A stretch of DNA of 64,000 bases from Terriglobia bacterium (GTDB lineage: Bacteria; Acidobacteriota; Terriglobia; Acidiferrales; UBA7541). The notes under the pieces are model-generated. The model searched no databases. It saw only the letters and a list, made by a program, of their open reading frames with translations, and was not told where the DNA came from. Within the stretch, counting starts at the first letter, position 1, and each line of letters opens with the position of its first letter. Positions 1 to 64,000 of this stretch are shown here, piece after piece. The stretch is taken from assembly GCA_020073705.1 (NCBI GenBank), contig JAIQES010000008.1, positions 1 through 64,000 on the forward strand, read 5' to 3'. The translations under genes were made by a program, and so were the position numbers.

Positions 1-1
1 G

Positions 2-1510
2 ACGACCTGGCAGCAGACGAATAATCCGGTGCACTCCACAGCGGGAGCGGCTTTTGCCGCGGCGAACTGTTCCACTTGCCATACGACACAGGGTTGGGAC
101 GCAGCGTCGTTCGATCACAGCATTACCGGATTTGCCTTGACCGGAACGCACATGTCCCCGGCGCCGACGCCCTGCGCCTCCTGCCACGTGAACAACAACT
201 ACACCCTCAATTCGGCGGATTGTTATGGATGCCACCAGGCGGCTTTTCTGAGCACCACGACGCTTGGCGGGTCGGTACCGAACCACGTCACGGCCGGATT
301 TCCAACCACGGCGGCGCAGTGTGCATCATGCCACCCGATTACCACCTGGGCTGCGGGAGTCTTTAATCACAGTACAACCGGTTTCCCGCTGACCAATGGG
401 CACGCAAACGTGGCCTGCACTTTGTGCCACATCAACAACAACTATTCTTTGACGATCGCGCCGACCGACTGCGGAAACTCAGGATGCCATTTGACGACTT
501 GGCAGCAGACCAACGCCCCTCCGCACTCCGCAGCCGGAACCGCATTTGCGGCAGCGAACTGTTCCACTTGCCACACGACGGTGACTTGGAACACGGCAAC
601 ATTTGACCACAGCACGACGGGATTTGCCTTGACCGGACTGCACGTTTCCCCGACGCCGACGCCCTGCATTTCCTGCCACGTGAACAACAACTACACGCTC
701 AGTTCAACAGCCTGCTACGGTTGCCACCTCGCTGCCTGGCAAAGCACCACGACGCTCGGAGGCGCGGTGCCGAATCATATTACGGCAGGGTTCCCGACAG
801 ACTGTTCGATCTGCCACTCCACTACAAATTGGACAAGCTCAAGTTTCAATCACAACACTACGACCTTCCCGTTGACCGGTGCGCATACGACCGTAGCCTG
901 CACGTCGTGCCACGTGAATAACAACTACACCACGGTGCCGACCGCTTGCTACAGTTGCCACACCGCTGCTTGGCAAAGCACCACGACCCTTGGCGGGTCT
1001 ATACCCAATCACATCACTTCCGGTTATCCAACCACATGCGCGTCGTGCCATACGACGACTTCGTGGCTAGGCGCGACTTTTGACCACAGCACAACCGCGT
1101 TTCCGCTGACCGGCGCGCACACCACGGTGGCCTGCAACCTTTGCCACACCAGTTCAACTCCGCCGCCGACCGCTTGCTACAGTTGCCACACCACCGCCTG
1201 GCAAAGCACCACGACACTTGGCGGGTCGGTGCCGAATCACATCGCTGCCGGTTACCCGACTACGTGCGCGACATGCCATACGACGACCTCGTGGCTGGGT
1301 GCGACCTTTGTTCACACACTTTTCCAGATTCCCCACCACAGCGCTACATGCGCCAACTGTCATCCCAATTCGGCTAACTATGCGACATTTTCGTGCACGG
1401 TGGGTTGTCATTCAAAGTCGAGCACGGATTCCAATCATGGTGGCGTCTCAGGGTACGTGTATTCACCCACGAGTTGCTACAATTGCCATAAGAATGGCGG
1501 AGGAGGATAA
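2..1510 (+). CDS. Multihaem c-type cytochrome, 5' end outside the window
   Basis: The frame is open from the window edge and the first residues match an internal repeat, so the start codon and signal peptide lie upstream. The visible 502 residues carry 17 CXXCH haem-binding motifs plus two wider variants (CX4CH near residue 155, CX3CH near residue 465). They sit in repeats of roughly 65-85 residues that share NNNYT and AWQSTTTLGG segments and many extra His residues that could be distal ligands. Haem would be attached outside the cytoplasmic membrane. The stop lies 3 bases before the gene for a predicted outer-membrane barrel, and five genes up to base 5523 form one closely spaced unit, which suggests an electron conduit to the cell surface. 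The electron donor and acceptor cannot be read from the sequence. The DNA-level repeats are coding repeats. Confidence 0.93.
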   Translation, partial: TTWQQTNNPVHSTAGAAFAAANCSTCHTTQGWDAASFDHSITGFALTGTHMSPAPTPCASCHVNNNYTLNSADCYGCHQAAFLSTTTLGGSVPNHVTAGFPTTAAQCASCHPITTWAAGVFNHSTTGFPLTNGHANVACTLCHINNNYSLTIAPTDCGNSGCHLTTWQQTNAPPHSAAGTAFAAANCSTCHTTVTWNTATFDHSTTGFALTGLHVSPTPTPCISCHVNNNYTLSSTACYGCHLAAWQSTTTLGGAVPNHITAGFPTDCSICHSTTNWTSSSFNHNTTTFPLTGAHTTVACTSCHVNNNYTTVPTACYSCHTAAWQSTTTLGGSIPNHITSGYPTTCASCHTTTSWLGATFDHSTTAFPLTGAHTTVACNLCHTSSTPPPTACYSCHTTAWQSTTTLGGSVPNHIAAGYPTTCATCHTTTSWLGATFVHTLFQIPHHSATCANCHPNSANYATFSCTVGCHSKSSTDSNHGGVSGYVYSPTSCYNCHKNGGGG

Positions 1511-1513
1511 CGG

Positions 1514-3244
1514 ATGAGCTGCTTTATTTTTCCGCGTGTCCTTCTCGTGGGAGCACTTCTCTTATTTGCTTCTTCGCAGATTGATGTTCGCGCTCAAAAT
1601 GCGCCGGAGCGGGATATTTTCCATGTCAAGTACATCGCCGACGGCTCCATCTATCTGGATGCGGGTCGCAATGCCGGCCTGGAGGAAGGCATGATCTTGC
1701 ACGCCGTGCATGCGGACCCTGCCGGCGGGACGACCGAGTCTGTGCGCTTTCGAAAAGACGCCCCCATTGGCGATCTCCGGATTTTTTCCGTGGCCGACTC
1801 ATCCTCTGCGGCCGAAATCATAAAATCGCGAGAAGATTTGGTAGTGGGTGACATTGCCTACCTGGATCCCGAAAGTATCCACCTTCGGAAGGACAAGAGC
1901 AACGCAGTCGAATCCGAAAACTATCCCGTCGTCGTCACTTTTTCGTATGGGGATCCATTGGATGAGGAGGTCCGGGCAACGACGGTCTCGAGAAAAGAGG
2001 CCCCCATTGATAACCAGATGCGTGGCCGAATCGGATTGGATCTGGGGACTCTTTCAGAACCCGGAGGTCTCAGCTCACGACAAGTGGGGTTCATGGTGCA
2101 GGCCGACATGAGCCGCATTGGGGGCACGCATTGGAATTTTAAAGGTTACTGGCGGAGCCGTTTGAATACGCAAAGCACAGGCGCCTTCGGCGCAACCACG
2201 CCAATTACGCTGACCGACTTGATCAACCGAACCTACCACCTGGGACTTTTTTACCAGAATCCTGACTCTGTCATCACGATGGGTGTCGGACGTCTCTATT
2301 TGCCATATGCGCCCAGCTTGAGCACGATTGACGGCGGCTATATCGGACGCAGACTCACGCAAACCATAACCATTGGCGTGTTCGGCGGCTCAACACCTGA
2401 TCCCACGTCCTGGAGTTATAGCCCGAACCAACACATCGCCGGAACCTTCATCAACTATGAAAAGGGAGACTTCGAACACCGGCGGCTCAATAGCACGTTT
2501 GGGTTGGCCATGACTAGCATTCAATGGCATGTCGCGCGCGAGTTCGCTTTCTTCGAAAATATGGCTTCGCTAAGCCGCACTTTTTCCGTTTACAATTCGC
2601 TTCAGGCCGATGCCGCCCGGACCACGCCCGGGGGCGCTTCCTACAGCACCGGAATCACGCAGAGTTTCACGAGTGTGCGATATCAGCCCATCAAGCTGTT
2701 GACCTTCAATCTCAATCACAATTACCTGCGCAATTTGCCTACGTTTAACCCAGCCCTAATCAGCACGGGCCTGCTGGATCAGTATCTTTTCCAGGGTCTC
2801 AGCGGCGGGGTGCGTGTGGAATTCCCATATCAAATCGCAGTGTCCACCGATATCGGTCGCAGCAAGAACAGCACCGATAGAGCATCGTCCTGGAATCAGA
2901 TGTACGGCGTTAATTTTGGGAGAATCCGAAACACCGGTTTGCGATTGGACCTCCGGTACACGAAATTCAATAGCTCTTTCGGGCAGGGAACTTACGAGTT
3001 TGTTTCATTGTCCAGAAATCTTTCGGAGCGGTTGCGCGTTCAGGTGCAAGGTGGGGTGCAGCATCTCAATTCCAGTCTTAGCTCGAACTCGAATTCAAGA
3101 TTCGTGACCGGGACCGTGGATTGGACTATCGGGCCGCGCTATTTTTTTGAAGGGCTGTACAGTTGGAACACCGGCACATCAATGAATTACCGCCAGATGA
3201 ATTTGACTTTCGGATATCGGTTTGGAGGATTCCGCCCCAAATGA
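1514..3244 (+). CDS. Predicted outer-membrane beta-barrel protein of the cytochrome operon
   Basis: 576 residues with an N-terminal signal peptide (hydrophobic core at residues 9-20, likely cleavage near the AQ at 27-28). Residues ~35-120 form a small domain containing DAGRNAGLEEGM, of the kind seen in FlgT-like or stator-type exported domains. From ~165 to the end there is alternating polar/hydrophobic sequence rich in Tyr, Asn and Gly, as in transmembrane beta strands, ending in an aromatic-rich strand (YRFGGF) near the C-terminus. No enzyme motif is seen. The gene follows the multihaem cytochrome by 3 bases, with GGAGG inside the upstream gene's end, and its stop overlaps the next start (ATGA). 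By analogy with porin-cytochrome conduits it may hold the cytochrome in the outer membrane; this is an inference, not a family match. Confidence 0.75.
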   Translation: MSCFIFPRVLLVGALLLFASSQIDVRAQNAPERDIFHVKYIADGSIYLDAGRNAGLEEGMILHAVHADPAGGTTESVRFRKDAPIGDLRIFSVADSSSAAEIIKSREDLVVGDIAYLDPESIHLRKDKSNAVESENYPVVVTFSYGDPLDEEVRATTVSRKEAPIDNQMRGRIGLDLGTLSEPGGLSSRQVGFMVQADMSRIGGTHWNFKGYWRSRLNTQSTGAFGATTPITLTDLINRTYHLGLFYQNPDSVITMGVGRLYLPYAPSLSTIDGGYIGRRLTQTITIGVFGGSTPDPTSWSYSPNQHIAGTFINYEKGDFEHRRLNSTFGLAMTSIQWHVAREFAFFENMASLSRTFSVYNSLQADAARTTPGGASYSTGITQSFTSVRYQPIKLLTFNLNHNYLRNLPTFNPALISTGLLDQYLFQGLSGGVRVEFPYQIAVSTDIGRSKNSTDRASSWNQMYGVNFGRIRNTGLRLDLRYTKFNSSFGQGTYEFVSLSRNLSERLRVQVQGGVQHLNSSLSSNSNSRFVTGTVDWTIGPRYFFEGLYSWNTGTSMNYRQMNLTFGYRFGGFRPK

Positions 3245-4098
3245 GCCAGAGCGTCCGCCAGACCGGGAAATCCGCCCGAACCACCACTCGGCCTAAATGG
3301 TGGTGTGCCGTGGCGCTGGTTGGTGCGTTCGCGGTCATGAGCGGGCCTTGCGCTGCCCAGGCCCCGGCGGATGGGGGTGCTGCCTCCCCCTCGCTCGATG
3401 CCCTGGCGCGCACGAGGAAACAGGTTCAAGAATATTTCGAAGGGTTTTCCGACCTGACCTGTAAAGAGTCTGTTACGCAGCTCGTATTGAATGGAAGCGG
3501 CAGAACGATCTATCGGGAGAACTCGGCCTACGATTATCAATTTCAAACAAGCCAGCAGAACGGTATATGGAAATTTAATGAGACGCGGGAGTCTCGCAAT
3601 CCCGCTTTTCGTGATCCGGCCCGGACGTTGCTCGTGACCACCGGATTTGCCAGCCTGCTCCTCGTGGCGCATCCCATGTACGAGGCTAGCTATGAGTTCG
3701 AACCCGATGGCGCCGAAACGATCGGGGGAGTGTCCTACCTTAGGATTCGCTTCAAGCCCATTCCTGGTGCAACTTCGCCGGCGTCACTCCGTCTGCGCGG
3801 AAGAAATTACCCGTTGCCCTTGTCCGGCACGCTTTGGATCGAACCCCAATCCGGCGCAGTCGTAAAGCTTGAGGCCACGGTAGATTCCAGCTTGAGCGAT
3901 ATCGGACTGGCCGGCATGCACAGTGAAGTCCATTTTGCGTTACATCAATTCCACGAACAGGAAGAGACAGTGTGGGTTCCAGAGTCGGCTACAATTGATG
4001 TCGAGACGCCGCGCCAGCACTGGCGTAATCTCCATCGTTTCACGGCCTACAAGAGATTTAACGTCAACGTTCATGAGGAGATTGGTCAAACCCAATGA
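3241..4098 (+). CDS. Exported protein of unknown function in the cytochrome operon
   Basis: 285 residues from an ATG that overlaps the upstream stop (ATGA); a farther in-frame start exists inside the upstream gene but would delete the coupling and the signal peptide. Residues 1-40 are a basic segment followed by a hydrophobic core and an AQA cleavage-like site. The remainder is beta-rich, with no Cys pairs and no catalytic motif that I recognise; the layout resembles LolA-like or outer-membrane-associated exported proteins frequent in Acidobacteria. The stop overlaps the next start (ATGA), so it is translated together with the barrel protein and the b-type cytochrome-like protein. A structural or assembly role in the conduit is plausible but unproven. 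Confidence 0.7.
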   Translation: MSQSVRQTGKSARTTTRPKWWCAVALVGAFAVMSGPCAAQAPADGGAASPSLDALARTRKQVQEYFEGFSDLTCKESVTQLVLNGSGRTIYRENSAYDYQFQTSQQNGIWKFNETRESRNPAFRDPARTLLVTTGFASLLLVAHPMYEASYEFEPDGAETIGGVSYLRIRFKPIPGATSPASLRLRGRNYPLPLSGTLWIEPQSGAVVKLEATVDSSLSDIGLAGMHSEVHFALHQFHEQEETVWVPESATIDVETPRQHWRNLHRFTAYKRFNVNVHEEIGQTQ

Positions 4099-5036
4099 GT
4101 CAATCAGCGACAGTACAAGCTGCCATTTTCAGCAAAGATGCCTCGAAGAGGAAGCACCGCCATCGACTGGCGGCCGGCTGGATTGTGTCCATGGCGTTTG
4201 TCGCCTCATTCGCCATATACGGATTCGACTACTACACGCTCGGTTCGAGCGAGCGGCCATTCTCGCCCAAGCACGCCTTGTTGCGGCCCAGCGGCGCCAT
4301 TGGCGTAAACCTGGGCATTCTCGGCGTGCTCCTGTTTTTCTTGATTTATCTTTATCCTCTCCGCAAACGCTGGGGATGGCTTGGACGCCAGGGAAATTCG
4401 CGGCATTGGCTCGATTTCCACGTTATCCTGGGCACCGCCGCGCCAATGGTGATCGCGCTGCACTCTTCGTTCAAGTTCGGCGGGATCGCCGGAATGGCTT
4501 TTTGGATCATGACGGCGGTCACGCTCAGCGGCTTTATCGGCCGATATTTGTATTCGCAAATCCCGCGAACCTTGAACGCCGCCGAGCTTTCCATCAAGGA
4601 GATTCAGGAAATGGAAGTCAGGCTCCGATGGGATGCGGAGGAAAAGCACGAAAAAATCGGCACCGACCTTATCGATTTGTTTGCATTGCCGTCGCCGGCT
4701 CAAGTCGCTCACATATCGATGGTGGCCGCCCTCGGCTGGATGATCTGGCTCGATCTCAAGCGGCCGTTTCAAGTGTCGTGGCTGCGCTTGAGGGCCGGAG
4801 GCTTCGGGGCGTGGCTCGTCTCACTATTTGGAATTCTGCGGACGCGCAATCCCCAGTTGGAGCGCGCCATTTGCATTGCGCGGAGGCAGGCGTCGCTGTC
4901 CAAGCGCGTCCTGTTCCTCTCTCGGACGAAGCAGGTTTTTAATCTCTGGCATGTTGTCCATCGCCCGTTTAGTTATTCCTTTGCCATACTTGCCATTCTG
5001 CATATTGTGGTAGTGCTGGGGATGGGGTACAGGTAA
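4095..5036 (+). CDS. Polytopic membrane protein, b-type cytochrome-like
   Basis: 313 residues with hydrophobic segments near 25-45, 66-90, 107-128, 131-155, 205-222 and 290-311. His residues sit at membrane positions expected of b-haem ligands: HWLDFH and ALH around the third segment, WHVVH before the last segment and ILH within it. This fits a cytochrome b561/ferric-reductase-type fold that passes electrons across the inner membrane. A charged loop of about 50 residues (EIQEMEVRLRWDAEEKHEK region) lies between the two halves. The start overlaps the previous stop (ATGA) and the next gene starts 16 bases after the stop. Together with the cytochrome and barrel this suggests a quinol-to-surface route. 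The haem content is inferred from His placement only. Confidence 0.65.
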   Translation: MSQSATVQAAIFSKDASKRKHRHRLAAGWIVSMAFVASFAIYGFDYYTLGSSERPFSPKHALLRPSGAIGVNLGILGVLLFFLIYLYPLRKRWGWLGRQGNSRHWLDFHVILGTAAPMVIALHSSFKFGGIAGMAFWIMTAVTLSGFIGRYLYSQIPRTLNAAELSIKEIQEMEVRLRWDAEEKHEKIGTDLIDLFALPSPAQVAHISMVAALGWMIWLDLKRPFQVSWLRLRAGGFGAWLVSLFGILRTRNPQLERAICIARRQASLSKRVLFLSRTKQVFNLWHVVHRPFSYSFAILAILHIVVVLGMGYR

Positions 5037-5052
5037 GTGGAAGGAGATCTCG

Positions 5053-5523
5053 ATGAAGCACGCCGCTCTTTATTTCACTCTTCTTGCCATGCTCGTTTTC
5101 TCCGGAGGGTGCAAAAAGCAGGAAAGCGATTCCGACGGTATTCGTGCGGGCATCAATCAACACCTTACTTCCTTGAATTCTCTAAATCTGAGTGCGATGG
5201 ACATGAATATCACCAGCGTCTCTATTCAGGGCAACCAGGCTCAGGCACATGTGGAGTTTCGACCGAAGACCGGAGCGCCTCAAGGCGCCGGCATGCTGGT
5301 CGCCTATTCACTCAAAAAGCAAAACGGCAAGTGGGTCGTCCAAGATAGCGTGCCCGCCGGAGGAATGATCGAGCATCCCGCGCCGGGCCAAAATCCTCAC
5401 CTCAATTCGCCGTCGCCGACCACTCTGCCCAGCTTCAAGGATCTCGTGAATTCTGGGTCCGGCAGTCCGCTGCCTCCAGGACATCCCCCAGTGAAACCAC
5501 AGGGAAACATGCCTCCGCAGTAG
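5053..5523 (+). CDS. Small lipoprotein at the end of the cytochrome operon
   Basis: 156 residues starting at ATG 5053 behind a clear AAGGAG site. The N-terminus is a type II signal peptide with the lipobox FSGGC and the modified Cys at residue 20. The mature part is a short alpha/beta domain (residues ~30-100) with a KWVVQDS segment resembling DUF4864- or nuclear-transport-factor-type exported domains, followed by a Pro-rich tail (residues ~110-156) with no repeats. It is the last gene of the five-gene unit and faces a convergent gene 53 bases away. Function is not recognised; a periplasmic accessory role is likely from context. Confidence 0.7.
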   Translation: MKHAALYFTLLAMLVFSGGCKKQESDSDGIRAGINQHLTSLNSLNLSAMDMNITSVSIQGNQAQAHVEFRPKTGAPQGAGMLVAYSLKKQNGKWVVQDSVPAGGMIEHPAPGQNPHLNSPSPTTLPSFKDLVNSGSGSPLPPGHPPVKPQGNMPPQ

Positions 5524-5576
5524 TCTTTCCTTCTTTTTGGATTATTTCACCGCAGCGAGATGGAAATGCGGGCAGA

Positions 5577-6938
5577 TTAGACGTGAACCAGAGCGCTCTG
5601 CTTTGCTTCGCTGCTTCCCTCGGTCGTCATGTCGCGCATTCCGACCTGGACGCCAATTTTCTTGAGGAAGGCTGTAGGAGCCTCGCCACCTGCGAAGATC
5701 CAGACAAAATCGTTGGGAATTTCCTGCAATTTTCCGCCGACATCGAGGATTGCGGACTTTTCCGTAAACTCGACTGGATTGGAGTTGAAGATTACCTGGA
5801 TTTTTCCTTTTCGCATGCTTTCTTCCATGCGCTTTTCGTTTCGGTCTTTGAGCCGGGTGAAACATTCCTTTCGATAGGAGACCGTAACCTTGTTGCCAAT
5901 CTGGTGAGCAAGCCCCATGGCGGCCTCGACGGCGCTGTCGCCGCCACCGACGATGAGTATATTCTTGTTCACGTAATGGTCGGTTTCGATTAATCGATAC
6001 ATGACTTTCGGCAATTCCTCTCCCTTGACGCCAAGTTTTCGCGGACTGCCCCCCTTGCCGATTGCCAGGACCACGGTGCGGGCGCGATATTGGCCCTTGG
6101 CGGTCACAACATCAAAAATGCCATCTCCTCCCTTTTTGATTTCTTCGACTTTTTCGCCGCCGCGAAATTTAAAATCGACTTTGTGCAGCACCTCGTTCCA
6201 GACGGACAAGAGATCTTCCTTGGAAAGTTCCGTCTTCCTGAATTTTCCGTAAATGGGGAGTTCGACGGGGCTCGTCAAGACCAATTTTTGGCGCGGATAT
6301 TTCGCTACAGTGCCGCCGATTTCACTCTCATCTATGGTGAGATAATTCAGTTTTCGTTCGATTGCTCGCAGCGAAGCGCTGATTCCTCCGGGACCCGCGC
6401 CCACGATAAGCGCATCGAGGAGGTCCGGCGCCGGTCTGGCGCCTCGCAACCCCGGGATTCTCATCGCGATTGTATCGATGCAGTCGCGTCCCTGGTTCAC
6501 GGCATTCTTGATCAGCGCCAATCCACCAAGCTCCCCAACGATAAACATGTTTGAAACGCTCGTCTCATATTCTGGCGTCAGGTGCGGCATATCCGCTCCC
6601 ATGCTCGGGTTTGCCATCACCATCGTAATGGCCCCGACGGGGCATGCCTCCGCGCACAGGCTGTGGCCGATGCACTTGTATCCGTTGACGATGACCGCTT
6701 GGCCCGCGAGTATTGCAAGGACATCTCCCTCGGGACAAACCGTCGTGCATGTCGCGCAGCCGATGCAATGCGTTGTGTCAATATGCGGATGCTGCGATCG
6801 GGGCCCGTCCGAACGCAGGCTTCCTTTTTTCACGGCTTCGTGAGCACGAGCCTCCCGCTCCTTTTGTTTCTTGAGGTATCGCCGCACAAAAAACATCGTA
6901 ACGATCACAGCGATTAGGAGTCCGACAAGGTTATTCAC
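5577..6938 (-). CDS. Membrane-anchored ferredoxin-FAD/NAD(P) oxidoreductase
   Basis: 453 residues from a GTG at 6938. Residues 5-20 form a single transmembrane segment. Residues 50-110 are a 2[4Fe-4S] ferredoxin-like domain: C58, C61, C64, C68 for cluster I; cluster II has C89, H92, C95, C99, so its second Cys is replaced by His. Residues ~160-440 are a thioredoxin-reductase-like flavoprotein with an FAD dinucleotide motif (GAGPGG) and a second nucleotide motif (GGGDSAVEAA), but no CxxC redox disulfide. It resembles YpdA/YumC-like proteins fused to ferredoxin. It would move electrons between NAD(P)H and an Fe-S partner at the inner face of the membrane. It converges on the cytochrome operon, so a functional link is possible but not shown. 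Confidence 0.85.
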   Translation of the reverse strand: MNNLVGLLIAVIVTMFFVRRYLKKQKEREARAHEAVKKGSLRSDGPRSQHPHIDTTHCIGCATCTTVCPEGDVLAILAGQAVIVNGYKCIGHSLCAEACPVGAITMVMANPSMGADMPHLTPEYETSVSNMFIVGELGGLALIKNAVNQGRDCIDTIAMRIPGLRGARPAPDLLDALIVGAGPGGISASLRAIERKLNYLTIDESEIGGTVAKYPRQKLVLTSPVELPIYGKFRKTELSKEDLLSVWNEVLHKVDFKFRGGEKVEEIKKGGDGIFDVVTAKGQYRARTVVLAIGKGGSPRKLGVKGEELPKVMYRLIETDHYVNKNILIVGGGDSAVEAAMGLAHQIGNKVTVSYRKECFTRLKDRNEKRMEESMRKGKIQVIFNSNPVEFTEKSAILDVGGKLQEIPNDFVWIFAGGEAPTAFLKKIGVQVGMRDMTTEGSSEAKQSALVHV

Positions 6939-7135
6939 AATGGGATTTTCTCATAAGGGACGAAGGAATACATCTCTGCCATGGAAGAATTGTGCCGAGA
7001 GCGGCATGGAATGATTCGCAGGACCCATGTCGCGGCTGGGTGGGCATAAGATTGGGGACAGCGAGGAAAACGCGGTTTCGGAGAATCAGAATCTAAGGCA
7101 GCTAACTCAGTGATAAGATTGCAGAAACCAACTGC

Positions 7136-7262
7136 GCGCCCGTAGCTCACCTGGATAGAGCATCTTCCTTCGAACAATGAGGTAACGTCACTTAAGCGCA
7201 GGAACCGCCGCCACTTAGCTCTAGGGGCCCACCGCTGAATTGCCCCGGAGCTGCCCCCTACA
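7136..7262 (+). repeat. tRNA-Arg 5'-half fragment plus flank, left copy of a long direct repeat
   Basis: The first ~38 bases match the 5' half of a tRNA-Arg gene: acceptor GCGCCCG, D-arm GCTCACCTGGATAGAGC and the anticodon region CCTTCGAA (anticodon TCG). The sequence leaves the tRNA after TTCGAA, so there is no T-arm and no functional tRNA. The copy at 31100 has the same tRNA part and continues in parallel for about 90 further bases with scattered substitutions. This pattern (tRNA fragment plus element end, direct orientation) is what attachment sites of integrative elements look like. This copy has more changes in the tRNA part (GCTCACC, ATCTTCC) than the right copy. Confidence 0.75.
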
Positions 7263-7313
7263 AGAGCCGCGAAGGTGCGTTTTATGGCTCCTTCTCTTGG
7301 TCGGCTGGGCGGC

Positions 7314-7347
7314 ACACCAAGAGATTCGAACTCCTAACCTTCTGTTA
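7314..7347 (-). other. Possible tRNA 3'-half fragment (T-arm like)
   Basis: On the minus strand this stretch reads GGTTAGGAGTTCGAATCTCT followed by TGGTGTGCC. AGGAG-TTCGAAT-CTCTT can form a T-arm, and the following bases look like a decayed acceptor 3' strand. Pairing with the GCGCCCG acceptor 175 bases away is poor, and the orientation is opposite to that fragment, so the two cannot make one tRNA. It is best read as a scrambled remnant of the same or another tRNA attachment site. Confidence 0.35.
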
Positions 7348-8007
7348 TTTGTGGCAACCAACTTCAACGTTGATCCGGTTGCTTACGAGCCAAAAAGCAT
7401 CCAAGTTCCGCCGCTCGATGACCCGATAATTGACTTAACTTTAGATCGAACGGTCTTCCGCTCGATACTCACTCAGTCGGGACTAGGGGCGAATTGCACC
7501 CCAAACTTCCACGTCTGGTTATCGGATGGCGTTGCAACCGCCCCCAAATCACACCTAACAAGTACCGCACACCGGATTGCTCTGTTTCATCCACGCGTGT
7601 GAGGATTTAGCACAATTCGATAAGACAAAGCATGAACGATACGGGCCAATATCCTGAAACAAGAAAGGTGGACTGAGGAGAACTAAGTATCGTCTCCTTC
7701 ATTGAGGACCCATATGGCCAGGCATCGGAAGCACCGCATCTCCACTCCAAAAACACGAAGAAGGCCCGTGGCTCGGGCCAAGACTGAAACGACTGCCAGG
7801 GAGGTCGCCGCAAGGGCTGCGACGGTGAAGCCGCCGACTGACCAGCCCGAGTTTTTGTACCACGGCGAGTGAGAGGGTTTAAATCGGCACCGAAGACAAT
7901 CGACCCGTGTTCTGTCAGACTTTAAGGATGCATGTTTCACATTGAATCGCACATGTACTTCGGGGAGCTATACCCCATCTTCCCCATCCGCCAGGATTGA
8001 TCCGTCA
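7348..8007. other. Stretch without a convincing gene between the att-like repeat and the EPS cluster
   Basis: No frame here has both a ribosome binding site and a recognisable protein. A short minus-strand reading ending at 7473 (WKFGVQFAPSPD then stop) resembles the C-terminal tails often seen on integrases next to tRNA genes, but only about 20 residues are readable. A minus-strand frame at 7683-7952 encodes a hydrophobic stretch but lacks a Shine-Dalgarno site. The region is probably decayed integration debris. Confidence 0.4.
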
Positions 8008-8121
8008 CCTCTTGTGTACCAATTTGAGACATAAGGATTAATAACATGTATACCGGCATCTTCCTCATGTTCTAGGATCATCGTGTCGCCTCATATGTAC
8101 CAGTTTGAAACAAGAGAATTA
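8008..8121 (+). repeat. Two imperfect direct repeats, about 32 bp each
   Basis: The units at about 8008-8041 and 8088-8121 share the core TGTACCARTTTGARACA followed by an AAGRATTAA-like end, spaced 80 bases start to start. They lie 150 bases upstream of the first exopolysaccharide gene. They could be regulator sites for the cluster or leftover terminal repeats of an insertion sequence (IS21-type ends contain such repeated units). Nothing in the sequence decides between these. Confidence 0.5.
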
Positions 8122-8268
8122 AGAGGTGCAGTCAGGTGCGGGAATGGCGAATAAGGAATGATCTATGGCTCTCAGTATGGGGGAGCAATATGGGGTTGAG
8201 CTCCTGCAATATCCGCGCTTGACACCGCAAATGTCGTTCGTTCGGACTTTTGGAACCCATAGGGTGCA

Positions 8269-11200
8269 GTGATGAACTTGAATAATAGGATTCCCATTGG
8301 CAATTGGCCTCGTCGTGGTAAGCGGCAGGTCCGACTGTTTGCTCTTCGGAGCCTAGCGGTCATCATCTTCACTTGCGCGATCTCGCTGGTAGGAAGGGTA
8401 ACCTTTGCGCAAGATCGTTCTGAAGGCGGGGCAGTCCGTTCTGCTGTCGAGCTATCCTTGCAAGACTTTGTCCCCGTCTCCGCCACAGTTTCTCAGATCG
8501 CCGCTGTGCTGGCGTCAGACCCGGGGCTGTTCCTGGAACTAAAGCGTCTGGCTTCCCAGGAAGCGGCTAGCAAAGGCCAAATCATCCTGGAATCTGACCT
8601 GACGGATGCTGCTATTTTAGCACGGCTTCGCCAAGACCTAAAGTTTCGTGTGACGGCTACCGGCCTCTTGCAACGCTATGGTCATTTGCTTCCGAAAACC
8701 AAACCAGGCGTCATCGGGTCGGAAGAAGAAACCCTCAAGAAGGCACGCATACCGCGAGTCCCTGAAGGGCTGAACCGGAATGAATTGCAAAGTGCGGTGG
8801 GTAGTGGCAGGACCATTCCTAGTCCTGCTGAACTACCGAAAGACACATCTTCTCCTGAACTCCTGGCCAGTCCGTCGGCAGAAGGCGGACTTCTTGCCCG
8901 CGCTAGCTCTCGCTTGACGACAACCAGCGCGGACAATGCGGACGAAGAGGACAAAGAGGACAAGAATCTTTCCCAGTTAGGCACCAGTCAATTGGCCGGT
9001 GCGTACATTGCGCCTCCGCCCGCCGCCGTCCCCACTGTGATGACCTCGGATACTGCCTCTTCATCTACCTCCCAAGTATCAACGCCGGCCGTCACCCCAC
9101 CGCCACAAAGAGAGAAAAAACCACGGGCCGGCAGTTTTCAGGCCGTGCAAGCGTCCGAATCCGAAATGCCGGGTATGGAACGCCATAAATCACCCTATTC
9201 CGACATTCCATCAATGTACGACATCTACATCCATGCGGGGCCGAATTCCGGGCCGGTGCGACGCTTTGGCGAGGACATATTCGAAAATGGGGCAGACATG
9301 TCTTCCGGGATTCCAATCGATTTCCCCGCCTCTCCTGATTATGTGGTGGGTCCGGGAGACGGGCTGATGATCAACCTGTGGGGCGGCGTTTCACAGCGTC
9401 TCGAACGCACGGTCGACCATCAAGGCCGGATTTCAATTCCGGAAGTCGGTCCGGTTTTTGTCAGCGGCAAACCTCTTGGTGAAGTGCAGCTAGCCGTGCA
9501 GCGCGAGTTGCGAACGATGTTTCGCACGGTTTCCGCGGATGTTTCGCTGTCGAGGCTCCGCACTGTTCGAATCTACGTTGTCGGAGACGTGAATGGCCCA
9601 GGCGCTTATGACGTTAGCTCCCTTTCAACGCCTCTCAATGTGCTGCTCGCCGCGGGTGGACCAACTTCCGGTGGGTCCATGCGACTCGTTAAGCAGTTTC
9701 GAGGAAACACACTGGTGCAGCAGGTCGATTTGTACGACCTGCTCCTGCGCGGCATCCGTTCCGACTTAAAGCCATTGCAACCTGGTGACACGTTGCTGGT
9801 CCCTCCGGTGGGCACGCAGGTGCGAATTGATGGAATGGTCCGGCGGCCTGCCCTGTATGAGCTAAACGGTGAAACAACTCTCGCCCAGGTCATTGAACTT
9901 GCCGGCGGAATCCTTCCGACGGCGGCCCTCAACCATATTGAAGTCCAGCGTCTGGTGGCCCACGAGAAACGCACGATGTTGAGCTTGGACGTCTCCGGAA
10001 ACTCAGACATGACCGAAATTGAGAAGAAACTGGCGTCCTTCACGATCTCGGACCGCGATGAGGTTCATATCTTCCCCATCGCTTCCTTCAACCAGAACGC
10101 GGTTTACCTGCAAGGTCATGTGCTACGTGAGGGACGCTACTCCTACAAGCCAGGCATGAGGTTAACAGACCTCGTGTCTTCGTATGCCGACCTGCTGCCG
10201 GAGCCCTCTACGGCATATGCCGAAATCATCCGTCTGACTCCGCCGGACTATCATCCGAGCTTGGAGAGCTTCCACCTCGGCGAGGCACTGGCGAACCCCG
10301 CTACCGCGCCGAAGCTCCAACCGCTGGATACGGTGCGCATTTTCGGCCGGTACGACTTCGAAGAAACCCCCGGCGTGATAGTGAGCGGCGCTGTGCGAAA
10401 ACCCGGGTTATTTCAGACGCCAGGCCGGATTCACTTTCTGGATGCCATCCAACTTGCTGGTGGCTTGACTCCGGATGCCTCCATGGATTCGGCACAGATC
10501 ATCAGACCGATGGCGGATAGTTCGGTGCAGATTCTAAACGTACAACTGAAAGACGCTCTCAACGGAGATCCAATCAACAACGTACTGCTTGGGCCGCGAG
10601 ACCGCATCTTGATACAGGAAAACATTCTGCGAGACGATCCCCGGTCGGTCCTGATTGCGGGAGATGTTGCGAACCCCGGACGCTATCCACTGACTTCGAA
10701 CCTCCGCATATCCGACTTGATCCGCATCGCGGGAGGGTTGAAACGCGGCGCAGATGAGAATACCGCGGACTTGACTCAATTCATCACTGCCCCGAATGCG
10801 CCGGTCGTCGCCAAGCACATGAATGTCAGTGTTGCAAGAGCGATGGTGGGCGACCCAGCAGATAACGTTTCCCTGAACGATGGAGACGTCCTAACGATCC
10901 ATGAAGTTCCTGGATGGAGCGACGTCGGAGCGTCTGTCGTGATTGAGGGCGAAGTAAGGCATCCAGGAACATACGGTATTCGTTCCGGTGAACGGCTCAG
11001 TTCTGTTCTCGAGCGAGCCGGCAGTTTCCAACCGGAAGGCTATCCCTATGGCGCGATCTTGAGAAGAGAGCAGGTTCAGGAATTAGAAACGCAATCGCGC
11101 GACGAACTGATTATGCGCGTGAGGAACGCGCAAAATGATCTGGGGTTGCAACCTGACACCGACCTCAAGGCGAAGGCAGCGAGGGAACTTGCTTACCAGC

Positions 11201-11682
11201 AATGGCAGAGCAACCTTGACGCATTGAGTGCCAATCCGCCGTCGGGGCGCATCGCTATTCGGATTTCAACGGATATCAATCGTTGGAAGAACACACCCGC
11301 GGACATCCAGCTCCTGGCAGGAGACACGCTCATCATCCCGAAGAAACCCGGCGTCGTGATGGTCACAGGCCAGGTCTTCAACCCCACCGCGGTTTCGCAC
11401 CGACCAGGCAGGAGCGCAAAGTGGTACCTGACTCAGGCTGGAGGTACGACTCCACTTGCCAACAAGAAGGCGATCTTTGTGGTCAAGGCCGATGGTTCCG
11501 TGATTGGGTCCAAGAACGGACTGTGGTCCGGAGACTCGCTCAGGGCGGCACTCCAGCCGGGCGACATGGTTGTAGTGCCGGAAAAAGCGCTCTCTGGCAA
11601 TGTGCCTTGGCAAAATATCCTTCTCTCTGCGCAAGTGGCGGCGTCCATGGCCACGGCCGTTATTATCGGGCTTCACTATTAG
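8269..11682 (+). CDS. Wza-like polysaccharide export protein with about seven SLBB repeats
   Basis: 1137 residues, much longer than the ~380 of classical Wza. GTG 8269 and ATG 8272 are both possible starts behind AGGG. The N-terminus has a basic stretch and a hydrophobic core ending VTFAQ near residue 45 (signal peptide). Residues ~60-300 are a variable, Ser/Pro/Thr-rich region. The polysaccharide-export domain is near 350-430 (VVGPGDGLMINLWGG). About seven SLBB-type units follow, recognisable by the recurring V.G.V..PG.Y...L..LI..AGG pattern. The last ~25 residues are hydrophobic and may form the outer-membrane helix or anchor. It would form the outer-membrane/periplasmic export channel for the polymer made by the genes downstream; it leads the same-strand cluster. 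Confidence 0.9.
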   Translation: MMNLNNRIPIGNWPRRGKRQVRLFALRSLAVIIFTCAISLVGRVTFAQDRSEGGAVRSAVELSLQDFVPVSATVSQIAAVLASDPGLFLELKRLASQEAASKGQIILESDLTDAAILARLRQDLKFRVTATGLLQRYGHLLPKTKPGVIGSEEETLKKARIPRVPEGLNRNELQSAVGSGRTIPSPAELPKDTSSPELLASPSAEGGLLARASSRLTTTSADNADEEDKEDKNLSQLGTSQLAGAYIAPPPAAVPTVMTSDTASSSTSQVSTPAVTPPPQREKKPRAGSFQAVQASESEMPGMERHKSPYSDIPSMYDIYIHAGPNSGPVRRFGEDIFENGADMSSGIPIDFPASPDYVVGPGDGLMINLWGGVSQRLERTVDHQGRISIPEVGPVFVSGKPLGEVQLAVQRELRTMFRTVSADVSLSRLRTVRIYVVGDVNGPGAYDVSSLSTPLNVLLAAGGPTSGGSMRLVKQFRGNTLVQQVDLYDLLLRGIRSDLKPLQPGDTLLVPPVGTQVRIDGMVRRPALYELNGETTLAQVIELAGGILPTAALNHIEVQRLVAHEKRTMLSLDVSGNSDMTEIEKKLASFTISDRDEVHIFPIASFNQNAVYLQGHVLREGRYSYKPGMRLTDLVSSYADLLPEPSTAYAEIIRLTPPDYHPSLESFHLGEALANPATAPKLQPLDTVRIFGRYDFEETPGVIVSGAVRKPGLFQTPGRIHFLDAIQLAGGLTPDASMDSAQIIRPMADSSVQILNVQLKDALNGDPINNVLLGPRDRILIQENILRDDPRSVLIAGDVANPGRYPLTSNLRISDLIRIAGGLKRGADENTADLTQFITAPNAPVVAKHMNVSVARAMVGDPADNVSLNDGDVLTIHEVPGWSDVGASVVIEGEVRHPGTYGIRSGERLSSVLERAGSFQPEGYPYGAILRREQVQELETQSRDELIMRVRNAQNDLGLQPDTDLKAKAARELAYQQWQSNLDALSANPPSGRIAIRISTDINRWKNTPADIQLLAGDTLIIPKKPGVVMVTGQVFNPTAVSHRPGRSAKWYLTQAGGTTPLANKKAIFVVKADGSVIGSKNGLWSGDSLRAALQPGDMVVVPEKALSGNVPWQNILLSAQVAASMATAVIIGLHY

Positions 11683-11694
11683 CGTGGACGAATC

Positions 11695-14199
11695 ATGAAA
11701 CGCGGCGGGCGGAAATGCTTTTTCGGTACATGTCTTCTTATCGCTGTGGGAATACTGGACCCGGGTTGCCGCGCGCAGTCGCAAGTCGACACGCCTCCAC
11801 CGAAAAGAGAAGTGTTCGATACGGGAGATGACGTGCAAGCTTCAGAACAAAAAACAATCACGCCTCGAGTTGATCAAGGCGTGGGTGTCTATGGCCAGAA
11901 TGGCCTAGGCAAGTCATTCCTGAACAACTTGTGGTCCGACCAAAAGTCGATTTGGAGTAGTCCCGCCCGTCTCCGATGGGCTGATACATCGTGGCTTTTT
12001 CCCATGGCAGCGGTGACCGGAGGGTTCTTCGCGACTGATCGCTCCGCAGCGGCGGCGCTGTCGAATGATCCGAAAAGGCTAAATCGATTCCGCACAGCAT
12101 CAGATATCGGTGTGGCTTCTCTGGTAGGAGCCGCAGGAGGCCTGTACCTCTGGAGCAAGATTTCTCCCGACGACCGCCGAAGAGAGACAGGCATTCTTGC
12201 GGGGGAAGCTGCGATCGACAGTTTCGCAGTGAACTCTGCGCTCCAATTTTCATTTGGACGAGAACGGCCATATCAAGACCAAGGCCGCGGGAACTTCTTT
12301 CAAGGCGGAACTTCGTTTCCTTCGGACCATGCCGTTGTTGCTTGGTCGGTTGCCAGCGTAATCGCCCACGAATACCCTGGTCCTCTCACCCAATTTTTCG
12401 TTTACGGCATGGCGGCAGGCGTAAGTGCATCTCGCGTCATCGGAAAAGAACACTTCCCGTCGGATGTTTTGGTTGGCAGCGCGATCGGATGGCTGATAGG
12501 CCGCGAGGTTTATCGCGCCCACCACGACCCCAATCTCGGGGGGACGGGGGTAACCCGTCTTTCAGGAGACGACACAGAAGACCGGCGGGATCGCAAAAAC
12601 ATGGGCTCGCCTTTTGTCCCTCTGGATAGCTGGGTTTATCAGGTCTTCGAAAGGCTTGCAGCGTTGAGATACATCGACACGGCGATCATGGGGCTGAAAC
12701 CATGGACGCGAATCGAGTGCGCCCGGCTGACCGCGGAAGCTGGTGACAACTTGCAGGAAAGAAGCACACTGAATAAGGATGCGGAACAATTACAGGCCCG
12801 CCTGCAAGGGGAATTCGCGTACGAACTCAACCTGCTTGGGGGAGGCCGCAATTTCACCGCGAATTTGGGGTCGGTCTACACCAGAGCCGTTTCGATCAGC
12901 GGGCCCCCTTTGACCGACAGTTATCATTTCGGACAGACAATGGCCTATGATTTCGGGAGGCCCTTTGAACAAGGAACGAACGGGCAAATTGGCGGATCAT
13001 TCTCCGCGGCGGCGGGGCCCCTCGCGGTTTACGTCCGTGCAGAGTATCAACATGCCCCTTCCGCCCCCGGGCTTTCTCCCAGCGTGGTGAACTTCATCTC
13101 CCAAGCTGATGGCGGAGTGGCTATTGGCGGCAAACCCATTCCCGTCTCTGAAATCTCATCCGCTCCCGTGGGGGCGGTCAATCGCGCCAGACTTCTCGAT
13201 GCTTACGCAACAGTGAATTTGAGTAACTGGCAGATCGTAATTGGCAGGCAGAGCCTCGATTGGGCGCCCGGCCCCGGCAATTCGATGATGTGGAACAACA
13301 ATGTCGAGCCTGTGGATATGGTCCGCGTCGTCAACCCTGAGCCCTTCGAGCTGCCGGGATTTCTTCGACACCTGGGTCCGGTTCGTTTTGACCAATTTTT
13401 TGGCCGCCTGGAAGGTCACCCATACATTCCACGGCCATTTGTTTATGCGCAAAAATTCAACATTAAGCCGTTTCCCTTTCTAGAATTGGGTTTCGGGCGA
13501 AGGACATTGATCGGGGGAACAGGTGGCGACCCGCTGACGTTGCACAACTTGCTTGGTAGCTACATTGGCAGAACCGATCCGAAGACAGGTTCAGTGCCAG
13601 GAGACACCGAGACCGAAATGGATTGGACGTTCTATGTCCCGAAGGTGAGAAATTACATCGTTCTCTATGGAGACGCCTACGCCGAGGACGACGGCCTTCC
13701 CATCCAGAACCCGGCGAGGAATCCCTGGCACCCTGGTATTTACATTACTCATTTCCCAAGAATACCCAAGCTTGATTTCCATATGGAAGGTGTATCGACA
13801 GAGCAGAGCGGGCTCCTCCACGGTTTAGGCAATCACGGCGTATTTAACTATTGGAATGAACTCTATCATGACGGAAATACGGTCAATGGGAATCTGCTTG
13901 GCAACACGGTAGGCCGGGATGGACGCGCCATCCAGAGTTGGTTCACGTATTGGATTTCGCCAGCGAATACTCTGCAGTTTACGTATCGTCACAACACGGT
14001 CAGTTCGGATTTCGTCCCCGGCGGAGGAGCCTGGCAGGACTATTCGGTGAGAAGTGACACCTATTTAAAGAGTGGCTTTTACGTGAAGGCCGAGCTGCAA
14101 TACGAAAATATTCCCCATTTTCCCATGCTGTTCAACGGACCTAAGAGCAATTTCGCTGCGGTGGTGGAAGTGGGCTTCATTCCGAGAGGGAAGAAATGA
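11695..14199 (+). CDS. PAP2 phosphatase-Wzi capsule assembly fusion protein
   Basis: 834 residues with an N-terminal signal peptide. Residues ~90-270 carry all three PAP2 (type 2 phosphatidic acid phosphatase) motifs: GRERP near 188, PSDHAV near 209 and SRVIGKEHFPSD near 245-256, so the acid phosphatase site looks intact. Residues ~360-834 resemble the Wzi outer-membrane barrel that anchors or assembles capsular polysaccharide, including an IVIGRQSLDWAPGPGN segment and a long run of aromatic beta strands. It follows the export gene by 12 bases. One reading is that the enzyme dephosphorylates a lipid pyrophosphate carrier on the periplasmic side while the barrel handles the polymer; the fusion itself is directly visible, its coupling is inference. 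Confidence 0.82.
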   Translation: MKRGGRKCFFGTCLLIAVGILDPGCRAQSQVDTPPPKREVFDTGDDVQASEQKTITPRVDQGVGVYGQNGLGKSFLNNLWSDQKSIWSSPARLRWADTSWLFPMAAVTGGFFATDRSAAAALSNDPKRLNRFRTASDIGVASLVGAAGGLYLWSKISPDDRRRETGILAGEAAIDSFAVNSALQFSFGRERPYQDQGRGNFFQGGTSFPSDHAVVAWSVASVIAHEYPGPLTQFFVYGMAAGVSASRVIGKEHFPSDVLVGSAIGWLIGREVYRAHHDPNLGGTGVTRLSGDDTEDRRDRKNMGSPFVPLDSWVYQVFERLAALRYIDTAIMGLKPWTRIECARLTAEAGDNLQERSTLNKDAEQLQARLQGEFAYELNLLGGGRNFTANLGSVYTRAVSISGPPLTDSYHFGQTMAYDFGRPFEQGTNGQIGGSFSAAAGPLAVYVRAEYQHAPSAPGLSPSVVNFISQADGGVAIGGKPIPVSEISSAPVGAVNRARLLDAYATVNLSNWQIVIGRQSLDWAPGPGNSMMWNNNVEPVDMVRVVNPEPFELPGFLRHLGPVRFDQFFGRLEGHPYIPRPFVYAQKFNIKPFPFLELGFGRRTLIGGTGGDPLTLHNLLGSYIGRTDPKTGSVPGDTETEMDWTFYVPKVRNYIVLYGDAYAEDDGLPIQNPARNPWHPGIYITHFPRIPKLDFHMEGVSTEQSGLLHGLGNHGVFNYWNELYHDGNTVNGNLLGNTVGRDGRAIQSWFTYWISPANTLQFTYRHNTVSSDFVPGGGAWQDYSVRSDTYLKSGFYVKAELQYENIPHFPMLFNGPKSNFAAVVEVGFIPRGKK

Positions 14200-14260
14200 T
14201 CGCCACTTTCTCCTCGATGGGTTTTAGATTCAGCCATCTGGCGTACGGGAAAAGGGATCT

Positions 14261-14371
14261 CCGCACGTGCGGCCTATTTAGCGATGCGGGTGGCAAACGA
14301 CATTAGCCAAGTGTCTGTAACTGCTTATCTGAGCATGGGTTAGGTCACAAATGCCCTGTAAGTGACAGGGC
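14261..14371. promoter_or_regulatory. Palindrome and hairpin upstream of the NusG-like gene
   Basis: A perfect 12-bp palindrome CCGCACGTGCGG lies at 14261-14272. A perfect 7-bp stem GCCCTGT/ACAGGGC with a 5-base loop lies at 14353-14371, 18 bases before the NusG-like start. Neither is followed by a T tract, so neither is a standard terminator. The hairpin may affect translation of the antiterminator gene or mark a recruitment site; this is inference. Confidence 0.4.
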
Positions 14372-14388
14372 GAAGCCATAAGTGGCAT

Positions 14389-15021
14389 ATGACGAAAGTG
14401 AAAAAGGAAATGTTTGAAGAAAACACAGAGCAGGCCGCGGGAAACGTCGTCTCAGTCTGGCATGCGATATACACGCGCCCTCGGCATGAGAAGGCCGTGG
14501 CCAAACATCTTGTTGAGAGGCGCATCGAGGCGTTTTTGCCCACGTACGAAAAATTCCAGCGGTGGAAAGACCGCAAGAAGCTGGTCCGTTTTCCACTTTT
14601 TCCTGGCTATGTGTTTGTCCGCATTTCCCGGCGCGATCGTCTTGCCGTACTCCAACTTGCCGGCGTTGTTGGATTTGTCCGGTTCGGCGGTTCGCCAGCC
14701 GAGGTCCCGGAGACAGAACTGTACGCCCTGAGCATAGCAGTTGAGACTGGTGCCCGGTTGGAACCGCACCGATACCTGAAGGTTGGCCGGCGTGTAAGAG
14801 TCTGCCATGGCCCACTCCAAGATACCGAGGGAATACTCATTCGCAAGAAGAGTGGACACCGTCTTGTGCTTTCCATTGACCTTATCCAGCGATCCGTCGC
14901 GGTTGAGGTCGATGCTGCTGATGTCACCCCTATTTCAGAAATAGGACGCACGAGCATACAGGGAATGCAGCATTCCCTGGTTGCAATGTCCGCAGGAGTG
15001 ACGCCAGGCGCAATTTATTGA
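14389..15021 (+). CDS. NusG/RfaH-like transcription antitermination protein (UpxY-type)
   Basis: 210 residues from ATG 14389 (an ATG at 14410 is also possible). Residues ~22-125 are a NusG N-terminal domain (WHAIYTRPRHEKAVAKHL, then PLFPGYVFV), the surface that contacts the RNA polymerase clamp. Residues ~140-190 are a KOW-type domain (GPLQDTEGILIRKK). Its length and location inside an exopolysaccharide cluster match UpxY- and RfaH-like operon-specific paralogues, which allow RNA polymerase to read long surface-polysaccharide operons. It lies between the outer-membrane genes and the chain-length gene, and a 7-bp hairpin lies just upstream. Confidence 0.88.
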   Translation: MTKVKKEMFEENTEQAAGNVVSVWHAIYTRPRHEKAVAKHLVERRIEAFLPTYEKFQRWKDRKKLVRFPLFPGYVFVRISRRDRLAVLQLAGVVGFVRFGGSPAEVPETELYALSIAVETGARLEPHRYLKVGRRVRVCHGPLQDTEGILIRKKSGHRLVLSIDLIQRSVAVEVDAADVTPISEIGRTSIQGMQHSLVAMSAGVTPGAIY

Positions 15022-15113
15022 AGGTATCAAGGCTGCCTCCGGCTTGGCAGTTCGGACATCAGAGAGCGACGGGCACATTTGGGATGGCGGCAGAAAGAAA
15101 ATAGAGGGCGCAC

Positions 15114-16526
15114 TTGCCAAACTTGGAAGATCCATACACAGTCGAGACGGCCACGTATGAGCCGCAATTAACCAGCGAACATACGTCAACTATATCTAAT
15201 AAATTGCAGTCGGTCGATTTAGCCTGGTTAATCTGGGCCCAACGGAAATTCCTGGGCAGGTTGATGGCTTGGGGTCTGGTTCTGTTTACCGTCATCGCCT
15301 TCCTGCTTCCAAAGCGCTACGCCGCCACAGCGCAGCTGATGCCTCCTGATTTCAGTTCCTCTGCCGACATGATCTCGGCAATGCCCGCCCTTTCCTCTGG
15401 AGGAGATTCATCCGGAGGGGCTGGTGGCTCGGTGATGGGCTTAGCGAACAAGCTACTCGGCTTGAACAGCACCGGGCAGCTCATCATTGGTGTGCTTCAA
15501 AGCCGGACAGTGGAAGACCACTTGATCGAGCGATTCGGTTTGATGGACTTGTATTCGACGAAGTATCCGGAGGATGCACGAAAGAAATTGGAAAGTTACA
15601 GCACGATTAAGGAAGATTCCCAAAGCGGCATTATCAGCATTGTTGTTGAAGACAAGTCTCCGGCCCGTGCCGCAGCAATGGCGCAGGCGTACACGGAGGA
15701 GCTGAACCAAATTCTGGCGGATGTGAACACCTCAGCAGCGCATCGTGAGCGGCTCTTCATCGAACGGCGAATTACCGAAGTGAAGGCGCATCTAGACGCC
15801 TCCGCCAAGGACTTCAGCGTGTTCGCCAGCAAGAACACGGCCATTGATATTCCCCAACAAGCGAAAGCGATGGTCGAAGCCGCCGCGGATTTGCAAGCGC
15901 AGCTAATCGCGGCGCAATCGATGCTGCGGGGCCTCCAGCAACTCTACACCAACAGCAATCCTCGCGTGCAGCAGGTACAGGGCCAGGTGGCGGAACTCGA
16001 ACGGCAGTTGAACAAACTGGGCGGAAAGGACGTTAAGTCGGACCAGGGCTCCTCGTTGCTGAAGGACGAACTATATCCCTCCATCCGGCAGCTTCCGCTG
16101 CTGGGCGTTCGGTACCTCGATCTTTATCGCCAAAACAAGATTGACGAAGCCGTTTTCGAACTTCTTTCGAAGGAGTACGAACTCGCGAAGATGGAGGAGG
16201 CGCGGAACACGCCGACCGTCCATGTGCTCGATCAGGCGGGTGTCCCGAAGAAGAAAGTAAGCCCTCATCGGCTGTTGATCATGTTGGGTGGTTCGTTTTC
16301 TTGTTTGCTGCTCGGCACGACTTGGCTTGTCGCTGGCGCGTACTGGAAACGGGTCGATCCACAAGAACCTTGGAGAATTTTCGCGCAAGAAGTCCATATG
16401 ACCACGAAGGCACGCATCTGTGATTCCGCTTGGGCGCTGCGAATGCGTGGTCGTATTTCCCGGAGTTGGGGAAAGTTTCGATCTCGACGGACCGATGACG
16501 ACTTGCAGGACTCACATAACCCTTGA
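15114..16526 (+). CDS. Wzz-type polysaccharide chain-length determinant
   Basis: 470 residues. The best start is TTG 15114 with GAGGG seven bases upstream. A first transmembrane segment lies near residues 50-68 and a second near 385-407, enclosing a large periplasmic region with long coiled-coil helices (for example residues ~230-300). A Pro-rich VPKKKVSPHRLL motif precedes the second segment, as in Wzz/GNVR proteins. There is no Walker A or Tyr-rich tail, so this is not a tyrosine-kinase fusion and the kinase partner is not in the window. It would set polymer length with the Wzy-like protein. The last ~45 residues, after the second helix, are basic and unlike the family. Confidence 0.88.
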   Translation: MPNLEDPYTVETATYEPQLTSEHTSTISNKLQSVDLAWLIWAQRKFLGRLMAWGLVLFTVIAFLLPKRYAATAQLMPPDFSSSADMISAMPALSSGGDSSGGAGGSVMGLANKLLGLNSTGQLIIGVLQSRTVEDHLIERFGLMDLYSTKYPEDARKKLESYSTIKEDSQSGIISIVVEDKSPARAAAMAQAYTEELNQILADVNTSAAHRERLFIERRITEVKAHLDASAKDFSVFASKNTAIDIPQQAKAMVEAAADLQAQLIAAQSMLRGLQQLYTNSNPRVQQVQGQVAELERQLNKLGGKDVKSDQGSSLLKDELYPSIRQLPLLGVRYLDLYRQNKIDEAVFELLSKEYELAKMEEARNTPTVHVLDQAGVPKKKVSPHRLLIMLGGSFSCLLLGTTWLVAGAYWKRVDPQEPWRIFAQEVHMTTKARICDSAWALRMRGRISRSWGKFRSRRTDDDLQDSHNP

Positions 16527-16621
16527 GATCAATTGCAAAGTGACCCCTGCTTCCTGCGAGACTTTCTTTTTATGTTGATGTCAATGGAGCAATTCATTCA
16601 ACCAGCTCAGGACAATCACCA

Positions 16622-18112
16622 ATGAGTGTGATGACCACTCTAGATGACCCAAAAGTCCTGCCCGACTTGTACCCGCAGTCTCGCGTTGGTCCAAGACCAG
16701 GGACTGGTACACGTAGGTTCAGTCTTTTTGGCCCGGTCGCCATTGACACTGTCTTGGTTTTATTGGCGGGCCTTCTTGCTTATCGGCTTCGCTTTCCTAT
16801 GACGACGCTTGCCGATCTCTGGGACACCCTGTTGCACCACACAGGAGTGCATAGGAGCGCGTATCTAGACTTTCTGTTTTTGTACATCGCACTGTATGTT
16901 CTAGCAGGCCTTTCGCAAAATCTCTACAAAGTCTCATTGACAAGATCCCATTTTCACGAAGCGGTTCTTGTCGTGCGCTCGGTTGTCATCGCGACGCTTC
17001 TTGGCACTGCTTGCGTCTACATGACTGGTAACCGGACGATTTCCCGTCTCGCCGTGGCGTTTATCGCGGCACTCTCGATCCCGGCGCTGACCTTATGGAG
17101 AATGTTCCACCGTCGTTTGCAGAAGAAGCGGCTCGCTAAGGGGATCGGCGTTCGGCACATTTTGATCATCGGGGCCGGGAGAATCGGGCTGCTGTTTGCC
17201 GATCATCTGGGACAACATCCGGAGTGGGGCTATGCCGTCCAGGGGTTCCTGGATTCGTACCAAACCGATGATCCTCGGGTGCTGGGAAGCATCAGCGACC
17301 TGAGGCGTGTGGTGCGGGAGAAATTCATCGATGAAATTTTTATTAGCATACCTTCGAAGCGCGAAATCGTAAAGAGCATCGTCTTCGATGCGTGTCAAAT
17401 GGGCATTTGCGTCAATGTAATTCCGGACCTCTATGACGGGATTGCCTGGCGGAAGCCTGTTGAAATGCTTGGCGAGTTTGCCGTGCGCGTCATCCACCGA
17501 GAACCGATTCCAGAGCCTGAACTTTTCGTCAAGAGGCTGATGGACATTGTCGGGTCGGCGTTCGGGTTGCTCGTGCTCTCCCCACTCTTCGCCGGATTAT
17601 CCTTGGCGATCAAGTTGGACTCTGCCGGGCCCGTCTTCTACAGAGCAAATCGAGTGGGGCGCAAAGCCAGAACGTTCCGCTGTCTTAAATTCCGTACCAT
17701 GGTTGCGAATGCCGACGTGATCAAGGAGGAGCTGCGCCACCTGAACGAACGGGAGGGGCCATTCTTCAAGATCACGGAGGATCCTCGAATTAGCCGCGTG
17801 GGTAAATTCCTGCGCAAGTACAGCCTCGATGAGTTGCCGCAGTTGTGGAACGTTCTTCGCGGCGAGATGAGCCTGGTTGGACCGCGTCCGCATCCGGTTG
17901 ACGACTACAAGCAATACAAGCTCGAGCACCTCCGGCGGTTGGATGTTACTCCGGGCATTACCTGCTTGTGGCAGATCTTGGCACGCGGGGATCCGTCGTT
18001 CGACAGAGCCCTTGCTCTCGATACCCAATACATCGAAAACTGGAGCTTCCTCCTCGACCTACAGATTTTGCTGAAGACAATTCCATCGCTTATAAGAGGC
18101 ACTGGAGCATGA
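16622..18112 (+). CDS. Undecaprenyl-phosphate sugar phosphotransferase (WcaJ family)
   Basis: 496 residues. Transmembrane segments lie in residues ~40-160 and the middle ~165-300 is a Rossmann-like CoA-binding_3 domain (IIGAGRIGLLFA). Residues ~300-496 are the bacterial sugar-transferase domain: KRLMDIVGSAFGLLVLSP membrane helix, then LKFRTM, DELPQLWNVLRGEMSLVGPRP and a C-terminal ITCLWQI block. The enzyme transfers a sugar-1-phosphate from a nucleotide sugar to undecaprenyl phosphate at the inner membrane, the first step of repeat-unit synthesis. Sugar identity (glucose or galactose) cannot be set from sequence alone. It begins 95 bases after the chain-length gene. Confidence 0.92.
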   Translation: MSVMTTLDDPKVLPDLYPQSRVGPRPGTGTRRFSLFGPVAIDTVLVLLAGLLAYRLRFPMTTLADLWDTLLHHTGVHRSAYLDFLFLYIALYVLAGLSQNLYKVSLTRSHFHEAVLVVRSVVIATLLGTACVYMTGNRTISRLAVAFIAALSIPALTLWRMFHRRLQKKRLAKGIGVRHILIIGAGRIGLLFADHLGQHPEWGYAVQGFLDSYQTDDPRVLGSISDLRRVVREKFIDEIFISIPSKREIVKSIVFDACQMGICVNVIPDLYDGIAWRKPVEMLGEFAVRVIHREPIPEPELFVKRLMDIVGSAFGLLVLSPLFAGLSLAIKLDSAGPVFYRANRVGRKARTFRCLKFRTMVANADVIKEELRHLNEREGPFFKITEDPRISRVGKFLRKYSLDELPQLWNVLRGEMSLVGPRPHPVDDYKQYKLEHLRRLDVTPGITCLWQILARGDPSFDRALALDTQYIENWSFLLDLQILLKTIPSLIRGTGA

Positions 18113-18165
18113 ACCGTTTCTGAGACGAAGAATTCAGAAACGTTCGATAACCAACGATAATCAAG

Positions 18166-19473
18166 ATGAGACCGATCGCAAATTGGAAACGCAGAATCAT
18201 ACAAAGCCAGATCGTCCGGAATACCATCTCAATGCTTGCGGGCGGAGCTGTGCGCCTCGGCTTACAGGCTGTTTACTTCGTAATTATCGCCCGTCTGCTC
18301 GGGCCAAGCCAGTATGGCGCATTCGTTGGGGCGGCTGCCCTGATTGGCGTCGTGTCGCCTTTTGCCATGCTCGGAACCGGAAATCTTATGATCCAGAGCG
18401 TGGCGCGCGATCGGACTACGTTCCGTGAATCGTGGGGAAATGCGCTTTGCATGACGGGAATCGCGAGCGGAGCATTGCTCATTCTCATTCTTTTGGGGTC
18501 GCGTCTCATTTTTGCTCGGGGTATATCTCTTTCGTTGGTTGCCCTTGTGGGTTTTTCCGACCTGTTTCTGGCGGGGATCGTGGGAGTGGCGGGCCAGGCT
18601 TTTCAGGCGTTCGAGCAGTTGCATCGGACAGCGCGACTCAATGTTACTCTGACTGGCACGCGGGCAGTGGCGGCGTTAGGCCTGGCCATATTCGTAAGGC
18701 ATCCGGATGCAGCGCTGTGGGCCAGGCTTTATCTGCTCAGCACTGGTGTTGCAGCGGTGTATGCCTTCGGGTGCGTGCAACGGTATCTTGGTTCTCCAAG
18801 TGTTGCGCTTGGCCTCTTGCGGCATCGAATGCGCGAGGGTTTCTATTTTTCGTTCAGTCTTTCTTCGGCCTCGATCTACAACAACATTGATAAACCAATG
18901 CTCGCTCGGCTCTCCACGCTGGACGCCGTCGGCATGTATGCCACAGCTTACCGTGTCGTTGATATTGCCTTTCAACCGGTCGGGGCGCTCTTGGCTTCGG
19001 CCTATGCTCGGTTCTTTCGCCACGGTGAGAATGGGCTGGCTGAAACCACAGTTTTTGCGAAACGCCTCCTCCCCTTTTCTGTCAGTTACGGAGTTTTCGC
19101 AGGCCTGGGTTTAGTTGTAGGCGCTCCCCTCCTGCCCAAGGTCGTCGGCCACAATTACGCCACCGCAGTGGAAGCATTGTGGTGGCTTTCACCGCTGGTA
19201 TTGTTGAAGTCCGTTCACTACTTTTTAGCGGATTCTCTAACCGGTGCTGGGTTCCAGGGTCATCGGACAGCGGTACAAGCGATTATCGGTTTTCAAAATG
19301 TACTGTTGAATCTATGGCTGATTCCTGCCTACGGATGGCGCGGCGCAGCCTGGTCGAGCCTTGAGTCCGACGCCATGCTAATCGTTACTCTGGCGGCCAC
19401 CATTGTCTTTCTGACCCGCAAGCAGAGGTCATCGGGAGTCACTTGCCGCATCGAACCCGAAATCGTTCCCTGA
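18166..19473 (+). CDS. Wzx-type polysaccharide flippase
   Basis: 435 residues made almost entirely of hydrophobic helices (about 12), with the MOP/PST-family N-terminus AGGAVRLGLQAVYFVIIARLLGP and the LDAVGMYATAYRV segment typical of these exporters. It would flip undecaprenyl-linked repeat units across the inner membrane. It lies between the initiating transferase and the polymerase-like gene, which is the expected order in Wzx/Wzy clusters; the next start is 7 bases beyond its stop. Confidence 0.9.
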   Translation: MRPIANWKRRIIQSQIVRNTISMLAGGAVRLGLQAVYFVIIARLLGPSQYGAFVGAAALIGVVSPFAMLGTGNLMIQSVARDRTTFRESWGNALCMTGIASGALLILILLGSRLIFARGISLSLVALVGFSDLFLAGIVGVAGQAFQAFEQLHRTARLNVTLTGTRAVAALGLAIFVRHPDAALWARLYLLSTGVAAVYAFGCVQRYLGSPSVALGLLRHRMREGFYFSFSLSSASIYNNIDKPMLARLSTLDAVGMYATAYRVVDIAFQPVGALLASAYARFFRHGENGLAETTVFAKRLLPFSVSYGVFAGLGLVVGAPLLPKVVGHNYATAVEALWWLSPLVLLKSVHYFLADSLTGAGFQGHRTAVQAIIGFQNVLLNLWLIPAYGWRGAAWSSLESDAMLIVTLAATIVFLTRKQRSSGVTCRIEPEIVP

Positions 19474-19480
19474 AATTTTT

Positions 19481-20758
19481 ATGAATTCCATTTCCAAATC
19501 CCAAACCGTCCCCGGCCCTATGGAGAGGGCGTTCGTGTTCTTTGTTCTCTTGCTGTCCACAGGCGCTTTTCAAAACCTGGCAGTCACTCCCGGTGATGTC
19601 CCAGACGCAGCATCGGGACAGGCGAACATGCAAGTATTGTGGATCCTTATTTATCTGGTTACTATTGTTCTACTGTTTCGAACATGCAAGGATGCCATCA
19701 GATACGCCGCTCGGGAGTACCTGCTCTTGGCTCTCGTGTTGCTGGCTCTGGGCTCAATGATGTGGTCCGCTGATCCTGGTGTTTCGCTTCGTCGGGGTGC
19801 GGCCTTGGTTCTTACATGCCTGTTTGGTGTTTACTTCGCCTCTCGATTCACGCTCCGGGAACAGTTGCACCTGTTGGCCGGAATCTGCGGCACCTGCGTT
19901 GTGTTCAGTCTGGTATTTGGCATTCTGGGAATTGGAACACCCGTTGTTGATGTCATCGGATCTTGGTATGGCGTATTCGTGCACAAAAACGTCCTTGGCA
20001 GGATGATGGTTTTGTGCATTTTGGTCTTTCTTACCTTGGTGCAGGCCAGATCTGAGAAGAAGTCCCTGCTTTGGATCGGGGCCGGCCTCGCCTTCGTCCT
20101 CTTGCTTCTCTCGAGATCCACGACTTCTCTTGCTGTGCTCGTAGCGATGCTGGCATTTCTTCCGTTCTGCGGCACATTGAGACGGGGCAAATCCCCTGTC
20201 GCGAGAATTGTCTTGTTCGCCGCTGCTGTCAGTACACTCGGACTGTATTGGGTCAGCAATCATCTCATGGACATTCTGCAATTCCTGGGCAAGGACGTTA
20301 CCCTCACTGGGCGCCTTCAACTTTGGATTCTGTCCGTTACCATGGCGCTACGTAGACCATGGCTCGGCTACGGTTACAACGCCTTCTGGCTGGGCCCTGG
20401 GAGCTCCTCGGCACGCCTATTGGCAGCGATCCAATGGGACGCACCACACGCACACAATGGGCTCTTAGAAATCTGGCTGGAACTGGGATTAGTGGGAGTA
20501 GGACTTTTTCTAGTAGGCTTTGGCATCTATCTAGTGCGGGCCGCCGTTTTCCTCCGTCACCAGAGGACACCGGGAGCAATCTGGCCGATGTGTTTTCTCG
20601 CATTTATGTTCTTGTCAAATCTCACAGAGAGCGATTTTCTGGCACGTAACGCAATCTTCTTTATCCTGTACGTCGCAGTGGTCATTACCGTTTCTCCCAA
20701 AGATCGCCGATACGGGCGTCTCACGGCGCTCAATGTCCCGGAGGGAGAGCTTGCCTAG
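19481..20758 (+). CDS. O-antigen ligase/Wzy-like polymerase
   Basis: 425 residues with about 10-11 transmembrane segments and the large periplasmic loop of the Wzy_C/O-antigen-ligase family (TGRLQLWILSVTMALRRPWLGYGYNAF, then HAHNGLLEIWLELG). The conserved Arg of TGR and the His of HNGLLE are family hallmarks. In this context it most likely polymerises repeat units of the exopolysaccharide in the periplasm. It starts 7 bases after the flippase and overlaps the following glycosyltransferase by about 26 bases if the upstream start of that gene is used. Confidence 0.88.
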   Translation: MNSISKSQTVPGPMERAFVFFVLLLSTGAFQNLAVTPGDVPDAASGQANMQVLWILIYLVTIVLLFRTCKDAIRYAAREYLLLALVLLALGSMMWSADPGVSLRRGAALVLTCLFGVYFASRFTLREQLHLLAGICGTCVVFSLVFGILGIGTPVVDVIGSWYGVFVHKNVLGRMMVLCILVFLTLVQARSEKKSLLWIGAGLAFVLLLLSRSTTSLAVLVAMLAFLPFCGTLRRGKSPVARIVLFAAAVSTLGLYWVSNHLMDILQFLGKDVTLTGRLQLWILSVTMALRRPWLGYGYNAFWLGPGSSSARLLAAIQWDAPHAHNGLLEIWLELGLVGVGLFLVGFGIYLVRAAVFLRHQRTPGAIWPMCFLAFMFLSNLTESDFLARNAIFFILYVAVVITVSPKDRRYGRLTALNVPEGELA

Positions 20759-21737
20759 CGGAATTCAAGAGGAACAGACGGCAGTCGAAACGACAAGGTG
20801 TGGTGTCGCCACCGTCGCCATTTGTGTGGCGACGTATCGCCGCGCCGAGGGGATCCGAAGGCTTCTGCAGGCTCTAGAAAAGCTTGAGTTCCAGGTATCG
20901 CCGATCCCTTCCGTGCGGGTCATCGTCGCGGACAATGATCCAAGCTCAGGTGTAGGCCAGCAAGTCTGCCGGAATTTCCCGAACTTCCGCTGGGACTTGA
21001 AACTCCTAGCTGAAGAACAACGGGGAATCTCCTTTGCCCGGAACACGGCCCTCCATGAGGCATTAGCTGTTGGTGCGGATGCCGTCGCATTCATAGATGA
21101 TGATGAAACTCCCGATCCGGGATGGCTGGATGTACTACTGGAGGTGCAGGCATCTTCAGGTGCCGATATTGTCTCGGGCCCCGTGCTTCCCCTATTTGAA
21201 GGCTCTGTCCCCACTTGGGTGATCAAAGGGAAATTCTTCGAGCGGCCGAGATTCCCCACAGGAACTTTAATCCGGATCGCAAGAACAGGGAATCTCCTTA
21301 TACTTACAAGAGTTTTGAAAAATCTCGATGTCCTGTTCGATGAGCGGTTTGGTTTGAGCGGAGGGGAGGATACTCTCCTAACCTCGCGACTGCAGCGAGA
21401 CGGTGCACGAATTGTCTGGGCAGATGATGCCGTAGTCCGGGAGTGGATTCCGCGGGACAGGGCCAAAGCGCGATACATACTTCGGCGCGCCTTCGCAGGT
21501 GGTAGCAACTGGGCGCGTATCGAGCACACGCTCGATCCACGCCCTTGGATGACATTCAAACGTGGCGCGACAGGCGTCGCAAGGATCGCCCAAGGCTCTC
21601 TGCCGCTCCTTCCCTCGATTTTGCTTGGACGACATGCCGTGGTCCGGAGCGCGGCGAAGGCCTGTCTTGGTATGGGGATGCTCTCTGGCCTTCTTGGATT
21701 CAGTTCCCGATCTTATGGGCCGTCACGTGCCATATAG
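20733..21737 (+). CDS. Family 2 glycosyltransferase
   Basis: 334 residues from ATG 20733; a TTG at 20751 behind GGAGGG is an alternative that shortens the overlap with the upstream gene. GT-A fold signatures are present: VAICVATYRR at the N-terminus, VRVIVADND, GISFARNTAL, and the metal-binding IDDDETPDPGW near residue 118. The C-terminal third has a hydrophobic segment that may associate with the membrane. It would add one sugar to the lipid-linked repeat unit on the cytoplasmic side; donor and acceptor are unknown. Confidence 0.9.
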   Translation: MSRRESLPSGIQEEQTAVETTRCGVATVAICVATYRRAEGIRRLLQALEKLEFQVSPIPSVRVIVADNDPSSGVGQQVCRNFPNFRWDLKLLAEEQRGISFARNTALHEALAVGADAVAFIDDDETPDPGWLDVLLEVQASSGADIVSGPVLPLFEGSVPTWVIKGKFFERPRFPTGTLIRIARTGNLLILTRVLKNLDVLFDERFGLSGGEDTLLTSRLQRDGARIVWADDAVVREWIPRDRAKARYILRRAFAGGSNWARIEHTLDPRPWMTFKRGATGVARIAQGSLPLLPSILLGRHAVVRSAAKACLGMGMLSGLLGFSSRSYGPSRAI

Positions 21738-21774
21738 CCAGTGCCTCTCGACGGCATGGAGTCGAGATACGGCG

Positions 21775-23046
21775 ATGAAAACAGCATCCACTTTGTTTGC
21801 GCGTCTTGCCCTTTGCCTCATTGCGGCCGGGGTTGCATTAGGCGTAGGAACTCCTTCTGAAGTTCGGTTGACACCGCCGTCGCAGTTGATACCTGCAGGG
21901 TTGTTCGGGATGCACATCCATCACCTAGCCACTACGACGCCCTGGCCAGTCGTTCGCTTTGCCAATTGGCGGTTATGGGACGCACACGTGAACTGGCCTG
22001 ACTTGGAGCCAGTACGGGGAAAATGGGACTTCAAAACTCTGGATCTCTACCTTGACATGGCCGGGCAACACCACGTTGACCTACTTCTTCCACTTGCCCT
22101 CTCCCCTCCGTGGGCCTCCGCTCGCCCAGACGAAAGATCCAACTATGCCCTTGGTAACGCGGCGGAGCCCAAGGATATGTCCGATTGGCGCGACTATGTT
22201 CGAACGGTCGGAACACGTTACAAGGGTCGAGTTCATGAATACGAAATCTGGAACGAACCCAACGTGAAGGGGTTTTGGTCGGGGTCAACAGAGCAGATGG
22301 TCGAATTGGTGCGGGAAGCCGCAAAGGTCTTGAAACAGGTGGACCCCAACATCAGATTGATTTCGCCATCGGCGACAGGGCCGCATGGGGTCGAGTGGTT
22401 GGATCAGTTTCTTGCCGCTGGTGGTGGCGCGTATGCGGACGTGATCGGCTACCATTTTTACGTTACACCGAACCCCCCGGAAGAGATGGTCGCGATGGTG
22501 AGCGATGTGCGCAGGGTCATGAAGAAGTATGGCGTGAACGACAAGCCCGTTTGGGACACGGAGACAGGTTGGGGGATTCAGAACCAGCTATCGAAGGTGG
22601 GACCCGGATGGTATGGAACCCCGATTAGCATCGAGGACGCCGCGGCCTATGTTGCGCGCGCATACGTTCTCCTTTGGGCCTCGGGAGTGGCGCGTTTCTA
22701 CTGGTACGCGTGGGACAACGGGAATGCGGGGCTTACGGAGCGGGACGGCAAAACCTTGAAGGCCCCAGCGCAGGCCTACGGCGAACTCGAGGACTGGCTG
22801 CTCGGGGCCGTCATGAAATCCTGTGCCTCCGACGAAACGGACACCTGGACATGCGAAATCTCGAGAGGGGACACCTATCGAGCCTGGGTCCTATGGAATC
22901 CCAACACCGTCCGCCGCTTCACTCCTCCGGCTACGTGGAAGATAGTGCAGGTGCGCGAGCTTCCCGGAGAAGTTCACAAGCTAGTTCGTGGTGAGCAAGC
23001 CGATATAGGTCCGACCCCGTCGTTATTCGAGAATCGCAGTCGCTAA
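21775..23046 (+). CDS. Secreted GH39-like glycosidase (PslG-like)
   Basis: 423 residues from ATG 21775, chosen because it gives a clean signal peptide (residues 1-23); a longer reading runs back into the glycosyltransferase gene. The fold is a GH-A (beta/alpha)8 barrel: acid/base Glu161 in EIWNEPN, nucleophile Glu263 in WDTETGWG, and a YHFY strand between them. A small beta domain follows to the C-terminus (WKIVQVRELPGEVHKL...). Glycosidases of this type inside polysaccharide clusters, such as PslG, trim or release the polymer in the periplasm. A truncated paralogue of its last ~36 residues lies at 27.3 kb. Confidence 0.85.
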   Translation: MKTASTLFARLALCLIAAGVALGVGTPSEVRLTPPSQLIPAGLFGMHIHHLATTTPWPVVRFANWRLWDAHVNWPDLEPVRGKWDFKTLDLYLDMAGQHHVDLLLPLALSPPWASARPDERSNYALGNAAEPKDMSDWRDYVRTVGTRYKGRVHEYEIWNEPNVKGFWSGSTEQMVELVREAAKVLKQVDPNIRLISPSATGPHGVEWLDQFLAAGGGAYADVIGYHFYVTPNPPEEMVAMVSDVRRVMKKYGVNDKPVWDTETGWGIQNQLSKVGPGWYGTPISIEDAAAYVARAYVLLWASGVARFYWYAWDNGNAGLTERDGKTLKAPAQAYGELEDWLLGAVMKSCASDETDTWTCEISRGDTYRAWVLWNPNTVRRFTPPATWKIVQVRELPGEVHKLVRGEQADIGPTPSLFENRSR

Positions 23047-23078
23047 GCGTTGTGCGCGTCCACTTAACCCACGTGCCA

Positions 23079-24152
23079 ATGAAACCGATTTTCGGACTGA
23101 TGTTGCCCAGATACTTTCGTTTTCGCTGGTTGTCTCTGGTCTTGTTAGGGGGGAACTTGGGCTGCGCGAATCCTCCTACGGCTTTGCTCCAGCCCCAGCC
23201 ACTCTCCAATGCAAGCGCCCCGCTCGTTACCCCCACATATGACGGCTCTGGCCAAGCGATTCATCCAGGGATAGTCTATATCCCTGCGGGTTGGCATGGG
23301 TTTAGCTACTGGATGTCTGTAACCCCTTATCCAGGTTACGACATTACCGTAGAAAACCCGTCTGTGCTCGCGTCAAACGATGGCATAGTCTGGCAGGTTC
23401 CTCCAGGCCTCACAAATCCCGTTACGAACGGAACGGGTGAACTTGCTGATCCAGACCTCTTTTACGACGCCGCCTCCGACCAACTGTGGTTGTATTACAT
23501 CCGGAAGGTATTCCCGAGCGTGTCCGTTTATCTCGTTAGGAGAGTTTCGTCGGACGGCATGAACTGGAGTAATCCTGAAAATGTGGTCAACATGCCGTAT
23601 AATGCCCTGATTTCTCCTGCTGTGGCCAAGATCGGAAATACTTACTACCTCTGGTACGTGAACGCGTCGCCTGACGGATCGTCGGCAAGCAGTTCCACCG
23701 TGGAGTATAGAACCTCGCAGGATGGCAAGAACTGGTCCGAAGCAGGCGTTTGCCAGATTAACCAGCCGGGTTACGTCATCTGGCACATAGATGTCCTTCC
23801 TGTCCATGTGAAGAAACCTGACTCCCGCGAGTTTGAAGAACGGGAGTGGATGCTCGCTGCCTCATTTCCCGTGGGTAAGTCTTCTGGTTACACAAGACTG
23901 TTCTTCGCCGACAGCGGTGATACCGTCAACTGGACAACCTATTCGCAACCGGTTCTTAGTGTCGGGGATGGCTGGGATGCGGGCCAGATTTACCGATCCA
24001 CATTGCTATACGATCCCGTAGGCGATCTAATCAGGGTTTGGTATTCGGCCAGGAGTGCGGGACCAGGCTCTCTAACCTTGTATCGGTGGTACACCGGCTA
24101 CACTCAGCAAAATTACGCTAGTCTGCATGCTTGGCTCTTGCTCTCGCACTGA
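23079..24152 (+). CDS. Lipoprotein with a beta-propeller-like glycosidase-type domain
   Basis: 357 residues from ATG 23079 (GTG 23052 is in frame but adds an atypical N-terminus). The signal peptide ends in LGGNLGC with the lipid-modified Cys at residue 29. The mature protein begins with TPTYDGSGQAIHPGIVY and contains repeated W/Y-rich blades (GIVWQVPPG, DPDLFYDAASDQLWLYYIRK, MNWSNPENV, KNWSEAG), as in five-bladed GH43/GH32/GH68-like propellers. No clear catalytic triad could be assigned. It follows the secreted glycosidase by 32 bases and probably acts on the same polymer at the cell surface. A truncated paralogue is present at 29652. Confidence 0.72.
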   Translation: MKPIFGLMLPRYFRFRWLSLVLLGGNLGCANPPTALLQPQPLSNASAPLVTPTYDGSGQAIHPGIVYIPAGWHGFSYWMSVTPYPGYDITVENPSVLASNDGIVWQVPPGLTNPVTNGTGELADPDLFYDAASDQLWLYYIRKVFPSVSVYLVRRVSSDGMNWSNPENVVNMPYNALISPAVAKIGNTYYLWYVNASPDGSSASSSTVEYRTSQDGKNWSEAGVCQINQPGYVIWHIDVLPVHVKKPDSREFEEREWMLAASFPVGKSSGYTRLFFADSGDTVNWTTYSQPVLSVGDGWDAGQIYRSTLLYDPVGDLIRVWYSARSAGPGSLTLYRWYTGYTQQNYASLHAWLLLSH

Positions 24153-24296
24153 CGTTCCAGGTCGGACTTGTTTTTCTACGTGCCACATTGAGGTGTACGG
24201 GGGCAAGTATACACGTTGCAGCGTCCGAAACTAGTACTTTGGACCTCTGAAGGCTATCTTCAGAGTGGCTCTGAACCAGACGCAGCGAATTACATA

Positions 24297-25147
24297 ATGT
24301 GTACGCGTACAGCAGCGCTCATGACTTCCCAGAATCATAAAGCCACACGTTGGCCGGGCTGGGACGCCTGTTTCTGCAAGAGCTGCCGGAGGGGACGGAA
24401 CTGGCTGTTGTTCTGCTGGACGACAACAGCAGTGATGACACTGCTGACGCCGTACGTGCGCAGTTTCCGCAAGTGCGTCTGTTGCGCGGCAATGGCGACC
24501 TTTTGTGGCGCGGAGGCATGCGTTATGCTTTCGCCGAGGTGTTGCGGGAAGACTTCGATTTCTACCTCTTGCTAAACGATGACACCCGGCTGGAACCCGA
24601 TGAGGTCACACGCCTGCTGAGCACTTATCACTCCGTCTCTACTGGCCACGGTATCATGGCAATTATTGTGGCTTCCACGTGCGATCCGCAGACCGGAATG
24701 CTTACCTACGGCGGGGTCCTTCGTAGCAGCCGCATACATCCCATTACGTATCTCCCGGTTCAGCGGGGTCAGTGCCCTTGGCCCTGTTACACTATGAACG
24801 GTAACTGCGTCCTGATCCCCCGTGCGGTAGCGGTTGTGGCAGAGAATCTGAGCGCGGAATTCCGGCCCGGCATTGTCGACTTCGATTACGGACTGCGGGC
24901 ACGCCAGCCAGCTGCACGGTGTGGGTGCCGCCAGGATTCTCCGGCTCCTGTGCACAGAATGGCAAGGCAGGCTGATTCTAGGACCTGGGCCTCCCCCATG
25001 CGTCGGCGCTGGCAGCACATGATGAGCCACAATGGTCTGCCTCCGGACGAGTACTTGGTCTACGTCCGTTGGCATGGCGGTCATTTCTAGCCTATCTGAT
25101 GGGCGATGCCATCCGTCCGGGTGGTAGTGAGCTCGTTGTTGAGATGG
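24297..25147 (+). pseudogene. Broken family 2 glycosyltransferase
   Basis: The central part (residues after 24350) reads as a GT2 enzyme: AVVLLDDNSSDDTADAV, LLLNDDTRLEPDE, NGNCVLIP and VDFDYGLRAR. The N-terminal strand (ALMTSQNHKAT) is in a different frame, with a one-base shift near 24346 before LAGLGRLFLQ. A second shift near 24905 moves the expected C-terminal segment (CTVWVPPGFSGSCAQNGKAG) into another frame, where it soon stops. The reading that survives runs to a stop at 25088 with an aberrant tail. Two or more shifts in one gene point to a pseudogene rather than a single sequencing error. Confidence 0.75.
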
Positions 25148-25165
25148 TCTTCTTTCTAAGCACAA

Positions 25166-26377
25166 ATGACTACTTGTAAACCGGTCGCGCGTCGGACACC
25201 GGGAAGCGACGGTGAGCATTCCGGGTTTGCCCGGGTGTTGATCGTCAAAAGCAACCTTGAGCCATTTCGGATTCCGTTCTATGGCGGGCTGGAGAAGCGC
25301 CTAGCGCAAGAGCGTATCGTCCTGCAGGTCGCAGTGCCGCTGAATCGTTGCGGCAGCAACTCTGAAAGCTGGTTGGTACCAGTACGGAGCGGCGACCTTC
25401 ACTTCGCCGGACGTACCCTGTCATGGCAGGGCATCAGCAAGTATGCGAGGCATGCTCGATTGGTGATCGTGCAGCAATGTGCGCGGGAACTGACCAACTA
25501 TTGGCTACTCGCGTTGCGGAAGCGGTATGGATTTCGGCTGGCCCTGTGGGGACATGGCGCGGAATTCCAGCGCAGGTTGACCACGCCGCTGACGGAATTC
25601 GTGAAACGGGAGATCTTTGCCTCGGTTGACTTCTGGTTCGCCTACACTCCCGGTGTGGCGAAAATCGTCGAGAGTACCGGTTTTCCGTCGGACCGCATTT
25701 GCACGGTGTACAACTCGACCGACACGAAAACCGAGGTTACGCTCCACCGCTCGATCACTGAAGAGGAGAATCTTGCGCTGCGGGCCTCATTGGGCATGGG
25801 GCCGGGTGCAAAGCTAGTCTGCTATTGCGGAGGGCTGTACAAGGCAAAGAGGCTTGACTTCCTCATCGATGCTTGCCGGCTAGCGCGGAACCTGGGAACT
25901 GACGTTCATCTCGCAGTTTTGGGGGACGGGCCGGAAGAGGCGCGCCTTGCGGAGATGAGCCGCGAGGCGAAATGGATCCATGTGGTCGGTCCGACCTACG
26001 GGAAGGAGAAGGCTCTCTACTTGGCTGTCTCCGAATGCATGACCATACCCGGCGTGGTCGGGCTCGCCGTCGTCGATGCCTTTGCGCATGAATGTCCGCT
26101 GGTGACCACTGCGATAGTCGGTCATGGACCGGAGATTGAATATCTCCTGGACGGAGTGAACGGCCTCAAAACGGCCGACAGCATCGACGATTACGCGCAC
26201 GGCATCATCGCCGTGCTTACTAAAAAGCAAGTTGGCGACAGGTTAAGACAGGGCTGCCGTGAGGCAGCATCGGCGATCACTATAGAGAACATGGTCGAAC
26301 ACTTTGCGGCGGGCGTGCTGCAGACCTTGGGATTGCCTGCAGACGAGCAAGCATGCACGTCGACATCTCGTGGGTGA
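25166..26377 (+). CDS. Family 4 glycosyltransferase
   Basis: 403 residues. The C-terminal GT-B half is typical of group 1 transferases: KLVCYCGGLYKAKRLDFLIDA, VHLAVLGDGPEEARL, and a variant of the nucleotide-binding E-x7-E region (ECMTIPGVVGLAVVDAFAHECPLVTT). The first Glu of this motif is replaced by surroundings unlike the canonical PSxxEG..L, so donor use may differ. The N-terminal half has AHLR-type acceptor-domain strands. It is one of at least four glycosyltransferases that build the repeat unit; the next gene follows within 10 bases. Confidence 0.87.
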   Translation: MTTCKPVARRTPGSDGEHSGFARVLIVKSNLEPFRIPFYGGLEKRLAQERIVLQVAVPLNRCGSNSESWLVPVRSGDLHFAGRTLSWQGISKYARHARLVIVQQCARELTNYWLLALRKRYGFRLALWGHGAEFQRRLTTPLTEFVKREIFASVDFWFAYTPGVAKIVESTGFPSDRICTVYNSTDTKTEVTLHRSITEEENLALRASLGMGPGAKLVCYCGGLYKAKRLDFLIDACRLARNLGTDVHLAVLGDGPEEARLAEMSREAKWIHVVGPTYGKEKALYLAVSECMTIPGVVGLAVVDAFAHECPLVTTAIVGHGPEIEYLLDGVNGLKTADSIDDYAHGIIAVLTKKQVGDRLRQGCREAASAITIENMVEHFAAGVLQTLGLPADEQACTSTSRG

Positions 26378-26387
26378 GGAAGATCAA

Positions 26388-27266
26388 ATGGCAAATGGGA
26401 ATTCCAGGCACGGAAAACAAGCGCCCCTGGTGTCGGTAGTGATGGCTGCCAAAAACGAAGAGAAATACATTGCGACGGCCATCCAGAGCATCCTCGATCA
26501 AACCTACGATCGCCTGGAACTCATCGTAGTCGACGACTACTCGACCGACGACACGCTCGAAGTCGTGCGCTCATTCCAGGATCCACGCGTCAGGCTGTAT
26601 GAGAAGAAGTCGGAACCAGCGGGGGCGGCGGCATCCCGCAACCTCGGCGTCCAGCTTGCCCAGGGAGAATTGGTCGCCTACCAGGACGCCGACGATGTCT
26701 CTCATTTGCGGCGGCTGGACCTGGAAGTTCAGGAGTTCCTGGCGGGAGAGAAACCGCGCATTGTCGGATCGTGGATCGAGGAGCGGATTGGCGACAAGAG
26801 CCAAATCATCCGTCTGCCAACGTCACATGAGGAAATCGTCGCCGGCTTCATGCGCCTGTACAACCGCGTGACGTTCGTTAGCGGAACGATGTTGTTTCCC
26901 CACAACCTCGCGCTTGCCGTCCCCGGGCGGGAGCGCTTTCGCTATTTCGAGGATTGGGACCAGTTATGCCGCCTGAATGAACTTGGGACGGTAGAGTTTC
27001 GCAATGTTCCGGAGGTGTTGTTCACTTATAACATCCGGCCCAAAGGTTCCAAAGGCCAGGTCGATTGGTTGCGCTACAACGTGTTCGAAAGAGCCTGCCG
27101 CGCACGGCGTTGCTCTGGGTTGGAGGAGTGGGACGCGGCGGAGGAGTTCGAGGCCTACCTAAGGCGATCGCCTCTCGAATTCCTGTGGTGGTACGCCCTG
27201 CGTGGCTTGCTCGATATCAAACTGCAAATGGAGCTGTTCACCCGGCGTGCAAGGCAGGGACGCTAG
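26388..27266 (+). CDS. Family 2 glycosyltransferase
   Basis: 292 residues from ATG 26388 behind GAGGAAG; reading can be extended upstream but only into the preceding gene. GT-A motifs are clear: PLVSVVMAAKNEEKYIATAIQSIL, LELIVVDDYSTDDT, AAASRNLGVQLAQGELVAYQDADD (the metal-binding DxD), and a FEDWD acceptor-site motif near residue 188. It is intact, unlike the GT2 at 24.3 kb. Directly after its stop the DNA becomes a recombination scar. Confidence 0.9.
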   Translation: MANGNSRHGKQAPLVSVVMAAKNEEKYIATAIQSILDQTYDRLELIVVDDYSTDDTLEVVRSFQDPRVRLYEKKSEPAGAAASRNLGVQLAQGELVAYQDADDVSHLRRLDLEVQEFLAGEKPRIVGSWIEERIGDKSQIIRLPTSHEEIVAGFMRLYNRVTFVSGTMLFPHNLALAVPGRERFRYFEDWDQLCRLNELGTVEFRNVPEVLFTYNIRPKGSKGQVDWLRYNVFERACRARRCSGLEEWDAAEEFEAYLRRSPLEFLWWYALRGLLDIKLQMELFTRRARQGR

Positions 27267-27273
27267 GCCCCAG

Positions 27274-27424
27274 CCGCACTTTGCCGCAAAGTTGCGCAGG
27301 CCGTTCCGGGCGACTGGCACATTCGGAACGTGCATGACCTGTTGGGCGAAACGCAGAAGCTCAACAAAAATCAAAAGATTCAGATCGGCCCGACGCCCAT
27401 CTTGCTCGAGAACATGATTCGGTG
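27274..27424 (+). pseudogene. Chimeric remnant: epimerase fragment joined to a glycosidase C-terminus
   Basis: Bases 27274-27312 repeat almost exactly 28455-28494, inside the epimerase gene (AALCRKVAHAVPGD). In the same frame the sequence then switches to WHIRNVHDLLGETQKLNKNQ and ends IGPTPILLENMIR-stop, which matches the last residues of the GH39-like protein (WKIVQVRELPGEVHKL ... IGPTPSLFENRSR-stop). So a 40-bp epimerase piece is fused to the 3' end of a second glycosidase gene. There is no start or domain, so it is a scar of deletion or recombination within the cluster. Confidence 0.8.
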
Positions 27425-27596
27425 AGAATGCTCCCTCCGCGGGAGAGTGACCGGCAAGCTGGCGGCAATGTTTCGTGCTTCGCGCCGAACTCGTGGATGA
27501 AAACCGCCTTCGAGGTGGCCTGCTGCCCCGGCGCTCGGCGGCGCGTTGCCGACGAGATTGCCGGGTTCCGGCGGCGTCAAACCACCCGGAAGAGAT

Positions 27597-27741
27597 GTCC
27601 CAGATGCGCCAGCATGCACGATGGGAATACGAAGAGAAGTACACACCTGAACGGAACTATGAGCTCTTGATGGATATTTACCGACAGACTCTCTCAAAGT
27701 CTAAAGTGGAAAAGTGGGAAAGCGCCGCCTTGGTTTCATAA
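27597..27741 (+). pseudogene. C-terminal remnant of a family 4 glycosyltransferase
   Basis: The reading frame ends with ARWEYEEKYTPERNYELLMD and then IYRQTL, the characteristic end of group 1 glycosyltransferases, followed by a short tail and stop at 27741. The upstream 120 bases of this frame are not transferase-like, so the catalytic domains are missing. It sits between the chimeric scar and the epimerase gene and supports loss of a segment here. Confidence 0.7.
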
Positions 27742-27870
27742 CTGCGAGTTTCTGACCTTCCAAGGCAATCGTGTCCGAAAGAAGCCAGTTAGGATCGTTT
27801 TTGAAGCCGCAGCTGATGCACAGGCGGAATCCCATAATCTGAAAACACCGGATAAAAAGGAGGAATAGCA

Positions 27871-28869
27871 ATGAAAACAAAAATGCGGATACTTGTAACT
27901 GGAGCAGGGGGGTTCATCGGGCATCACCTCGTTCGGAGACTCAAAGCCGATGGACAATGGGTGCGAGGAGTCGACATCAAGCGCCCGGAATACGAGGCGA
28001 CAGCCGCGGATGAATTCCAGCTTCTCGATCTTCGGGAATATGAAGCCTGTTCCAAAGCAACCACGAAAATCGATCAGGTCTACAACCTGGCTGCCGACAT
28101 GGGAGGAATCGGTTACATCACCAGTTCCCACGCGGGAATCGCCCGCAACAACACTTTGATCAATGTCCATATGCTAGAAGCCAGCCGGCAGAATCAGGTA
28201 AAGCGGTTCCTGTTCTCCTCTTCGGCATGCGTCTATGCGCAATCCAAGCAAACGTCGGCGGATGTAACGCCGCTGAGGGAAGAGGACGCCTATCCGGCGG
28301 ATCCTGAGCCGGGTTACGGGTGGGAGAAGCTTTACACGGAGGAACTTTGCAAGTATTACCGCCAAGACTACGGATTCGACACACGCATGGTGCGCTTCCA
28401 CAACGTGTACGGGCCGTTGGGGACATATGACGGTGGCAAAGAGAAATCTCCTGCCGCACTTTGCCGCAAAGTTGCGCACGCCGTTCCGGGCGATGTGGTG
28501 GAAATTTGGGGTGATGGGCTGCAAACACGCTCCTACATGTACATAGATGATTGCGTCGAGGGTCTGATCCGGCTGATGGCTTCGAATCACGTCGACGCGC
28601 TCAACCTGGGCACAGATCGCATGGTCACGATTAACGAACTGTTTGCCATCATCTGCGAGATTGCTGGTAAGACGCTTCGTGTGCGCCACGATCTGACCAA
28701 ACCCCAGGGTGTGCGGGGCAGAAACAGCGACAACACGCGCCTCCGACAGGTGCTCGGTTATGAACCCTCCACGCCACTCGAACAAGGTTTGCGCGTAACC
28801 TACCGTTGGATCGAGCAAGAGATGCATCGCGCAGGACGCACCCCTACCTTGGTGGGGTCAAGAGCATGA
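27871..28869 (+). CDS. GDP-mannose 3,5-epimerase-like NAD-dependent sugar epimerase
   Basis: 332 residues from ATG 27871 behind a strong AAGGAGGAA site. Extended SDR features: TGAGGFIGHHL near residue 11 for NAD(P), SSSACVYAQ with the Cys used by GDP-mannose 3,5-epimerases, and YGWEKLYTEEL (YxxxK). The AADMGGIGYI segment is the family hallmark of GME, which makes GDP-L-galactose and GDP-L-gulose from GDP-mannose. An NAD-dependent 4-epimerase or UDP-sugar enzyme is the alternative. It would supply a donor for the glycosyltransferases. Its stop overlaps the next start (ATGA). Confidence 0.85.
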   Translation: MKTKMRILVTGAGGFIGHHLVRRLKADGQWVRGVDIKRPEYEATAADEFQLLDLREYEACSKATTKIDQVYNLAADMGGIGYITSSHAGIARNNTLINVHMLEASRQNQVKRFLFSSSACVYAQSKQTSADVTPLREEDAYPADPEPGYGWEKLYTEELCKYYRQDYGFDTRMVRFHNVYGPLGTYDGGKEKSPAALCRKVAHAVPGDVVEIWGDGLQTRSYMYIDDCVEGLIRLMASNHVDALNLGTDRMVTINELFAIICEIAGKTLRVRHDLTKPQGVRGRNSDNTRLRQVLGYEPSTPLEQGLRVTYRWIEQEMHRAGRTPTLVGSRA

Positions 28870-29639
28870 TGCAAACGGACGTGCCTCGGGCTAACGTTCT
28901 CGGCGTAGGAGTTAGCGCGATCAACCTACCTCAAGCGATCGGCCTGTTCGAAAAGTGGGTCGCCAAAGGACGGCGGGGTTATGTGTGCGTAACCGGGGTC
29001 CATGGTGTGATGGAAGCGCAGCGGGATCCGGAATTCCGGAAGATCCTGAATGAATCCCTTCTAACCACGCCCGATGGCATGCCCACTGTCTGGGTTGGCC
29101 GAGCCCAGGGTTTCCGGAGGATGGGCCGAGTGTTCGGACCGGACTTGATGCTGGGCGTCTGCGAGATGTCGGTCCGCAGAGGCTTCTCCCATTTTCTCTA
29201 CGGCGGACAGCCAGGGATCGCGGAGAAACTTCGATCTGCTTTGCAGCGCAAGTTTCCCGGCTTGCGGGTGGTGGGCACTTACACACCACCTTTTGGCCCT
29301 CTACGGCCCGAACAGGAGTTGGAGCTAATCGAGCAAGTCGCTACGGCAAATCCAGATTTCTTCTGGGTCGGACTTAGCACTCCAAAGCAAGAACGGTGGA
29401 TGGCCGAATCCGGGAACCGCCTGAATACTCGAATCTTGGTAGGAGTGGGGGCCGCATTCGATATTCATACGGGTGGCATCAAGGATGCACCCGAATGGGT
29501 CAAGCTGTGTGGTCTTCAATGGCTACACCGCTTACAGCAGGAACCGAAGAGGCTATGGAAGCGCTACTTAATCAACAACCCGGGCTTCTTGTGGAAAATT
29601 GCTCTGCAACTCGCAGGATTTTCTCATTACACACTCTAG
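28866..29639 (+). CDS. WecG/TagA/CpsF family glycosyltransferase
   Basis: 257 residues from ATG 28866, overlapping the epimerase stop. GT26 features: NVLGVGVSAINLPQAI at the N-terminus, TTPDGMPTVW with the catalytic Asp, LYGGQPGIAEKL, and VGLSTPKQERWM followed by VGVGAAFDIHTG. Members transfer N-acetylmannosamine or related sugars to a lipid-linked acceptor on the cytoplasmic membrane. It is the last intact enzyme gene of the polysaccharide cluster and translationally coupled to the epimerase. Confidence 0.9.
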   Translation: MMQTDVPRANVLGVGVSAINLPQAIGLFEKWVAKGRRGYVCVTGVHGVMEAQRDPEFRKILNESLLTTPDGMPTVWVGRAQGFRRMGRVFGPDLMLGVCEMSVRRGFSHFLYGGQPGIAEKLRSALQRKFPGLRVVGTYTPPFGPLRPEQELELIEQVATANPDFFWVGLSTPKQERWMAESGNRLNTRILVGVGAAFDIHTGGIKDAPEWVKLCGLQWLHRLQQEPKRLWKRYLINNPGFLWKIALQLAGFSHYTL

Positions 29640-29651
29640 TTCGGTTACCTG

Positions 29652-29927
29652 ATGCCCGACAATTCCTCTGATAACCAGCGCCGGATGCGAACTAGGAGTG
29701 TCTTCCTGTTCGCTGTTCTATGCCTCCTGTCCGGATGTATCGCCTGTTCATCTTCGGCTCCGGACCCACTGATCGTTCTTCAGAATGCCGCCATGCCGCA
29801 GACCACGCCGACCTATGACGGTTCCGGGCAAATCGTGCATCCAAGCATCCGTTTCTTCGATTCTGGATGGAATGGGTACCAATACTGGCCCCTTCAGTCA
29901 ACTGCCTATCCAACTAGCAGCAAATGA
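29652..29927 (+). pseudogene. Truncated paralogue of the propeller lipoprotein
   Basis: 91 residues with a lipoprotein signal (LLSGC) and the same mature N-terminus as the gene at 23079: TTPTYDGSGQIVHPSI, then WNGYQYWPLQSTAYP versus WHGFSYWMSVTPYP. The reading stops after SSK where the intact protein continues for about 270 residues, and the DNA downstream shows no continuation in any frame; instead an integrase-tail-like reading appears on the minus strand at 29978. A mobile-element junction may have cut the gene. Confidence 0.7.
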
Positions 29928-29977
29928 TTTGATTTTCTCTCGAGCTGCAGTGTTCCAGGGTCTGGAGGACCGAGTGT

Positions 29978-30016
29978 TCATTGGTGCACCCAATGTTGTA
30001 CCCAAATCCAGTAAGC
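29978..30016 (-). pseudogene. Integrase-like C-terminal tail fragment
   Basis: On the minus strand the sequence reads YWIWVQHWVHQ then stop. The same signature, IWVQRWVQ, occurs at 31885-31972, next to a tRNA-Arg fragment. Only about 12 residues are preserved, so this is a weak call that rests on the internal match and position at the end of the polysaccharide cluster. Confidence 0.35.
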
Positions 30017-30153
30017 GATTAGGCGGTTGTGCGGCATCCCGCTAGCGCAACGATGGCGTCCACCACCCAGGTACCAATTACCAGCCGCCGCCCTAAATCT
30101 CCTGCGTACCATAGTAGTTACTACCAATAATAGTTGCGTCGTGCGTCCTTCTG

Positions 30154-30170
30154 CCACATAATTTATGTGG
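30154..30170 (+). promoter_or_regulatory. Hairpin covering the start of the methyltransferase ribosome binding site
   Basis: A perfect 7-bp inverted repeat CCACATA/TATGTGG with a 3-base loop. The right arm runs directly into AGGAATACA-ATG, so the Shine-Dalgarno GGAGG is partly inside the stem. Such an arrangement can limit translation until the stem opens; no ligand or protein is implied by the sequence. Confidence 0.4.
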
Positions 30171-30179
30171 AGGAATACA

Positions 30180-30830
30180 ATGCATTTCAAACGACTTCTG
30201 GGCTATCTCGGCGTCCTCACGTTCACCTTGAGCCTTCCTCACGTTGCCGCCGCGCAGTTGGCGGGGCGCTCCGCGACAGACTGGACCAAGGTACTCGACA
30301 CAGACACTCGGGTCGCGAGTCTCAAGATTGACGAAACCGTGGCAAAGCTGCAGCTCAAGCCGGGCGAGAGCATCGCAGACATCGGCGCCGGCTCCGGCCT
30401 GTTCGAGGTGCAACTGGCGAAGGCGGTTTCTCCGGGCGGCAAGGTATATGCGGAAGACATCGACGAAGGATTCTTTCCCGAAATCAAGAAGAAAGCGGAG
30501 GAAGGGCACGTAAGCAACGTGGTGACCGTGCTTGGGAAGTATACGGACCCGAATCTTCCGGTCAAGAACCTTGACGTGATCTTTATCCACGACGTCTTGC
30601 ACCACATCGAGAACCCCAGCGGATACCTGAAGACAGCCATCGGCTATCTCAAAGGCTCGGGCCGTGTCGTCGTCATCGATTACGAAGCGGGCCAGGGTCC
30701 CCACAAGGATCAGCCCGACCTGCAGATCTCGCGGGAGCAACTCGCTATGTTGGCGAAGGATGCCGGCCTGAAGCAGGTCGAGGACGTCAAGATGTTTTCG
30801 AACATGTATTTTCTTGTCTATTCAAAGTAA
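30180..30830 (+). CDS. Exported class I SAM-dependent methyltransferase
   Basis: 216 residues from ATG 30180 with GGAGG seven bases upstream. Residues 1-25 form a signal peptide (LLGYLGVLTFTLSLPHVAAAQ). The body is a Rossmann methyltransferase of the UbiE/Methyltransf_11-25 type: motif I ADIGAGSGLFEVQLAK near residue 63, VYAEDID acidic loop, and FIHDVLHHIENP. Exported methyltransferases are found in Acidobacteria and Planctomycetes but their substrates are unknown. It is the last clear gene before the right tRNA-Arg repeat; linkage to the polysaccharide is not established. Confidence 0.82.
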   Translation: MHFKRLLGYLGVLTFTLSLPHVAAAQLAGRSATDWTKVLDTDTRVASLKIDETVAKLQLKPGESIADIGAGSGLFEVQLAKAVSPGGKVYAEDIDEGFFPEIKKKAEEGHVSNVVTVLGKYTDPNLPVKNLDVIFIHDVLHHIENPSGYLKTAIGYLKGSGRVVVIDYEAGQGPHKDQPDLQISREQLAMLAKDAGLKQVEDVKMFSNMYFLVYSK

Positions 30831-31099
30831 GTCCTCATACGCATCTTCTGACTCATTTACGAAATCTTGTGGCATACGGCCCACAGGTTCGGAGTCCAGA
30901 ACGGAAATTCTGGCTCGCGGACGCACCGCTATCTTCTCGCTTGCGAATACATTGTTGGCCAGCTGTTTTCAATCCGCTGTGAATAAGCCATTCGAGTGAA
31001 AAAACGCTCAATTTGAAGTCGGGTGAATCGGAGGGGATTGCGCCCAAAAGCCCCCTGGAAAAGAGGGGACTAGCAGCGTAAGCTACTGATAACAAGGAT

Positions 31100-31228
31100 G
31101 CGCCCGTAGCTCAGCTGGATAGAGCATCTGCCTTCGAACAATGAAGTAACGTCACGTAAGCGCAGGAACCGCCGCCATTTAGCTTTAGAGGGCCACTGTT
31201 GAATTGCCCCCTGGGTTGCCCCTGATAT
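31100..31228 (+). repeat. tRNA-Arg 5'-half fragment plus flank, right copy of the long direct repeat
   Basis: Begins GCGCCCGTAGCTCAGCTGGA and continues TAGAGCATCTGCCTTCGAA, a perfect-looking 5' half of tRNA-Arg(TCG), then departs from the tRNA. It parallels 7136-7262 for about 130 bases in the same orientation (shared stretches AAGCGCAGGAACCGCCGCCA and GAATTGCCCC). The D-arm pairs fully here, so this copy is less decayed than the left one. The 24 kb between the copies hold the polysaccharide cluster. Confidence 0.8.
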
Positions 31229-31597
31229 TCCCCGCTTGCGCCTTCATGGATAAGGAACGTGACCCTCGTTAGCTAGGTGTCTTTGTTGCTCAAATGGAAA
31301 CCAAATATCCGACAGTACTATCGCCTCCTACTAGATACAGGGTGACTATTGGGAGCCGGGCAGGGAGGCTCAGTATGTTTATCTTCATCACCAAAAGAAT
31401 ATGGACGAGTTCCGGGTTAGTCGTCATTTGTTGTTTGGTAATCCTCTGTTTACCGGTTTGGGGACTAGGCATTTTGATGCGACCGTGGCTCGAAAGAAAA
31501 GCAAAGAGCTACGTGCTCAGCTTTACGAAGGACGGCTGGCAACGGCGTCTAATAAAGCGATACCTTCTCCCGGACGTAGTGTAGCTCTTCCCCTGCA
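31229..31597. other. No convincing gene between the right repeat and the small Cys-rich gene
   Basis: A 96-residue plus-strand frame (31294-31584) with one hydrophobic segment is open, but it has no Shine-Dalgarno site and no recognisable family. A second frame through 31401-31637 is equally open. I cannot support either as a gene. Confidence 0.4.
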
Positions 31598-31837
31598 TCA
31601 TGCCTCCTTACGGGTAAGGTGCCATGCCCCGCAATAGAGGCATTTATACGTTCTTAACTGCATCCGTGCGGATTCCTTGTCCGACATCCTGTGCGCGGCT
31701 GTGGTTTTTGCTTCGCCTTCGTTGGCGTACATCTTCTTGCCCGATACCGGGCAGATTCGGGGTTGATCGCGCTTTGCGTTGCCGGTTTCCCAGTTAGGGT
31801 CGGTATGCCGGTATTTTGTCATTTCAGATTCACACAT
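31598..31837 (-). CDS. Small Cys-containing protein, paralogue A
   Basis: 79 residues (an internal ATG at 31822 is an alternative start). Two putative metal-binding parts: CPVSGKKMYANEGEA in the middle and YKCLYCGAWHLT near the C-terminus, with a basic-acidic helix (TAAHRMSDKESA) between. It aligns along its whole length with the product of 31988-32218, about 60 percent by eye. The CxxCGxWHLT end resembles zinc-ribbon-like ends of small proteins found near integrases. Upstream I see no strong Shine-Dalgarno site, so this copy may be less expressed. Function unknown. Confidence 0.65.
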   Translation of the reverse strand: MCESEMTKYRHTDPNWETGNAKRDQPRICPVSGKKMYANEGEAKTTAAHRMSDKESARMQLRTYKCLYCGAWHLTRKEA

Positions 31838-31850
31838 AGAGTGTAACGCC

Positions 31851-31869
31851 TAGAGCATCTGCCTTCGAA
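31851..31869 (+). repeat. Third tRNA-Arg fragment (19 bases)
   Basis: TAGAGCATCTGCCTTCGAA is identical to 31120-31138 of the right repeat and ends at the same TTCGAA point in the anticodon region. It is followed by GGGTAGG rather than the repeat flank. It lies 15 bases from the stop of an integrase-like reading on the opposite strand, as expected of an attachment core. Confidence 0.6.
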
Positions 31870-31884
31870 GGGTAGGCTCATAAA

Positions 31885-31972
31885 TCACATCTCGTTTGTT
31901 TGGCGTCGCATACGGGCAAATCTGGCTTCAATTTCGTTCTTCAATTGCACCCAACGTTGCACCCAAATGCAG
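31885..31972 (-). pseudogene. Integrase-like C-terminal remnant beside the tRNA-Arg core
   Basis: The minus strand reads GICIWVQRWVQLKNEIEARF then ARMRRQTNEM and stops at 31885, adjacent to the 19-base tRNA-Arg fragment. No catalytic Tyr or Arg of a tyrosine recombinase is preserved; upstream the frame runs into the neighbouring small gene region. I call it an integrase tail because of its position and the related tail at 29978; the family assignment is inference. Confidence 0.4.
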
Positions 31973-31987
31973 ATCCCTGGGGCTGCA

Positions 31988-32218
31988 TCATGCATCCTTG
32001 CTGGTAAGATGCCATGCTCCGCAATATAGGCATTTATACGTTCTTAGCTGCACGGGTGCGGATTCCCTGTCGGTCATCCTGTGTGCTGCCGTAGCGTTCG
32101 CTTCGCGTTCATTGGAATACATGCGTTTCCCGGATACTGCACATGTCCTCGGTGGGTCTCGCCTTGCTTCGTCCATTTCCCAGAAAGAGCTGGCCTTACG
32201 GTGTTTTGCAGCCATCAC
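31988..32218 (-). CDS. Small Cys-containing protein, paralogue B
   Basis: 76 residues (GTG 32218 or ATG 32215) with GAGG at a good distance upstream. Same layout as the 79-residue neighbour: CAVSGKRMYSNEREANATAA, then RTYKCLYCGAWHLT. Differences are spread over the length, so the duplication is old. The pair flank the integrase-like remnant and the third tRNA-Arg fragment, so they may be cargo that travels with that element. Function unknown; the Cys pair and conserved Trp-His suggest metal binding. Confidence 0.72.
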   Translation of the reverse strand: MMAAKHRKASSFWEMDEARRDPPRTCAVSGKRMYSNEREANATAAHRMTDRESAPVQLRTYKCLYCGAWHLTSKDA

Positions 32219-32445
32219 GAAACCTCATTGGGCCCTATGACCCCAACCATGCAACTGCAGTCGTGGTGTTGTCCGTTAAGGGTGCCCGCCTGCTCCGCAG
32301 CATAGAATGCACCTCGGAACAAGAAGTCGGCCGAAAGCGGGGTGTCTGCTTCCATGACTGAAGTATATCCTGATACGATCACATACAGTCACTGGCCTGA
32401 ACCGGGGAGTGAGATCAAAACATCGGCTCTGTTTGATTTAACAAC

Positions 32446-33237
32446 ATGCCAGAATATGAAAACTCCCGTCGCGTCCCCTTTCAATTTGAAGAGCCCCGCC
32501 AGGAACGTATCTTCAGGCGTTTGAAATTAGTCGGCGACGGCCCTGCCGAATTCTACCGAGATGCATGTCGCCTGATGAGCCAAGAATCGGACTTCGCTTC
32601 CACTACGCACTTGGTCGCTCATCTGTTGAGAGAAATCGAAAGCGGATTGCGACAGATACTGGAAACTGTTGCGGATCAATCATTGCGTTTGAAGAAGGGC
32701 GCGAAGAACGAGGAGAAGCATACAGATAAAATCCGGGCAGTTTTGAAGGGGCTTGAGATAGCAGAGATTGACCCGGTAGCGGAAGTCTGGTTGCGCCTAC
32801 CCGGCCGTGATAATAATTACGGACTTGCTGCACGAGCACACCGTGACGACCTTTCGGCTCCGCGCACACTGGATGGTGAGTTCAAAGAATTCTGGAACCT
32901 AAGCCATTCCGATCGATTGTAGTAAGTAAGTGTGGAAGGTCCTCGAAAAGCTCGCAACCAACACTGACCGTGCAATAGACGCTGAGTCTGAACCGCTTGG
33001 GTTTCGAAGGCTGTCGAAAGTAGACCGGCGCAATGTGTCGAATGTCTGAGTCTATTTGTGGAGGGCTCGAAGGAAGGTTATGAGATTTTAGGTTGGCAAC
33101 AACGCGCCCAGGAGGTTCTGGCGTCTGCATTGAAAAGCAGCGATGTTGCAGCGAAGGCTGGTGCTACCGTGCTAATCAACCGTCTTGATGCACACGAATA
33201 TCATGGGTTCAAAGAACTGCTCGAAGAGGGCAAGTAA
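32446..33237 (+). pseudogene. Frameshifted remnant of a large conserved hypothetical protein
   Basis: The first reading (32446-32922) is 158 residues with RIFRRLKLVGDGPAEFYRDA and STTHLVAHLLREIESGLRQI, a pattern I associate with the N-terminus of large (several hundred residues) bacterial proteins of unknown function. It ends abruptly. A second frame from ~32932 reads VWKVLEKLATNTDRAIDAES and stops at 33048; a third from ~33005 reads EGYEILGWQQRAQEVLASAL and INRLDAHEYHGFKELLEEGK to a stop at 33237. The three pieces are consistent with one gene that has suffered shifts and internal deletion. Confidence 0.55.
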
Positions 33238-33386
33238 GTGACTGTGGCAGACGGGTTGTATGAGGATCGGGGTGGATTCGTCTATAAAATCTTGCTAGGG
33301 TGCTCGCCCGGCCGTTCACAGCCTCCCACAAATATAGGCTGGATGAAGCCCATCTCATGCGGCCTTTCACCTCGTCATCTTCTCGG

Positions 33387-33977
33387 CTATTCGCTGGCCC
33401 GCTGCCTAGCGCGATACAACTTCGACGCCGCCGTTATTTGGATCCTGTACCGAATGAGATCTTCGCTTACCTCAAACTTTTCGGCAAGATCAGGAATGGC
33501 CATTCCGCGATTTATTGCTGGGAAGAAGCTGCCCCAGGGAATTAGTGATGCTGCGCCTACACCGAACGCCTCTTCTTCTTGGGGTTTGTCGTAGTCGCGC
33601 ATACGCAGTCCATCCGCCTGACGAATCAACCTAGAAGGCACGTGTCGTAAGTGAACGTGCGTTATTTCTTCCATCAGTGTCATTCTTTTGCGACGTGGAT
33701 GATGTGTAGGATTCAATATGCAGATTCGCCTTCCGTCGGGGAGAGCTTCCGCAAAAACGCCGCCAGACCAATCGTCTTTGCCATTCAGGAGAATATGTCT
33801 CGAAATCCGTTGATCCAGACACCTGCAGACTTCGCGAGCGTCCATCAGGAGCAAACCAACTAGGGGCGCAAGTTTATACGGATCGAGTAGTTCATCTGTG
33901 GTGAGTTGCAGTCGTCTCCGCAAAGCCAGGGCGTGAGGCTCCCATCTTTTTGCTCGTTCGGAGAACGGCAGTAGCAC
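33387..33977 (-). CDS. ImmA/IrrE-family metallopeptidase-like protein with altered metal motif
   Basis: 196 residues from a GTG at 33977, 2 bases after the stop of the XRE gene. The region RRKRMTLMEEITHVHLRH aligns with the RxxFTLAHELGHxxLH core of ImmA/IrrE peptidases, but the first zinc-binding His is Glu (E103-E104-I-T-H107). A Glu-rich QEEEAF near residues 133-138 is where the third ligand usually sits. Homologues with MEE..H cores exist, so this may be a distinct subclass rather than a dead enzyme. The C-terminus has a helix-turn-helix-like stretch (IPDLAEKFEVSEDLIRYRI). With the upstream XRE repressor it forms a regulator-peptidase pair of the phage-type. Confidence 0.78.
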   Translation of the reverse strand: MLLPFSERAKRWEPHALALRRRLQLTTDELLDPYKLAPLVGLLLMDAREVCRCLDQRISRHILLNGKDDWSGGVFAEALPDGRRICILNPTHHPRRKRMTLMEEITHVHLRHVPSRLIRQADGLRMRDYDKPQEEEAFGVGAASLIPWGSFFPAINRGMAIPDLAEKFEVSEDLIRYRIQITAASKLYRARQRASE

Positions 33978-33979
33978 GC

Positions 33980-34363
33980 TTATTCTTTCTGCTGCTTTTT
34001 TACTGCCATGCCATAAGCAGCCTTGAACAGTTCAGATAAGGCATGGGCAGTATCGCGATTTAGATTCTTGTCAGCACGCAAGTACACATCCAGTATCTCC
34101 GGCGTTTGTTCCAAGTCCTTCCCGCCGCGAACTATCGGTTTGGGTTTTTGCTCACGCAACTCATTTAAGTCTTTCCCCAGCCATTCGGATAGTGCCAGCA
34201 GGGTGGCACTCTCGATATCTTTAGAGGCACCCCTTTCAATCCGAGACAGTGTAGGAATTTTCAGGTCGGTGATTTCCGCGAGTTGGCGTAGCGAGAGACC
34301 ATCTTTGCGTCGTTTTCGATGTACTAAACGGCCAAGCCGTGCGACGTCGATTCCTTCAGCCAT
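33980..34363 (-). CDS. XRE-family transcriptional regulator
   Basis: 127 residues from ATG 34363, chosen for its GAGGAGG site 4 bases upstream; a longer frame lacks one. Residues ~8-65 form the lambda-repressor-like helix-turn-helix: LGRLVHRKRRKDGLSLRQLAEITDLKIPTLSRIERG. The C-terminal ~55 residues are helical and charged. It is followed by the ImmA-like gene and is divergent from the ubiquitin-like/JAB gene across 163 bases that contain three copies of a TTCTC-N6-GAGAA repeat, the likely operators for both directions. Confidence 0.88.
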   Translation of the reverse strand: MAEGIDVARLGRLVHRKRRKDGLSLRQLAEITDLKIPTLSRIERGASKDIESATLLALSEWLGKDLNELREQKPKPIVRGGKDLEQTPEILDVYLRADKNLNRDTAHALSELFKAAYGMAVKKQQKE

Positions 34364-34396
34364 TGTCCTCCTCAGGGTGGATCGGCGTGATTGTAC

Positions 34397-34481
34397 TTCT
34401 CTTTGACGAGAAATGCTACTTGACAAGAAGCCAAAGTGATCGGATACTTTCTCATATACGAGAACTTCTCGTATTAGAGAT
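34397..34481. promoter_or_regulatory. Divergent control region with three operator-like repeats and a promoter
   Basis: TTCTC-N6-GAGAA occurs at 34397-34412 and 34449-34464, and with one mismatch at 34466-34481. The last two abut, creating the 19-bp perfect palindrome ATACGAGAACTTCTCGTAT (34456-34474). A sigma70-type promoter for the plus strand reads TTGACA (34420-34425), 17-bp spacer, GATACT (34443-34448), so its start would fall on the second operator. The XRE protein encoded leftward is the obvious candidate ligand, allowing it to shut off the Ubl-JAB/E1 module and itself. Confidence 0.75.
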
Positions 34482-34526
34482 ACACTGCCTCTGGTCCAGC
34501 AAACTGCCCATAAGGAGGGGCGCAAC

Positions 34527-35231
34527 GTGAACGTAATAGTGGAAAAGAAATTTGTCGTCGAGGTCGTCTACAACGGCGTAGAGAAGCCGTTCGATGTTCA
34601 ACCCGAGGAGCAGGTGACCGCCTTACTCCAGAAGGCGATTGCCACCTTTGGCATCACGCAGAATCCACACCTGTTGTCCCTTTTCCGGCAGGATGGCAGC
34701 GTCGTGCCTGAGAACGAGTCGGTTGAACGTGCTGGCATCAAGCCCGGTGAAATCCTTCTCCTCCGGCCGAATGCGGTAAAGGGCGGAGGTGGCCTTCTCC
34801 GAATGGCAAACGACGTCGTTCGCGCGACTTTTCGAACGCTGCGCGAATGTGGGCGCGGTGAATGTGAGTGCGCGGTGTTTTGGACTGGACCAGCGAGTGA
34901 CGATTTCGTGGACGGCTGCGAACACCCTGTCCACAATCGGTCACCCTTTGGCTACCAAGTTGAGGAAAGTTGGTTAATGGATTTCTGGAAACGCCTCGCA
35001 ATATCAAAGCGGAGCGTCAAAGCGCAGGTGCACACTCATCCGGGCGAAGCGTTTCACTCTGCGACTGACGATCAGTGGCCAATCGTCTCCCAGGTTGGCT
35101 TTATCTCGATCGTGATACCCGAGTTTGCAATTGGCAAGCCCACGTTGGACGACGCTTGGGTCGGTTGCCTCCAAGCAGACGGCAGGTGGCAACACCTTCG
35201 GTCGGCTGCCGACGCGGTTGTCTCCGCTTGA
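34527..35231 (+). CDS. Ubiquitin-like domain fused to a JAB/JAMM peptidase
   Basis: 234 residues from GTG 34527 behind AAGGAGGGG. Residues ~5-83 read as a ubiquitin-like beta-grasp (FVVEVVYNGVEKPFDVQPEE ... GIKPGEILLLRP). A run of four Gly at 86-89 ends this domain, at the place where Ub-like proteins are normally cut or activated. Residues ~93-225 are a JAB domain with the JAMM zinc site: Glu112/114, HTHP at 169-172, Ser178 and Asp181. The peptidase could release its own Ubl at the Gly run or remove conjugates. The stop overlaps the TTG start of the E1-like gene. Prokaryotic Ubl-JAB-E1 operons are known; in this one no E2 gene is visible. Confidence 0.82.
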   Translation: MNVIVEKKFVVEVVYNGVEKPFDVQPEEQVTALLQKAIATFGITQNPHLLSLFRQDGSVVPENESVERAGIKPGEILLLRPNAVKGGGGLLRMANDVVRATFRTLRECGRGECECAVFWTGPASDDFVDGCEHPVHNRSPFGYQVEESWLMDFWKRLAISKRSVKAQVHTHPGEAFHSATDDQWPIVSQVGFISIVIPEFAIGKPTLDDAWVGCLQADGRWQHLRSAADAVVSA

Positions 35232-36529
35232 CAGCCCTGGCTGAATTGAACCGGACTATTTTGCTCTGCCGCGATCATGTCATCGATGAACTGAGCGATG
35301 AAGAAATTTGTCAATGCTTCGAGTCGCGGAAAGTCCTTTGCGTTTCTGATCGGCGGAACCTTGCGTCATACAGCGGGCAGACGGCTCTCTTCACACTAGT
35401 TTCGCTATTGAGTCGGATGGGTATGCAGATTGAGCTGGCCATTCCTGATGTTGCCATGCTGTTCACGCAACCGCCAATGTCCGGCTCGTCTGTCCGGCAG
35501 GCATTGGTCTCATCTAGTGAATCCCTCGTTTCCGGGGCTACTGTCTGTTGTGATTCGACCTTTGCGCCCGAGATCGTTTTCGTTGTAGGAGACACACAGT
35601 TCGAAGGCAATCATGTTTCCTGCTGGCGTCTCACAGGCAGCGACTGGTGGGGAGCCTTAGCGATGGATAGAACGACCGGAGTCGATGCTTGGACTAGCGA
35701 ATGGCCGGTCGGTTCCATGATCAGTGCTGCCTTGGCTGCAAATGAGGCGTTTAAGTTCGTGATGCGCCGCCTTCCGCTACGCGGTCAAGCTGACCGAGTT
35801 TTCTTCGAAGAGTCACAGTCCTGCAATTGGGACTTTGGTGCGGTACATGTCCCTGAAGAGGGCGTTGATCTCGGCATGGTCGATGTGATCAGCGCCGGAG
35901 CAATTTGCCAGGCTGCTTTGTATGCGCTGATGCGCTTTCCGAATGTCAGAATGTCGGGGCGTATCTTCGATGATGACCTTACGGGAGCATCAAACCTGAA
36001 TCGAAATATGCTTAGCAGCGTTGCCGACATCGGTTTGCTCAAGGTACAGGTAGTTGCGCGATGCTGCAGCGCGAAACTGCGACTTAAACCTATCGCTGTT
36101 CGCTTCCCAGGCGATAGCTGCAAGATCGGGCAGTTGGCTCGCCGCGTTCTGGTGGGCGTTGACGATATTCCGAGCAGATGGGAAGTGCAGCGCCATGCTC
36201 CTGGCTGGATAGCTGTTAGCGGTACAAGCCATTTCGGTGTTTCATCATCAGCCCACCGCCCGGACGAACCTTGCTGTGGCTGTTTGCACCCTGTCGATGA
36301 TCCTGTCGGAGCAAATCCAATCCCGACTGTCTCATTCGTTTCTTTTTGGGCTGGGTTGGCCATGACAGTTCGGCTGCTCCGTGACGCGCTTGCCAGTTCA
36401 TATTCCGCGAATCGGCAGCATCTCTGGCTTACACCACTTAGGATGGATTTACCCCATGCCGGAATGTGGTTACCAGTTGCTCCTCGGCGAGATTGTCCGG
36501 CGCACTGCTTGGCTTCGCGTGTGCTGTAG
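35228..36529 (+). CDS. ThiF/E1-like activating enzyme with an extra N-terminal domain
   Basis: 433 residues from TTG 35228, which overlaps the upstream stop (TTGA); reading farther upstream would lie inside the JAB gene. The E1 adenylation domain is in residues ~215-420: VISAGAICQAAL takes the place of the usual GxGGxG, followed by RIFDDDLTGASNLNRN (the D..SNLNR motif), VLVGVDD, and two Cys pairs C349-C352 and C423-C427 that probably bind zinc. Residues 1-200 have Rossmann-like strands (SRKVLCVSDRR, ETVFVVGD-like) and look like an inactive or accessory half with no match I can name. It would adenylate the C-terminus of the Ubl upstream. There is no E2-like Cys domain in this protein. Confidence 0.8.
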   Translation: MTALAELNRTILLCRDHVIDELSDEEICQCFESRKVLCVSDRRNLASYSGQTALFTLVSLLSRMGMQIELAIPDVAMLFTQPPMSGSSVRQALVSSSESLVSGATVCCDSTFAPEIVFVVGDTQFEGNHVSCWRLTGSDWWGALAMDRTTGVDAWTSEWPVGSMISAALAANEAFKFVMRRLPLRGQADRVFFEESQSCNWDFGAVHVPEEGVDLGMVDVISAGAICQAALYALMRFPNVRMSGRIFDDDLTGASNLNRNMLSSVADIGLLKVQVVARCCSAKLRLKPIAVRFPGDSCKIGQLARRVLVGVDDIPSRWEVQRHAPGWIAVSGTSHFGVSSSAHRPDEPCCGCLHPVDDPVGANPIPTVSFVSFWAGLAMTVRLLRDALASSYSANRQHLWLTPLRMDLPHAGMWLPVAPRRDCPAHCLASRVL

Positions 36530-36606
36530 CCAAAGAAGTGCTATAGCCCAACTCGTAATCGCTTACGAATCTTGCCGGTTTTAGGATTTTCCTCTCAGCA
36601 CCTACT

Positions 36607-36624
36607 GTTTCAGGAGCCTGAAAC
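36607..36624. promoter_or_regulatory. Perfect 18-bp inverted repeat between two operons
   Basis: GTTTCAGG-AG-CCTGAAAC has 8-bp arms and a 2-base centre. No T tract follows, so it is more likely an operator or protein-binding site than a terminator. It lies 78 bases after the E1-like stop and 140 bases before the ImmA-macro gene. Confidence 0.4.
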
Positions 36625-36763
36625 CGAACATTTAATGATAATGCCCACTGCCGACTGATCCGAGCTAATATGTGTCAGCATAGAGAGGTGGAATTCGACT
36701 TCCCCGTCAGTGCCAGTCAAATGCGTATAACGAAGTTCAAATTTCACTCGTGGGGGGAGATCA

Positions 36764-38146
36764 GTGGCACCAAAAGCTAAAGTGTGGACGCACCACTCCG
36801 TCCTGGCTCTTGCAGGAAATGCAGATCCTGTGGACCTGGTGACGGAGAAAGCCAGAGCAATCGTTATGGGAGCTATTGAAGATGGTTGGTCGGGCCCACC
36901 TTACGATCCATTTGCGTTAGCTGAACACCTGAAAATCCCAGTTGTCGCCCGTCAGGATATTTCCGAAGCACGAACCGTCCCGTCGAAGCAGGGTTTTGTT
37001 ATCGAATTCAATCCCAATCGACCTCGTAATCGAGTGAAGTACTCCATATGCCACGAGATCGCACACACGTGCTTTCCCGATTGTGCTGAACGCGTGAGGA
37101 ATCGCCTGACGCACGAGAAAATGACAGGCGATGACTGGCAGCTTGAAACATTGTGCAACATCGCTGCTGCCGAGATGCTGATGCCAATCGGTAGCGTGTC
37201 TGGGCTTGCTGATGAGCATTTGACGATCGACGCCGTCTTGGATTCCCGAAAGCGGCACGAAGTTTCGGCAGAGGCCGTTCTACTTCGGGCCGTCCGTCTG
37301 ACGAGCGGGCAGTATTCCGTATTCTGTGCATCGCGCAGGCCCGGGCAGGGCGGGCCATCGGACGACTACTCCATTGACTATGCTGTCTCCTCTAAGTCTT
37401 GGAGCACTGGCGTGATTCGTCCCGGCATGCCATTGCCCAAGGTCTCCGTCGTAGGTGAATGTATTGCGATCGGCTTCACGGCGAAGGGATACGATGAGTG
37501 GGCACTACCATTCGGAAGAGTACGCATCGAATGCGTGGGCGTCCCTCCATATCCAAATCAGATAATTCCACGTGTACTCGGAATCGTAGCACCGCAGCGG
37601 CAGGTGGCGGTGGATCATGCTCGCATCACTCACTTAGGCGGAGACGCGACACAGCCAAGGGGCAGTGGACCGCGGATTATCGCGCAGTTGGTCAACGACA
37701 GCGCATTCACCTGGGGTGGAGGATTGTCGCTGGCGGTTCGAAAAAAGTGGCCGACGGCCCAACAGGATTTCAGATCATGGGCGATGAACGACCGCAAAAA
37801 TCTTCGCCTTGGCAATCTCCATTTTGCCCCGATCGATGACACTCTCGGTGTCGCAAGCCTGATCGCACAACATGGATACGGACCGTCACCCAAACCTCGG
37901 ATTAGATATACGCACTTGAAGACCGCCCTTGAACAGTTGGGCGCACTGGCAAGTCAACACCATGCGTCCGTCCACATCCCTAGGCTTGGATGCGGACAAG
38001 CTGGTGGGTCCTGGAGCATTGTGAGTGAGTTGATTGAAGATGCGCTCTGTTCACGCGGAGTGAAAGTTTACGTATACGATCTTCCTGGTGTTGAAGTTAG
38101 GCAACACCCACAAGGGGCCCTGGCATTTAACGCAACTGGGGTGTAG
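36764..38146 (+). CDS. ImmA/IrrE metallopeptidase fused to a DarG/TARG1-type macro domain
   Basis: 460 residues from GTG 36764 behind GGGGGAGA. Residues ~25-190 form an ImmA/IrrE domain with an intact zinc site: HEIAH at 97-101 and Glu137 in AAAEMLMP. Residues ~195-285 are a beta-rich linker. Residues ~285-441 are a macro domain: ITHLGGDAT, IIAQLVND, GGGLSLAV (318-325) and HIPRLGCGQAGGSW (404-417), the last being characteristic of TARG1/DarG macro domains that remove ADP-ribose from DNA or proteins. The next gene starts 6 bases after its stop, and a DUF7002 gene two genes on could be an ADP-ribosylating partner. Peptidase and hydrolase in one chain suggests an antitoxin or damage-sensing role; inference. 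Confidence 0.83.
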   Translation: MAPKAKVWTHHSVLALAGNADPVDLVTEKARAIVMGAIEDGWSGPPYDPFALAEHLKIPVVARQDISEARTVPSKQGFVIEFNPNRPRNRVKYSICHEIAHTCFPDCAERVRNRLTHEKMTGDDWQLETLCNIAAAEMLMPIGSVSGLADEHLTIDAVLDSRKRHEVSAEAVLLRAVRLTSGQYSVFCASRRPGQGGPSDDYSIDYAVSSKSWSTGVIRPGMPLPKVSVVGECIAIGFTAKGYDEWALPFGRVRIECVGVPPYPNQIIPRVLGIVAPQRQVAVDHARITHLGGDATQPRGSGPRIIAQLVNDSAFTWGGGLSLAVRKKWPTAQQDFRSWAMNDRKNLRLGNLHFAPIDDTLGVASLIAQHGYGPSPKPRIRYTHLKTALEQLGALASQHHASVHIPRLGCGQAGGSWSIVSELIEDALCSRGVKVYVYDLPGVEVRQHPQGALAFNATGV

Positions 38147-38152
38147 TTCAAA

Positions 38153-39772
38153 GTGGCAAGACAAATTGTTCTTCTATCAGGCCGGGTGTCTGCGGGTAAG
38201 AGCACATTGTCCAAGGGGCTCGTGGAACGCTTTGGCGCCCACGTCCTCAAGACCAAAGAACTAATTGCCACTGCGGCTGGCACCAAAATCGAACCCGAGC
38301 GGGGAGCACATCAAAACTATGGCGACCTGTTGGATCGAAGAACCAATGGTGAGTGGGTGTCGCGTTCACTCACCAGAGTGGTCGAAGGACTTGATAACAA
38401 AGCTATCGTTGTCGTCGATTCTGTTCGCACCAGCGAGCAAGTTCGCGCCATTCGCAAAGCGTACGGCCCAATCGTTTTCCACATGCATCTGGAAGCCGAA
38501 GTTAATGTGTTGAAGGAGCGATACAAGCGCAAACAGCGCTTGAAGGGATTTCGAGAGTTCAAGTCCTACGCTGAAGTGTCATCGAACAAGACCGAAAACC
38601 GCATTGGATTGCTCGCCAGTGTTGCTGATGCCGTCATTAAGACTGACCGCTGTGTCGCACATGATGTAGTCATCCGTGCTGCCGCCCACTTGAGGCTCTT
38701 TGGTCGGGAACACTTGCGGCTCGTTGACGTACTGATTGGGGGTGAATACGGGAGCGAAGGTAAGGGCCACATCTCGGCCTACCTTGCACCAGAGTACGAC
38801 CTCCTCGTGCGCGTCGGAGGGCCGAACGCAGGTCACAAGGTATACGAAGACCCAAAACCATACATCCACCACCAACTTCCTTCCGGCACGCGCCGCAGTA
38901 ACGCGCAACTGATGATCGGACCAGGAGCAGTCCTAGACGTAGGCGATCTCTTGAAGGAAATTGCAGACTGCAAAGTTAGCCAGCAACGACTCTGTATAGA
39001 CCCCCACGCAATGGTTATCAATGCCCGGGATATCAAGTACGAAGGGAAAACCCTCGTTGGAAGTATCGGATCGACGGGACGTGGCGTAGGTGCAGCAACA
39101 GCACGAAAGGTTATGAGGGGTGCCGACGGCCGTCAGGTTCGACTTGCTAAGGACATTCCTGAGTTGAAACCTTTTGTTGGTGAGAGCCGATGGGTGCTAG
39201 AGAAGGCCTTTCGAGAGGGGGAAAAGATATTTGTTGAAGGCACGCAAGGCACTGGTCTCAGCTTGCACCATGGCAGCTACCCACACGTGACATCTAGGGA
39301 CACAGCAGTTGCAGGCTGTCTTTCCGAAGCTGGGATCGCACCCAGCCACATACGAAGGGTCATCATGGTGTGTCGTACATATCCGATCCGTGTGAAGAGC
39401 CCATCAAAAAAGCGGACTTCAGGTCCGATGTCTCAAGACTTGAATTGGCGCACCATTGCTAAACGCTCTGGCAATGAAGAGCGCAAGCTGCGGCAAATCG
39501 AGATCGGGTCAACCTCGGGTAGAAGACGCCGCGTGGGAGAGTTTGAGTGGGATTTGTTCCGTCGAGCGGTCATGCTGAACGGGCCCACCGATATTGCACT
39601 AACTTTTGCAGATTATATTCATGCGAGTAATACTCACGCCCGGCGATTCGAGCAGTTGACAGATGAAACGATTCAGTTTATCGAGGAACTCGAACGGGTT
39701 GCGTCTGCTCCGGTATCTCTAATTTCTACTAGGTTTGATCATAGAAGCATAATCGACCGCCGGTCATGGTGA
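38153..39772 (+). CDS. P-loop nucleotide kinase fused to a PurZ-like adenylosuccinate synthetase
   Basis: 539 residues from GTG 38153. Residues 1-175 are a P-loop kinase: GRVSAGKST (Walker A), VVVDSVRTSEQVRAIRK, and a lid-like RYKRKQR, similar to dNMP/dephospho-CoA-kinase-like domains. Residues 190-539 match the short archaeal-type PurA: GGEYGSEGKG (196-205), GGPNAGHK (222-229, with the catalytic His228), GSTGRGVG, VEGTQGTGLSLHHGSYPHVT (361-380), TSGRRRRVGEF for the aspartate site, and HRSIIDRRSW at the end. In housekeeping PurA the P-loop is GDEGKG; here the catalytic Asp is Ser201, the change reported for phage PurZ, which joins aspartate to dGMP on the path to 2-aminoadenine. It is not a housekeeping purA; the substrate is unproven. 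Confidence 0.85.
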   Translation: MARQIVLLSGRVSAGKSTLSKGLVERFGAHVLKTKELIATAAGTKIEPERGAHQNYGDLLDRRTNGEWVSRSLTRVVEGLDNKAIVVVDSVRTSEQVRAIRKAYGPIVFHMHLEAEVNVLKERYKRKQRLKGFREFKSYAEVSSNKTENRIGLLASVADAVIKTDRCVAHDVVIRAAAHLRLFGREHLRLVDVLIGGEYGSEGKGHISAYLAPEYDLLVRVGGPNAGHKVYEDPKPYIHHQLPSGTRRSNAQLMIGPGAVLDVGDLLKEIADCKVSQQRLCIDPHAMVINARDIKYEGKTLVGSIGSTGRGVGAATARKVMRGADGRQVRLAKDIPELKPFVGESRWVLEKAFREGEKIFVEGTQGTGLSLHHGSYPHVTSRDTAVAGCLSEAGIAPSHIRRVIMVCRTYPIRVKSPSKKRTSGPMSQDLNWRTIAKRSGNEERKLRQIEIGSTSGRRRRVGEFEWDLFRRAVMLNGPTDIALTFADYIHASNTHARRFEQLTDETIQFIEELERVASAPVSLISTRFDHRSIIDRRSW

Positions 39773-39778
39773 GGTCAA

Positions 39779-40456
39779 TTGCCAATATCGCGCGAACAGT
39801 TCATCGAGTATTACCCACATCTCTACCACATGGCTGAACTTGGAGCATGGGCATCTATCCATCGCCACGGTCTGCTGAGTACCACTGCACTGCTAGATCT
39901 CTTCTCGATTGATGGTGACGCGCGTTACCAGCTTGAAAGCCGCCATCGACCTCGATCGGAACAAATCAACAACTCCCAACTCGGGACAGCCACCATTAGG
40001 GATCAAGGGCCAATGAGTGATAGTGCGTTGGTTAAGTGCCTTCGTGGGATGACTCCTCGTGAGTGGTACGAACTGCTCAATCGTATGGTGTTTTTTTGGG
40101 TCACGGAAGAGCGAGTCAACAATCTTCTCGAAGCACGGCGATATCGCGACGGGGAGCACACTGTAATCACTGTCGATACCGCAAGCCTCCTAGAGCACCA
40201 CAACGGTAGAATCAAACTGTCTCCGATCAACAGCGGAAGCACTCTATACAAACCCCAACCGCGCGGGCGCAATACATTCCTGCCGCTTACTGACTATCCC
40301 TACGCGGATCGCCGAAAGAAGCGTGGCATCGCAAATGCCGTTGCGGAATTAGCTGTGGACTACTCAGTTCCTGATCTGTTGGAGCACGCCGTCAGGGTCG
40401 AGCGTCGCCATAGATCGCTGGTTGTAGAAGTCATTTACGAAAAACATGGAGCTTAG
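39779..40456 (+). CDS. DUF7002-family protein, ADP-ribosyltransferase-like
   Basis: 225 residues from TTG 39779 with GAGG upstream, 6 bases after the kinase-PurZ-like gene. The N-terminus (YYPHLYHMAELGAWASIHRH then GLLS) has the H..............GLL pattern that opens DarT-, Tpt1- and RES-type ADP-ribosyltransferase folds; later conserved parts are VFFWVTEERV, SPINSGSTLY and GRNTFLPLTDYPY. I recognise the overall pattern as DUF7002. An ADP-ribosyltransferase activity is inference from the fold-like start and from the macro domain encoded two genes upstream. If active, it would be the toxin or effector of this three-gene cassette. Confidence 0.68.
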   Translation: MPISREQFIEYYPHLYHMAELGAWASIHRHGLLSTTALLDLFSIDGDARYQLESRHRPRSEQINNSQLGTATIRDQGPMSDSALVKCLRGMTPREWYELLNRMVFFWVTEERVNNLLEARRYRDGEHTVITVDTASLLEHHNGRIKLSPINSGSTLYKPQPRGRNTFLPLTDYPYADRRKKRGIANAVAELAVDYSVPDLLEHAVRVERRHRSLVVEVIYEKHGA

Positions 40457-40537
40457 GAAGGCCGACGCGATATGCCCGCTAGGATAAGGCCGCAGTAAAC
40501 GTTTAGTATAGAATCGCTGAAGTTAACGTGGGTATAT

Positions 40538-43500
40538 ATGATTTCGTGCCCGGAAATCGGTCAATTGGTGGTCGTTCGTAAGCGCCCTTTCGTGGTGACC
40601 GAAATAATCCCATCCGTCACGAATCCTGCGAAGCCGAATCACCTCCTTAAGCTTTCCTCCGTCGAAGACGATGGTTTGGGTGAAGAGATGGAGGTGATAT
40701 GGGAGCTAGAACCCGGCACCTCGATTCACGAGAAGTCTACCCTGCCAGTTCCTAGCGCATTCGATGATCCCAAGCGGCTGCAGGCGTTTCTAGATGCTGT
40801 CCGCTGGGGAGCCATATCCCAGTCTGACGATAGAGAGCTTCATTCACCCTTCCGCAGCGGTATCGAGATCGATGAATACCAGCTTGATCCAGTAGTTCGA
40901 GCACTCTCGATGCCACGTGTAAACCTATTGATCGCGGATGACGTTGGCCTCGGTAAGACGATCGAAGCTGGGCTCGTTGTGCAAGAACTCATCCTTCGTC
41001 ACCGGGTTCGATCTGTTCTGATTGTGTGCCCCTCGTCTCTTCAAATACAGTGGCAAGAAGAGATGCGCGATAAGTTTGGGCTTGAATTTCGGATTGTCGA
41101 TAGCGAGAGTATCAGCCAACTTAGACGCAAACGTGGAATCCACTTAAATTCTTGGGCACACTTTCCACGACTGATCACCTCCATCGATTTCCTCAAACGC
41201 GAACGTCCGTTGCGTGCGTTCAAGGAAACACTGCCGAGCGGAGATGAACCTACATATCCGCGAGCGTACGACTTGCTTATCGTCGACGAAGCTCACAACG
41301 TCGCCCCATCCGGGCGGGGGAAGTACGCCACAGATTCAATGCGAACTTTAGCGGTAAGAACTCTGGCTCCTCATTTTGAACACAAGCTATTTCTCTCGGC
41401 CACTCCCCACAACGGATACCGGGAGAGTTTCTCAGCATTATTGGAATTGCTAGATAGTCAGCGTTTTGCCCGTGCAGTTTTGCCTGACCGCGCGCAGCTC
41501 GATGCGGTCATGGTTCGGAGGATGAAGTCCGAACTGAAGCTGAATTGGGATGGCAGTCGCCGCTTTGCCGAACGGGTCGTCAAACACATGGAGGTGCCGT
41601 ACACAGAAGAGGAGAGGACTGCCCATCAGATGCTTCAGAACTATTCCGCGCTACGTTTGAAGAGTGCGGACAGCGCCGGTGAGCGGCTTGCGGCAGAATT
41701 TGTCTTGAAGCTCCTCAAGAAGAGATTGTTCTCCTCACCGGCGGCTTTCAGCACCACACTCGATAAACATATTGCATCTGTCGGCGCACGGAAGGCCACA
41801 GCCAGCCTGCAGCGGGAATTTGACGAGTATGACCAGGACTATGCAGACGATGAACTGTATGAGACCGAAACCGCCGAGGTGGTCGGTTCTGCGAGCCAAG
41901 TGTTGTCCCCGCTGTTGGAAGATGAGCGCAAGCTCCTGAAACAGCTAAGGCAGTTTGCAACAAGATCGAGCCAGCGTGCGGACTCCAAAGCACAGACTCT
42001 CATTGATTGGCTGAAGAAATCTTTGCGTCCGGGCGGGAAATGGAACTCTGAACGCGTCATCATTTTCACCGAGTACAGGGCTACACAAAAGTGGCTCTAT
42101 AACTTGCTCGCGGTTCATGGTCTGGTAGAAGAAGGTCGACTCGAATTGATATACGGGGGAATGCAAAGCGACGAGAGAGAGCGCATCAAAGCTGCATTTC
42201 AAGCGAATCCGAAAGACTCCGCGGTTAGAATTCTGCTTGCAACGGATGCTGCGTCAGAAGGCGTGAACCTCCAGAATCACTGTTCGAAGCTGATTCACTA
42301 TGAGATTCCTTGGAACCCGAACCGAATGGAACAGCGAAACGGTCGTGTCGACCGACACGGACAACGGGCCCCGGAAGTTCACATTCATCATTTCGTGGGC
42401 CAGGGATTCAACTCCGCCCAAATGTCGGGCAAAGTCGGCGATCTCGAAGCTGACCTTGAATTTCTCATGCGCGCTGCCCTGAAAGTAGAAACCATTCGTG
42501 AAGACCTAGGCAAAGTCGGGCCAGTCATCGCCACCCAAGTCGAAGAAGCCATGCTTGGCAAGCGAACCAGGCTAGATACATCCCGTGCCGAACTAGAGGC
42601 TGAGCCCGTGCGCCGCATGCTGAAGTTCGAGCGCAAACTGCGAGAGCAACTCGAAAAGCTGGCGGCTCAGCTCGACGAGACGCGCAATGAGTTGAAACTC
42701 ACTCCTGAACATATTGAGAATGTAGTTCGGGTTGGGCTTGAACTTGCCGACCAGCCACCGTTGGTCCCAGTCAAATTGGACGGCATTTGGCCTGACCCAA
42801 GTGAAATTAGAAAGACCTCCCCAGTATTTCGATTGCCCGCTCTGTCGGGAAGCTGGGCACTCTGTGCTGAGGGACTTGCTCACCCGCACACCCACCAGAT
42901 TCGCCCCATCGTATTCGATCCGGTCTTGGCAACTGGTAGGGACGACGTCGTACTTGCGCATCTCAACCACCGTCTCATACAGATGTGTCTGCGGTTACTC
43001 CGCGCAGAGATCTGGAAAATTGGCGCTACGACCAAGCATCTTTCGCGTGTATCTGCTTGTGTGGTCGAAGACTCCGCTCTTTCCAATCCGGTCGTCGTCG
43101 CTCACGGTCGCATTGTGGTTCTGGGAGGCGATAATCATCGCATTCATGAGGAAATCATCATGGCGGGTGGTGCTTTCATCGAAGGTAAGTTCCAGCGACT
43201 GAACGTGGGGGAAACGAAATCTGCTTTTGCAGCAGGGACTTCAATCCCGGCACCAGAACCTGTCCAAATTCGGCTACAGGCGCTCTGGTCAAAGAACGAA
43301 GAAGCAGTCATGGCTGCTCTGGAAGCACGATGCAACGAGCGCACTAAGAATTTGGAAAAGAACCTTCAGGAGATTGCCGAGAAAGAAGTAACTAAGGTCA
43401 GAACCGTGATGCAGGAGTTGCAACGGGCGATTCGCGAAGAATTGGAACGCAAGGATGGACCACAACTGCTACTGGACCTCGGCGGCGACGAGAGGGCCCA

Positions 43501-43681
43501 ACGAGAACGAGACTTGTCTTCCCTCCGGCGGAGGCTCAATGAAATTCCCGCAGAAATTGAGCGGGAGTCAGCCCACCTGCGCGATCGGTACAAGAATCCA
43601 ACCGAGCGACTTTTCCCAGTCGCTGTGACCTTTCTGATCCCGCGGAAGCTTGTGCGCGGGCTAGTGGGAGGACATTCGTGA
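40538..43681 (+). CDS. drmD: DISARM SNF2-like helicase DrmD
   Basis: 1047 residues. SNF2/RapA-type helicase: Walker A DDVGLGKT (134-141), VDEAHN (249-254) and a C-terminal helicase lobe with FTEYRATQKWL, ATDAASEGVNLQ and RMEQRNGRVDRHGQ (RNGRxDRxGQ motif VI). The last ~150 residues form a long coiled coil (ERTKNLEKNLQEIAEKE...). DrmD with the class 1 methyltransferase identifies class 1 DISARM, a defence that methylates host DNA and blocks incoming phage DNA. Start ATG 40538; the stop overlaps the next start (GTGA), and all five genes are on one strand with little or no spacing. Confidence 0.93.
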   Translation: MISCPEIGQLVVVRKRPFVVTEIIPSVTNPAKPNHLLKLSSVEDDGLGEEMEVIWELEPGTSIHEKSTLPVPSAFDDPKRLQAFLDAVRWGAISQSDDRELHSPFRSGIEIDEYQLDPVVRALSMPRVNLLIADDVGLGKTIEAGLVVQELILRHRVRSVLIVCPSSLQIQWQEEMRDKFGLEFRIVDSESISQLRRKRGIHLNSWAHFPRLITSIDFLKRERPLRAFKETLPSGDEPTYPRAYDLLIVDEAHNVAPSGRGKYATDSMRTLAVRTLAPHFEHKLFLSATPHNGYRESFSALLELLDSQRFARAVLPDRAQLDAVMVRRMKSELKLNWDGSRRFAERVVKHMEVPYTEEERTAHQMLQNYSALRLKSADSAGERLAAEFVLKLLKKRLFSSPAAFSTTLDKHIASVGARKATASLQREFDEYDQDYADDELYETETAEVVGSASQVLSPLLEDERKLLKQLRQFATRSSQRADSKAQTLIDWLKKSLRPGGKWNSERVIIFTEYRATQKWLYNLLAVHGLVEEGRLELIYGGMQSDERERIKAAFQANPKDSAVRILLATDAASEGVNLQNHCSKLIHYEIPWNPNRMEQRNGRVDRHGQRAPEVHIHHFVGQGFNSAQMSGKVGDLEADLEFLMRAALKVETIREDLGKVGPVIATQVEEAMLGKRTRLDTSRAELEAEPVRRMLKFERKLREQLEKLAAQLDETRNELKLTPEHIENVVRVGLELADQPPLVPVKLDGIWPDPSEIRKTSPVFRLPALSGSWALCAEGLAHPHTHQIRPIVFDPVLATGRDDVVLAHLNHRLIQMCLRLLRAEIWKIGATTKHLSRVSACVVEDSALSNPVVVAHGRIVVLGGDNHRIHEEIIMAGGAFIEGKFQRLNVGETKSAFAAGTSIPAPEPVQIRLQALWSKNEEAVMAALEARCNERTKNLEKNLQEIAEKEVTKVRTVMQELQRAIREELERKDGPQLLLDLGGDERAQRERDLSSLRRRLNEIPAEIERESAHLRDRYKNPTERLFPVAVTFLIPRKLVRGLVGGHS

Positions 43682-46600
43682 GCGTTGCGCGAGATCACGC
43701 CGACTGGCTTTCACTGCTGGAAATCTCCGGCCCGTTCGTTTCCATGCCGGTGTTGATGCGTGTTTTTCCCCAAGGTCTTGACCCTCGGGACCCGGAACAG
43801 GCCCGGCAATTGCGACTGGCCTATGAAGAATGGCAGAGCAACCCTACAGGCCCAGGAAAACAGCGAGGCTGGATCAATCACGTACTGACGCAGCTGTTGA
43901 AGTTCCCAACGGATCTGATTGCAGAAGGTCAAAGCTTACCACCTGGGCTGAGCGCAGCGATGCCTGAGTATGGGGAGACTCTTCGGCCAGATCTGGCACT
44001 TGTAGGTCCGAAAGGCACTGACGCTGCGGGGAAGCCCCAGCTTCTTGTGAGCATCTACCCGCCTGACCAACTGCTTGACCGACCCGTGGCAGGTAAGCAT
44101 TGGAAGGCCATCCCCGCTACGCGCATGATGGAACTTCTCCATGCCGCGGATATCCCGCTTGGCTTGGTGACGAACGGCGAGGAATGGATGTTGGTCTTTG
44201 CTCCCCGCGGCGAAACAACTGGCTTCGCCTCGTGGTACGCCACGCTGTGGATCGAAGAGCAGGTCACGCTTCGAGCGTTTCATTCACTGCTTTCCATAAG
44301 CCGATTTTTCGGAGTAGCAGCATCCGACACTCTTTCCGCCCTATTGAAGGAAAGTGCGCAAGACCAACAAGAAGTCACCAATCAGTTAGGCGATCAAGTT
44401 CGTGACGCAGTTGAAGTTTTGATCCAAGCATTCGACCGGCTTGATCACGAAAGTGGCCGAGCGTTGCTGAAGGGCGTCGAGGAGAAAACCCTATACGACG
44501 CGGCACTCACTGTCATGATGCGCCTCGTCTTTCTGTTCTCAGCAGAAGAACGTGATTTGCTTCATCTCGGAAGGCCCATCTATGACAACAACTACGCCGT
44601 TTCCACCTTGCGAGAGCAGCTGCAGGAAGTTGCCGATCGATACGGCGAAGAAGTGCTGGAACGGCGCTATGACGCGTGGGCTCGTCTACTTTCCAGTTTT
44701 AGGGCCGTGCATGGAGGCGTTCAGCACCAAGACTTACTGATGCCAGCCTACGGTGGCTCGCTCTTCGACCCGAACCGCTATGCTTTCCTCGAAGGGCGTA
44801 CGCAAGAGACTGATTGGCGCGTGACAGCCGCAGAACCTCTCGCGATCAACAATCGCGTAGCTCTACATCTGCTCAAGTCGCTCCAGATGTTGCAAGTCAG
44901 AGTTGCCGGTGGTGGGAGGGCAGAAGCCCGGCGAATCAGTTTCCGCGCCCTCGATATCGAGCAGATTGGACACATATACGAAGGTCTTCTGGACCACAGC
45001 GCCTTTAGAGCTCGGGAAACAGTGCTCGGGCTTGTTGGCACACGAAGGAACACCACTCCAAACATCGCTTTGGACGAGCTCGAAGAACTAGCCAAGAAGG
45101 GCGAAGACAATCTACTTGAGGAACTCAAAGAGCTGACTGGCCGCAGTATTCCTGCATTGAAAAAAGAGTTGGCGGTAAGAGCTGGCGAAGATAACCACAA
45201 GATTCTCGTCGCCTGTGGACAAGAGGAGAAATTGACCGAGCGGGTCACGCGATTTGCAGGACTCCTGCGTGAGGATTCATTTGAACGTCCAGTCGTTGTC
45301 TTGCAAGGAGGGATCTACGTCAGCGAGGGCACCGCTCGAAGCAGCACTGGCACGCACTACACACCTCGAAGCCTGACTGAGCCGATTGTCCAACACACCA
45401 TCGAGCCTCTGGTCTATCGGGGGCCTGCCGAGGGCCTTTCCAAAGAGCAGTGGGAGCTCAAAGCGCCTCACGAAATCCTAGATCTTAAAGTATGTGACAT
45501 GACAATGGGCTCGGGTGCCTTTCTCGTCCAAGTTTGCCGGTATCTTTCAGAGCGCCTGGTGGAGTCCTGGGAGAACCTGGAAAAAGCACATCCCGGAGAA
45601 CTGTTGATAACACCAGAAGGGCTCTTCTCAAGAGGTGAACCAAGCGAACGATTGATTCCGCAGGAGGCCGACGAGCGCCTCGCAATTGCTCGTCGATTGA
45701 TTGCCGACCGATGCCTATACGGTGTTGATATAAATCAAATGGCTGTTGAGATGGCGAAGCTTTCGATCTGGCTGATCACTGTGGATAGGACTCGACCATT
45801 CACGTTCCTTGACCACGCGTTGAAGTGCGGTGATTCTCTTCTAGGAATTTCAAGGGTTAAGCAACTGGAGAAGTTCAGCCTCGATGATGATCATGAGACC
45901 CAGCTAATTATTCTCTCCAATTACCAGGAGCTATTGCGAGGTGCAGTTGCGAAGCGCCGCACACTCGAAGCGCTGCCGAGCAATGACGCTGAGCAAGTTG
46001 CTTCTAAACAAATCCTCAACTCTGAGGCTGATGAGCTCATGAGTCGATTGGAACTTGCATGCGATCTGCTAGTCGGGGCTACGCTCAAGGCGCTAAAAGG
46101 CAAGGAAGAAGAACTAGCTCGTGCAAAGGCTCATCTTAATGTTATCGAATACTTTGAAAAGCCTTTAAAGGAGTTTCGTAATTTCGTTCGCGAACAAATC
46201 AAAGATCGATACCCATTTCACTGGCCACTACGGTTTCCAGAAGTCTTCGAGAGCGGGGGGTTTGATGCGGTAATAGGCAACCCTCCGTACCTCGGAGGAT
46301 CACGGATATCGGGGACACTAGGTGACGATTACCTTTCGTTTCTATTACGGGCCTTCCCAGACACTTCAGGCAATGGTGACCTAGCGTCATTCTTCATCAG
46401 GCGAGCGGCACAACTCCTCCGGAATAACGGTTCACTTGGTCTTGTTACAACCAATTCGATTTCCCAAGGAACTACACGAGAGAATTGCTTGGATCACTTG
46501 GCCAGCAACGGATATCAGATCTATCGAGCGTGGAAAACTACTACTTGGCCTGGAGGCGCAAACGTTTTCGTTAGTATTCTGCATATCTTCAAGGGTTGCT

Positions 46601-47721
46601 GGTTTGGAGAAATTATGTTGGGAGACCGTAAGGTCACCGGCATCTCACCATACCTAGACTCCTCTATTTTGGAATTCAACCCCAAAAGATTGTCCAGAGC
46701 TCTTGGAATCGTCTTCCGGGGTTCAACAATCAGCGGAGAAGGGTTCATCTTGACGGAAACAGAGAAAAGGCAACTTATCGAAACTGATCCAAAATCCGCG
46801 GATGTAATTAAACCTTTTTTAACTGGGCAGGACATTAACCAAAGACCACTTCAGCGATCGGAACGCTTTGCCATAGATCTTGATGGCATGCCAGAAGAAA
46901 AGGCAAGGGTTTACAAAGCATGCTGGGAGTGGCTGTATAACACAGTTCGAATTCAGCGCCAAGGTAATAAGATTGCCAGCCGCGAGAGATTTTGGTGGCA
47001 GTACATCGGACGTCAAGAAGGACTTTATTCCGCGATAGCGGGATTCACGAGAGTCTTAGGTTGTGGACAAGTTTCAAAATATTGGGCAGTGTCATGGCTT
47101 GAACCGGGCCAGGTCTTTGCTGATAAAGTCGTGGTGTTCGCGCTGTCTTCCGATGCTCATTTTGCCGTGCTAAATTCCTGTTTTCATACGGAATGGGCGG
47201 AGAAGACATCTTCTAGATTGAAAGATGACCCAAACTATAACCTAGCGAAAACATTCGAAACCTTTCCGTTCCCAGTCGAGAACTCCTCGCTGAATGGGAT
47301 TGGTGACAGTTTTCATGCCCAAAGGCAGCAGTGTATGAGATCGCGGCTTGAGGGTTTAACTTCCATCTACAATCGGTTGCATGACGATTCCGAAAGTTCC
47401 GCGGACATAAGTCGACTGCGGGCGCTACAAAAAGAGATGGACCACACTGTGGCTGCAGCATATGGATGGAATGATTTGGACTTAAAGCATGATTTTTACA
47501 TCACAGCTCAAGGGGTACGTTACACGATTTGTGACGACGCTCGTCGAGCTGTTCTCGATCACCTTCTGGCACTGAATCACAAATGCTACTTGGAAGAAAC
47601 GTCGAGTGGGTCAGTAAGGAGCAGGACCAAAAACCAGGTGAGGAAGAGTCACAAGAACGGTGGCGGATCCCAGGACAAATCCAACCAGAACGCTCTGTTT
47701 ATTGCGGAGGATCTCAAGTGA
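43678..47721 (+). CDS. drmMI: DISARM class 1 adenine DNA methyltransferase DrmMI
   Basis: 1347 residues from GTG 43678, overlapping drmD. N6-adenine methyltransferase motifs: DMTMGSGAF at 607-615 (SAM) and NPPY at 868-871 (catalysis). The N-terminal ~550 residues are helical and shared by this class of long Type IIG/BREX-PglX-like methyltransferases; the part after NPPY holds the target-recognition region. Bases ~46100-47300, which encode that part, are visibly more AT-rich than the first half. It would mark host DNA and so let the other DISARM proteins recognise unmodified phage DNA. Its stop overlaps the drmA start (GTGA). Confidence 0.93.
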   Translation: MSVARDHADWLSLLEISGPFVSMPVLMRVFPQGLDPRDPEQARQLRLAYEEWQSNPTGPGKQRGWINHVLTQLLKFPTDLIAEGQSLPPGLSAAMPEYGETLRPDLALVGPKGTDAAGKPQLLVSIYPPDQLLDRPVAGKHWKAIPATRMMELLHAADIPLGLVTNGEEWMLVFAPRGETTGFASWYATLWIEEQVTLRAFHSLLSISRFFGVAASDTLSALLKESAQDQQEVTNQLGDQVRDAVEVLIQAFDRLDHESGRALLKGVEEKTLYDAALTVMMRLVFLFSAEERDLLHLGRPIYDNNYAVSTLREQLQEVADRYGEEVLERRYDAWARLLSSFRAVHGGVQHQDLLMPAYGGSLFDPNRYAFLEGRTQETDWRVTAAEPLAINNRVALHLLKSLQMLQVRVAGGGRAEARRISFRALDIEQIGHIYEGLLDHSAFRARETVLGLVGTRRNTTPNIALDELEELAKKGEDNLLEELKELTGRSIPALKKELAVRAGEDNHKILVACGQEEKLTERVTRFAGLLREDSFERPVVVLQGGIYVSEGTARSSTGTHYTPRSLTEPIVQHTIEPLVYRGPAEGLSKEQWELKAPHEILDLKVCDMTMGSGAFLVQVCRYLSERLVESWENLEKAHPGELLITPEGLFSRGEPSERLIPQEADERLAIARRLIADRCLYGVDINQMAVEMAKLSIWLITVDRTRPFTFLDHALKCGDSLLGISRVKQLEKFSLDDDHETQLIILSNYQELLRGAVAKRRTLEALPSNDAEQVASKQILNSEADELMSRLELACDLLVGATLKALKGKEEELARAKAHLNVIEYFEKPLKEFRNFVREQIKDRYPFHWPLRFPEVFESGGFDAVIGNPPYLGGSRISGTLGDDYLSFLLRAFPDTSGNGDLASFFIRRAAQLLRNNGSLGLVTTNSISQGTTRENCLDHLASNGYQIYRAWKTTTWPGGANVFVSILHIFKGCWFGEIMLGDRKVTGISPYLDSSILEFNPKRLSRALGIVFRGSTISGEGFILTETEKRQLIETDPKSADVIKPFLTGQDINQRPLQRSERFAIDLDGMPEEKARVYKACWEWLYNTVRIQRQGNKIASRERFWWQYIGRQEGLYSAIAGFTRVLGCGQVSKYWAVSWLEPGQVFADKVVVFALSSDAHFAVLNSCFHTEWAEKTSSRLKDDPNYNLAKTFETFPFPVENSSLNGIGDSFHAQRQQCMRSRLEGLTSIYNRLHDDSESSADISRLRALQKEMDHTVAAAYGWNDLDLKHDFYITAQGVRYTICDDARRAVLDHLLALNHKCYLEETSSGSVRSRTKNQVRKSHKNGGGSQDKSNQNALFIAEDLK

Positions 47722-50700
47722 CCGCACCTATTCTAACACCTCACACGATCCGTGGAACTCTCACGAATATGGTCATTAGTGATCTACTGGGACCTGCGGG
47801 CGGTTTGACGGAAGAACTCGATCAACGTGAAGACCACGTCTATCAGCGCTACCTGATTGGGATGTTGGCACCGAAGGCTTTAGAGTTAGCTGGTGAAGAA
47901 ATGGACGAGCTGGCGACTGACGAGAGCGAGGATGGTGAAGAAGGAACGGCCGAGAGTGGAGTACCCGCAGGAAGCACGTATTTCCCCTCGTCAATGGGCA
48001 TGAGCTTCGTCGTCGATGGGGACACAAGGGAAATCCAGATCGAAACAGAGTGGGGCCGCTACCTGCGCATTAAGAGCGAGAGCCAAGTTAAGAAGGACGG
48101 AAATCCAGCCCCAGTATGGAAGCGTGAACACATCATTGGCAATCCGCTAATTCTGCAACTCAAGGACGGCCCCATCGAGCCGTATACGCCCCGTGTTGGG
48201 CAGCCTCTGGTTGTGCTGCAAGGACGCATGCGTCTTACGAAGGATAGCTGGGTAGTGACTGTATTTCTGATCAACAACCAAATAGAGCGCAAAGCGAAAA
48301 ATGAGCCCAAAGACGAAGTGTGGGTTTTCCAGCCGAAGATTCGCGCGCATGGTGTTGATGGCCAACCGCTATTTGTTCAGCGGAAGGGCGTCAAGGGTGA
48401 TCTCTCCAAAATGGACCCTTTGACGCGTGAAGAGATTGAAACATTGGAAATGCTCTATCGACACCAGCGAGAATTCGCGGTCGGGCATGGAGTTTCGATT
48501 CACGCAACTTTACCGGAGCCATTCGCAGAAAAGGCAACGCAGGTTGAAACGGAATGGGCGCCAGTCTTTGAGGTTGCACAGCAAACACCTCGCACAACTG
48601 CCGATGACCTGAACCTGAGCGGTTTAGTCCTCGATATGAAATTGCTCGCTGAGCTTCCCAAGAAAGATTTGATTGCGAGCCTTCGAAAACTTGAAGAGGC
48701 ATACGGAATTTGGATTGGCACCGAAAAGGCCAAGCTGACGAATCCATCTGAGAAATTGGCGGGGCACGAGCATGCAGCGGAGCGAGCCATCGAGGGGTGC
48801 ACCCGCGCACAGGAGCGAATCAAAGCGGGCATTGATCTAATCGAGAGCAATCAGAACGCTGAAGATGCGTTTCGATTTGCAAGCAGGGCTATGTGGAAAC
48901 AGCGCATCCACTCCGTATTCTCGAGGAAGGTTCGGAAGAAGGAGATAAAGCCCGAAGATGGAGTCGACTCTCAAGATGCCACGGGCAATCGCAGTTGGCG
49001 CCTTTTCCAACTTGCCTTCATTCTGCTCAACCTTCCTAGCTTGACTGATTTGCATCATCCGGATCGTAGCCACGACACGGAAGCCGTCGCTGATTTACTT
49101 TGGTTTGCCACCGGTGGCGGCAAGACGGAAGCCTATCTCGGTTTGACGGCTTACACTCTGGCCCTTCGACGATTGCAGGGGGAAATTGAAGGTCGTACAG
49201 GCGATCACGGCGTGGCCGTGCTCATGCGCTACACCCTACGACTTCTAACCTTGCAACAATTCCAACGAGCCGCGGCTCTTCTGTGTGCCTGCGAAGTGAT
49301 TCGACGAGAGGACGTAAAGAAGTGGGGCGACACTCCTTTTCGTCTTGGACTTTGGGTCGGGCGCAATGCAACACCAAATACGCTGGCTAAAGCGGCTGAA
49401 TCCTTACGACAAGGGCGTTCAGGCGGGCGTCCGTCGGGTGGCGGAAGCCCTCACCAAATTACCTCCTGCCCTTGGTGCGGAACGGAGATCAAGGAAGCAC
49501 ACCTACGAGTGTATGAAGCCCCGAGCGATGTTGGCCGGTGCGTGACCTACTGCGGCGACAACCTGGGACGTTGTGAGTTTTCAGAAGCAAAGTCCCCGCG
49601 CGAAGGGCTTCCGGTGATAGTGGTTGACGAAGATATCTACCGCCATCCGCCGTCTCTGCTCATAGCTACTGTCGACAAATTCGCTCAGATGCCATGGCGT
49701 GGCGAAACCCAAATGTTGTTTGGAAAGGTGAATGGCATTTGCACGCGACATGGTTTTCGCTCACCAGAAATTGAGGATGCGAATTCGCATCCGCCAAGAA
49801 ACGGCTTACCCAAGGCTCAAACACTCCCACACGAATTCCTGAGGCCACCGGATCTCATCATCCAGGACGAACTACATCTGATTAGCGGTCCGTTGGGTTC
49901 AATGGTCGGGCTGTATGAGTCTGCAGTCGACGAACTTTGCTCTTGGGAAGTCGGGGGCAAGCGTGTCAGACCCAAAGTGATTGCTTCGACCGCTACGATT
50001 CGACGTGCACCAGACCAGGTTCGCAAACTCTTCGTTCGTGAGCTTGATGTCTTCCCCCCGCAGGGAACGAGTATTCAGGACAGCTTCTTCGCTATTCAGC
50101 GCCCGATCGGCGAGAAATACCCAGGACGAAGATATTTGGGCATTTGCGCCTTTGGCCGTCGTTACCCCGTAGCGATGATCCGCACATACGTCGCCTATAT
50201 GGCCGCGGCTCAAGCACTCTTCGATCAGTACGACAATCTCGCAGATCCGTGGATGACAGTTGCAGGGTATTTCAACTCCATCCGGGAGCTGGCGGGCACC
50301 CGCCGACTTGTGGAAGACGATATCCGCGCCCGATTGCGCGACGCGGACCAGCGTGGACTTGCGAAGCGACGTGTGCGAGCGGTAGAAGAACTCACCTCAC
50401 GGAAGTCGGGCACAGACATCCCGAAGATTCTTGAACGACTTGAAGCGAGATTCGATAAGGCTCTTGAAGCTCAGCGGGCCCAGGAAAGAAAAGAAGGAAA
50501 GCCACCTAGTTCACCCACACCTTACGATGTGGTTCTCGCGACAAACATGATCTCTGTCGGGGTTGATATTGATCGTCTTGGATCGATGATCGTCGCAGGT
50601 CAACCGAAGAACACTTCGGAATACATTCAGGCGACAAGCCGCGTTGGCCGTTCGGCGGAGGGGCCCGGTTTGGTGTGTACCCTATACAATTGGGCTCGGC

Positions 50701-51203
50701 CGCGGGACCTTTCTCATTACGAAAGGTTCGAGCACTACCACGAAACTTTTTACAAACACGTTGAAGCGCTATCCGTTACGCCGTTCTCAGCACGAGCACT
50801 TGATCGGGGGCTCTCCGGAACAATGGTTGCCCTGATGCGTCTGTGGGATGAACACTTGAACGGGAACCAGACCGCCGGGCAATTGACGGACACCGACGTT
50901 CTGATGCCAGCGGTCTTCGAGAGACTGACAAAGCGTGCCGAGGATGCTACGCACGATAGACTAGCAGCGGAGAGAGTCCTCGACATGTTGGAACGGCGCA
51001 GAGATGAATGGCTCCGACGTGTTCACGGCCAGAAGGACCATCGACTGTGTTACCAACCTGAAGGTGACGCGACTGTCGGTTTGTTAGAACATGCCGCTTT
51101 GCAAGATTGGGAATTGTTCACTTGCCTTGACTCACTGCGAGATGTTGAGGGGACAGCAGCTTTGGTTTTGGATCAGCGAACTTCAGGTTTGCGCACGGAT
51201 TGA
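47718..51203 (+). CDS. drmA: DISARM helicase DrmA
   Basis: 1161 residues from GTG 47718, overlapping the drmMI stop and preceded by GGAGG; the frame is open farther upstream but only inside drmMI. Helicase motifs: WFATGGGKTEAY with Lys469, QDELHLISGPLGS (DELH 717-720), SATIRRAPDQVRKLF, and ATNMISVGVDIDRLGSMIVA with QATSRVGRS (motif VI). A probable Cys cluster (CPWCG near residue 586, later CTRH) may bind zinc. DrmA and DrmB form the DISARM complex that loads on phage DNA with a 5' overhang. It is 1161 residues, as expected of full-length DrmA. Confidence 0.94.
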   Translation: MTAPILTPHTIRGTLTNMVISDLLGPAGGLTEELDQREDHVYQRYLIGMLAPKALELAGEEMDELATDESEDGEEGTAESGVPAGSTYFPSSMGMSFVVDGDTREIQIETEWGRYLRIKSESQVKKDGNPAPVWKREHIIGNPLILQLKDGPIEPYTPRVGQPLVVLQGRMRLTKDSWVVTVFLINNQIERKAKNEPKDEVWVFQPKIRAHGVDGQPLFVQRKGVKGDLSKMDPLTREEIETLEMLYRHQREFAVGHGVSIHATLPEPFAEKATQVETEWAPVFEVAQQTPRTTADDLNLSGLVLDMKLLAELPKKDLIASLRKLEEAYGIWIGTEKAKLTNPSEKLAGHEHAAERAIEGCTRAQERIKAGIDLIESNQNAEDAFRFASRAMWKQRIHSVFSRKVRKKEIKPEDGVDSQDATGNRSWRLFQLAFILLNLPSLTDLHHPDRSHDTEAVADLLWFATGGGKTEAYLGLTAYTLALRRLQGEIEGRTGDHGVAVLMRYTLRLLTLQQFQRAAALLCACEVIRREDVKKWGDTPFRLGLWVGRNATPNTLAKAAESLRQGRSGGRPSGGGSPHQITSCPWCGTEIKEAHLRVYEAPSDVGRCVTYCGDNLGRCEFSEAKSPREGLPVIVVDEDIYRHPPSLLIATVDKFAQMPWRGETQMLFGKVNGICTRHGFRSPEIEDANSHPPRNGLPKAQTLPHEFLRPPDLIIQDELHLISGPLGSMVGLYESAVDELCSWEVGGKRVRPKVIASTATIRRAPDQVRKLFVRELDVFPPQGTSIQDSFFAIQRPIGEKYPGRRYLGICAFGRRYPVAMIRTYVAYMAAAQALFDQYDNLADPWMTVAGYFNSIRELAGTRRLVEDDIRARLRDADQRGLAKRRVRAVEELTSRKSGTDIPKILERLEARFDKALEAQRAQERKEGKPPSSPTPYDVVLATNMISVGVDIDRLGSMIVAGQPKNTSEYIQATSRVGRSAEGPGLVCTLYNWARPRDLSHYERFEHYHETFYKHVEALSVTPFSARALDRGLSGTMVALMRLWDEHLNGNQTAGQLTDTDVLMPAVFERLTKRAEDATHDRLAAERVLDMLERRRDEWLRRVHGQKDHRLCYQPEGDATVGLLEHAALQDWELFTCLDSLRDVEGTAALVLDQRTSGLRTD

Positions 51204-51223
51204 TAGTCGGACCCAGGGGAGAT

Positions 51224-53071
51224 ATGAACGAAATTGGTGAGATTCGCCCAACGCAGATGATCTACACGTTTGGTGTAGGCGCACTTGTGGACCTGCCGAA
51301 CATGTCAGCTCTCGTGATGGGATTGGATGATTGGAATACTCAATATTGTCGCGAAATTCACGAAGACCGGTTGATCGCAGCAATTCAGCGCAGACTTGGT
51401 CCCCAGGTCTCCAAACTCTATCTACCGCCGATCACGTTGGACGACACGAAGATTGATCCGGGTGCACCAGCTATCGGTGTTCCAGTCACACCGTTCCCCC
51501 GATGGATGCGTTGCTCGTTGTGCGACACTCTGTCGACGGTCGAGTCTGGTGTCTTTCGATTGAAACAAGATCCTTGGAGGCCCGACCGGACAGAATTCCA
51601 GCATGAGGGGTGTAGTCGAGCCAGGGGCGGGGGAAATCCGTCTGCACTATCCGTGCGATTTCTTTTGGCTTGTCGAGAAGGACACCTGACCGACTTCCCT
51701 TGGGTTGAGTTCGTCCACAAGGGAAATGTACCTTGTAAGCCCGCCCAACTGACACTTCGTGAGTTTGGAATCTCGGGAGACGCTTCTGACATCATCGTCA
51801 AATGCCTTGAGTGCAATAGTGAGAGACGCATGGCGGATGCGTTCGAGCGAGACACCAGTTTTTCGTGCCCGGCACATCATCCACACCTGAGACTTATTGA
51901 ACCCAAGGGATGCAAAGAGCCGGCACGGACTATCCTTCTTGGAGCCTCCAACAGTTGGTTTGCGGTTTCACTATCCGCTCTATCAATTCCTCAAGCGAGT
52001 GATTGCCTCGGAAAACTCGTCGAAGAAAAGTGGGTGGATTTGAAGGGCATTGATTCCTCTGACGAAGTCCTTTTCTATCGAAAGAACATTCAGAAATTTC
52101 CGGGTCTTATCATGCTCTTTTCGGAATTTAGCAATGCTGAGATCTGGGAGGCCATAGAAACAAAACGTGCAGGTGAGGGTAAGAATGAAGCGCTGGTAGA
52201 GGACTTGAAGTTGCCGGAATGGCAGGTATTTTCTAATCCGGATGCAGCCACAGAGAACCGGGATTTCAAGCTGCGGAAGGTAACAGCGCCAAAAGACTTC
52301 GAATTGCGGTTCGAGAATACGGTCCTAATCGAGCGTATCCGAGAAGTTAGAGCCTTGGTTGGTTACACACGAATCGAGTCGAACGCCGATTTTGCTGAGG
52401 TGACACAGCTAAAAGATAGCCGGATGAGTCCGCTATCCAGAACTGCGCCGACGTGGCTACCCGCATCTGAAGTCCGCGGCGAAGGTATCTTTCTCCGATT
52501 ACGGGAGGATGCTGTTCTTTCTTGGGAAGCCAAGGAATCGGTCCAGGCACTTGAGAAGGAATTCTTTGAATCACACAAGCATTGGCGCAAATTGCGTAGA
52601 CTTGATCCGGTACATGAAGGATTCCCTGGTATCCGTTTAGTTCTTCTCCACTCCCTTGCCCATGCATTGATGCGCCAAATTGTCCTTGATTGTGGCTATA
52701 GTTCTGCAAGTATCCGCGAACGGCTCTACTCTCGCAATCGAGACGAAGAGGGGGGGCCTATGGCTGGGATTCTTCTCTACACCGCGGCTCCGGACAGCGA
52801 AGGTACGCTTGGGGGCTTAGTCGAACTTGGTGATCCCCTGTCCCTTGGAAGACACCTTAAGCAGGCTTTTGAGAGTGTGAGAATCTGCGCGTCAGACCCG
52901 CTCTGCTCTGAACACGCGCCTTCCAACGATGGCCGCGGAATTCACGCCGCGTGTTGCCATGCTTGCCTCTTTGCGCCCGAGACTTCCTGCGAACGCGGCA
53001 ACCGCTATCTTGATCGCTCCGTTCTCGTTGAAACATTTAGCGACAATGGCACGGCATTCTTCACTGAGTGA
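51224..53071 (+). CDS. drmB: DISARM protein DrmB (DUF1998)
   Basis: 615 residues from ATG 51224 with AGGGGAGA upstream; a TTG at 51200 is also in frame but lacks a site. The N-terminus (IGEIRPTQMIYTFGVGALVDL) is the usual DrmB start. Residues ~95-270 contain scattered Cys (CSLCD, CREG, CLECNSE), and the C-terminal DUF1998 part has LVLLHSLAHALMRQI, then a cluster HAACCHACLFAPETSC that probably binds metal. It partners DrmA in DISARM. The frame overlaps drmA by 4 bases at the TTG and is followed by drmC after 3 bases. Confidence 0.93.
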   Translation: MNEIGEIRPTQMIYTFGVGALVDLPNMSALVMGLDDWNTQYCREIHEDRLIAAIQRRLGPQVSKLYLPPITLDDTKIDPGAPAIGVPVTPFPRWMRCSLCDTLSTVESGVFRLKQDPWRPDRTEFQHEGCSRARGGGNPSALSVRFLLACREGHLTDFPWVEFVHKGNVPCKPAQLTLREFGISGDASDIIVKCLECNSERRMADAFERDTSFSCPAHHPHLRLIEPKGCKEPARTILLGASNSWFAVSLSALSIPQASDCLGKLVEEKWVDLKGIDSSDEVLFYRKNIQKFPGLIMLFSEFSNAEIWEAIETKRAGEGKNEALVEDLKLPEWQVFSNPDAATENRDFKLRKVTAPKDFELRFENTVLIERIREVRALVGYTRIESNADFAEVTQLKDSRMSPLSRTAPTWLPASEVRGEGIFLRLREDAVLSWEAKESVQALEKEFFESHKHWRKLRRLDPVHEGFPGIRLVLLHSLAHALMRQIVLDCGYSSASIRERLYSRNRDEEGGPMAGILLYTAAPDSEGTLGGLVELGDPLSLGRHLKQAFESVRICASDPLCSEHAPSNDGRGIHAACCHACLFAPETSCERGNRYLDRSVLVETFSDNGTAFFTE

Positions 53072-53074
53072 CAC

Positions 53075-53869
53075 ATGAGCATGCCCGAACTCAGCTCTGC
53101 AATTGACACGCTAGTCCGGAAAGCACCGAGCTCCTGGCTTAGGGAAGTATGTCAGGTGGTGCGAGTTTGGCCTAAAGACGGTCACGCAGAAGGAATGATC
53201 GCCAGCCTGCCTATTACGCACAATGGCGACCTCGCATTTCAGATAAGAGAACTCGTTCGGTCAGCCGAGGGAGAAATGTCATGGGAAGCTTTGGCTACTT
53301 CGATCGAAGTGTGTGCCTCGGTCCGCTCCGTCTGGGAAAGCGAACAGAACATCGAATTGCTGTGGTCTGGGCCATCACCCGCAAACCATGTTCCCGCCCG
53401 TCGAATCGATCAGGTTCTTTACGACCTGCTATGCGGCGCAAGACGAGACATTCTCTTAGTCACGTTTGCCGCCTACAAAGTTAAGCTCCTGACGGAAGCT
53501 CTTATTTCAGCAAGTAGACGGAATGTTCCCGTTCGCATGATCCTTGAGTTCGAGCAAGCATCGCTGAATCAGCTTTCGATGGATGCACTCAAAGCATTCC
53601 CACCGGATTTGATAGCCCACGCTGAAATCTATTATTGGCCACTCAGCAACAGGGAGGTCAACGAGTTGGGCAGACCAGGTAAGCTGCATGCCAAGGCGGC
53701 TGTGGTGGACGATCAAGCGTTGCTCTCCAGTGCCAACCTTACAGACGATGCGTTCAACCGGAATTTGGAAATAGGCGCACTATTTTCTGGAGGAGAGATC
53801 CCCGGAAGACTTCGAGCTCATTTTGATGAACTGATCTTGTCAGGAACTCTCGCCCGTTGGTCGTTGTAG
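53075..53869 (+). CDS. drmC: DISARM phospholipase D-like protein DrmC
   Basis: 264 residues, ATG 53075. A single HKD motif, GKLHAKAAVVDD with His205 and Lys207, followed by SSANLTDDAFNRNLEIG, identifies a phospholipase D-family nuclease-like domain in the C-terminal half. PLD enzymes act as dimers, each supplying one motif. DrmC is a core member of DISARM but has been reported as dispensable for some activity. It ends the five-gene DISARM run; 292 bases without a gene follow. Confidence 0.92.
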   Translation: MSMPELSSAIDTLVRKAPSSWLREVCQVVRVWPKDGHAEGMIASLPITHNGDLAFQIRELVRSAEGEMSWEALATSIEVCASVRSVWESEQNIELLWSGPSPANHVPARRIDQVLYDLLCGARRDILLVTFAAYKVKLLTEALISASRRNVPVRMILEFEQASLNQLSMDALKAFPPDLIAHAEIYYWPLSNREVNELGRPGKLHAKAAVVDDQALLSSANLTDDAFNRNLEIGALFSGGEIPGRLRAHFDELILSGTLARWSL

Positions 53870-54161
53870 CAGACGAATTGTTCAAGAGTTTGGCTTTCCG
53901 ATTTGTTCTTCCCTGCAGCCATTGCCTGATTCTTCGGAATGTAGCCATTGAGGTTTGCTCTGGCGGCAATATCGTTGTGTCGAGGTCATGTGAGGCGCAT
54001 GAGGCCCAATCCAAATGTCAGAATCGGAAATTCTTGTTTATAGCTTAAAAACCAGTAATCGACTCGACACTAAGGTTCGAAAACCAACGGTACAATGGGA
54101 ATCGTAGGTTAGATCATTACAACTGCTACTTCAACGATGATGAAAGTGCGATGTAACAAAT

Positions 54162-54761
54162 ATGGGATGCAAACGACCAACCCCCGCCAGGAAAGACAAT
54201 TTGAGTGTAAATCTGCACGACCTCGACGATACCGGGCGGCTTCATTACTTCTATCACTCTCCCTCATCAGATTTGCCCGTTCGCGATGTCCTTAACGAGC
54301 TTTGTCAAGGGTACAAGACTGAACCCTATCTGGAGAAAGAGGCCGAGAACTATTGTTGCGAATGTATGCAAGGAAATATTCGGGGATTCTTGGGGAGTAG
54401 GGAAAAGTATCTATTCCTCGTGACAAGAATGCAGAAAGCAGCGACCAAATACCATGGGGGCCATCATCTCATCGGGTACATTAGAAAAAGGAAGGCGGGA
54501 AGTCATGAGTGGCGGCCAGGTGGGTTTTACGCCGTGCTCGGAGACGCGAAGATCTATTCGTTCCATGATGCATATCCCCTCGAATCGATGGCCAACTTCA
54601 GGCATTACCCGCGGAAAGTGAATGAGCGAATAACCGCGACGATCTTGGATCACTTCGGCGACGGCCGGAGCATTCTAAATGAATGCCTAGTCGAACTCGA
54701 AAGACTAAAGAAGGATCTTCCTGAAAGTGAAAGAAGAAAGCAGGCCAAGGAATGCAGGTAG
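54162..54761 (+). CDS. Unknown protein overlapping the Nmad3 gene
   Basis: 199 residues; a TTG near residue 14 behind AGGAAAG is an alternative start. Contains YFYHSPSSDLPVRDVL, an ENYCCECMQGNIRGF Cys pair, a beta-rich core (YLFLVTRMQ, HLIGYIRKR) and a charged C-terminal helix. The beta core and the mention of a phrase such as LIGYI resemble PUA/EVE-like or Nmad2-type domains, but I cannot confirm the family. Its stop lies 10 bases inside the next gene, so the two are co-translated. It probably works with the Nmad3 protein. Confidence 0.6.
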   Translation: MGCKRPTPARKDNLSVNLHDLDDTGRLHYFYHSPSSDLPVRDVLNELCQGYKTEPYLEKEAENYCCECMQGNIRGFLGSREKYLFLVTRMQKAATKYHGGHHLIGYIRKRKAGSHEWRPGGFYAVLGDAKIYSFHDAYPLESMANFRHYPRKVNERITATILDHFGDGRSILNECLVELERLKKDLPESERRKQAKECR

Positions 54762-55468
54762 TGCTGCTGCGGGTGGGCATTGATACTGGCGCTGGAGGTA
54801 TCCACGGACCGCTTTTCAAGGACGGTTCATTCGAGTACATACCGATTCCAGACGGGTGGAACATGGATCCTAGAACCTACGGCAATACAAAAGGCAGGCA
54901 CGGGCGCTCGCTCGTTGATTATTTCCTAGGTTCCCGACGTGCGAAGGTATTCAAGCAGGCCATCCACTTCGATCCTGAGTTCACCACATACACATATGGC
55001 GATCCGACGCTTGGTCCTAAATCATCTCTTCGTAAACTCGTCGAAGGAGATCTATTGGCCTTCTATGGCGGATTGGAGGGTTGGGGTTTCCAATGTTCGC
55101 CAGCGTTGTACCTAATCGGCTACTTCGAGGTCTTAAGAGCAGGGCTCGCGCCCAGTTTCACAAGTAGCGAAATGCGACGACTGTTTGGGAACAACTTTCA
55201 TGTCAAACATCGGAAGATTCTGGAAGATCAACGGGAGCGCTTAGTTCTAGTCAAAGGAGGAGTAGGTAGCAGGCTGTTGCAGAAGGCCGTCCGGATTAGT
55301 TCGCTTGGAAAGAACTCCGATGGGCGCCCCTTGCACAGGCTGTCAAGAAAGATGCAGGAAATCTTTGGGGATTTCGACGGCCGCACCAGCATCGAGCGTA
55401 GCCCTCCTCGTTGGGTTTTTCCAGAGTTCACAGCACGCGCCGCCAAGTTTGTACGGAGCCTCATGTGA
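54752..55468 (+). CDS. Nmad3-like nucleotide-modification-associated protein
   Basis: 238 residues from ATG 54752. The N-terminus LLRVGIDTGAGGIHGPLFKD followed by GSFEYIPIPD is the recognisable start of the Nmad3 domain, predicted to act in nucleotide or base modification. Later segments are HFDPEFTTYTYGDPT and AFYGGLEGWGFQCSPALYLIGYFEV; a LVKGGVGSRLLQKAVRISS stretch lies in the second half. Nmad genes are often beside phage base-modification or defence genes; here it lies just downstream of DISARM. Substrate unknown. Confidence 0.75.
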   Translation: MQVVLLRVGIDTGAGGIHGPLFKDGSFEYIPIPDGWNMDPRTYGNTKGRHGRSLVDYFLGSRRAKVFKQAIHFDPEFTTYTYGDPTLGPKSSLRKLVEGDLLAFYGGLEGWGFQCSPALYLIGYFEVLRAGLAPSFTSSEMRRLFGNNFHVKHRKILEDQRERLVLVKGGVGSRLLQKAVRISSLGKNSDGRPLHRLSRKMQEIFGDFDGRTSIERSPPRWVFPEFTARAAKFVRSLM

Positions 55469-55675
55469 GAACAAGAAATGCCCGGAAGAATATACTTTCT
55501 TGTATGGGGTCAGGCTCTTTCTTGCCAAGATTCCTTTCGCCGCGAGCATTTTCCGCTAGCGCTCATCCGCTAAAGTTGGGAATCCGCGCAGCAATTGCGG
55601 GTGTGCCTCCTTTCAGATTGTTTTGGTGGTCGGCATGAATAACACTTCGGCGGACTCAAAATCCGTGAGGTTCGA

Positions 55676-56413
55676 ATGAACCGGTCAGAGGTCGAATCAT
55701 TTCCGGCAGAAGTGGCGCGCAAGCTCAAGACCTATGTTTACAGGCTTATTGACCCGCGAAACGGAGAGACCTTCTATGTCGGGAAGGGGCAGGGCGATCG
55801 CGTATTCTCTCATATTCGCGGCGAGCAGAAGCTGGAAGGCGATGAGCTCGACAACAAACTAAAGCGCATCCGGGAAATGCGGATTGCTGGGTTCGAGGTC
55901 GCCCATGTTATCCATCGCCACGGCATGGATGAAAAGACTGCCTTCGAGGTTGAGGCCGCTCTCATCGATGCATATCCGGGGCTCACCAATATTGTTGGCG
56001 GAGCGGGTGGCAATGACTACGGGACGATGCATGCCAAGGAGATAATTCGTCGCTACTCTGCCGAGCCTGCAGTGTTCCAGCATAAGGCCTTGCTGATCAG
56101 CGTAAATAGGACCGCCACCGAGACATCGTTGTATGAGGCAACACGTTACGCCTGGAAGATCAGCAAGTCCAAAGCCAAGGATGCGGAAGTCATACTCGCC
56201 ACCCTGCAAGGTCTCATCGTTGGCGCCTTTGTTGCGGACGACTGGCTTGAAGCAACGGCAGAGAACTTCCCGGGTCGCGAAGATGTGCCCGGGCGCCCTT
56301 GGCTTTATTGGGCGGGAGGCACCTCCCGATATCAAAGTGCTGTATGTGGGCAAGCGCGTCCCTGACGAATACCCAAGCGCGGCGCGGCGAATCCAATCAA
56401 GTATACTTGGTAG
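55676..56413 (+). pseudogene. GIY-YIG nuclease (LEM-3-like) with two frameshifts
   Basis: The N-terminal reading (55676-56365) contains [20 protein letters not shown] (GIY-YIG core), [20 protein letters not shown] with the catalytic Arg region, and [17 protein letters not shown] with the metal-binding Glu. After ~residue 207 the frame loses the conserved tail. The +1 frame from ~56300 gives [20 protein letters not shown], and after another shift near 56365 the third frame gives KRGAANPIKYTW and stops at 56411-56413, exactly the family end. Two shifts in the last 115 bases suggest a decaying gene or low-quality sequence; the nuclease domain is intact. Confidence 0.75.
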
Positions 56414-56564
56414 AGTTTGGGGGCAGTATTTGTAGTGCAATTCGCGTAAGGTGATCATCGACGGTGGCGTGCGGTGGGGCCGAATAAACGAATGGAGCCA
56501 GCGCGCTCTTGATCTTGGCGGTGCGCAGCTAATTCATGGGAGTTAGCCTGCGCGAACAATCAAC

Positions 56565-57326
56565 GTGGCACTCTACGAAAAACCCGTTCGGCTTCTCATG
56601 CGAGACATGGTTGCGGACCTCGGCCTTAAAAAAGCCGACATCCTCGCCAAGGAACGCGTCATCTCATGGTTCGCGCAAAAGTACCCTCGAGTCAAAGAGG
56701 GGACTATATCGGCCCATCTCATCCGGCTATCAACTAACGCGACCAGTCGGGTGCACTACAGCGCGAAGCCGGGGGATGACGATCTGTTTTTCCAACTCGA
56801 TGGCGGTCATTTCCGACTTTACGACCCTGCAACGGATCCAGTGCCAATTCATGAGAAATCTCAAGGTGCCAGTTCGCAGGCTCCCGAGGTAGCTGAAGAA
56901 AAGGAGCCGCCGACGGAGTTCGCCTACGAAACCGATCTTCGCGACTTTCTTGCTAAGAATCTATCGGTTTTAGAGCCAGGTCTTCACCTATATCAAGACG
57001 AGGGCATTACCGGAGTCGAGTTTCCAGCGGGTGGGCGGTTCATCGACATTCTTGCTGTCGATGCGCAAGACAAGCTAGTCGTAGTGGAGTTGAAGGTCTC
57101 TCGCGGGTACGATCGTGTCGTCGGTCAACTACTTCGGTACATGGCATGGGTCGCGACTCACCAGGCGGAGACTGGCCAAAACGTTCGCGGCATTATAGTA
57201 GCCCGTGAAATATCGGAGGACCTGCTGCTTGCGTGCTCGACGCTGCCAAACGTCGAGCTGTTTGAGTACCAGCTATCGGTCACGCTTAGAAGGGTCCATT
57301 TTGATGCCGCGAAGCCAAACACGTGA
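56565..57326 (+). CDS. NucS-like PD-(D/E)XK nuclease with N-terminal DNA-binding-type domain
   Basis: 253 residues from GTG 56565. Residues ~8-90 are a helical then beta domain (DUF7669-like), followed by a linker. Residues ~118-250 form a restriction-endonuclease fold: Asp161 in FIDILAVD, Glu175 and Lys177 in VVELKVSRG, then GQLLRYMAWV, the same order as in NucS/DUF91. In other organisms NucS cuts mismatched DNA; this version is shorter and may be a restriction or repair nuclease of the island. It ends the defence region. Confidence 0.82.
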   Translation: MALYEKPVRLLMRDMVADLGLKKADILAKERVISWFAQKYPRVKEGTISAHLIRLSTNATSRVHYSAKPGDDDLFFQLDGGHFRLYDPATDPVPIHEKSQGASSQAPEVAEEKEPPTEFAYETDLRDFLAKNLSVLEPGLHLYQDEGITGVEFPAGGRFIDILAVDAQDKLVVVELKVSRGYDRVVGQLLRYMAWVATHQAETGQNVRGIIVAREISEDLLLACSTLPNVELFEYQLSVTLRRVHFDAAKPNT

Positions 57327-57770
57327 TTGCGACCTAGGAGCTACGATTCCTGCACGCCGAGACACTATCGCCTGACGACTATTCATGTGACCTCGACGGT
57401 CGCTTGTCCCGGCAGTTGGCTTACCGTACGTGTGCTCCAGTGCGGCATTCCGTATCTCAGCTTGCGAAAATCTCGATCTAGTGACTCCGCAAGAGACCTC
57501 CTCTTTTTTGCCATGAAGTAATCTGTCACTACTGAAACAGACTTTTAGGTAAGTCCGAGCTTCTAACCCAGGCCCGTTCAAATCATGTCAGCAATTGGTT
57601 CTGAGCACTTCTCCCGGGCTTGCCAGACCAACCTCTCCAAGAGGCCCACACGCGAGGCGACATCTTCGAAATCGGATAGCCACCTGGTGAGCAGGTAAGA
57701 CCAAAATCGGGATTTTTGTTTCGAGCCCGGGGGGTCTTTCCTACACACAAATCCCAACAAGGAGCTAAGC
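57327..57770. other. Gene-free stretch before the small-gene region
   Basis: 444 bases with no reading frame that has both a start site and a recognisable protein. A G-rich block (CCCGGGGGG) and a clear AAGGAG site near the end belong to the next gene. No tRNA-like or repeat structure that holds up was found. Confidence 0.5.
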
Positions 57771-58202
57771 ATGTCTCAACCCGATGGTACACGTGTGTCT
57801 GCATGGACCCGGCTGCGATCTTCCGCGGTCGGCAAATACAAAGCAGTGCAACTCTCAATCGAAAGGAGGTCGTTCGAACGCAACCTGGAAAAGATCGTCC
57901 GGAATGCTCTTGCTCATCAATCGGTCGGGCTGCCGGCCGGCCATCCCCAATACAAGCTGCTTCGACAACAGGCGGACTCAACGTGTGCAAAGTTTGCACA
58001 CCGTTGGGATATCGATCCCAACCTGCTCGACGCACAGATCCCCGCAATCAGGAAGCTGAAGTCACTCGCAGATCCTCCTCCCAAACCAGAGCCTGCAGTT
58101 CTGGTTTCTATGGGAGTTGCTGGTACGGTGGTGCTTTTCTTCCTGATGGGAGTCCTCGCTGGTCTCGCCAGCGTTGGCTACCACCTGATCGGAGGCCGTT
58201 AA
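57771..58202 (+). CDS. Small protein with C-terminal transmembrane segment
   Basis: 143 residues behind AAGGAG. The N-terminal ~100 residues are hydrophilic and helical (YKAVQLSIERRSFERNLEKI ... SVGLPAGHPQYKLLRQQA); a hydrophobic segment lies at ~108-137 (VLVSMGVAGTVVLFFLMGVL). No family recognised. It begins a run of small plus-strand genes; the next start is 2 bases after its stop. Confidence 0.72.
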   Translation: MSQPDGTRVSAWTRLRSSAVGKYKAVQLSIERRSFERNLEKIVRNALAHQSVGLPAGHPQYKLLRQQADSTCAKFAHRWDIDPNLLDAQIPAIRKLKSLADPPPKPEPAVLVSMGVAGTVVLFFLMGVLAGLASVGYHLIGGR

Positions 58203-58204
58203 TC

Positions 58205-58525
58205 ATGCTCCTTGAGTTGATTGTGGCAACCGAAGCGTCCGTGCTCTCTGCCTCGTGGATTCGGCGATCTCGAATGAGACGCCGACAAATCCTGATGGGC
58301 GGAAGCACACCTGAAATCAATCTGCCGTTTCTCGATCGCTACCTCAGACAACAAACAACCAACCCAACGAGGCTTCAGACCTTTGCAGCGCAGAAACTGG
58401 CTGCGGTCTGTCGCCACGCCGTCCACACCCAAGCATTCGAACTCCTGGTCCTGAAGCTAATCCAATCCGCATCCCGCCGGTTTCGGCGGGAGTCGGAAAT
58501 CTCAAAAGTGGAGGTGATTCTGTGA
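58205..58525 (+). CDS. Small basic protein of unknown function
   Basis: 106 residues from ATG 58205. It begins with a short hydrophobic stretch (MLLELIVATEASVLSASWI) followed by RRSRMRRR, then a helical region with GGSTPEINLPFLDRYLRQQ. The gene is open farther upstream in frame but that would overlap the preceding gene. The stop overlaps the next start (GTGA), so three genes from 57771 are coupled. No family recognised. Confidence 0.62.
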   Translation: MLLELIVATEASVLSASWIRRSRMRRRQILMGGSTPEINLPFLDRYLRQQTTNPTRLQTFAAQKLAAVCRHAVHTQAFELLVLKLIQSASRRFRRESEISKVEVIL

Positions 58526-58860
58526 ATCTCACCCCGTCACAAAAGGGCTCGTTCCTTGCAGGTATCGGTCTCTGGGTGCTCATCTGGGCTTCCATCTGGA
58601 AGGCAGATGACATCGCCCGGGCCATGCACGTTCAGCGATGGTTCAATTCCGGTCGCTGTATACGCTGGATTGGCCGGCACAAGAGCACATCTCTGCTCGG
58701 AACCGAACTCGTTAACTATGGCACGCATGGCCTCGATCCGCTGGGCGTCTCGTTCTCGCTCGGCGGAACGTTGGTGAACGTGCTCTTCATTTATCTATTC
58801 CTGCCTTGTCTGGAAAAGCTGCTCCGCCAGAGGGGCATGACCACCGCAACACTCCAGTAA
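58522..58860 (+). CDS. Small membrane protein with two hydrophobic segments
   Basis: 112 residues from GTG 58522 behind GTGGAGG. Transmembrane segments near residues 11-28 and 80-96, with a charged loop between that includes WIGRHKSTSLLGTELVNYGT. No family recognised. Coupled to the previous gene; a hairpin follows 30 bases after its stop. Confidence 0.68.
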   Translation: MNLTPSQKGSFLAGIGLWVLIWASIWKADDIARAMHVQRWFNSGRCIRWIGRHKSTSLLGTELVNYGTHGLDPLGVSFSLGGTLVNVLFIYLFLPCLEKLLRQRGMTTATLQ

Positions 58861-58890
58861 GAACAATCCGGGACCACATTAGTCTCGCTG

Positions 58891-58918
58891 CCTGCCCATT
58901 CGAACCTGAGTGGGCAGG
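58891..58918 (+). promoter_or_regulatory. Stem-loop between two small genes
   Basis: Perfect 8-bp stem CCTGCCCA/TGGGCAGG with a 12-base loop, followed by AGGAG and not by a T tract, so it is not a standard terminator. It could protect the mRNA end or separate expression of the two sides. Confidence 0.4.
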
Positions 58919-58957
58919 AGGAGTGGCTAAAGGTCACTCAGAAAAGGAAGTGCAACC

Positions 58958-59182
58958 ATGCGTATGTCCATTGGTGTTCCAGGAATCAGCGTTTACTTCG
59001 ATCACTGTCAGATCAAACCGTTCATCAAGGATCACTCCAAGAAGGCGAAGGACCTCTTTAATGAGCGGGTTGTTCCTGCGGTGCTTCGGGGTACATGCAA
59101 GGCGTTGGAAGTGGTCGCGAATAACACTGCCGATGCTCACGATTACCTGATCAGCAAAACCAAACCTAAGAAGTCCGCATGA
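58958..59182 (+). CDS. Small basic protein of unknown function
   Basis: 74 residues behind AAGGAAG. Composition is basic; segments MRMSIGVPGISVYFDH and FNERVVPAVLRGTCKALEVV suggest a short alpha/beta fold. No family recognised. The stop is 34 bases before the next start, which has its own AAAAAGGAG site. Confidence 0.62.
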   Translation: MRMSIGVPGISVYFDHCQIKPFIKDHSKKAKDLFNERVVPAVLRGTCKALEVVANNTADAHDYLISKTKPKKSA

Positions 59183-59216
59183 TGCAGAACGACACTCACA
59201 CAAAAAGGAGACGACA

Positions 59217-59474
59217 ATGCAGAAATATCTGGTAGTGAGCTACGACGATGATCAGCAGCAATGGTTTTGGGATTACGTCGCGGCAAAGACGGCGGAAGAC
59301 GCAGTGGCCCATGTCTGCGAGAGACGCCCTTACGTCATCGCGGCAGATGCGGCTTCTCTGTCTCATGTGCAGAGCATCGCCCGTGACCTGAAAAACCGCC
59401 CTATCGCCCGAATCATCCACCAATTCAACTGTGACACAGCAACACCAGAAGAAAAAGGAGGCAACGAACTATGA
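59217..59474 (+). CDS. Small acidic protein of unknown function
   Basis: 85 residues behind AAAAAGGAG. It begins YLVVSYDDDQQQWFWDYVAAKT and contains EDAVAHVCERRPYVI; the pattern of a short beta strand plus helix fits small single-stranded-DNA-element proteins, but no family is recognised. The stop overlaps the next start (ATGA). Confidence 0.65.
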   Translation: MQKYLVVSYDDDQQQWFWDYVAAKTAEDAVAHVCERRPYVIAADAASLSHVQSIARDLKNRPIARIIHQFNCDTATPEEKGGNEL

Positions 59475-59701
59475 AACCAGAAAAAGCAAAGAAGTACCTT
59501 GAACAGCGCGGCCTCGCCTGTCTCTTTTGCGGTTCCTGGGACATCGAGGGTGGTTCCATGGACTTCGATGCGGGTGAAATCGCTCAGAGAATCTCTTGCC
59601 ACAAATGCGACGAGAGGTGGACGGATGTCTACAAGCTCGTGGCCGTGGCGGACCCAGACTCTGGGGCGACCATCGCGTCGATCTCCATTCAAGCAGAGTA
59701 A
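59471..59701 (+). CDS. Small zinc-ribbon protein
   Basis: 76 residues from ATG 59471, coupled to the upstream gene by ATGA, with AAGGAGG upstream. Two Cys pairs are visible: CLFCGSWDIEGG and SCHKCDERWTDVY, as in a zinc ribbon. Likely a small DNA- or RNA-binding accessory protein of the mobile element; nothing more specific. Confidence 0.7.
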   Translation: MKPEKAKKYLEQRGLACLFCGSWDIEGGSMDFDAGEIAQRISCHKCDERWTDVYKLVAVADPDSGATIASISIQAE

Positions 59702-59883
59702 AGAAAACGATCTCTCCCTTCTGTTCCTCTATTCGCCTCAGGATCTCTTCCCGCCGATCGTAGTCCTGACCTCGTAATCCGTAAGTTCTCCAGTCTCGCC
59801 TCAATCCATTTCCCCTGAACTCAAACACTCCCCGGTCGGGGTGTGTCTGCACGCAGTCAATTCCACAAAAAAGGAGCTGTGTC

Positions 59884-60864
59884 ATGAACAAAAGAAAGAA
59901 GCACGTCTTCGATACTGGCGAGATTCCACACTTGTGGGCGCATCGCACACAGGATGAAGCACGGAATCGCCAGGGCAATCTCTACTTCACCGGCGACACC
60001 ATCTACAGCTACGGCTCGCATTTCCCGATCGCTCGCCATGTGACGAATGAGGCTGGGGAGCGGGCCGTTTTATTAACCACCGCCACCTACAGCGTCACCA
60101 CCTCGAGTCATTGCTCCGCTGTTCGTTCCGCGGTCCCTTCGGGCATTCCAGCCTTCCATGTTCCGAACGTATGCCACGGACGGTACAGCGGAAGCGGGTT
60201 AACCGCGGACGATCATGCGGGCAACCTGGCCGACTACGCCGAGCGGATAGAAAAGCACGTCATCACATCCGCTCGGGCTAAGTCTTCCTATGCAAAGGAG
60301 TGGAACCACGAGCATGCCGTTCGCTTGCGCGATGAGGCATTCGCCTATTGCACATTCTTCGGCCTGCCCATTCCGAATATCCCCGAGGTGCCGGAGCTAG
60401 ACTCCGAGGCACTAACCGCCATCCGCAAGCGCGAAGCCAAGCGAGCAGCGGAAAAAGCAGAGCAAACCAAACGCGAGCGGGCGGAAGCCATCGTCCGTCA
60501 ACAAGAACTAATCACCAAATGGCGGGCCGGGCAGTACTCCGGCTGTCTCTATGACATTCCCGCGATGCTGCGTATCGACGGAGATGAAGTGGTGACAAGC
60601 CGGGGAGCACGTTTCCCCGTTCCCCACGCCAAGCGAGCACTGGCTCTCGTCCGGAAAGTCTGCGAATCCGGGCAAGCCTATGTTCGCAACGGACACACCA
60701 TCCACCTCGGCCCATATGCCCTTGACCGCATTGAGCCAGACGGAACAGTCAAGGCTGGCTGCCATGTCGTCTCTTGGGAAGAGATAGAGCGCATCGCACC
60801 AGTTCTCGATTCTGTTCCCGCGTCCCCTACCGCAATTAACCCCACCTTGGAGGTGCAATCGTGA
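59884..60864 (+). CDS. Conserved mobile-element protein of unknown function
   Basis: 326 residues behind AAAAAAGGAGC. The N-terminus contains HLWAHRTQDEARNRQGNLYF and TIYSYGSHFPIARH, a layout I have seen in hypothetical proteins of phages and plasmids. The middle has a long coiled coil (RKREAKRAAEKAEQTKRERA). The C-terminus (GPYALDRIEPDGTVKAGCHV) looks like a small beta domain. No catalytic motif recognised. It is the longest gene of the small-gene region and overlaps the following one (GTGA). Confidence 0.7.
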   Translation: MNKRKKHVFDTGEIPHLWAHRTQDEARNRQGNLYFTGDTIYSYGSHFPIARHVTNEAGERAVLLTTATYSVTTSSHCSAVRSAVPSGIPAFHVPNVCHGRYSGSGLTADDHAGNLADYAERIEKHVITSARAKSSYAKEWNHEHAVRLRDEAFAYCTFFGLPIPNIPEVPELDSEALTAIRKREAKRAAEKAEQTKRERAEAIVRQQELITKWRAGQYSGCLYDIPAMLRIDGDEVVTSRGARFPVPHAKRALALVRKVCESGQAYVRNGHTIHLGPYALDRIEPDGTVKAGCHVVSWEEIERIAPVLDSVPASPTAINPTLEVQS

Positions 60865-61376
60865 GAATGACCACGCGAAAGAAAGAACTGCTTCGACTGT
60901 ACCAACGCGAGCGGGCCAGAGGTTTTCAGGCTCGGTGGGCTTTGTCCAATGCCCGGACGCGCTTGGAATGGGACAAACACGAAGTAGCCGAGTATTCCAG
61001 CGGAGAGCCGATTGATCGCAAGCGTGGCAATGTACGGCTCCGCTTGGTGCCCGACGAATTGTGTTCCCTCGAGGACCTGGAAGGCGACTGCTTCAACCCC
61101 AAAGCTAACCCCGACATCCCCGCGTCAAGACTGGAACGCGATCGCAAGGAGTTCATAGAGAAGGTCAACGCGGACGGTGTGTGGGGAATCATCGGCGAGT
61201 ACTTCGACGGGGAGACGTGGCGACATGCGGATTCCTGTTTCGGTTTCGTCGGTGATGACTGGAAAAACTCCGGCTACGACACCGACATCATGCGGGCGAC
61301 ATTGGATGAAGCGAAAGATGCCCGTGTATGCCGTTGCTGTGGCCGGCCGATCGTCAAGAAAACGGAGGTGCGCTAA
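60861..61376 (+). CDS. Cys-containing protein of unknown function
   Basis: 171 residues from GTG 60861, overlapping the upstream stop; GGAGG precedes it. The C-terminus has a Cys motif CRCCGRPIV, possibly a metal site, and the middle is acidic (DGVWGIIGEYFDGETWRHAD). Only this pair of Cys is seen. Stop and next start overlap by one base (TAATG). No family recognised. Confidence 0.65.
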   Translation: MRMTTRKKELLRLYQRERARGFQARWALSNARTRLEWDKHEVAEYSSGEPIDRKRGNVRLRLVPDELCSLEDLEGDCFNPKANPDIPASRLERDRKEFIEKVNADGVWGIIGEYFDGETWRHADSCFGFVGDDWKNSGYDTDIMRATLDEAKDARVCRCCGRPIVKKTEVR

Positions 61377-61549
61377 TGCGAGACGACCCCATACACGAGT
61401 CCGTGGCCGAGAAGAAATGTCCTCTTTGCGGTCGGGGTCTAGCACGAACTGATGGGCCGGAGATCCCTTGTGTCTTATGCGTACTGCTCGGTCCACCGTC
61501 CGTCCGCCGTTGCCCTGGTAGCCCCTCAGTTCGTGGAAAAGGAGAATAG
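61376..61549 (+). CDS. Very small zinc-finger-like protein
   Basis: 57 residues from ATG 61376 with GGAGG upstream. Two Cys pairs: CPLCGRGL and PCVLCVLL. Shorter than 60 residues, so the case rests on the ribosome site, the one-base overlap with the preceding stop, and the CxxC pairs. The C-terminal tail is Pro/Arg-rich. Confidence 0.55.
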   Translation: MRDDPIHESVAEKKCPLCGRGLARTDGPEIPCVLCVLLGPPSVRRCPGSPSVRGKGE

Positions 61550-61554
61550 AACAA

Positions 61555-61728
61555 ATGAAAAAGAACCCAGACGTCAAGTCAGTGCTGCTGCAAACCCTAC
61601 GTGAAGAACTTGAAGCGCTCCGGGTCTGGCAGCAGGAACCGGAACTCACCGATGACCTCGCCAATGGCATAGCGATCTCCATCGGTAAAGTCGAAGCCGC
61701 CATCCGCGCGGCAGATAGGAACAAATAA
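61555..61728 (+). CDS. Very small helical protein
   Basis: 57 residues behind AAAAGGAG: MKKNPDVKSVLLQTLREELE and DDLANGIAISIGKVEAAIRA suggest two helices. Its stop overlaps the start of the next gene (TAATG). No family recognised; expression is likely from the strong site and tight spacing. Confidence 0.6.
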   Translation: MKKNPDVKSVLLQTLREELEALRVWQQEPELTDDLANGIAISIGKVEAAIRAADRNK

Positions 61729-62024
61729 TGAAATACGAAACCAAGCCGATTCTTTCAGGTGAAGACATCAGCAGAAACAAGCGATGCCGGCACGGAGCCA
61801 AACCGTACGAGCATTGCTCGGACCGTGATGCTGGGAAACTCCACGTCATTAACCTGAGCGACGAAGAGCTGGAGGTGATGATTCGCGCTTTGACCTTCGC
61901 CGCTGATTTCCAAGATGACTACTACACGCTCTATCCAGGCGAAGACTACAACACTGGCAATAACCGCAAACAGGCCAAAGGTGAGCGCGTTCTTGCTGAT
62001 TTACGCGCCACGCTCGCGGGGTAA
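61728..62024 (+). CDS. Small protein of unknown function
   Basis: 98 residues, ATG 61728 overlapping the previous stop. Contains RCRHGAKPYEHCSDRDAG, with Cys and His that could bind metal, and a helical LSDEELEVMIRALTFAADF segment. This segment resembles the helical pattern of the products at 63239 and 63645. No family recognised. Confidence 0.6.
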   Translation: MKYETKPILSGEDISRNKRCRHGAKPYEHCSDRDAGKLHVINLSDEELEVMIRALTFAADFQDDYYTLYPGEDYNTGNNRKQAKGERVLADLRATLAG

Positions 62025-62064
62025 GTCTCTGCCACACATTTCCAGCCAAACAGGAGGCTACAAA

Positions 62065-62316
62065 ATGAAGGATGCGAAAAGAAAACACCTGATCGTAAAT
62101 GCTCCCTGCCATCTCTTCACACCCAAACTGAGCAAAACCGGGAAGCGGCTTGCCCTACGTCTCTCCGACGCGGATTGGGCAATAGCCAACCGCCACCATG
62201 GCACGCTCCGGATCAAAGGGGTTGTCACCGATCAGGCCACAGGCAAACGCTACCGAATCAAGGGCGCGGCTTGCGGCCTGCAGTGCCAGTGCGATGCCAC
62301 TGCGGAGGAGGTTTAA
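62065..62316 (+). CDS. Small protein of unknown function
   Basis: 83 residues behind CAGGAGG. Sequence reads as a small beta-rich domain (LRIKGVVTDQATGKRYRIKG) with CGLQCQCDA near the C-terminus. No family recognised; the next gene starts 57 bases on. Confidence 0.6.
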   Translation: MKDAKRKHLIVNAPCHLFTPKLSKTGKRLALRLSDADWAIANRHHGTLRIKGVVTDQATGKRYRIKGAACGLQCQCDATAEEV

Positions 62317-62373
62317 TGCCCAAATCCTACAAGTAGGCACACTCAAATCTCACAAAAAGAGGAGGAGAAGCAA

Positions 62374-62550
62374 ATGGCGAAGCTCTATCACGTTGTCTGG
62401 GAAATCGATATCTACGCTCCATCTCCGCGAGAGGCGGCAAAGGAGGCGCAAGCAATTCAGCAAGACAAGGATTCGACGGCGACCGTCTTTGATGTGATGG
62501 AGGAAGACGGCGACAAAACGGTTCGAATCGATTTGGGAGAAGGCAGCTAG
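62374..62550 (+). CDS. Small phage/plasmid-type protein
   Basis: 58 residues with GAGGAGG upstream. The pattern YHVVWEIDIYAPSPREAAKE and DKDSTATVFDVM matches a small family frequent on phages and plasmids; its role is unknown. This is one of the few recognisable members of the small-gene region and supports a mobile origin. Confidence 0.68.
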   Translation: MAKLYHVVWEIDIYAPSPREAAKEAQAIQQDKDSTATVFDVMEEDGDKTVRIDLGEGS

Positions 62551-62578
62551 ATCACGCAGTTGATGGAGGAATACAGCA

Positions 62579-62856
62579 ATGTCAAAGCAAAAGAAACGAC
62601 GTTTCAATGTAGCGATGAGAAATATACAGGCCGCACGAAAGGATGTAGCAGACGTTTTGAGCGTGGTCGATTATAAGCCAAGCGCCACGAGGAAACAATC
62701 GAAGCATACAACCGGGTGCGTTCTCTTTTGAAAGCCGCGCCGGAATTGCTTGAGGTTTTGGAAAGCGTTGCGGCGCGTTGGGACAAAGACGACGACCAGG
62801 ACGCAGCCGAACTTGGAGCCGCTATCCGAGCCGCGATATCCAAAGCACGATCCTGA
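62579..62856 (+). pseudogene. Small gene with an apparent frameshift
   Basis: The first reading from ATG 62579 (50 residues, MSKQKKRRFNVAMRNIQAAR) starts behind GGAGGAA but turns unlike the rest and stops at 62731. In another frame, from GTG 62716 or earlier, HEETIEAYNRVRSLLKAAPE and LLEVLESVAARWDKD continue to a stop at 62856. Together they look like one short phage-type protein interrupted by a shift; alternatively two overlapping short genes. The start is repeated nearly exactly at 63629-63668. Confidence 0.45.
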
Positions 62857-62884
62857 CCCGCACAGCGGGAGAAAAGAGGAACGC
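62857..62884 (+). repeat. Hairpin plus Shine-Dalgarno leader, copy 1
   Basis: CCCGC-ACA-GCGGG stem followed by AGAAAAGAGGA and a start codon at 62885. The same leader occurs at 63212 and, with a longer stem, at 63969. In this copy it begins directly after a stop codon. Confidence 0.65.
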
Positions 62885-63211
62885 ATGAAGACAGTAACGA
62901 AAGCGAAGCGAACGAAGACGAAGCAAACGAAATACACGCCAGGGCCATGGTGCGTTGATGCTGCCATTCGGGGTCAATTGTACGTGATGAGTAAGAGTTC
63001 TTGCTTCATCGCTGACATGCAGCTACCAGAAGCCGATCCAGATGAGCACGCCGAAGTTCGGGCAAACGCTTGCCTAATGGCGGAAGCGCCAAATTTGCTC
63101 GAAGCGTGCAGGGCTATACAACAGTGGAGTTGGTCATTGCTACATCAATACCGCGAAGCCGACGTTTGGAAAATTGTGGATGTCGCCATCACCAAGGCAG
63201 AAGGCCGCTAA
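62885..63211 (+). CDS. Small phage-type protein
   Basis: 108 residues behind the repeated leader. Contains YTPGPWCVDAAIRGQLYVMS and EVRANACLMAEAPNLLEACR, the typical pattern of short phage proteins (TPGPW ... NARLIAAAPELL). Likely functional in phage or plasmid biology but with no known activity. Stop is directly followed by the next copy of the leader. Confidence 0.72.
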   Translation: MKTVTKAKRTKTKQTKYTPGPWCVDAAIRGQLYVMSKSSCFIADMQLPEADPDEHAEVRANACLMAEAPNLLEACRAIQQWSWSLLHQYREADVWKIVDVAITKAEGR

Positions 63212-63238
63212 CCCGCACAGCGGGAGAAAAGAGGAAGC
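63212..63238 (+). repeat. Hairpin plus Shine-Dalgarno leader, copy 2
   Basis: CCCGC-ACA-GCGGG stem followed by AGAAAAGAGGA and ATG at 63239, nearly identical to copy 1 (62857). It begins directly after a stop codon. Confidence 0.65.
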
Positions 63239-63481
63239 ATGAAAAACGAGACGAAAAAGATCGTAACAGTTTCTCTTGATGCAAACGAGCTGGCGACGGT
63301 GCTCGCGGCCCTGCGTTACTGGCAGCAAGACCTAGAAGCCAACGGAGACGAGCCTGTTATCTCGAAGCACTTTGAGGACGCGAAGCCGCTAACGCCGGAC
63401 CAGATAGACGACCTCATCGAGCGCATCAATTGCTCCCCAGAGCCGTCAAGATCCAAGACTAAAACCAAGCGCCAGAAGTAG
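63239..63481 (+). CDS. Small helical protein, paralogue 1
   Basis: 80 residues behind the leader hairpin. Pattern VSLDANELATVLAALRYWQQ ... DQIDDLIERIN aligns with the 70-residue product at 63645 (ISITEREHATILAALRLWQE ... EEIDVLCERIN). Such proteins occur in phages; function unknown. Lys-rich C-terminus. Confidence 0.65.
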   Translation: MKNETKKIVTVSLDANELATVLAALRYWQQDLEANGDEPVISKHFEDAKPLTPDQIDDLIERINCSPEPSRSKTKTKRQK

Positions 63482-63644
63482 GTGCAGCGCGGAGTCCTCT
63501 CATTCAAGAGGATCATCCGCCCAGAAGGAGGCTCGGCCAGAATACAGGGTCTTAAACTCGTCAGTCCTGCCAACAAACCCCACGAATCTCTCCTCCGCAG
63601 TTGCTGTTGTCACCCGAAAGTCACACCAATGGAGGAATACACCA

Positions 63645-63857
63645 ATGTCGAAGCAAAAGAAACGAAGTGTCCATATTTCAATTACAGAACGCGAGCACGC
63701 CACGATTCTTGCAGCTCTGAGGCTGTGGCAAGAGGCTGACGAGCACAACCGAGGAGACCTGCGAGACATCGCGGAGGCTGTAGGCATTCCCCTCAGCAAC
63801 GAGGAAATCGATGTTCTGTGTGAACGAATTAATTTCACTGCAAATCGGGAGGTGTGA
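63645..63857 (+). CDS. Small helical protein, paralogue 2
   Basis: 70 residues from ATG 63645, with GGAGGAATACACC directly upstream. Paralogue of the gene at 63239. The 40 bases around its start repeat those at 62563-62602 with three substitutions, so the start region has been duplicated or copied between genes. Confidence 0.65.
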   Translation: MSKQKKRSVHISITEREHATILAALRLWQEADEHNRGDLRDIAEAVGIPLSNEEIDVLCERINFTANREV

Positions 63858-63968
63858 ACGGATGGCCAAGAAGCTTGACGGGATTTAGTCGACGTCAATG
63901 GCGGGCTGGTTTGTTCCGTTGAACTTGACAGCGAACTGGCCAGCCGTATGACCGATTCAAAAACAAGA

Positions 63969-63997
63969 CCCGCGCACGCGGGAGAAAAGAGGACAGG
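63969..63997 (+). repeat. Hairpin plus Shine-Dalgarno leader, copy 3
   Basis: CCCGCG-CA-CGCGGG stem followed by AGAAAAGAGGA; an ATG begins at 63998 at the window end, so a further small gene likely continues outside. The stem changes on both sides relative to copies 1 and 2 but still pairs. Confidence 0.6.
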
Positions 63998-64000
63998 ATG

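Follow-up and report, generated by a model that had tools for sequence, protein, structure and literature searches.

A PCC3-Type Porin–Cytochrome Operon with a Linked NAD(P)H Reductase in Acidobacteriota

Organization of the Locus

The window, a stretch of 64,000 nucleotides from a Terriglobia bacterium, opens with five forward-strand open reading frames (ORFs), separated in order by 3, −4, −4, and 16 bases (table 1). These ORFs and spacings, as well as the 17 CXXCH motifs in the cytochrome fragment, are as given in the original prediction, which described a five-gene unit. The conserved unit is larger, and cytA, the 5′ part of cytB, and the flavoprotein gene also belong to it. In the window, the flavoprotein gene runs on the opposite strand and is therefore outside the transcript of the forward-strand genes.

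Table 1. Genes of the conserved unit located in the window
Feature	Position	Strand	Basis
cytB, 3′ part only; multihaem cytochrome	2–1510	+	Pfam Cytochrome_C7, Cytochrom_CIII
Outer-membrane barrel	1514–3244	+	AF2 model, Foldseek, VIA-align
Exported protein, conserved, fold without assignment	3241–4098	+	Locus comparison
Inner-membrane protein (IMP), probable two-haem cytochrome b	4095–5036	+	Motif as defined in passages of PMC5566968
Small probable lipoprotein, optional member	5053–5523	+	Locus comparison, N-termini of relatives
Membrane-anchored flavoprotein	5577–6938	−	Pfam, PDB sequence matches, motifs, linkage

The cytB gene is cut by a contig end, as base 1 of the window is base 1 of contig C28 in this genome (G000). 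Contig C13 of the same genome terminates within a cytochrome gene, leaving only its 5′ part (L012:17788–18999), and over the final 272 bases this part shows 95% identity to window positions 1–272. Judged from this overlap, the two contigs probably join across cytB. Preceding the cytB 5′ part on C13 is cytA, encoding a cytochrome with 23 CXXCH motifs.

Conservation across Acidobacteriota

Loci were sampled as the best 80 of 221 matches of a genome scan, every one from Acidobacteriota by title, and completeness was assessed in the 52 loci with over 9 kb of upstream DNA. In these 52 Acidobacteriota loci, the genes of the unit are nearly always together (cytA in 50, cytB in 50, the barrel in 51, the exported protein in 52, and the flavoprotein in 51). 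Among the best 80 of 221 matches, 78 loci encode the exported protein, the flavoprotein is linked in 79, 12 have the lipoprotein gene, and hosts are mostly soil and peat Acidobacteriota metagenome-assembled genomes (MAGs). Carriers include isolate-like records, namely Occallatibacter savannae AB23 and strain AB60. The genome under study has three cytochrome c assembly genes that score above cut-off. A plasmid search with the barrel as query yielded no matches, and plasmid matches to cytA outside Emticicia are partial, spanning 24–41% of the query (2 of 33 examined closely).

The exported protein has no confident family; matches to PorA and PROCT are weak and each limited to 5 of 53 members. 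For the probable lipoprotein, some relatives have LSAGC or LFAGC, but the corresponding FSGGC of the protein in the window is not a textbook lipobox.

The Barrel and the Multihaem Cytochromes

The barrel protein has a signal, an N-terminal domain (residues 35–117), and 22 strands predicted in its AF2 model (residues 169–570), and in Foldseek and VIA-align comparisons it matches outer-membrane barrels. Top structural matches are ushers and TonB receptors, with no cytochrome-bearing porin among the matches listed. Of 62 members, 19 show an FlgT_C match in the N-terminal domain. The structure check thus predicts a 22-strand outer-membrane barrel, rather than the non-barrel fold that the original prediction had named as evidence against itself. 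Likewise, the cytochromes of relatives were not found to be cytoplasmically anchored and soluble; export segments are present in 46 of 46 cytA and 51 of 54 cytB proteins.

The two cytochromes differ in how their haem sites vary. The cytA protein of this genome has 23 haem sites, the number present in 45 of 46 cytA proteins, whereas cytB proteins have 18–61 sites and three-haem repeats. The design of cytB is a 7-haem head followed by three-haem repeats, such that the number of sites is 3k+1 and fits the formula 7 + 3n (n of 4–18) in 51 of 54 proteins. The fragment in the window has 19 sites (17 CXXCH, one CX3CH, and one CX4CH), and cytB would have about 31, in about 816 codons, if C13 and C28 join as proposed. 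With cytA fixed and cytB changing by whole three-haem steps, the pattern suits a cytA wire confined to a gap of constant width and a cytB wire free of that limit. Spacing is wire-like, at a median of 25.9 residues per haem site. In a search of PDB sequences, matches to cytA were confined to short segments of small cytochrome c3. For both cytA and the 5′ portion of cytB, the MtrC/MtrF domain model PF22113 scores above its cut-off, but this was set aside as a sign of membership and attributed to common CXXCH spacing as the putative cause.

The IMP and Linked NAD(P)H Reductases

The IMP is 313 amino acids long and has the motifs W105x3H109x13H123, S145GxxG149, and W285x3H289x13H303. The combination of SGXXG and two WX3HX13H motifs is present in 51 of 52 relatives and also in Emticicia. 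In the AF2 model, long helices, as we read them, span these motifs, and the IMP is probably a two-haem cytochrome b. It resembles the membrane domain of ferric reductases and NADPH oxidases (NOX) in carrying an HX13H motif on each of two helices, with a candidate NAD(P)H flavin partner and a proposed role in transmembrane electron transfer. It differs in that the flavin domain lies on a separate protein, from a different family, and the proposed electron recipients are multihaem cytochromes. NOX5 and STEAP4 are among the structural matches listed for the IMP, but the NOX5 match (Z 6.9, rmsd 6.3, 155 aligned) is under the level trusted for helical bundles and stands among unrelated matches. The ferric reductase family PF01794 matches weakly (11 of 52 members, best E of 0.0023), Foldseek found no match to the IMP model at E ≤ 1e-3, and a search of PDB sequences with an IMP profile recovered only a designed filament (E of 0.069). 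Fusion of the IMP and flavoprotein was considered for L164, and for L167 with its long IMP ORF, and rejected because domain positions correspond to long upstream extensions and overlapping frames.

The flavoprotein has a hydrophobic anchor at its N-terminus and two 4Fe-4S motifs, of which the second has a His where one Cys would be, together with FAD and NAD(P) domains of the thioredoxin-reductase fold; these motifs are kept in 75 of 77 relatives. It matches the thioredoxin reductase and YpdA families, below all curated cut-offs shown. A crude position check of residues 331–360 in 77 flavoproteins found no thioredoxin-reductase CXXC.

Two unrelated families of NAD(P)H reductase are represented: 79 of 80 close loci (best 80 of 221) and 17 of 20 distant loci encode a member of one or the other, and the two families never occur together in one of these loci. 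The alternative reductase of distant loci is of the FAD/NAD/2Fe-2S type. In some distant loci, the reductase gene is 1.3–5.7 kb from that of the IMP. In distant loci L159, L163, and L167, no such reductase is encoded within the stretch examined. Small plasmid triads show the same sort of pairing with a reductase, and in L048 cytochrome b561 and a thioredoxin-reductase-like domain are naturally fused. The neighboring genes of the unit suggest a wire fed directly by NAD(P)H.

Relation to Known Conduits

The acidobacterial operon is a PCC3-type conduit and not a new kind, a likeness to proteobacterial PCC3 drawn from passages of the published descriptions. PCC3 is a porin–cytochrome cluster published in 2017 (He et al., PMC5566968; also PMC10734462, PMC12442390). 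Its cytochromes are described as one giant with about 21–27 haems, in the periplasm, and one that is repeat-rich, variable in length, and extracellular; its IMP, of about 300 amino acids, carries SGXXG on helix 4 and a WX3HX13H motif on each of helices 3 and 5 (PMC5566968). The barrel, the giant cytA with 23 sites, the repeat-rich and variable cytB, and an IMP with the same motifs correspond to these parts. Because the type was published in 2017 as PCC3 (PMC5566968), the original prediction of a different conduit holds only in part; what sets the unit apart is the phylum of its hosts and its linkage to an NAD(P)H reductase. Here the hosts are Acidobacteriota, and the string "acidobacteri" is absent from the available main text of PMC5566968. 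The unit also has a conserved exported protein, a barrel of 22 strands in contrast to many PCC3 porins predicted to have more, up to 42, and a strict 3k+1 number of haem sites in the variable cytochrome. The fixed 23-haem cytA, the 3k+1 cytB, and the locus-linked NAD(P)H reductase are new details. A search for literature joining PCC3, Acidobacteri, and cytochrome found none, a weak negative since its coverage excludes most subscription papers and preprints.

At the sequence level, the unit is unlike Mtr and Omc systems, as originally stated: the MtrB/PioB-type family is absent from Pfam matches of 62 barrels at E ≤ 0.05. Membership in Mtr, Omc, or HmcA families was rejected for want of a match or for scores far below cut-off, and the DmsE-type decahaem model also scores far below its cut-off. 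The unit shares with MtrCAB, MtoAB, and PioAB the general principle of a barrel and multihaem cytochromes spanning the outer membrane. Those systems are decahaem, compared to 23 and about 31 haem sites here, and have a different type of inner-membrane partner. By their published description, the reductase-linked conduits of ghost-rock MAGs likewise have Acidobacteriota among the hosts, and those of group 1 have a barrel of about 20 strands and, in 7 of 11, a neighboring ferredoxin-NADP reductase gene; unlike the unit here, they are described as centered on a large decahaem cytochrome (PMC13264449).

Proposed Mechanism and Alternatives

Very probably, the operon builds a haem-filled wire that spans the whole cell envelope. 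The observed basis of the model is the gene set, its linkage, the haem-site architecture, the barrel prediction, and the IMP signature. This anatomy supports well the surface electron conduit originally predicted: the barrel is predicted with 22 strands, both giant multihaem cytochromes are exported, the IMP is of the b-haem type, and the genes are strictly linked. We lean toward a PCC3-type trans-envelope conduit with NAD(P)H-linked input that exports electrons. Electrons from NAD(P)H would reach FAD and then the 4Fe-4S clusters, both in the membrane-anchored flavoprotein, and from there pass to the two b haems of the IMP and on to the 23-haem cytA in the periplasm. From cytA they would cross the 22-strand barrel to cytB, whose 7-haem head and three-haem repeats would extend past the outer membrane to an extracellular acceptor. 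We infer haem loading, the location of both cytochromes, and which one enters the barrel; coupling to NAD(P)H and outward flow are likewise proposed, and candidate acceptors are Fe(III) or Mn(IV) oxide and humic quinone.

The same conduit could instead be linked to quinones, a rather unlikely arrangement in our judgment, with electron exchange between the quinone pool and the IMP and another job for the flavoprotein, such as providing reductant for assembly of the many c haems. The PCC3 IMP was put forward as quinone-active (He et al. 2017, PMC5566968), the thioredoxin reductase and YpdA matches of the flavoprotein suit thiol reduction, and the Emticicia cluster also holds a CcsA/ResB assembly protein. 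However, the 77 flavoproteins lack CXXC in the thioredoxin-reductase active-site region in the crude check, and their fused 4Fe-4S domain suits electron transfer. The alternative reductase of distant loci is also of an electron-transfer type, FAD/NAD/2Fe-2S, for which we know of no role in thiol reduction.

Two other readings depart further from NAD(P)H-driven export. Electron uptake, in which Fe(II) or a mineral would donate electrons via cytB, the barrel, cytA, and the IMP to quinone or NAD(P)+, is improbable; multihaem wires are capable of either direction, but reduction of NAD(P)+ by Fe(II) is energetically uphill and hosts are mainly soil and peat Acidobacteriota MAGs. PCC3 was initially proposed for iron oxidizers (PMC5566968), yet both PCC3 clusters of Sideroxydans ES-1 are downregulated with Fe(II) (PMC8788666). 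We give still less credence to there being no extracellular conduit, with the cytochromes acting as a periplasmic redox buffer or reductase and the barrel exporting or importing something else. The usher and TonB receptor matches of the barrel, and the lack of a cytochrome-bearing porin among those listed, would fit; the barrel gene being retained alongside the cytochromes in 51 of 52 loci, and a fixed cytA beside a cytB that varies in whole three-haem steps, argue against it.

A more specific form of NAD(P)H-driven export is offered tentatively, at somewhat short of even confidence. In Acidobacteriota, the conduit may be a quinone-free NAD(P)H:extracellular oxidoreductase. Its two-protein NOX-like core of flavoprotein and two-haem IMP, which would accept either of two unrelated NAD(P)H reductases, would drive electrons into a fixed 23-haem periplasmic wire and then into an outer wire whose reach evolves by three-haem steps.

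Implications

The function of PCC3 has been termed unverified (passages of PMC12442390), and the acidobacterial conduit makes one question about it directly testable, whether quinones or NAD(P)H feed the IMP. With its strict three-haem step, cytB provides a natural series of wires that differ in length, of use to physics and engineering. Little is known of how far Acidobacteriota, which are abundant in soil, can export electrons. A conserved conduit, if true, would be an acidobacterial route to iron oxides and humics.

Gene content and cytochrome architecture

All five open reading frames of the original prediction were recovered in the window sequence, with the spacings given there and with 17 CXXCH sites. 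In an assembly of 3.79 Mb and 78 contigs, the window covers the opening 64 kb of contig C28. The first ORF, the 3′ part of a repeat-rich multihaem cytochrome gene (cytB), has no start codon because C28 opens within that gene. Another contig, C13, terminates within a cytochrome gene, whose 5′ portion there encodes a hydrophobic export segment, and the final 272 bases of C13 are 95% identical to positions 1–272 of the window. Immediately upstream on C13 is cytA, which encodes a 679-aa cytochrome with 23 CXXCH sites. The C13 and C28 pieces of cytB have 15 and 19 CX2-4CH sites, respectively, with three common to the overlap; the resulting 31 sites match the 3k+1 rule of relatives and support, short of proof, origin of both pieces from one gene. 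We infer that C13 and C28 join. A polysaccharide export/capsule cluster (SLBB/Poly_export, Wzi-PAP2 fusion, GNVR, sugar transferase, and Polysacc_synt) adjoins the conduit.

Coordinates of features in the window and in loci of relatives
Feature	Location	Coordinates	Strand
cytB, 3′ part	window	2-1510	+
Barrel	window	1514-3244	+
Exported protein	window	3241-4098	+
IMP (His-rich membrane protein)	window	4095-5036	+
Probable lipoprotein	window	5053-5523	+
Flavoprotein	window	5577-6938	-
Polysaccharide export/capsule cluster	window	8269-19470	
CcsA/ResB protein, Emticicia plasmid	L014	4896-7979	
Barrel with AMIN extension	L077	6202-7437	
Triad, Bradyrhizobium BTAi1 plasmid	L145	7605-9759	
Triad, Pontibacter plasmid	L146	5179-8666	
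Cytochrome b561–FAD/NAD(P) fusion	L048	14916-17105	
10-site multihaem protein	L172	6958-9342	
Flavoprotein with added domains	L172	10261-12630	

An IMP alignment search of genome contigs found 221 relatives, and the best 80 were examined. Record titles of these 80 are Acidobacteriota or its subgroups; nearly all are MAGs, with two isolate-like records (strain AB60 and Occallatibacter savannae AB23). Across these best 80 of 221 loci, IMP is present in 80, the flavoprotein in 79, the exported protein in 78, the barrel in 76, cytB in 64, cytA in 56, and the lipoprotein in 12, and many of the missing genes are explained by contig ends. Where >9 kb of upstream sequence is available (n = 52), the counts are 52 for the exported protein, 51 each for the barrel and flavoprotein, and 50 each for cytA and cytB. 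In an even draw across the phylum, 35 of 297 genomes, own genome counted in, have the IMP at E ≤ 1e-20.

A plasmid of Emticicia oligotrophica (Bacteroidota) has a similar set in a different order: CcsA, IMP, flavoprotein, and cytochromes with 23 and 40 CXXCH sites, together with a weakly barrel-like protein (22% over 311 aa). The CcsA/ResB cytochrome c assembly protein gene directly precedes the conduit genes, a position in which assembly factor and conduit may be co-travelling.

Cut, split, or missing copies (34 of 80 loci for cytA and 26 of 80 for cytB) were excluded from haem counts. Among 46 intact single copies of cytA, 45 have 23 sites, and the spacing from site to site hardly varies. 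cytB ranges from 18 to 61 sites, and the number equals 3k+1 in 51 of 54 copies when CX2-4CH is counted (exceptions L090, L102, and L136) and in 43 of 54 by CXXCH alone. Spacing among sites 1–7 is the same in 52 of 54 copies, and gaps beyond site 7 are ∼32, 16, and 25 residues (461 triads); cytB is therefore a seven-haem head followed by 4–18 three-haem repeats. Because copies share ancestry, their haem counts cannot be treated as independent events; the repeat number nonetheless takes 13 different values. A hydrophobic segment lies ahead of the first haem site in 46 of 46 cytA and 51 of 54 cytB, and further along in only one of 46 and none of 54. Thus, judged by sequence, the cytochromes of relatives are not cytoplasmically anchored and soluble, an outcome that would have told against the original prediction.

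Predicted membrane components

The window IMP has the motifs W105-x3-H109-x13-H123, S145-G-x-x-G149, and W285-x3-H289-x13-H303, located in an AF2 model on helices 102–123, 130–155, and 275–309 (helices are those of the model, not of a membrane predictor). Weak Pfam matches across 52 IMPs are to DUF4405 (34), cytochrome b561 (11), and ferric reductase (11). For the IMP, Foldseek yielded no match at E ≤ 1e-3, and an alignment to NOX5 (Z 6.9, rmsd 6.3, 155 residues) fell below the trust level for helical bundles, with unrelated proteins alongside. The pattern described for the IMP of PCC3, a predicted porin-cytochrome cluster type (SGXXG and two WX3HX13H; He et al. 2017, PMC5566968), is matched by the window IMP, by 51 of 52 aligned relatives, and by the Emticicia protein.

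The AF2 model of the barrel (62 sequences; mean pLDDT 78.2, pTM 0.60) has, by our count, 22 strands in residues 169–570 after a small N-terminal domain. Foldseek returned 270 PDB matches at E ≤ 1e-3, outer-membrane barrels throughout the matches listed, and in VIA-align the strand region superposes on TonB-dependent receptors, which have 22 strands (best Z 17.3, rmsd 4.8, 346 residues). The alternative that this protein is predicted to be a non-barrel therefore fails. In several relatives the barrel carries a long extension at its N-terminus. The one examined has an AMIN domain and long linker fused at the front, several others look similar, and the extension may serve as a cell-wall anchor for the barrel.

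Linkage to NAD(P)H reductases

The flavoprotein combines an N-terminal hydrophobic stretch with two 4Fe-4S motifs and a thioredoxin-reductase-type FAD/NAD(P) domain. The motifs read CxxCxxCxxxCP and CxxHxxCxxxCP in 75 of 77 relatives; the conserved His replacing one Cys in the second hints at a His-ligated or three-iron cluster. The gene is within 150 bp of the IMP gene in 68 of 79 loci. The copy here is the only full one in the genome, and one other match elsewhere, at 30%, is partial, so chance placement beside the conduit is unlikely. A further 20 Acidobacteriota loci, more distantly related, divide into 10 with this flavoprotein type, seven that instead have an FAD_binding_6/NAD_binding_1/Fer2 reductase (three of the seven were in the profile-building set; their domains were checked), and three with neither (L159, L163, and L167); none has both.

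Plasmids of Bradyrhizobium BTAi1 and Pontibacter each have a porin-less triad of an NAD(P)H/FAD/2Fe-2S reductase, an IMP-like protein (∼250 aa) that lacks the full IMP motif, and a small cytochrome c3 protein. In locus L048, a natural fusion of cytochrome b561 and a thioredoxin-reductase-like FAD/NAD(P) domain is ∼4 kb from the conduit. Two genes adjoin a distant IMP relative in L172. One encodes a 10-site multihaem protein that also matches the FHA domain twice; the product of the other is a thioredoxin-reductase-like flavoprotein that includes cyclic-nucleotide-binding and 4Fe-4S domains. The pair resembles a regulated form of this electron module.

Because of the linkage, alternative reductase, plasmid triads, and L048 fusion taken together, the data suggest that the partner of the IMP is an NAD(P)H dehydrogenase, whereas the quinone pool was proposed for the PCC3 IMP in PMC5566968.

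Proposed electron export and relation to PCC3

The analysis shows gene content, linkage, haem-site architecture, and predictions; electron flow, direction, and acceptor we infer. Export from NAD(P)H is most likely, in which electrons would pass from NAD(P)H to the flavoprotein, b haems, a periplasmic wire, the barrel, and a surface wire. In Sideroxydans ES-1, both PCC3 clusters are downregulated with Fe(II) (PMC8788666), which counts against inward flow in that strain. The portions of the literature consulted yielded no demonstrated function for PCC3.

Porin-cytochrome clusters as such are not new to Acidobacteria; MtrB and ExtB/E types are known in Holophaga (PMC7399161). Also described are decahaem conduits, seven of 11 with a reductase nearby (PMC13264449). 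A literature search found no paper combining PCC3, Acidobacteri, and cytochrome, a weak absence given that most subscription papers and preprints are outside its coverage. The cluster is a PCC3 plan in Acidobacteriota, likened to proteobacterial PCC3 by published description, and new relative to PCC3 are the added NAD(P)H module and the strict three-haem step.

Follow-up and report, generated by a model that had tools for sequence, protein, structure and literature searches.

Why would a soil bacterium carry in its chromosome an apparent relative of the phage enzyme PurZ, and why should that enzyme be fused to a kinase? Synthesis of 2-aminoadenine (Z) is a phage trait that aids resistance to restriction. 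The question is raised by a 64,000-nucleotide stretch of a Terriglobia contig (positions 1 to 64,000 of JAIQES010000008.1; hereafter, the window), for which an earlier sequence-only reading had described a P-loop kinase joined to a short archaeal-type PurA domain. The reading frame itself is as described (38153-39772, + strand): it has a GTG start, encodes 539 aa and is free of internal stops. The motifs are also where they were said to be, namely the P-loop SGRVSAGKST (residues 9-18), Ser201 within GSEGKG, His228 within PNAGH, and the Arg-rich loop SGRRRR (residues 455-460). The protein thus comprises an N-terminal NMP-kinase-like P-loop domain (residues 1-185; 38153-38707) and a Ser-type adenylosuccinate-synthetase (PurZ-like) domain (residues 191-539; 38723-39772) in which Ser201 replaces the catalytic Asp of PurA. 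Gaps of 6 bp separate its gene from an upstream gene for an IrrE-macrodomain protein and a downstream DUF7002 gene. This is not a chance reading frame, given that three other bacterial genomes encode a protein 56%-68% identical in the same gene order and that all three genes are under purifying selection (estimated dN/dS below ~0.1, with synonymous sites (dS) saturated). A pseudogene is likewise ruled out, because the frame is intact and the estimated dN/dS is so low.

The synthetase domain is easily recognized as a member of its superfamily (Pfam Adenylsucc_synt, E = 1.3e-58), and the class to which it belongs requires more care. Among NCBIfam models, the short archaeal-type adenylosuccinate synthetase (AdSS) ranks first (289 bits), followed by PurA and PurZ (PurZ 199 bits, E = 9.4e-59). 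The curated PurZ cut-off of 300 bits is not reached, and for this reason "PurZ-like" is the safe name. At the residue level, the equivalent of Ser201 is Ser in all 23 fused proteins, and it is Ser in every phage PurZ and PurZ0 sampled, in line with the earlier claim that the Asp-to-Ser change is a mark of PurZ. The fusion and PurZ also have in common Ser307, Arg408, and the PIRV...SGP segment. Asp occupies the position in PurA of the host, of related bacteria, and of P. horikoshii, so Ser is not a common state of the housekeeping enzymes of this lineage. According to a published survey (PMC12884076), every one of 147 phage PurZ has Ser, the position is Ser or Gly in four archaeal relatives, and the E. 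coli PurA group conserves Asp at 99%. It should be noted that the frequency of Ser among our viral matches is inflated and cannot count as independent evidence, Ser having been part of one of the two search patterns.

Phylogeny points the same way. A carefully built tree of 58 rows under a mixture model (a larger quick tree was also made) places all Ser-type sequences in one clade of 50 rows with support of 100/100. This clade includes PurZ of phiVC8, SH-Ab 15497, and OH and PurZ0 of Wayne, Ghobes, Keanu, and Jera; outside it lie P. horikoshii PurA, an AdSS from a 7-deazapurine cluster, and bacterial PurA, including that of the host. The domain therefore groups with the phage enzymes, apart from archaeal-type and bacterial PurA, in the comparison that the sequence-only reading had proposed. 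The fused proteins form a subclade of the Ser clade (100/98). That this subclade branches first within the Ser clade is compatible with an AU test (p = 0.288), so the fused proteins may, but need not, stem from within phage PurZ, and a further AU test, on the DUF7002-associated cassettes as a single clade, gave p = 0.067, a value that does not fix the question. A housekeeping or duplicate PurA is ruled out by the lost Asp, by the tree, and by a separate, full-length, ordinary PurA with the Asp motif elsewhere in the host genome (G000). Overall, membership of the Ser-type (PurZ) class is well supported, and conversion of dGMP to dSMP is the activity that we would predict from it.

The predicted substrate gains from the binding pocket, where those dGMP-base residues of PurZ (taken from PMC8342488) that were checked are retained, including Ser201, Asn225, Thr308, and Gln365. 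Elsewhere the window protein is PurA-like, at Arg457 and Asp487. The latter residue is shared with PurA and PurZ0, whereas PurZ has Asn in this GTP site, and the predicted phosphate donor is thus GTP, not ATP. Assignment of the kinase domain is broader. Its Pfam match is weak (AAA_33, 1.5e-5), and a profile of its family compared with the PDB matches AK9, AdkA-like, AK1, adenylate, and UMP/CMP kinases. The kinase also matches part of the PADLOC dCTPase model (3.4e-4). The host genome has PurB-type genes of the adenylosuccinate lyase superfamily.

The sequence-only reading correctly noted the DUF7002 neighbor (39779-40456, + strand; 225 aa; Pfam DUF7002, 1.6e-72) and overlooked both its fold and its constant pairing with the fusion. 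To our knowledge, DUF7002 is a Pfam family without known function, and our search of the literature, mostly open access, found no paper on it and none on an adenylosuccinate synthetase in anti-phage defense. An AlphaFold2 model built from eight homologues reached a pLDDT of 91.6 and a pTM of 0.89 (with four input sequences, the pLDDT was 43). Of the 46 best PDB matches that Foldseek gave for this model, nearly all have an ADP-ribosyltransferase (ART) fold, the top ones being E. coli DarT1 (8baq, E = 3.8e-4, probability 1.00), DarT, Tpt1/KptA, and several bacterial ADP-ribosylating toxins. TM-scores against solved ARTs are modest, about 0.3-0.45, and so support the fold and not a target. A comparison of the DUF7002 profile with PDB sequences gave no credible match, and hhalign and hmmsearch comparisons with DarT were negative (the DarT set consisted partly of wrong ORFs); the ART assignment consequently rests on the fold comparison. 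One protein of genome G045 matches both DarT (4.5e-12) and DUF7002 (3e-5), which is a hint only. Taken together, the model supports an ART fold for DUF7002, as a statement about fold and not about reaction or target. His17 and Glu190 are among the invariant residues of the alignment and, by analogy with DarT, for which E160A is an inactive mutant (PMC5179494), Glu190 is a candidate catalytic residue of the predicted effector. Shorter members of the family occur in Chloroflexota with no PurZ-like gene nearby (L055, 9124-9546; L056, 8700-9359; L058, 1801-2454), and thus DUF7002 also has an independent existence.

The macro domain that had been reported beside the fusion is present, as the C-terminal part of a 460-aa protein (36764-38146, + strand) that begins with an IrrE/CapP-type metallopeptidase (HEIAH). 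Support comes from Pfam Peptidase_M78 (6.5e-5) and from PADLOC CapP (7.6e-18) and DarG (6e-9); the NCBIfam DarG match (2.8e-8) is under the cut-off of that model. The HExxH motif is intact in all seven homologues checked. A DarT-like fold beside a DarG-similar macrodomain, encoded in the same operon, brings to mind a toxin-antitoxin pair: DUF7002 would be a toxin directed at DNA or RNA, with the macrodomain protein as antitoxin and with the kinase-PurZ in an accessory role, to protect or repair the nucleotide pool. We consider this improbable, because the invariable partner of DUF7002 is the kinase-PurZ, whereas the macrodomain gene is the third gene in just seven of 16 cassettes (the window included), and because a Pfam search matched the DUF7002 protein to its own family only, and not to the DarT family PF14487.

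The three genes (36764-40456) lie in a chromosomal defense island, as previously suggested. Upstream is a Bil-like pair, comprising a ubiquitin-like + JAB protein (34527-35231, + strand; PADLOC BilC, 2.8e-14) and an E1/ThiF-like protein (35075-36529, + strand; PADLOC BilD, 4.2e-21; Pfam ThiF, 1.2e-4) whose true start is uncertain, as the ORF overlaps the preceding gene. Beside the Bil-like genes, on the - strand, is an HTH regulator and IrrE-type peptidase pair (33387-34525) resembling an ImmR/ImmA switch. Downstream is a type 1 DISARM system (40538-53869, + strand), for which DrmD and DrmMI were called by NCBIfam and PADLOC, and DrmA, DrmB, and the PLD-type DrmC by position and reading of the sequence. 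We treat the Bil-like and DISARM genes as context only, and the cassette was rejected as a DISARM component, DISARM genes not having been seen beside the homologous cassettes L005, L006, L012, and L022. E1-like genes adjoin PurZ-like ones at three loci: the window (34527-36529), L057 (a ThiF-type protein, 893-3214), and L020. Searches with Pfam, NCBIfam, and PADLOC found no deaminase or SIR2 match among the cassette genes.

The fusion was called unusual in the sequence-only reading. The cassette to which it belongs is indeed rare, being found in two of 297 Acidobacteriota genomes (one of them the kinase-less L051, below) and two of 301 Chloroflexota genomes, as expected of a mobile accessory, yet it is conserved and not a single oddity. 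Counting the window, there are 16 loci at which the fusion directly precedes DUF7002; they belong to Acidobacteriota, to Chloroflexota, to replicons of alphaproteobacteria, and to prophages or mobile elements. All 13 copies from cellular genomes and plasmids (again with the window) have DUF7002 at -11 to +8 bp after the fusion, often with overlapping frames. A scan of genome contigs recovered the fusion from three MAGs, two of Acidobacteriota (68% and 67% identity) and one of Dehalococcoidia (56%), where the order IrrE-macro, kinase-PurZ-like, DUF7002 is that of the window and the flanks are unrelated. The flank of the L005 cassette is a type I RM system; another full trio, in a Chloroflexota genome (L057), adjoins an integrase. 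A narrow-pattern scan of viral contigs gave no match, but further scans of viral contigs, an alignment scan among them, did find copies: one beside a serine recombinase and a type I RM system (L022), a prophage cassette with an extra kinase and without the macro gene (L023), and a prophage with the full trio (L091). Eight plasmid records (Rhizobium, Sinorhizobium, Agrobacterium, and Methylobacterium) have the fusion followed by DUF7002 and, in place of the macro protein, nearby genes for a YfbR-like HD protein and for a protein of 453 aa. The rhizobial HD enzyme matches phage dNMP phosphatases (6e-65) and, weakly, dATP triphosphohydrolase. The 453-aa protein is conserved beside the rhizobial cassettes (L012, 13659-15020, with equivalents in L013-L019) and has no Pfam, PHROG, or PADLOC match; by eye, its C-terminal part resembles PEP-synthase-type ATP-binding domains. 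At a 17th locus, L051, the synthetase and DUF7002 are intact and the kinase is lost. A tandem-repeat tract with stops in all frames (reverse strand, about 5500-6700) is located at the expected kinase position.

Sister fusions without DUF7002 occur in phage replication modules (L082, L083, L085, L087, and L090). In L083 and L087 the fusion is downstream of a family-A polymerase (Pol I), in L085 it is inside a helicase/primase/UDG-polymerase module, and a nucleoside-deoxyribosyltransferase-MazG protein is encoded directly downstream of it in L090 and near it in L082. Z-phages use the deoxyribosyltransferase-like DmtZ, the MazG-like MazZ, and the Pol I-type DpoZ (PMC12884076). The neighbors of the phage copies appear to follow this Z-DNA gene pattern, and gene content suggests that the metabolic setting is that of deoxynucleotides.

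These phage copies, being among the closest relatives, together with the prophage copies (L023 and L091), give some weight to the idea that the fusion is self-serving phage cargo, supplying a mobile element or prophage with dZ nucleotides for its DNA and inherited by chromosomes with no immune role. We find this hard to favor and quite unlikely. A tblastn search of the 64-kb window found no match to DpoZ, DatZ, or MazZ; the ART pairing is conserved; the genes are intact under purifying selection; and some copies reside on large plasmids, others in islands with RM or DISARM. It is also rather unlikely, in our estimation, that the substrate of the Ser-type synthetase is a ribonucleotide, or an ADP-ribose-linked nucleotide made by the ART, as part of a tailoring pathway that does not involve dZ. 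Such chemistry would suit an enzyme whose obligate partner is an ART, with a macrodomain added at some loci, with PurA-like residues at 457 and 487, and with a score under the PurZ cut-off; against it stand the retained dGMP-base residues and the deoxynucleotide enzymes that adjoin the relatives.

Unfused Ser-type synthetases were also encountered. In the Acidobacteriota loci L052 (5486-10117) and L053 (4776-9951), genes for an exonuclease-like/DUF429 protein, a standalone NMP kinase, an unfused Ser-type synthetase, and a DCD-like protein with a membrane segment form an operon type that is possibly another nucleotide-based system. The standalone kinase of L053 matches the phage dNMP kinase family phrog_139 (4.8e-10) and the PADLOC dCTPase model (2e-12). 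Plasmid pMl5 of Sinorhizobium medicae (L020, 5296-9937) encodes an HD dNMP-phosphatase-like protein, an unfused Ser-type synthetase, and a DCD-like protein, with BilD adjacent (1e-165). Separately, the conjugative plasmid p3 of Rhizobium leguminosarum OyaliB (L021, 5363-11617) has an apparent 7-deazapurine nucleoside cluster (folE, AdSS with Asp, purB, queE, IMP dehydrogenase, a nitrile-hydratase-like gene, and queC), and this type of AdSS is also found on several related R. leguminosarum plasmids. A pathway of that kind was rejected for the fusion, as Asp is present in the L021 AdSS, whose branch lies close to P. horikoshii PurA.

The reading that we prefer, while holding it at somewhat less than even confidence, is that 36764-40456 is a mobile defense cassette whose kinase-PurZ makes, from dGMP, a nucleotide of the 2-aminoadenine type, which then triggers the ART or is modified by it. 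dGMP, normally scarce, would rise as an incoming phage breaks down or remodels DNA. The PurZ domain would join it to aspartate, probably with GTP, to give dSMP, which host PurB would convert to dZMP, and the fused kinase would phosphorylate the product of PurZ/PurB toward dZTP. The dZ nucleotide might then activate DUF7002 or be its acceptor, either free or, as the preferred acceptor, once in new DNA; with NAD+, DUF7002 would ADP-ribosylate nucleic acid or some other target, and phage growth would be blocked. The macrodomain, where present, may remove ADP-ribose, or sense ADP-ribosylation or a nucleotide, and the IrrE domain may control expression or self-toxicity. Synthesis of dSMP/dZMP and the kinase steps are the likeliest parts of this scheme, and the exact coupling to DUF7002 is its weakest link.

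The neighbors of the cassettes (DISARM, type I RM, integrase, serine recombinase, and prophage) point to a defense or mobile setting, and a deoxynucleotide role is favored by Pol I, UDG/Pol, and NDT-MazG beside the sister fusions, by the rhizobial HD enzyme, and by the PurB-type genes of the host. Counting against the cassette reading are the absence of the macrodomain gene from the rhizobial cassettes and L023, the loss of the kinase in L051, the missed PurZ cut-off, the modest TM-scores, and the negative DarT profile comparison. A competing defense would be depletion, in which kinase-PurZ drains dGMP/dGTP along with aspartate and nucleoside triphosphates, much as deaminases drain dCTP, and DUF7002 is an independent second arm. 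Deoxynucleotide depletion is an established form of defense (AvcID; PMC10511110), and both the fused and the L053 kinases match the dCTPase model. However, depletion requires no kinase acting on the product, and DUF7002, as an invariable neighbor in cellular genomes with frames that often overlap, argues for a joint mechanism, leaving depletion unlikely in our view. With an ART fold in the constant partner, DUF7002, coupling of an effector to the nucleotide product is now more probable than depletion by itself. The wider proposition, that bacteria turned the phage Z pathway into a weapon or alarm, with a dZ-type product of kinase-PurZ switching on the ART or the ART attacking Z-containing nucleic acid, strikes us as clearly less likely than not. 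If it is true, cells use 2-aminoadenine chemistry against phages, immunity via non-canonical nucleotides extends beyond dITP, and DUF7002 gains a first function; if a dZ nucleotide is the signal, this would be a new class of system. The presence of the cassette in cultured alphaproteobacteria makes these ideas directly testable.

PurZ, DarT-type ARTs, macrodomains, and non-canonical nucleotide signaling are each known already, and our literature search (mostly open access) found no paper on the combination of kinase-PurZ with an ART-fold partner. AvcID and the defense dCTP deaminases (PMC10511110) resemble the cassette in altering the deoxynucleotide pool, as we propose for the cassette, and in the likeness of its kinase to part of the PADLOC dCTPase model, but the cassette has no deaminase and would instead ligate aspartate to a purine. 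DarTG (PMC5179494) similarly places a DarT-like ART fold next to a DarG-similar macrodomain protein; in the cassette, however, DUF7002 belongs to a family of its own, the macrodomain comes joined to an IrrE peptidase and is missing from some loci, and the constant partner is kinase-PurZ. In Kongming (KomABC), dITP made from dAMP is the immune signal that triggers NAD+ loss (PMC12948488; PMC12774641). The proposed logic is alike (a dNMP is converted to a non-canonical deoxynucleotide, a dNMP kinase acts toward the triphosphate, and the effector uses NAD+), although the cassette has a synthetase rather than a deaminase, its own kinase rather than that of the phage, and an ART rather than the NAD+-depleting KomB-KomC complex; the likeness is one of logic. 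Also close are the phage PurZ/PurZ0 enzymes, PurZ being succino-2-amino-deoxyadenylate synthetase (PMC8342488; PMC12884076), which share with the fusion the Ser in place of the PurA Asp, the short archaeal-type domain, the clade, and, for the phage copies, related gene neighborhoods. Unlike them, the cassette enzyme is fused to an NMP kinase, resides in bacterial genomes and plasmids, and is followed by a predicted ART.
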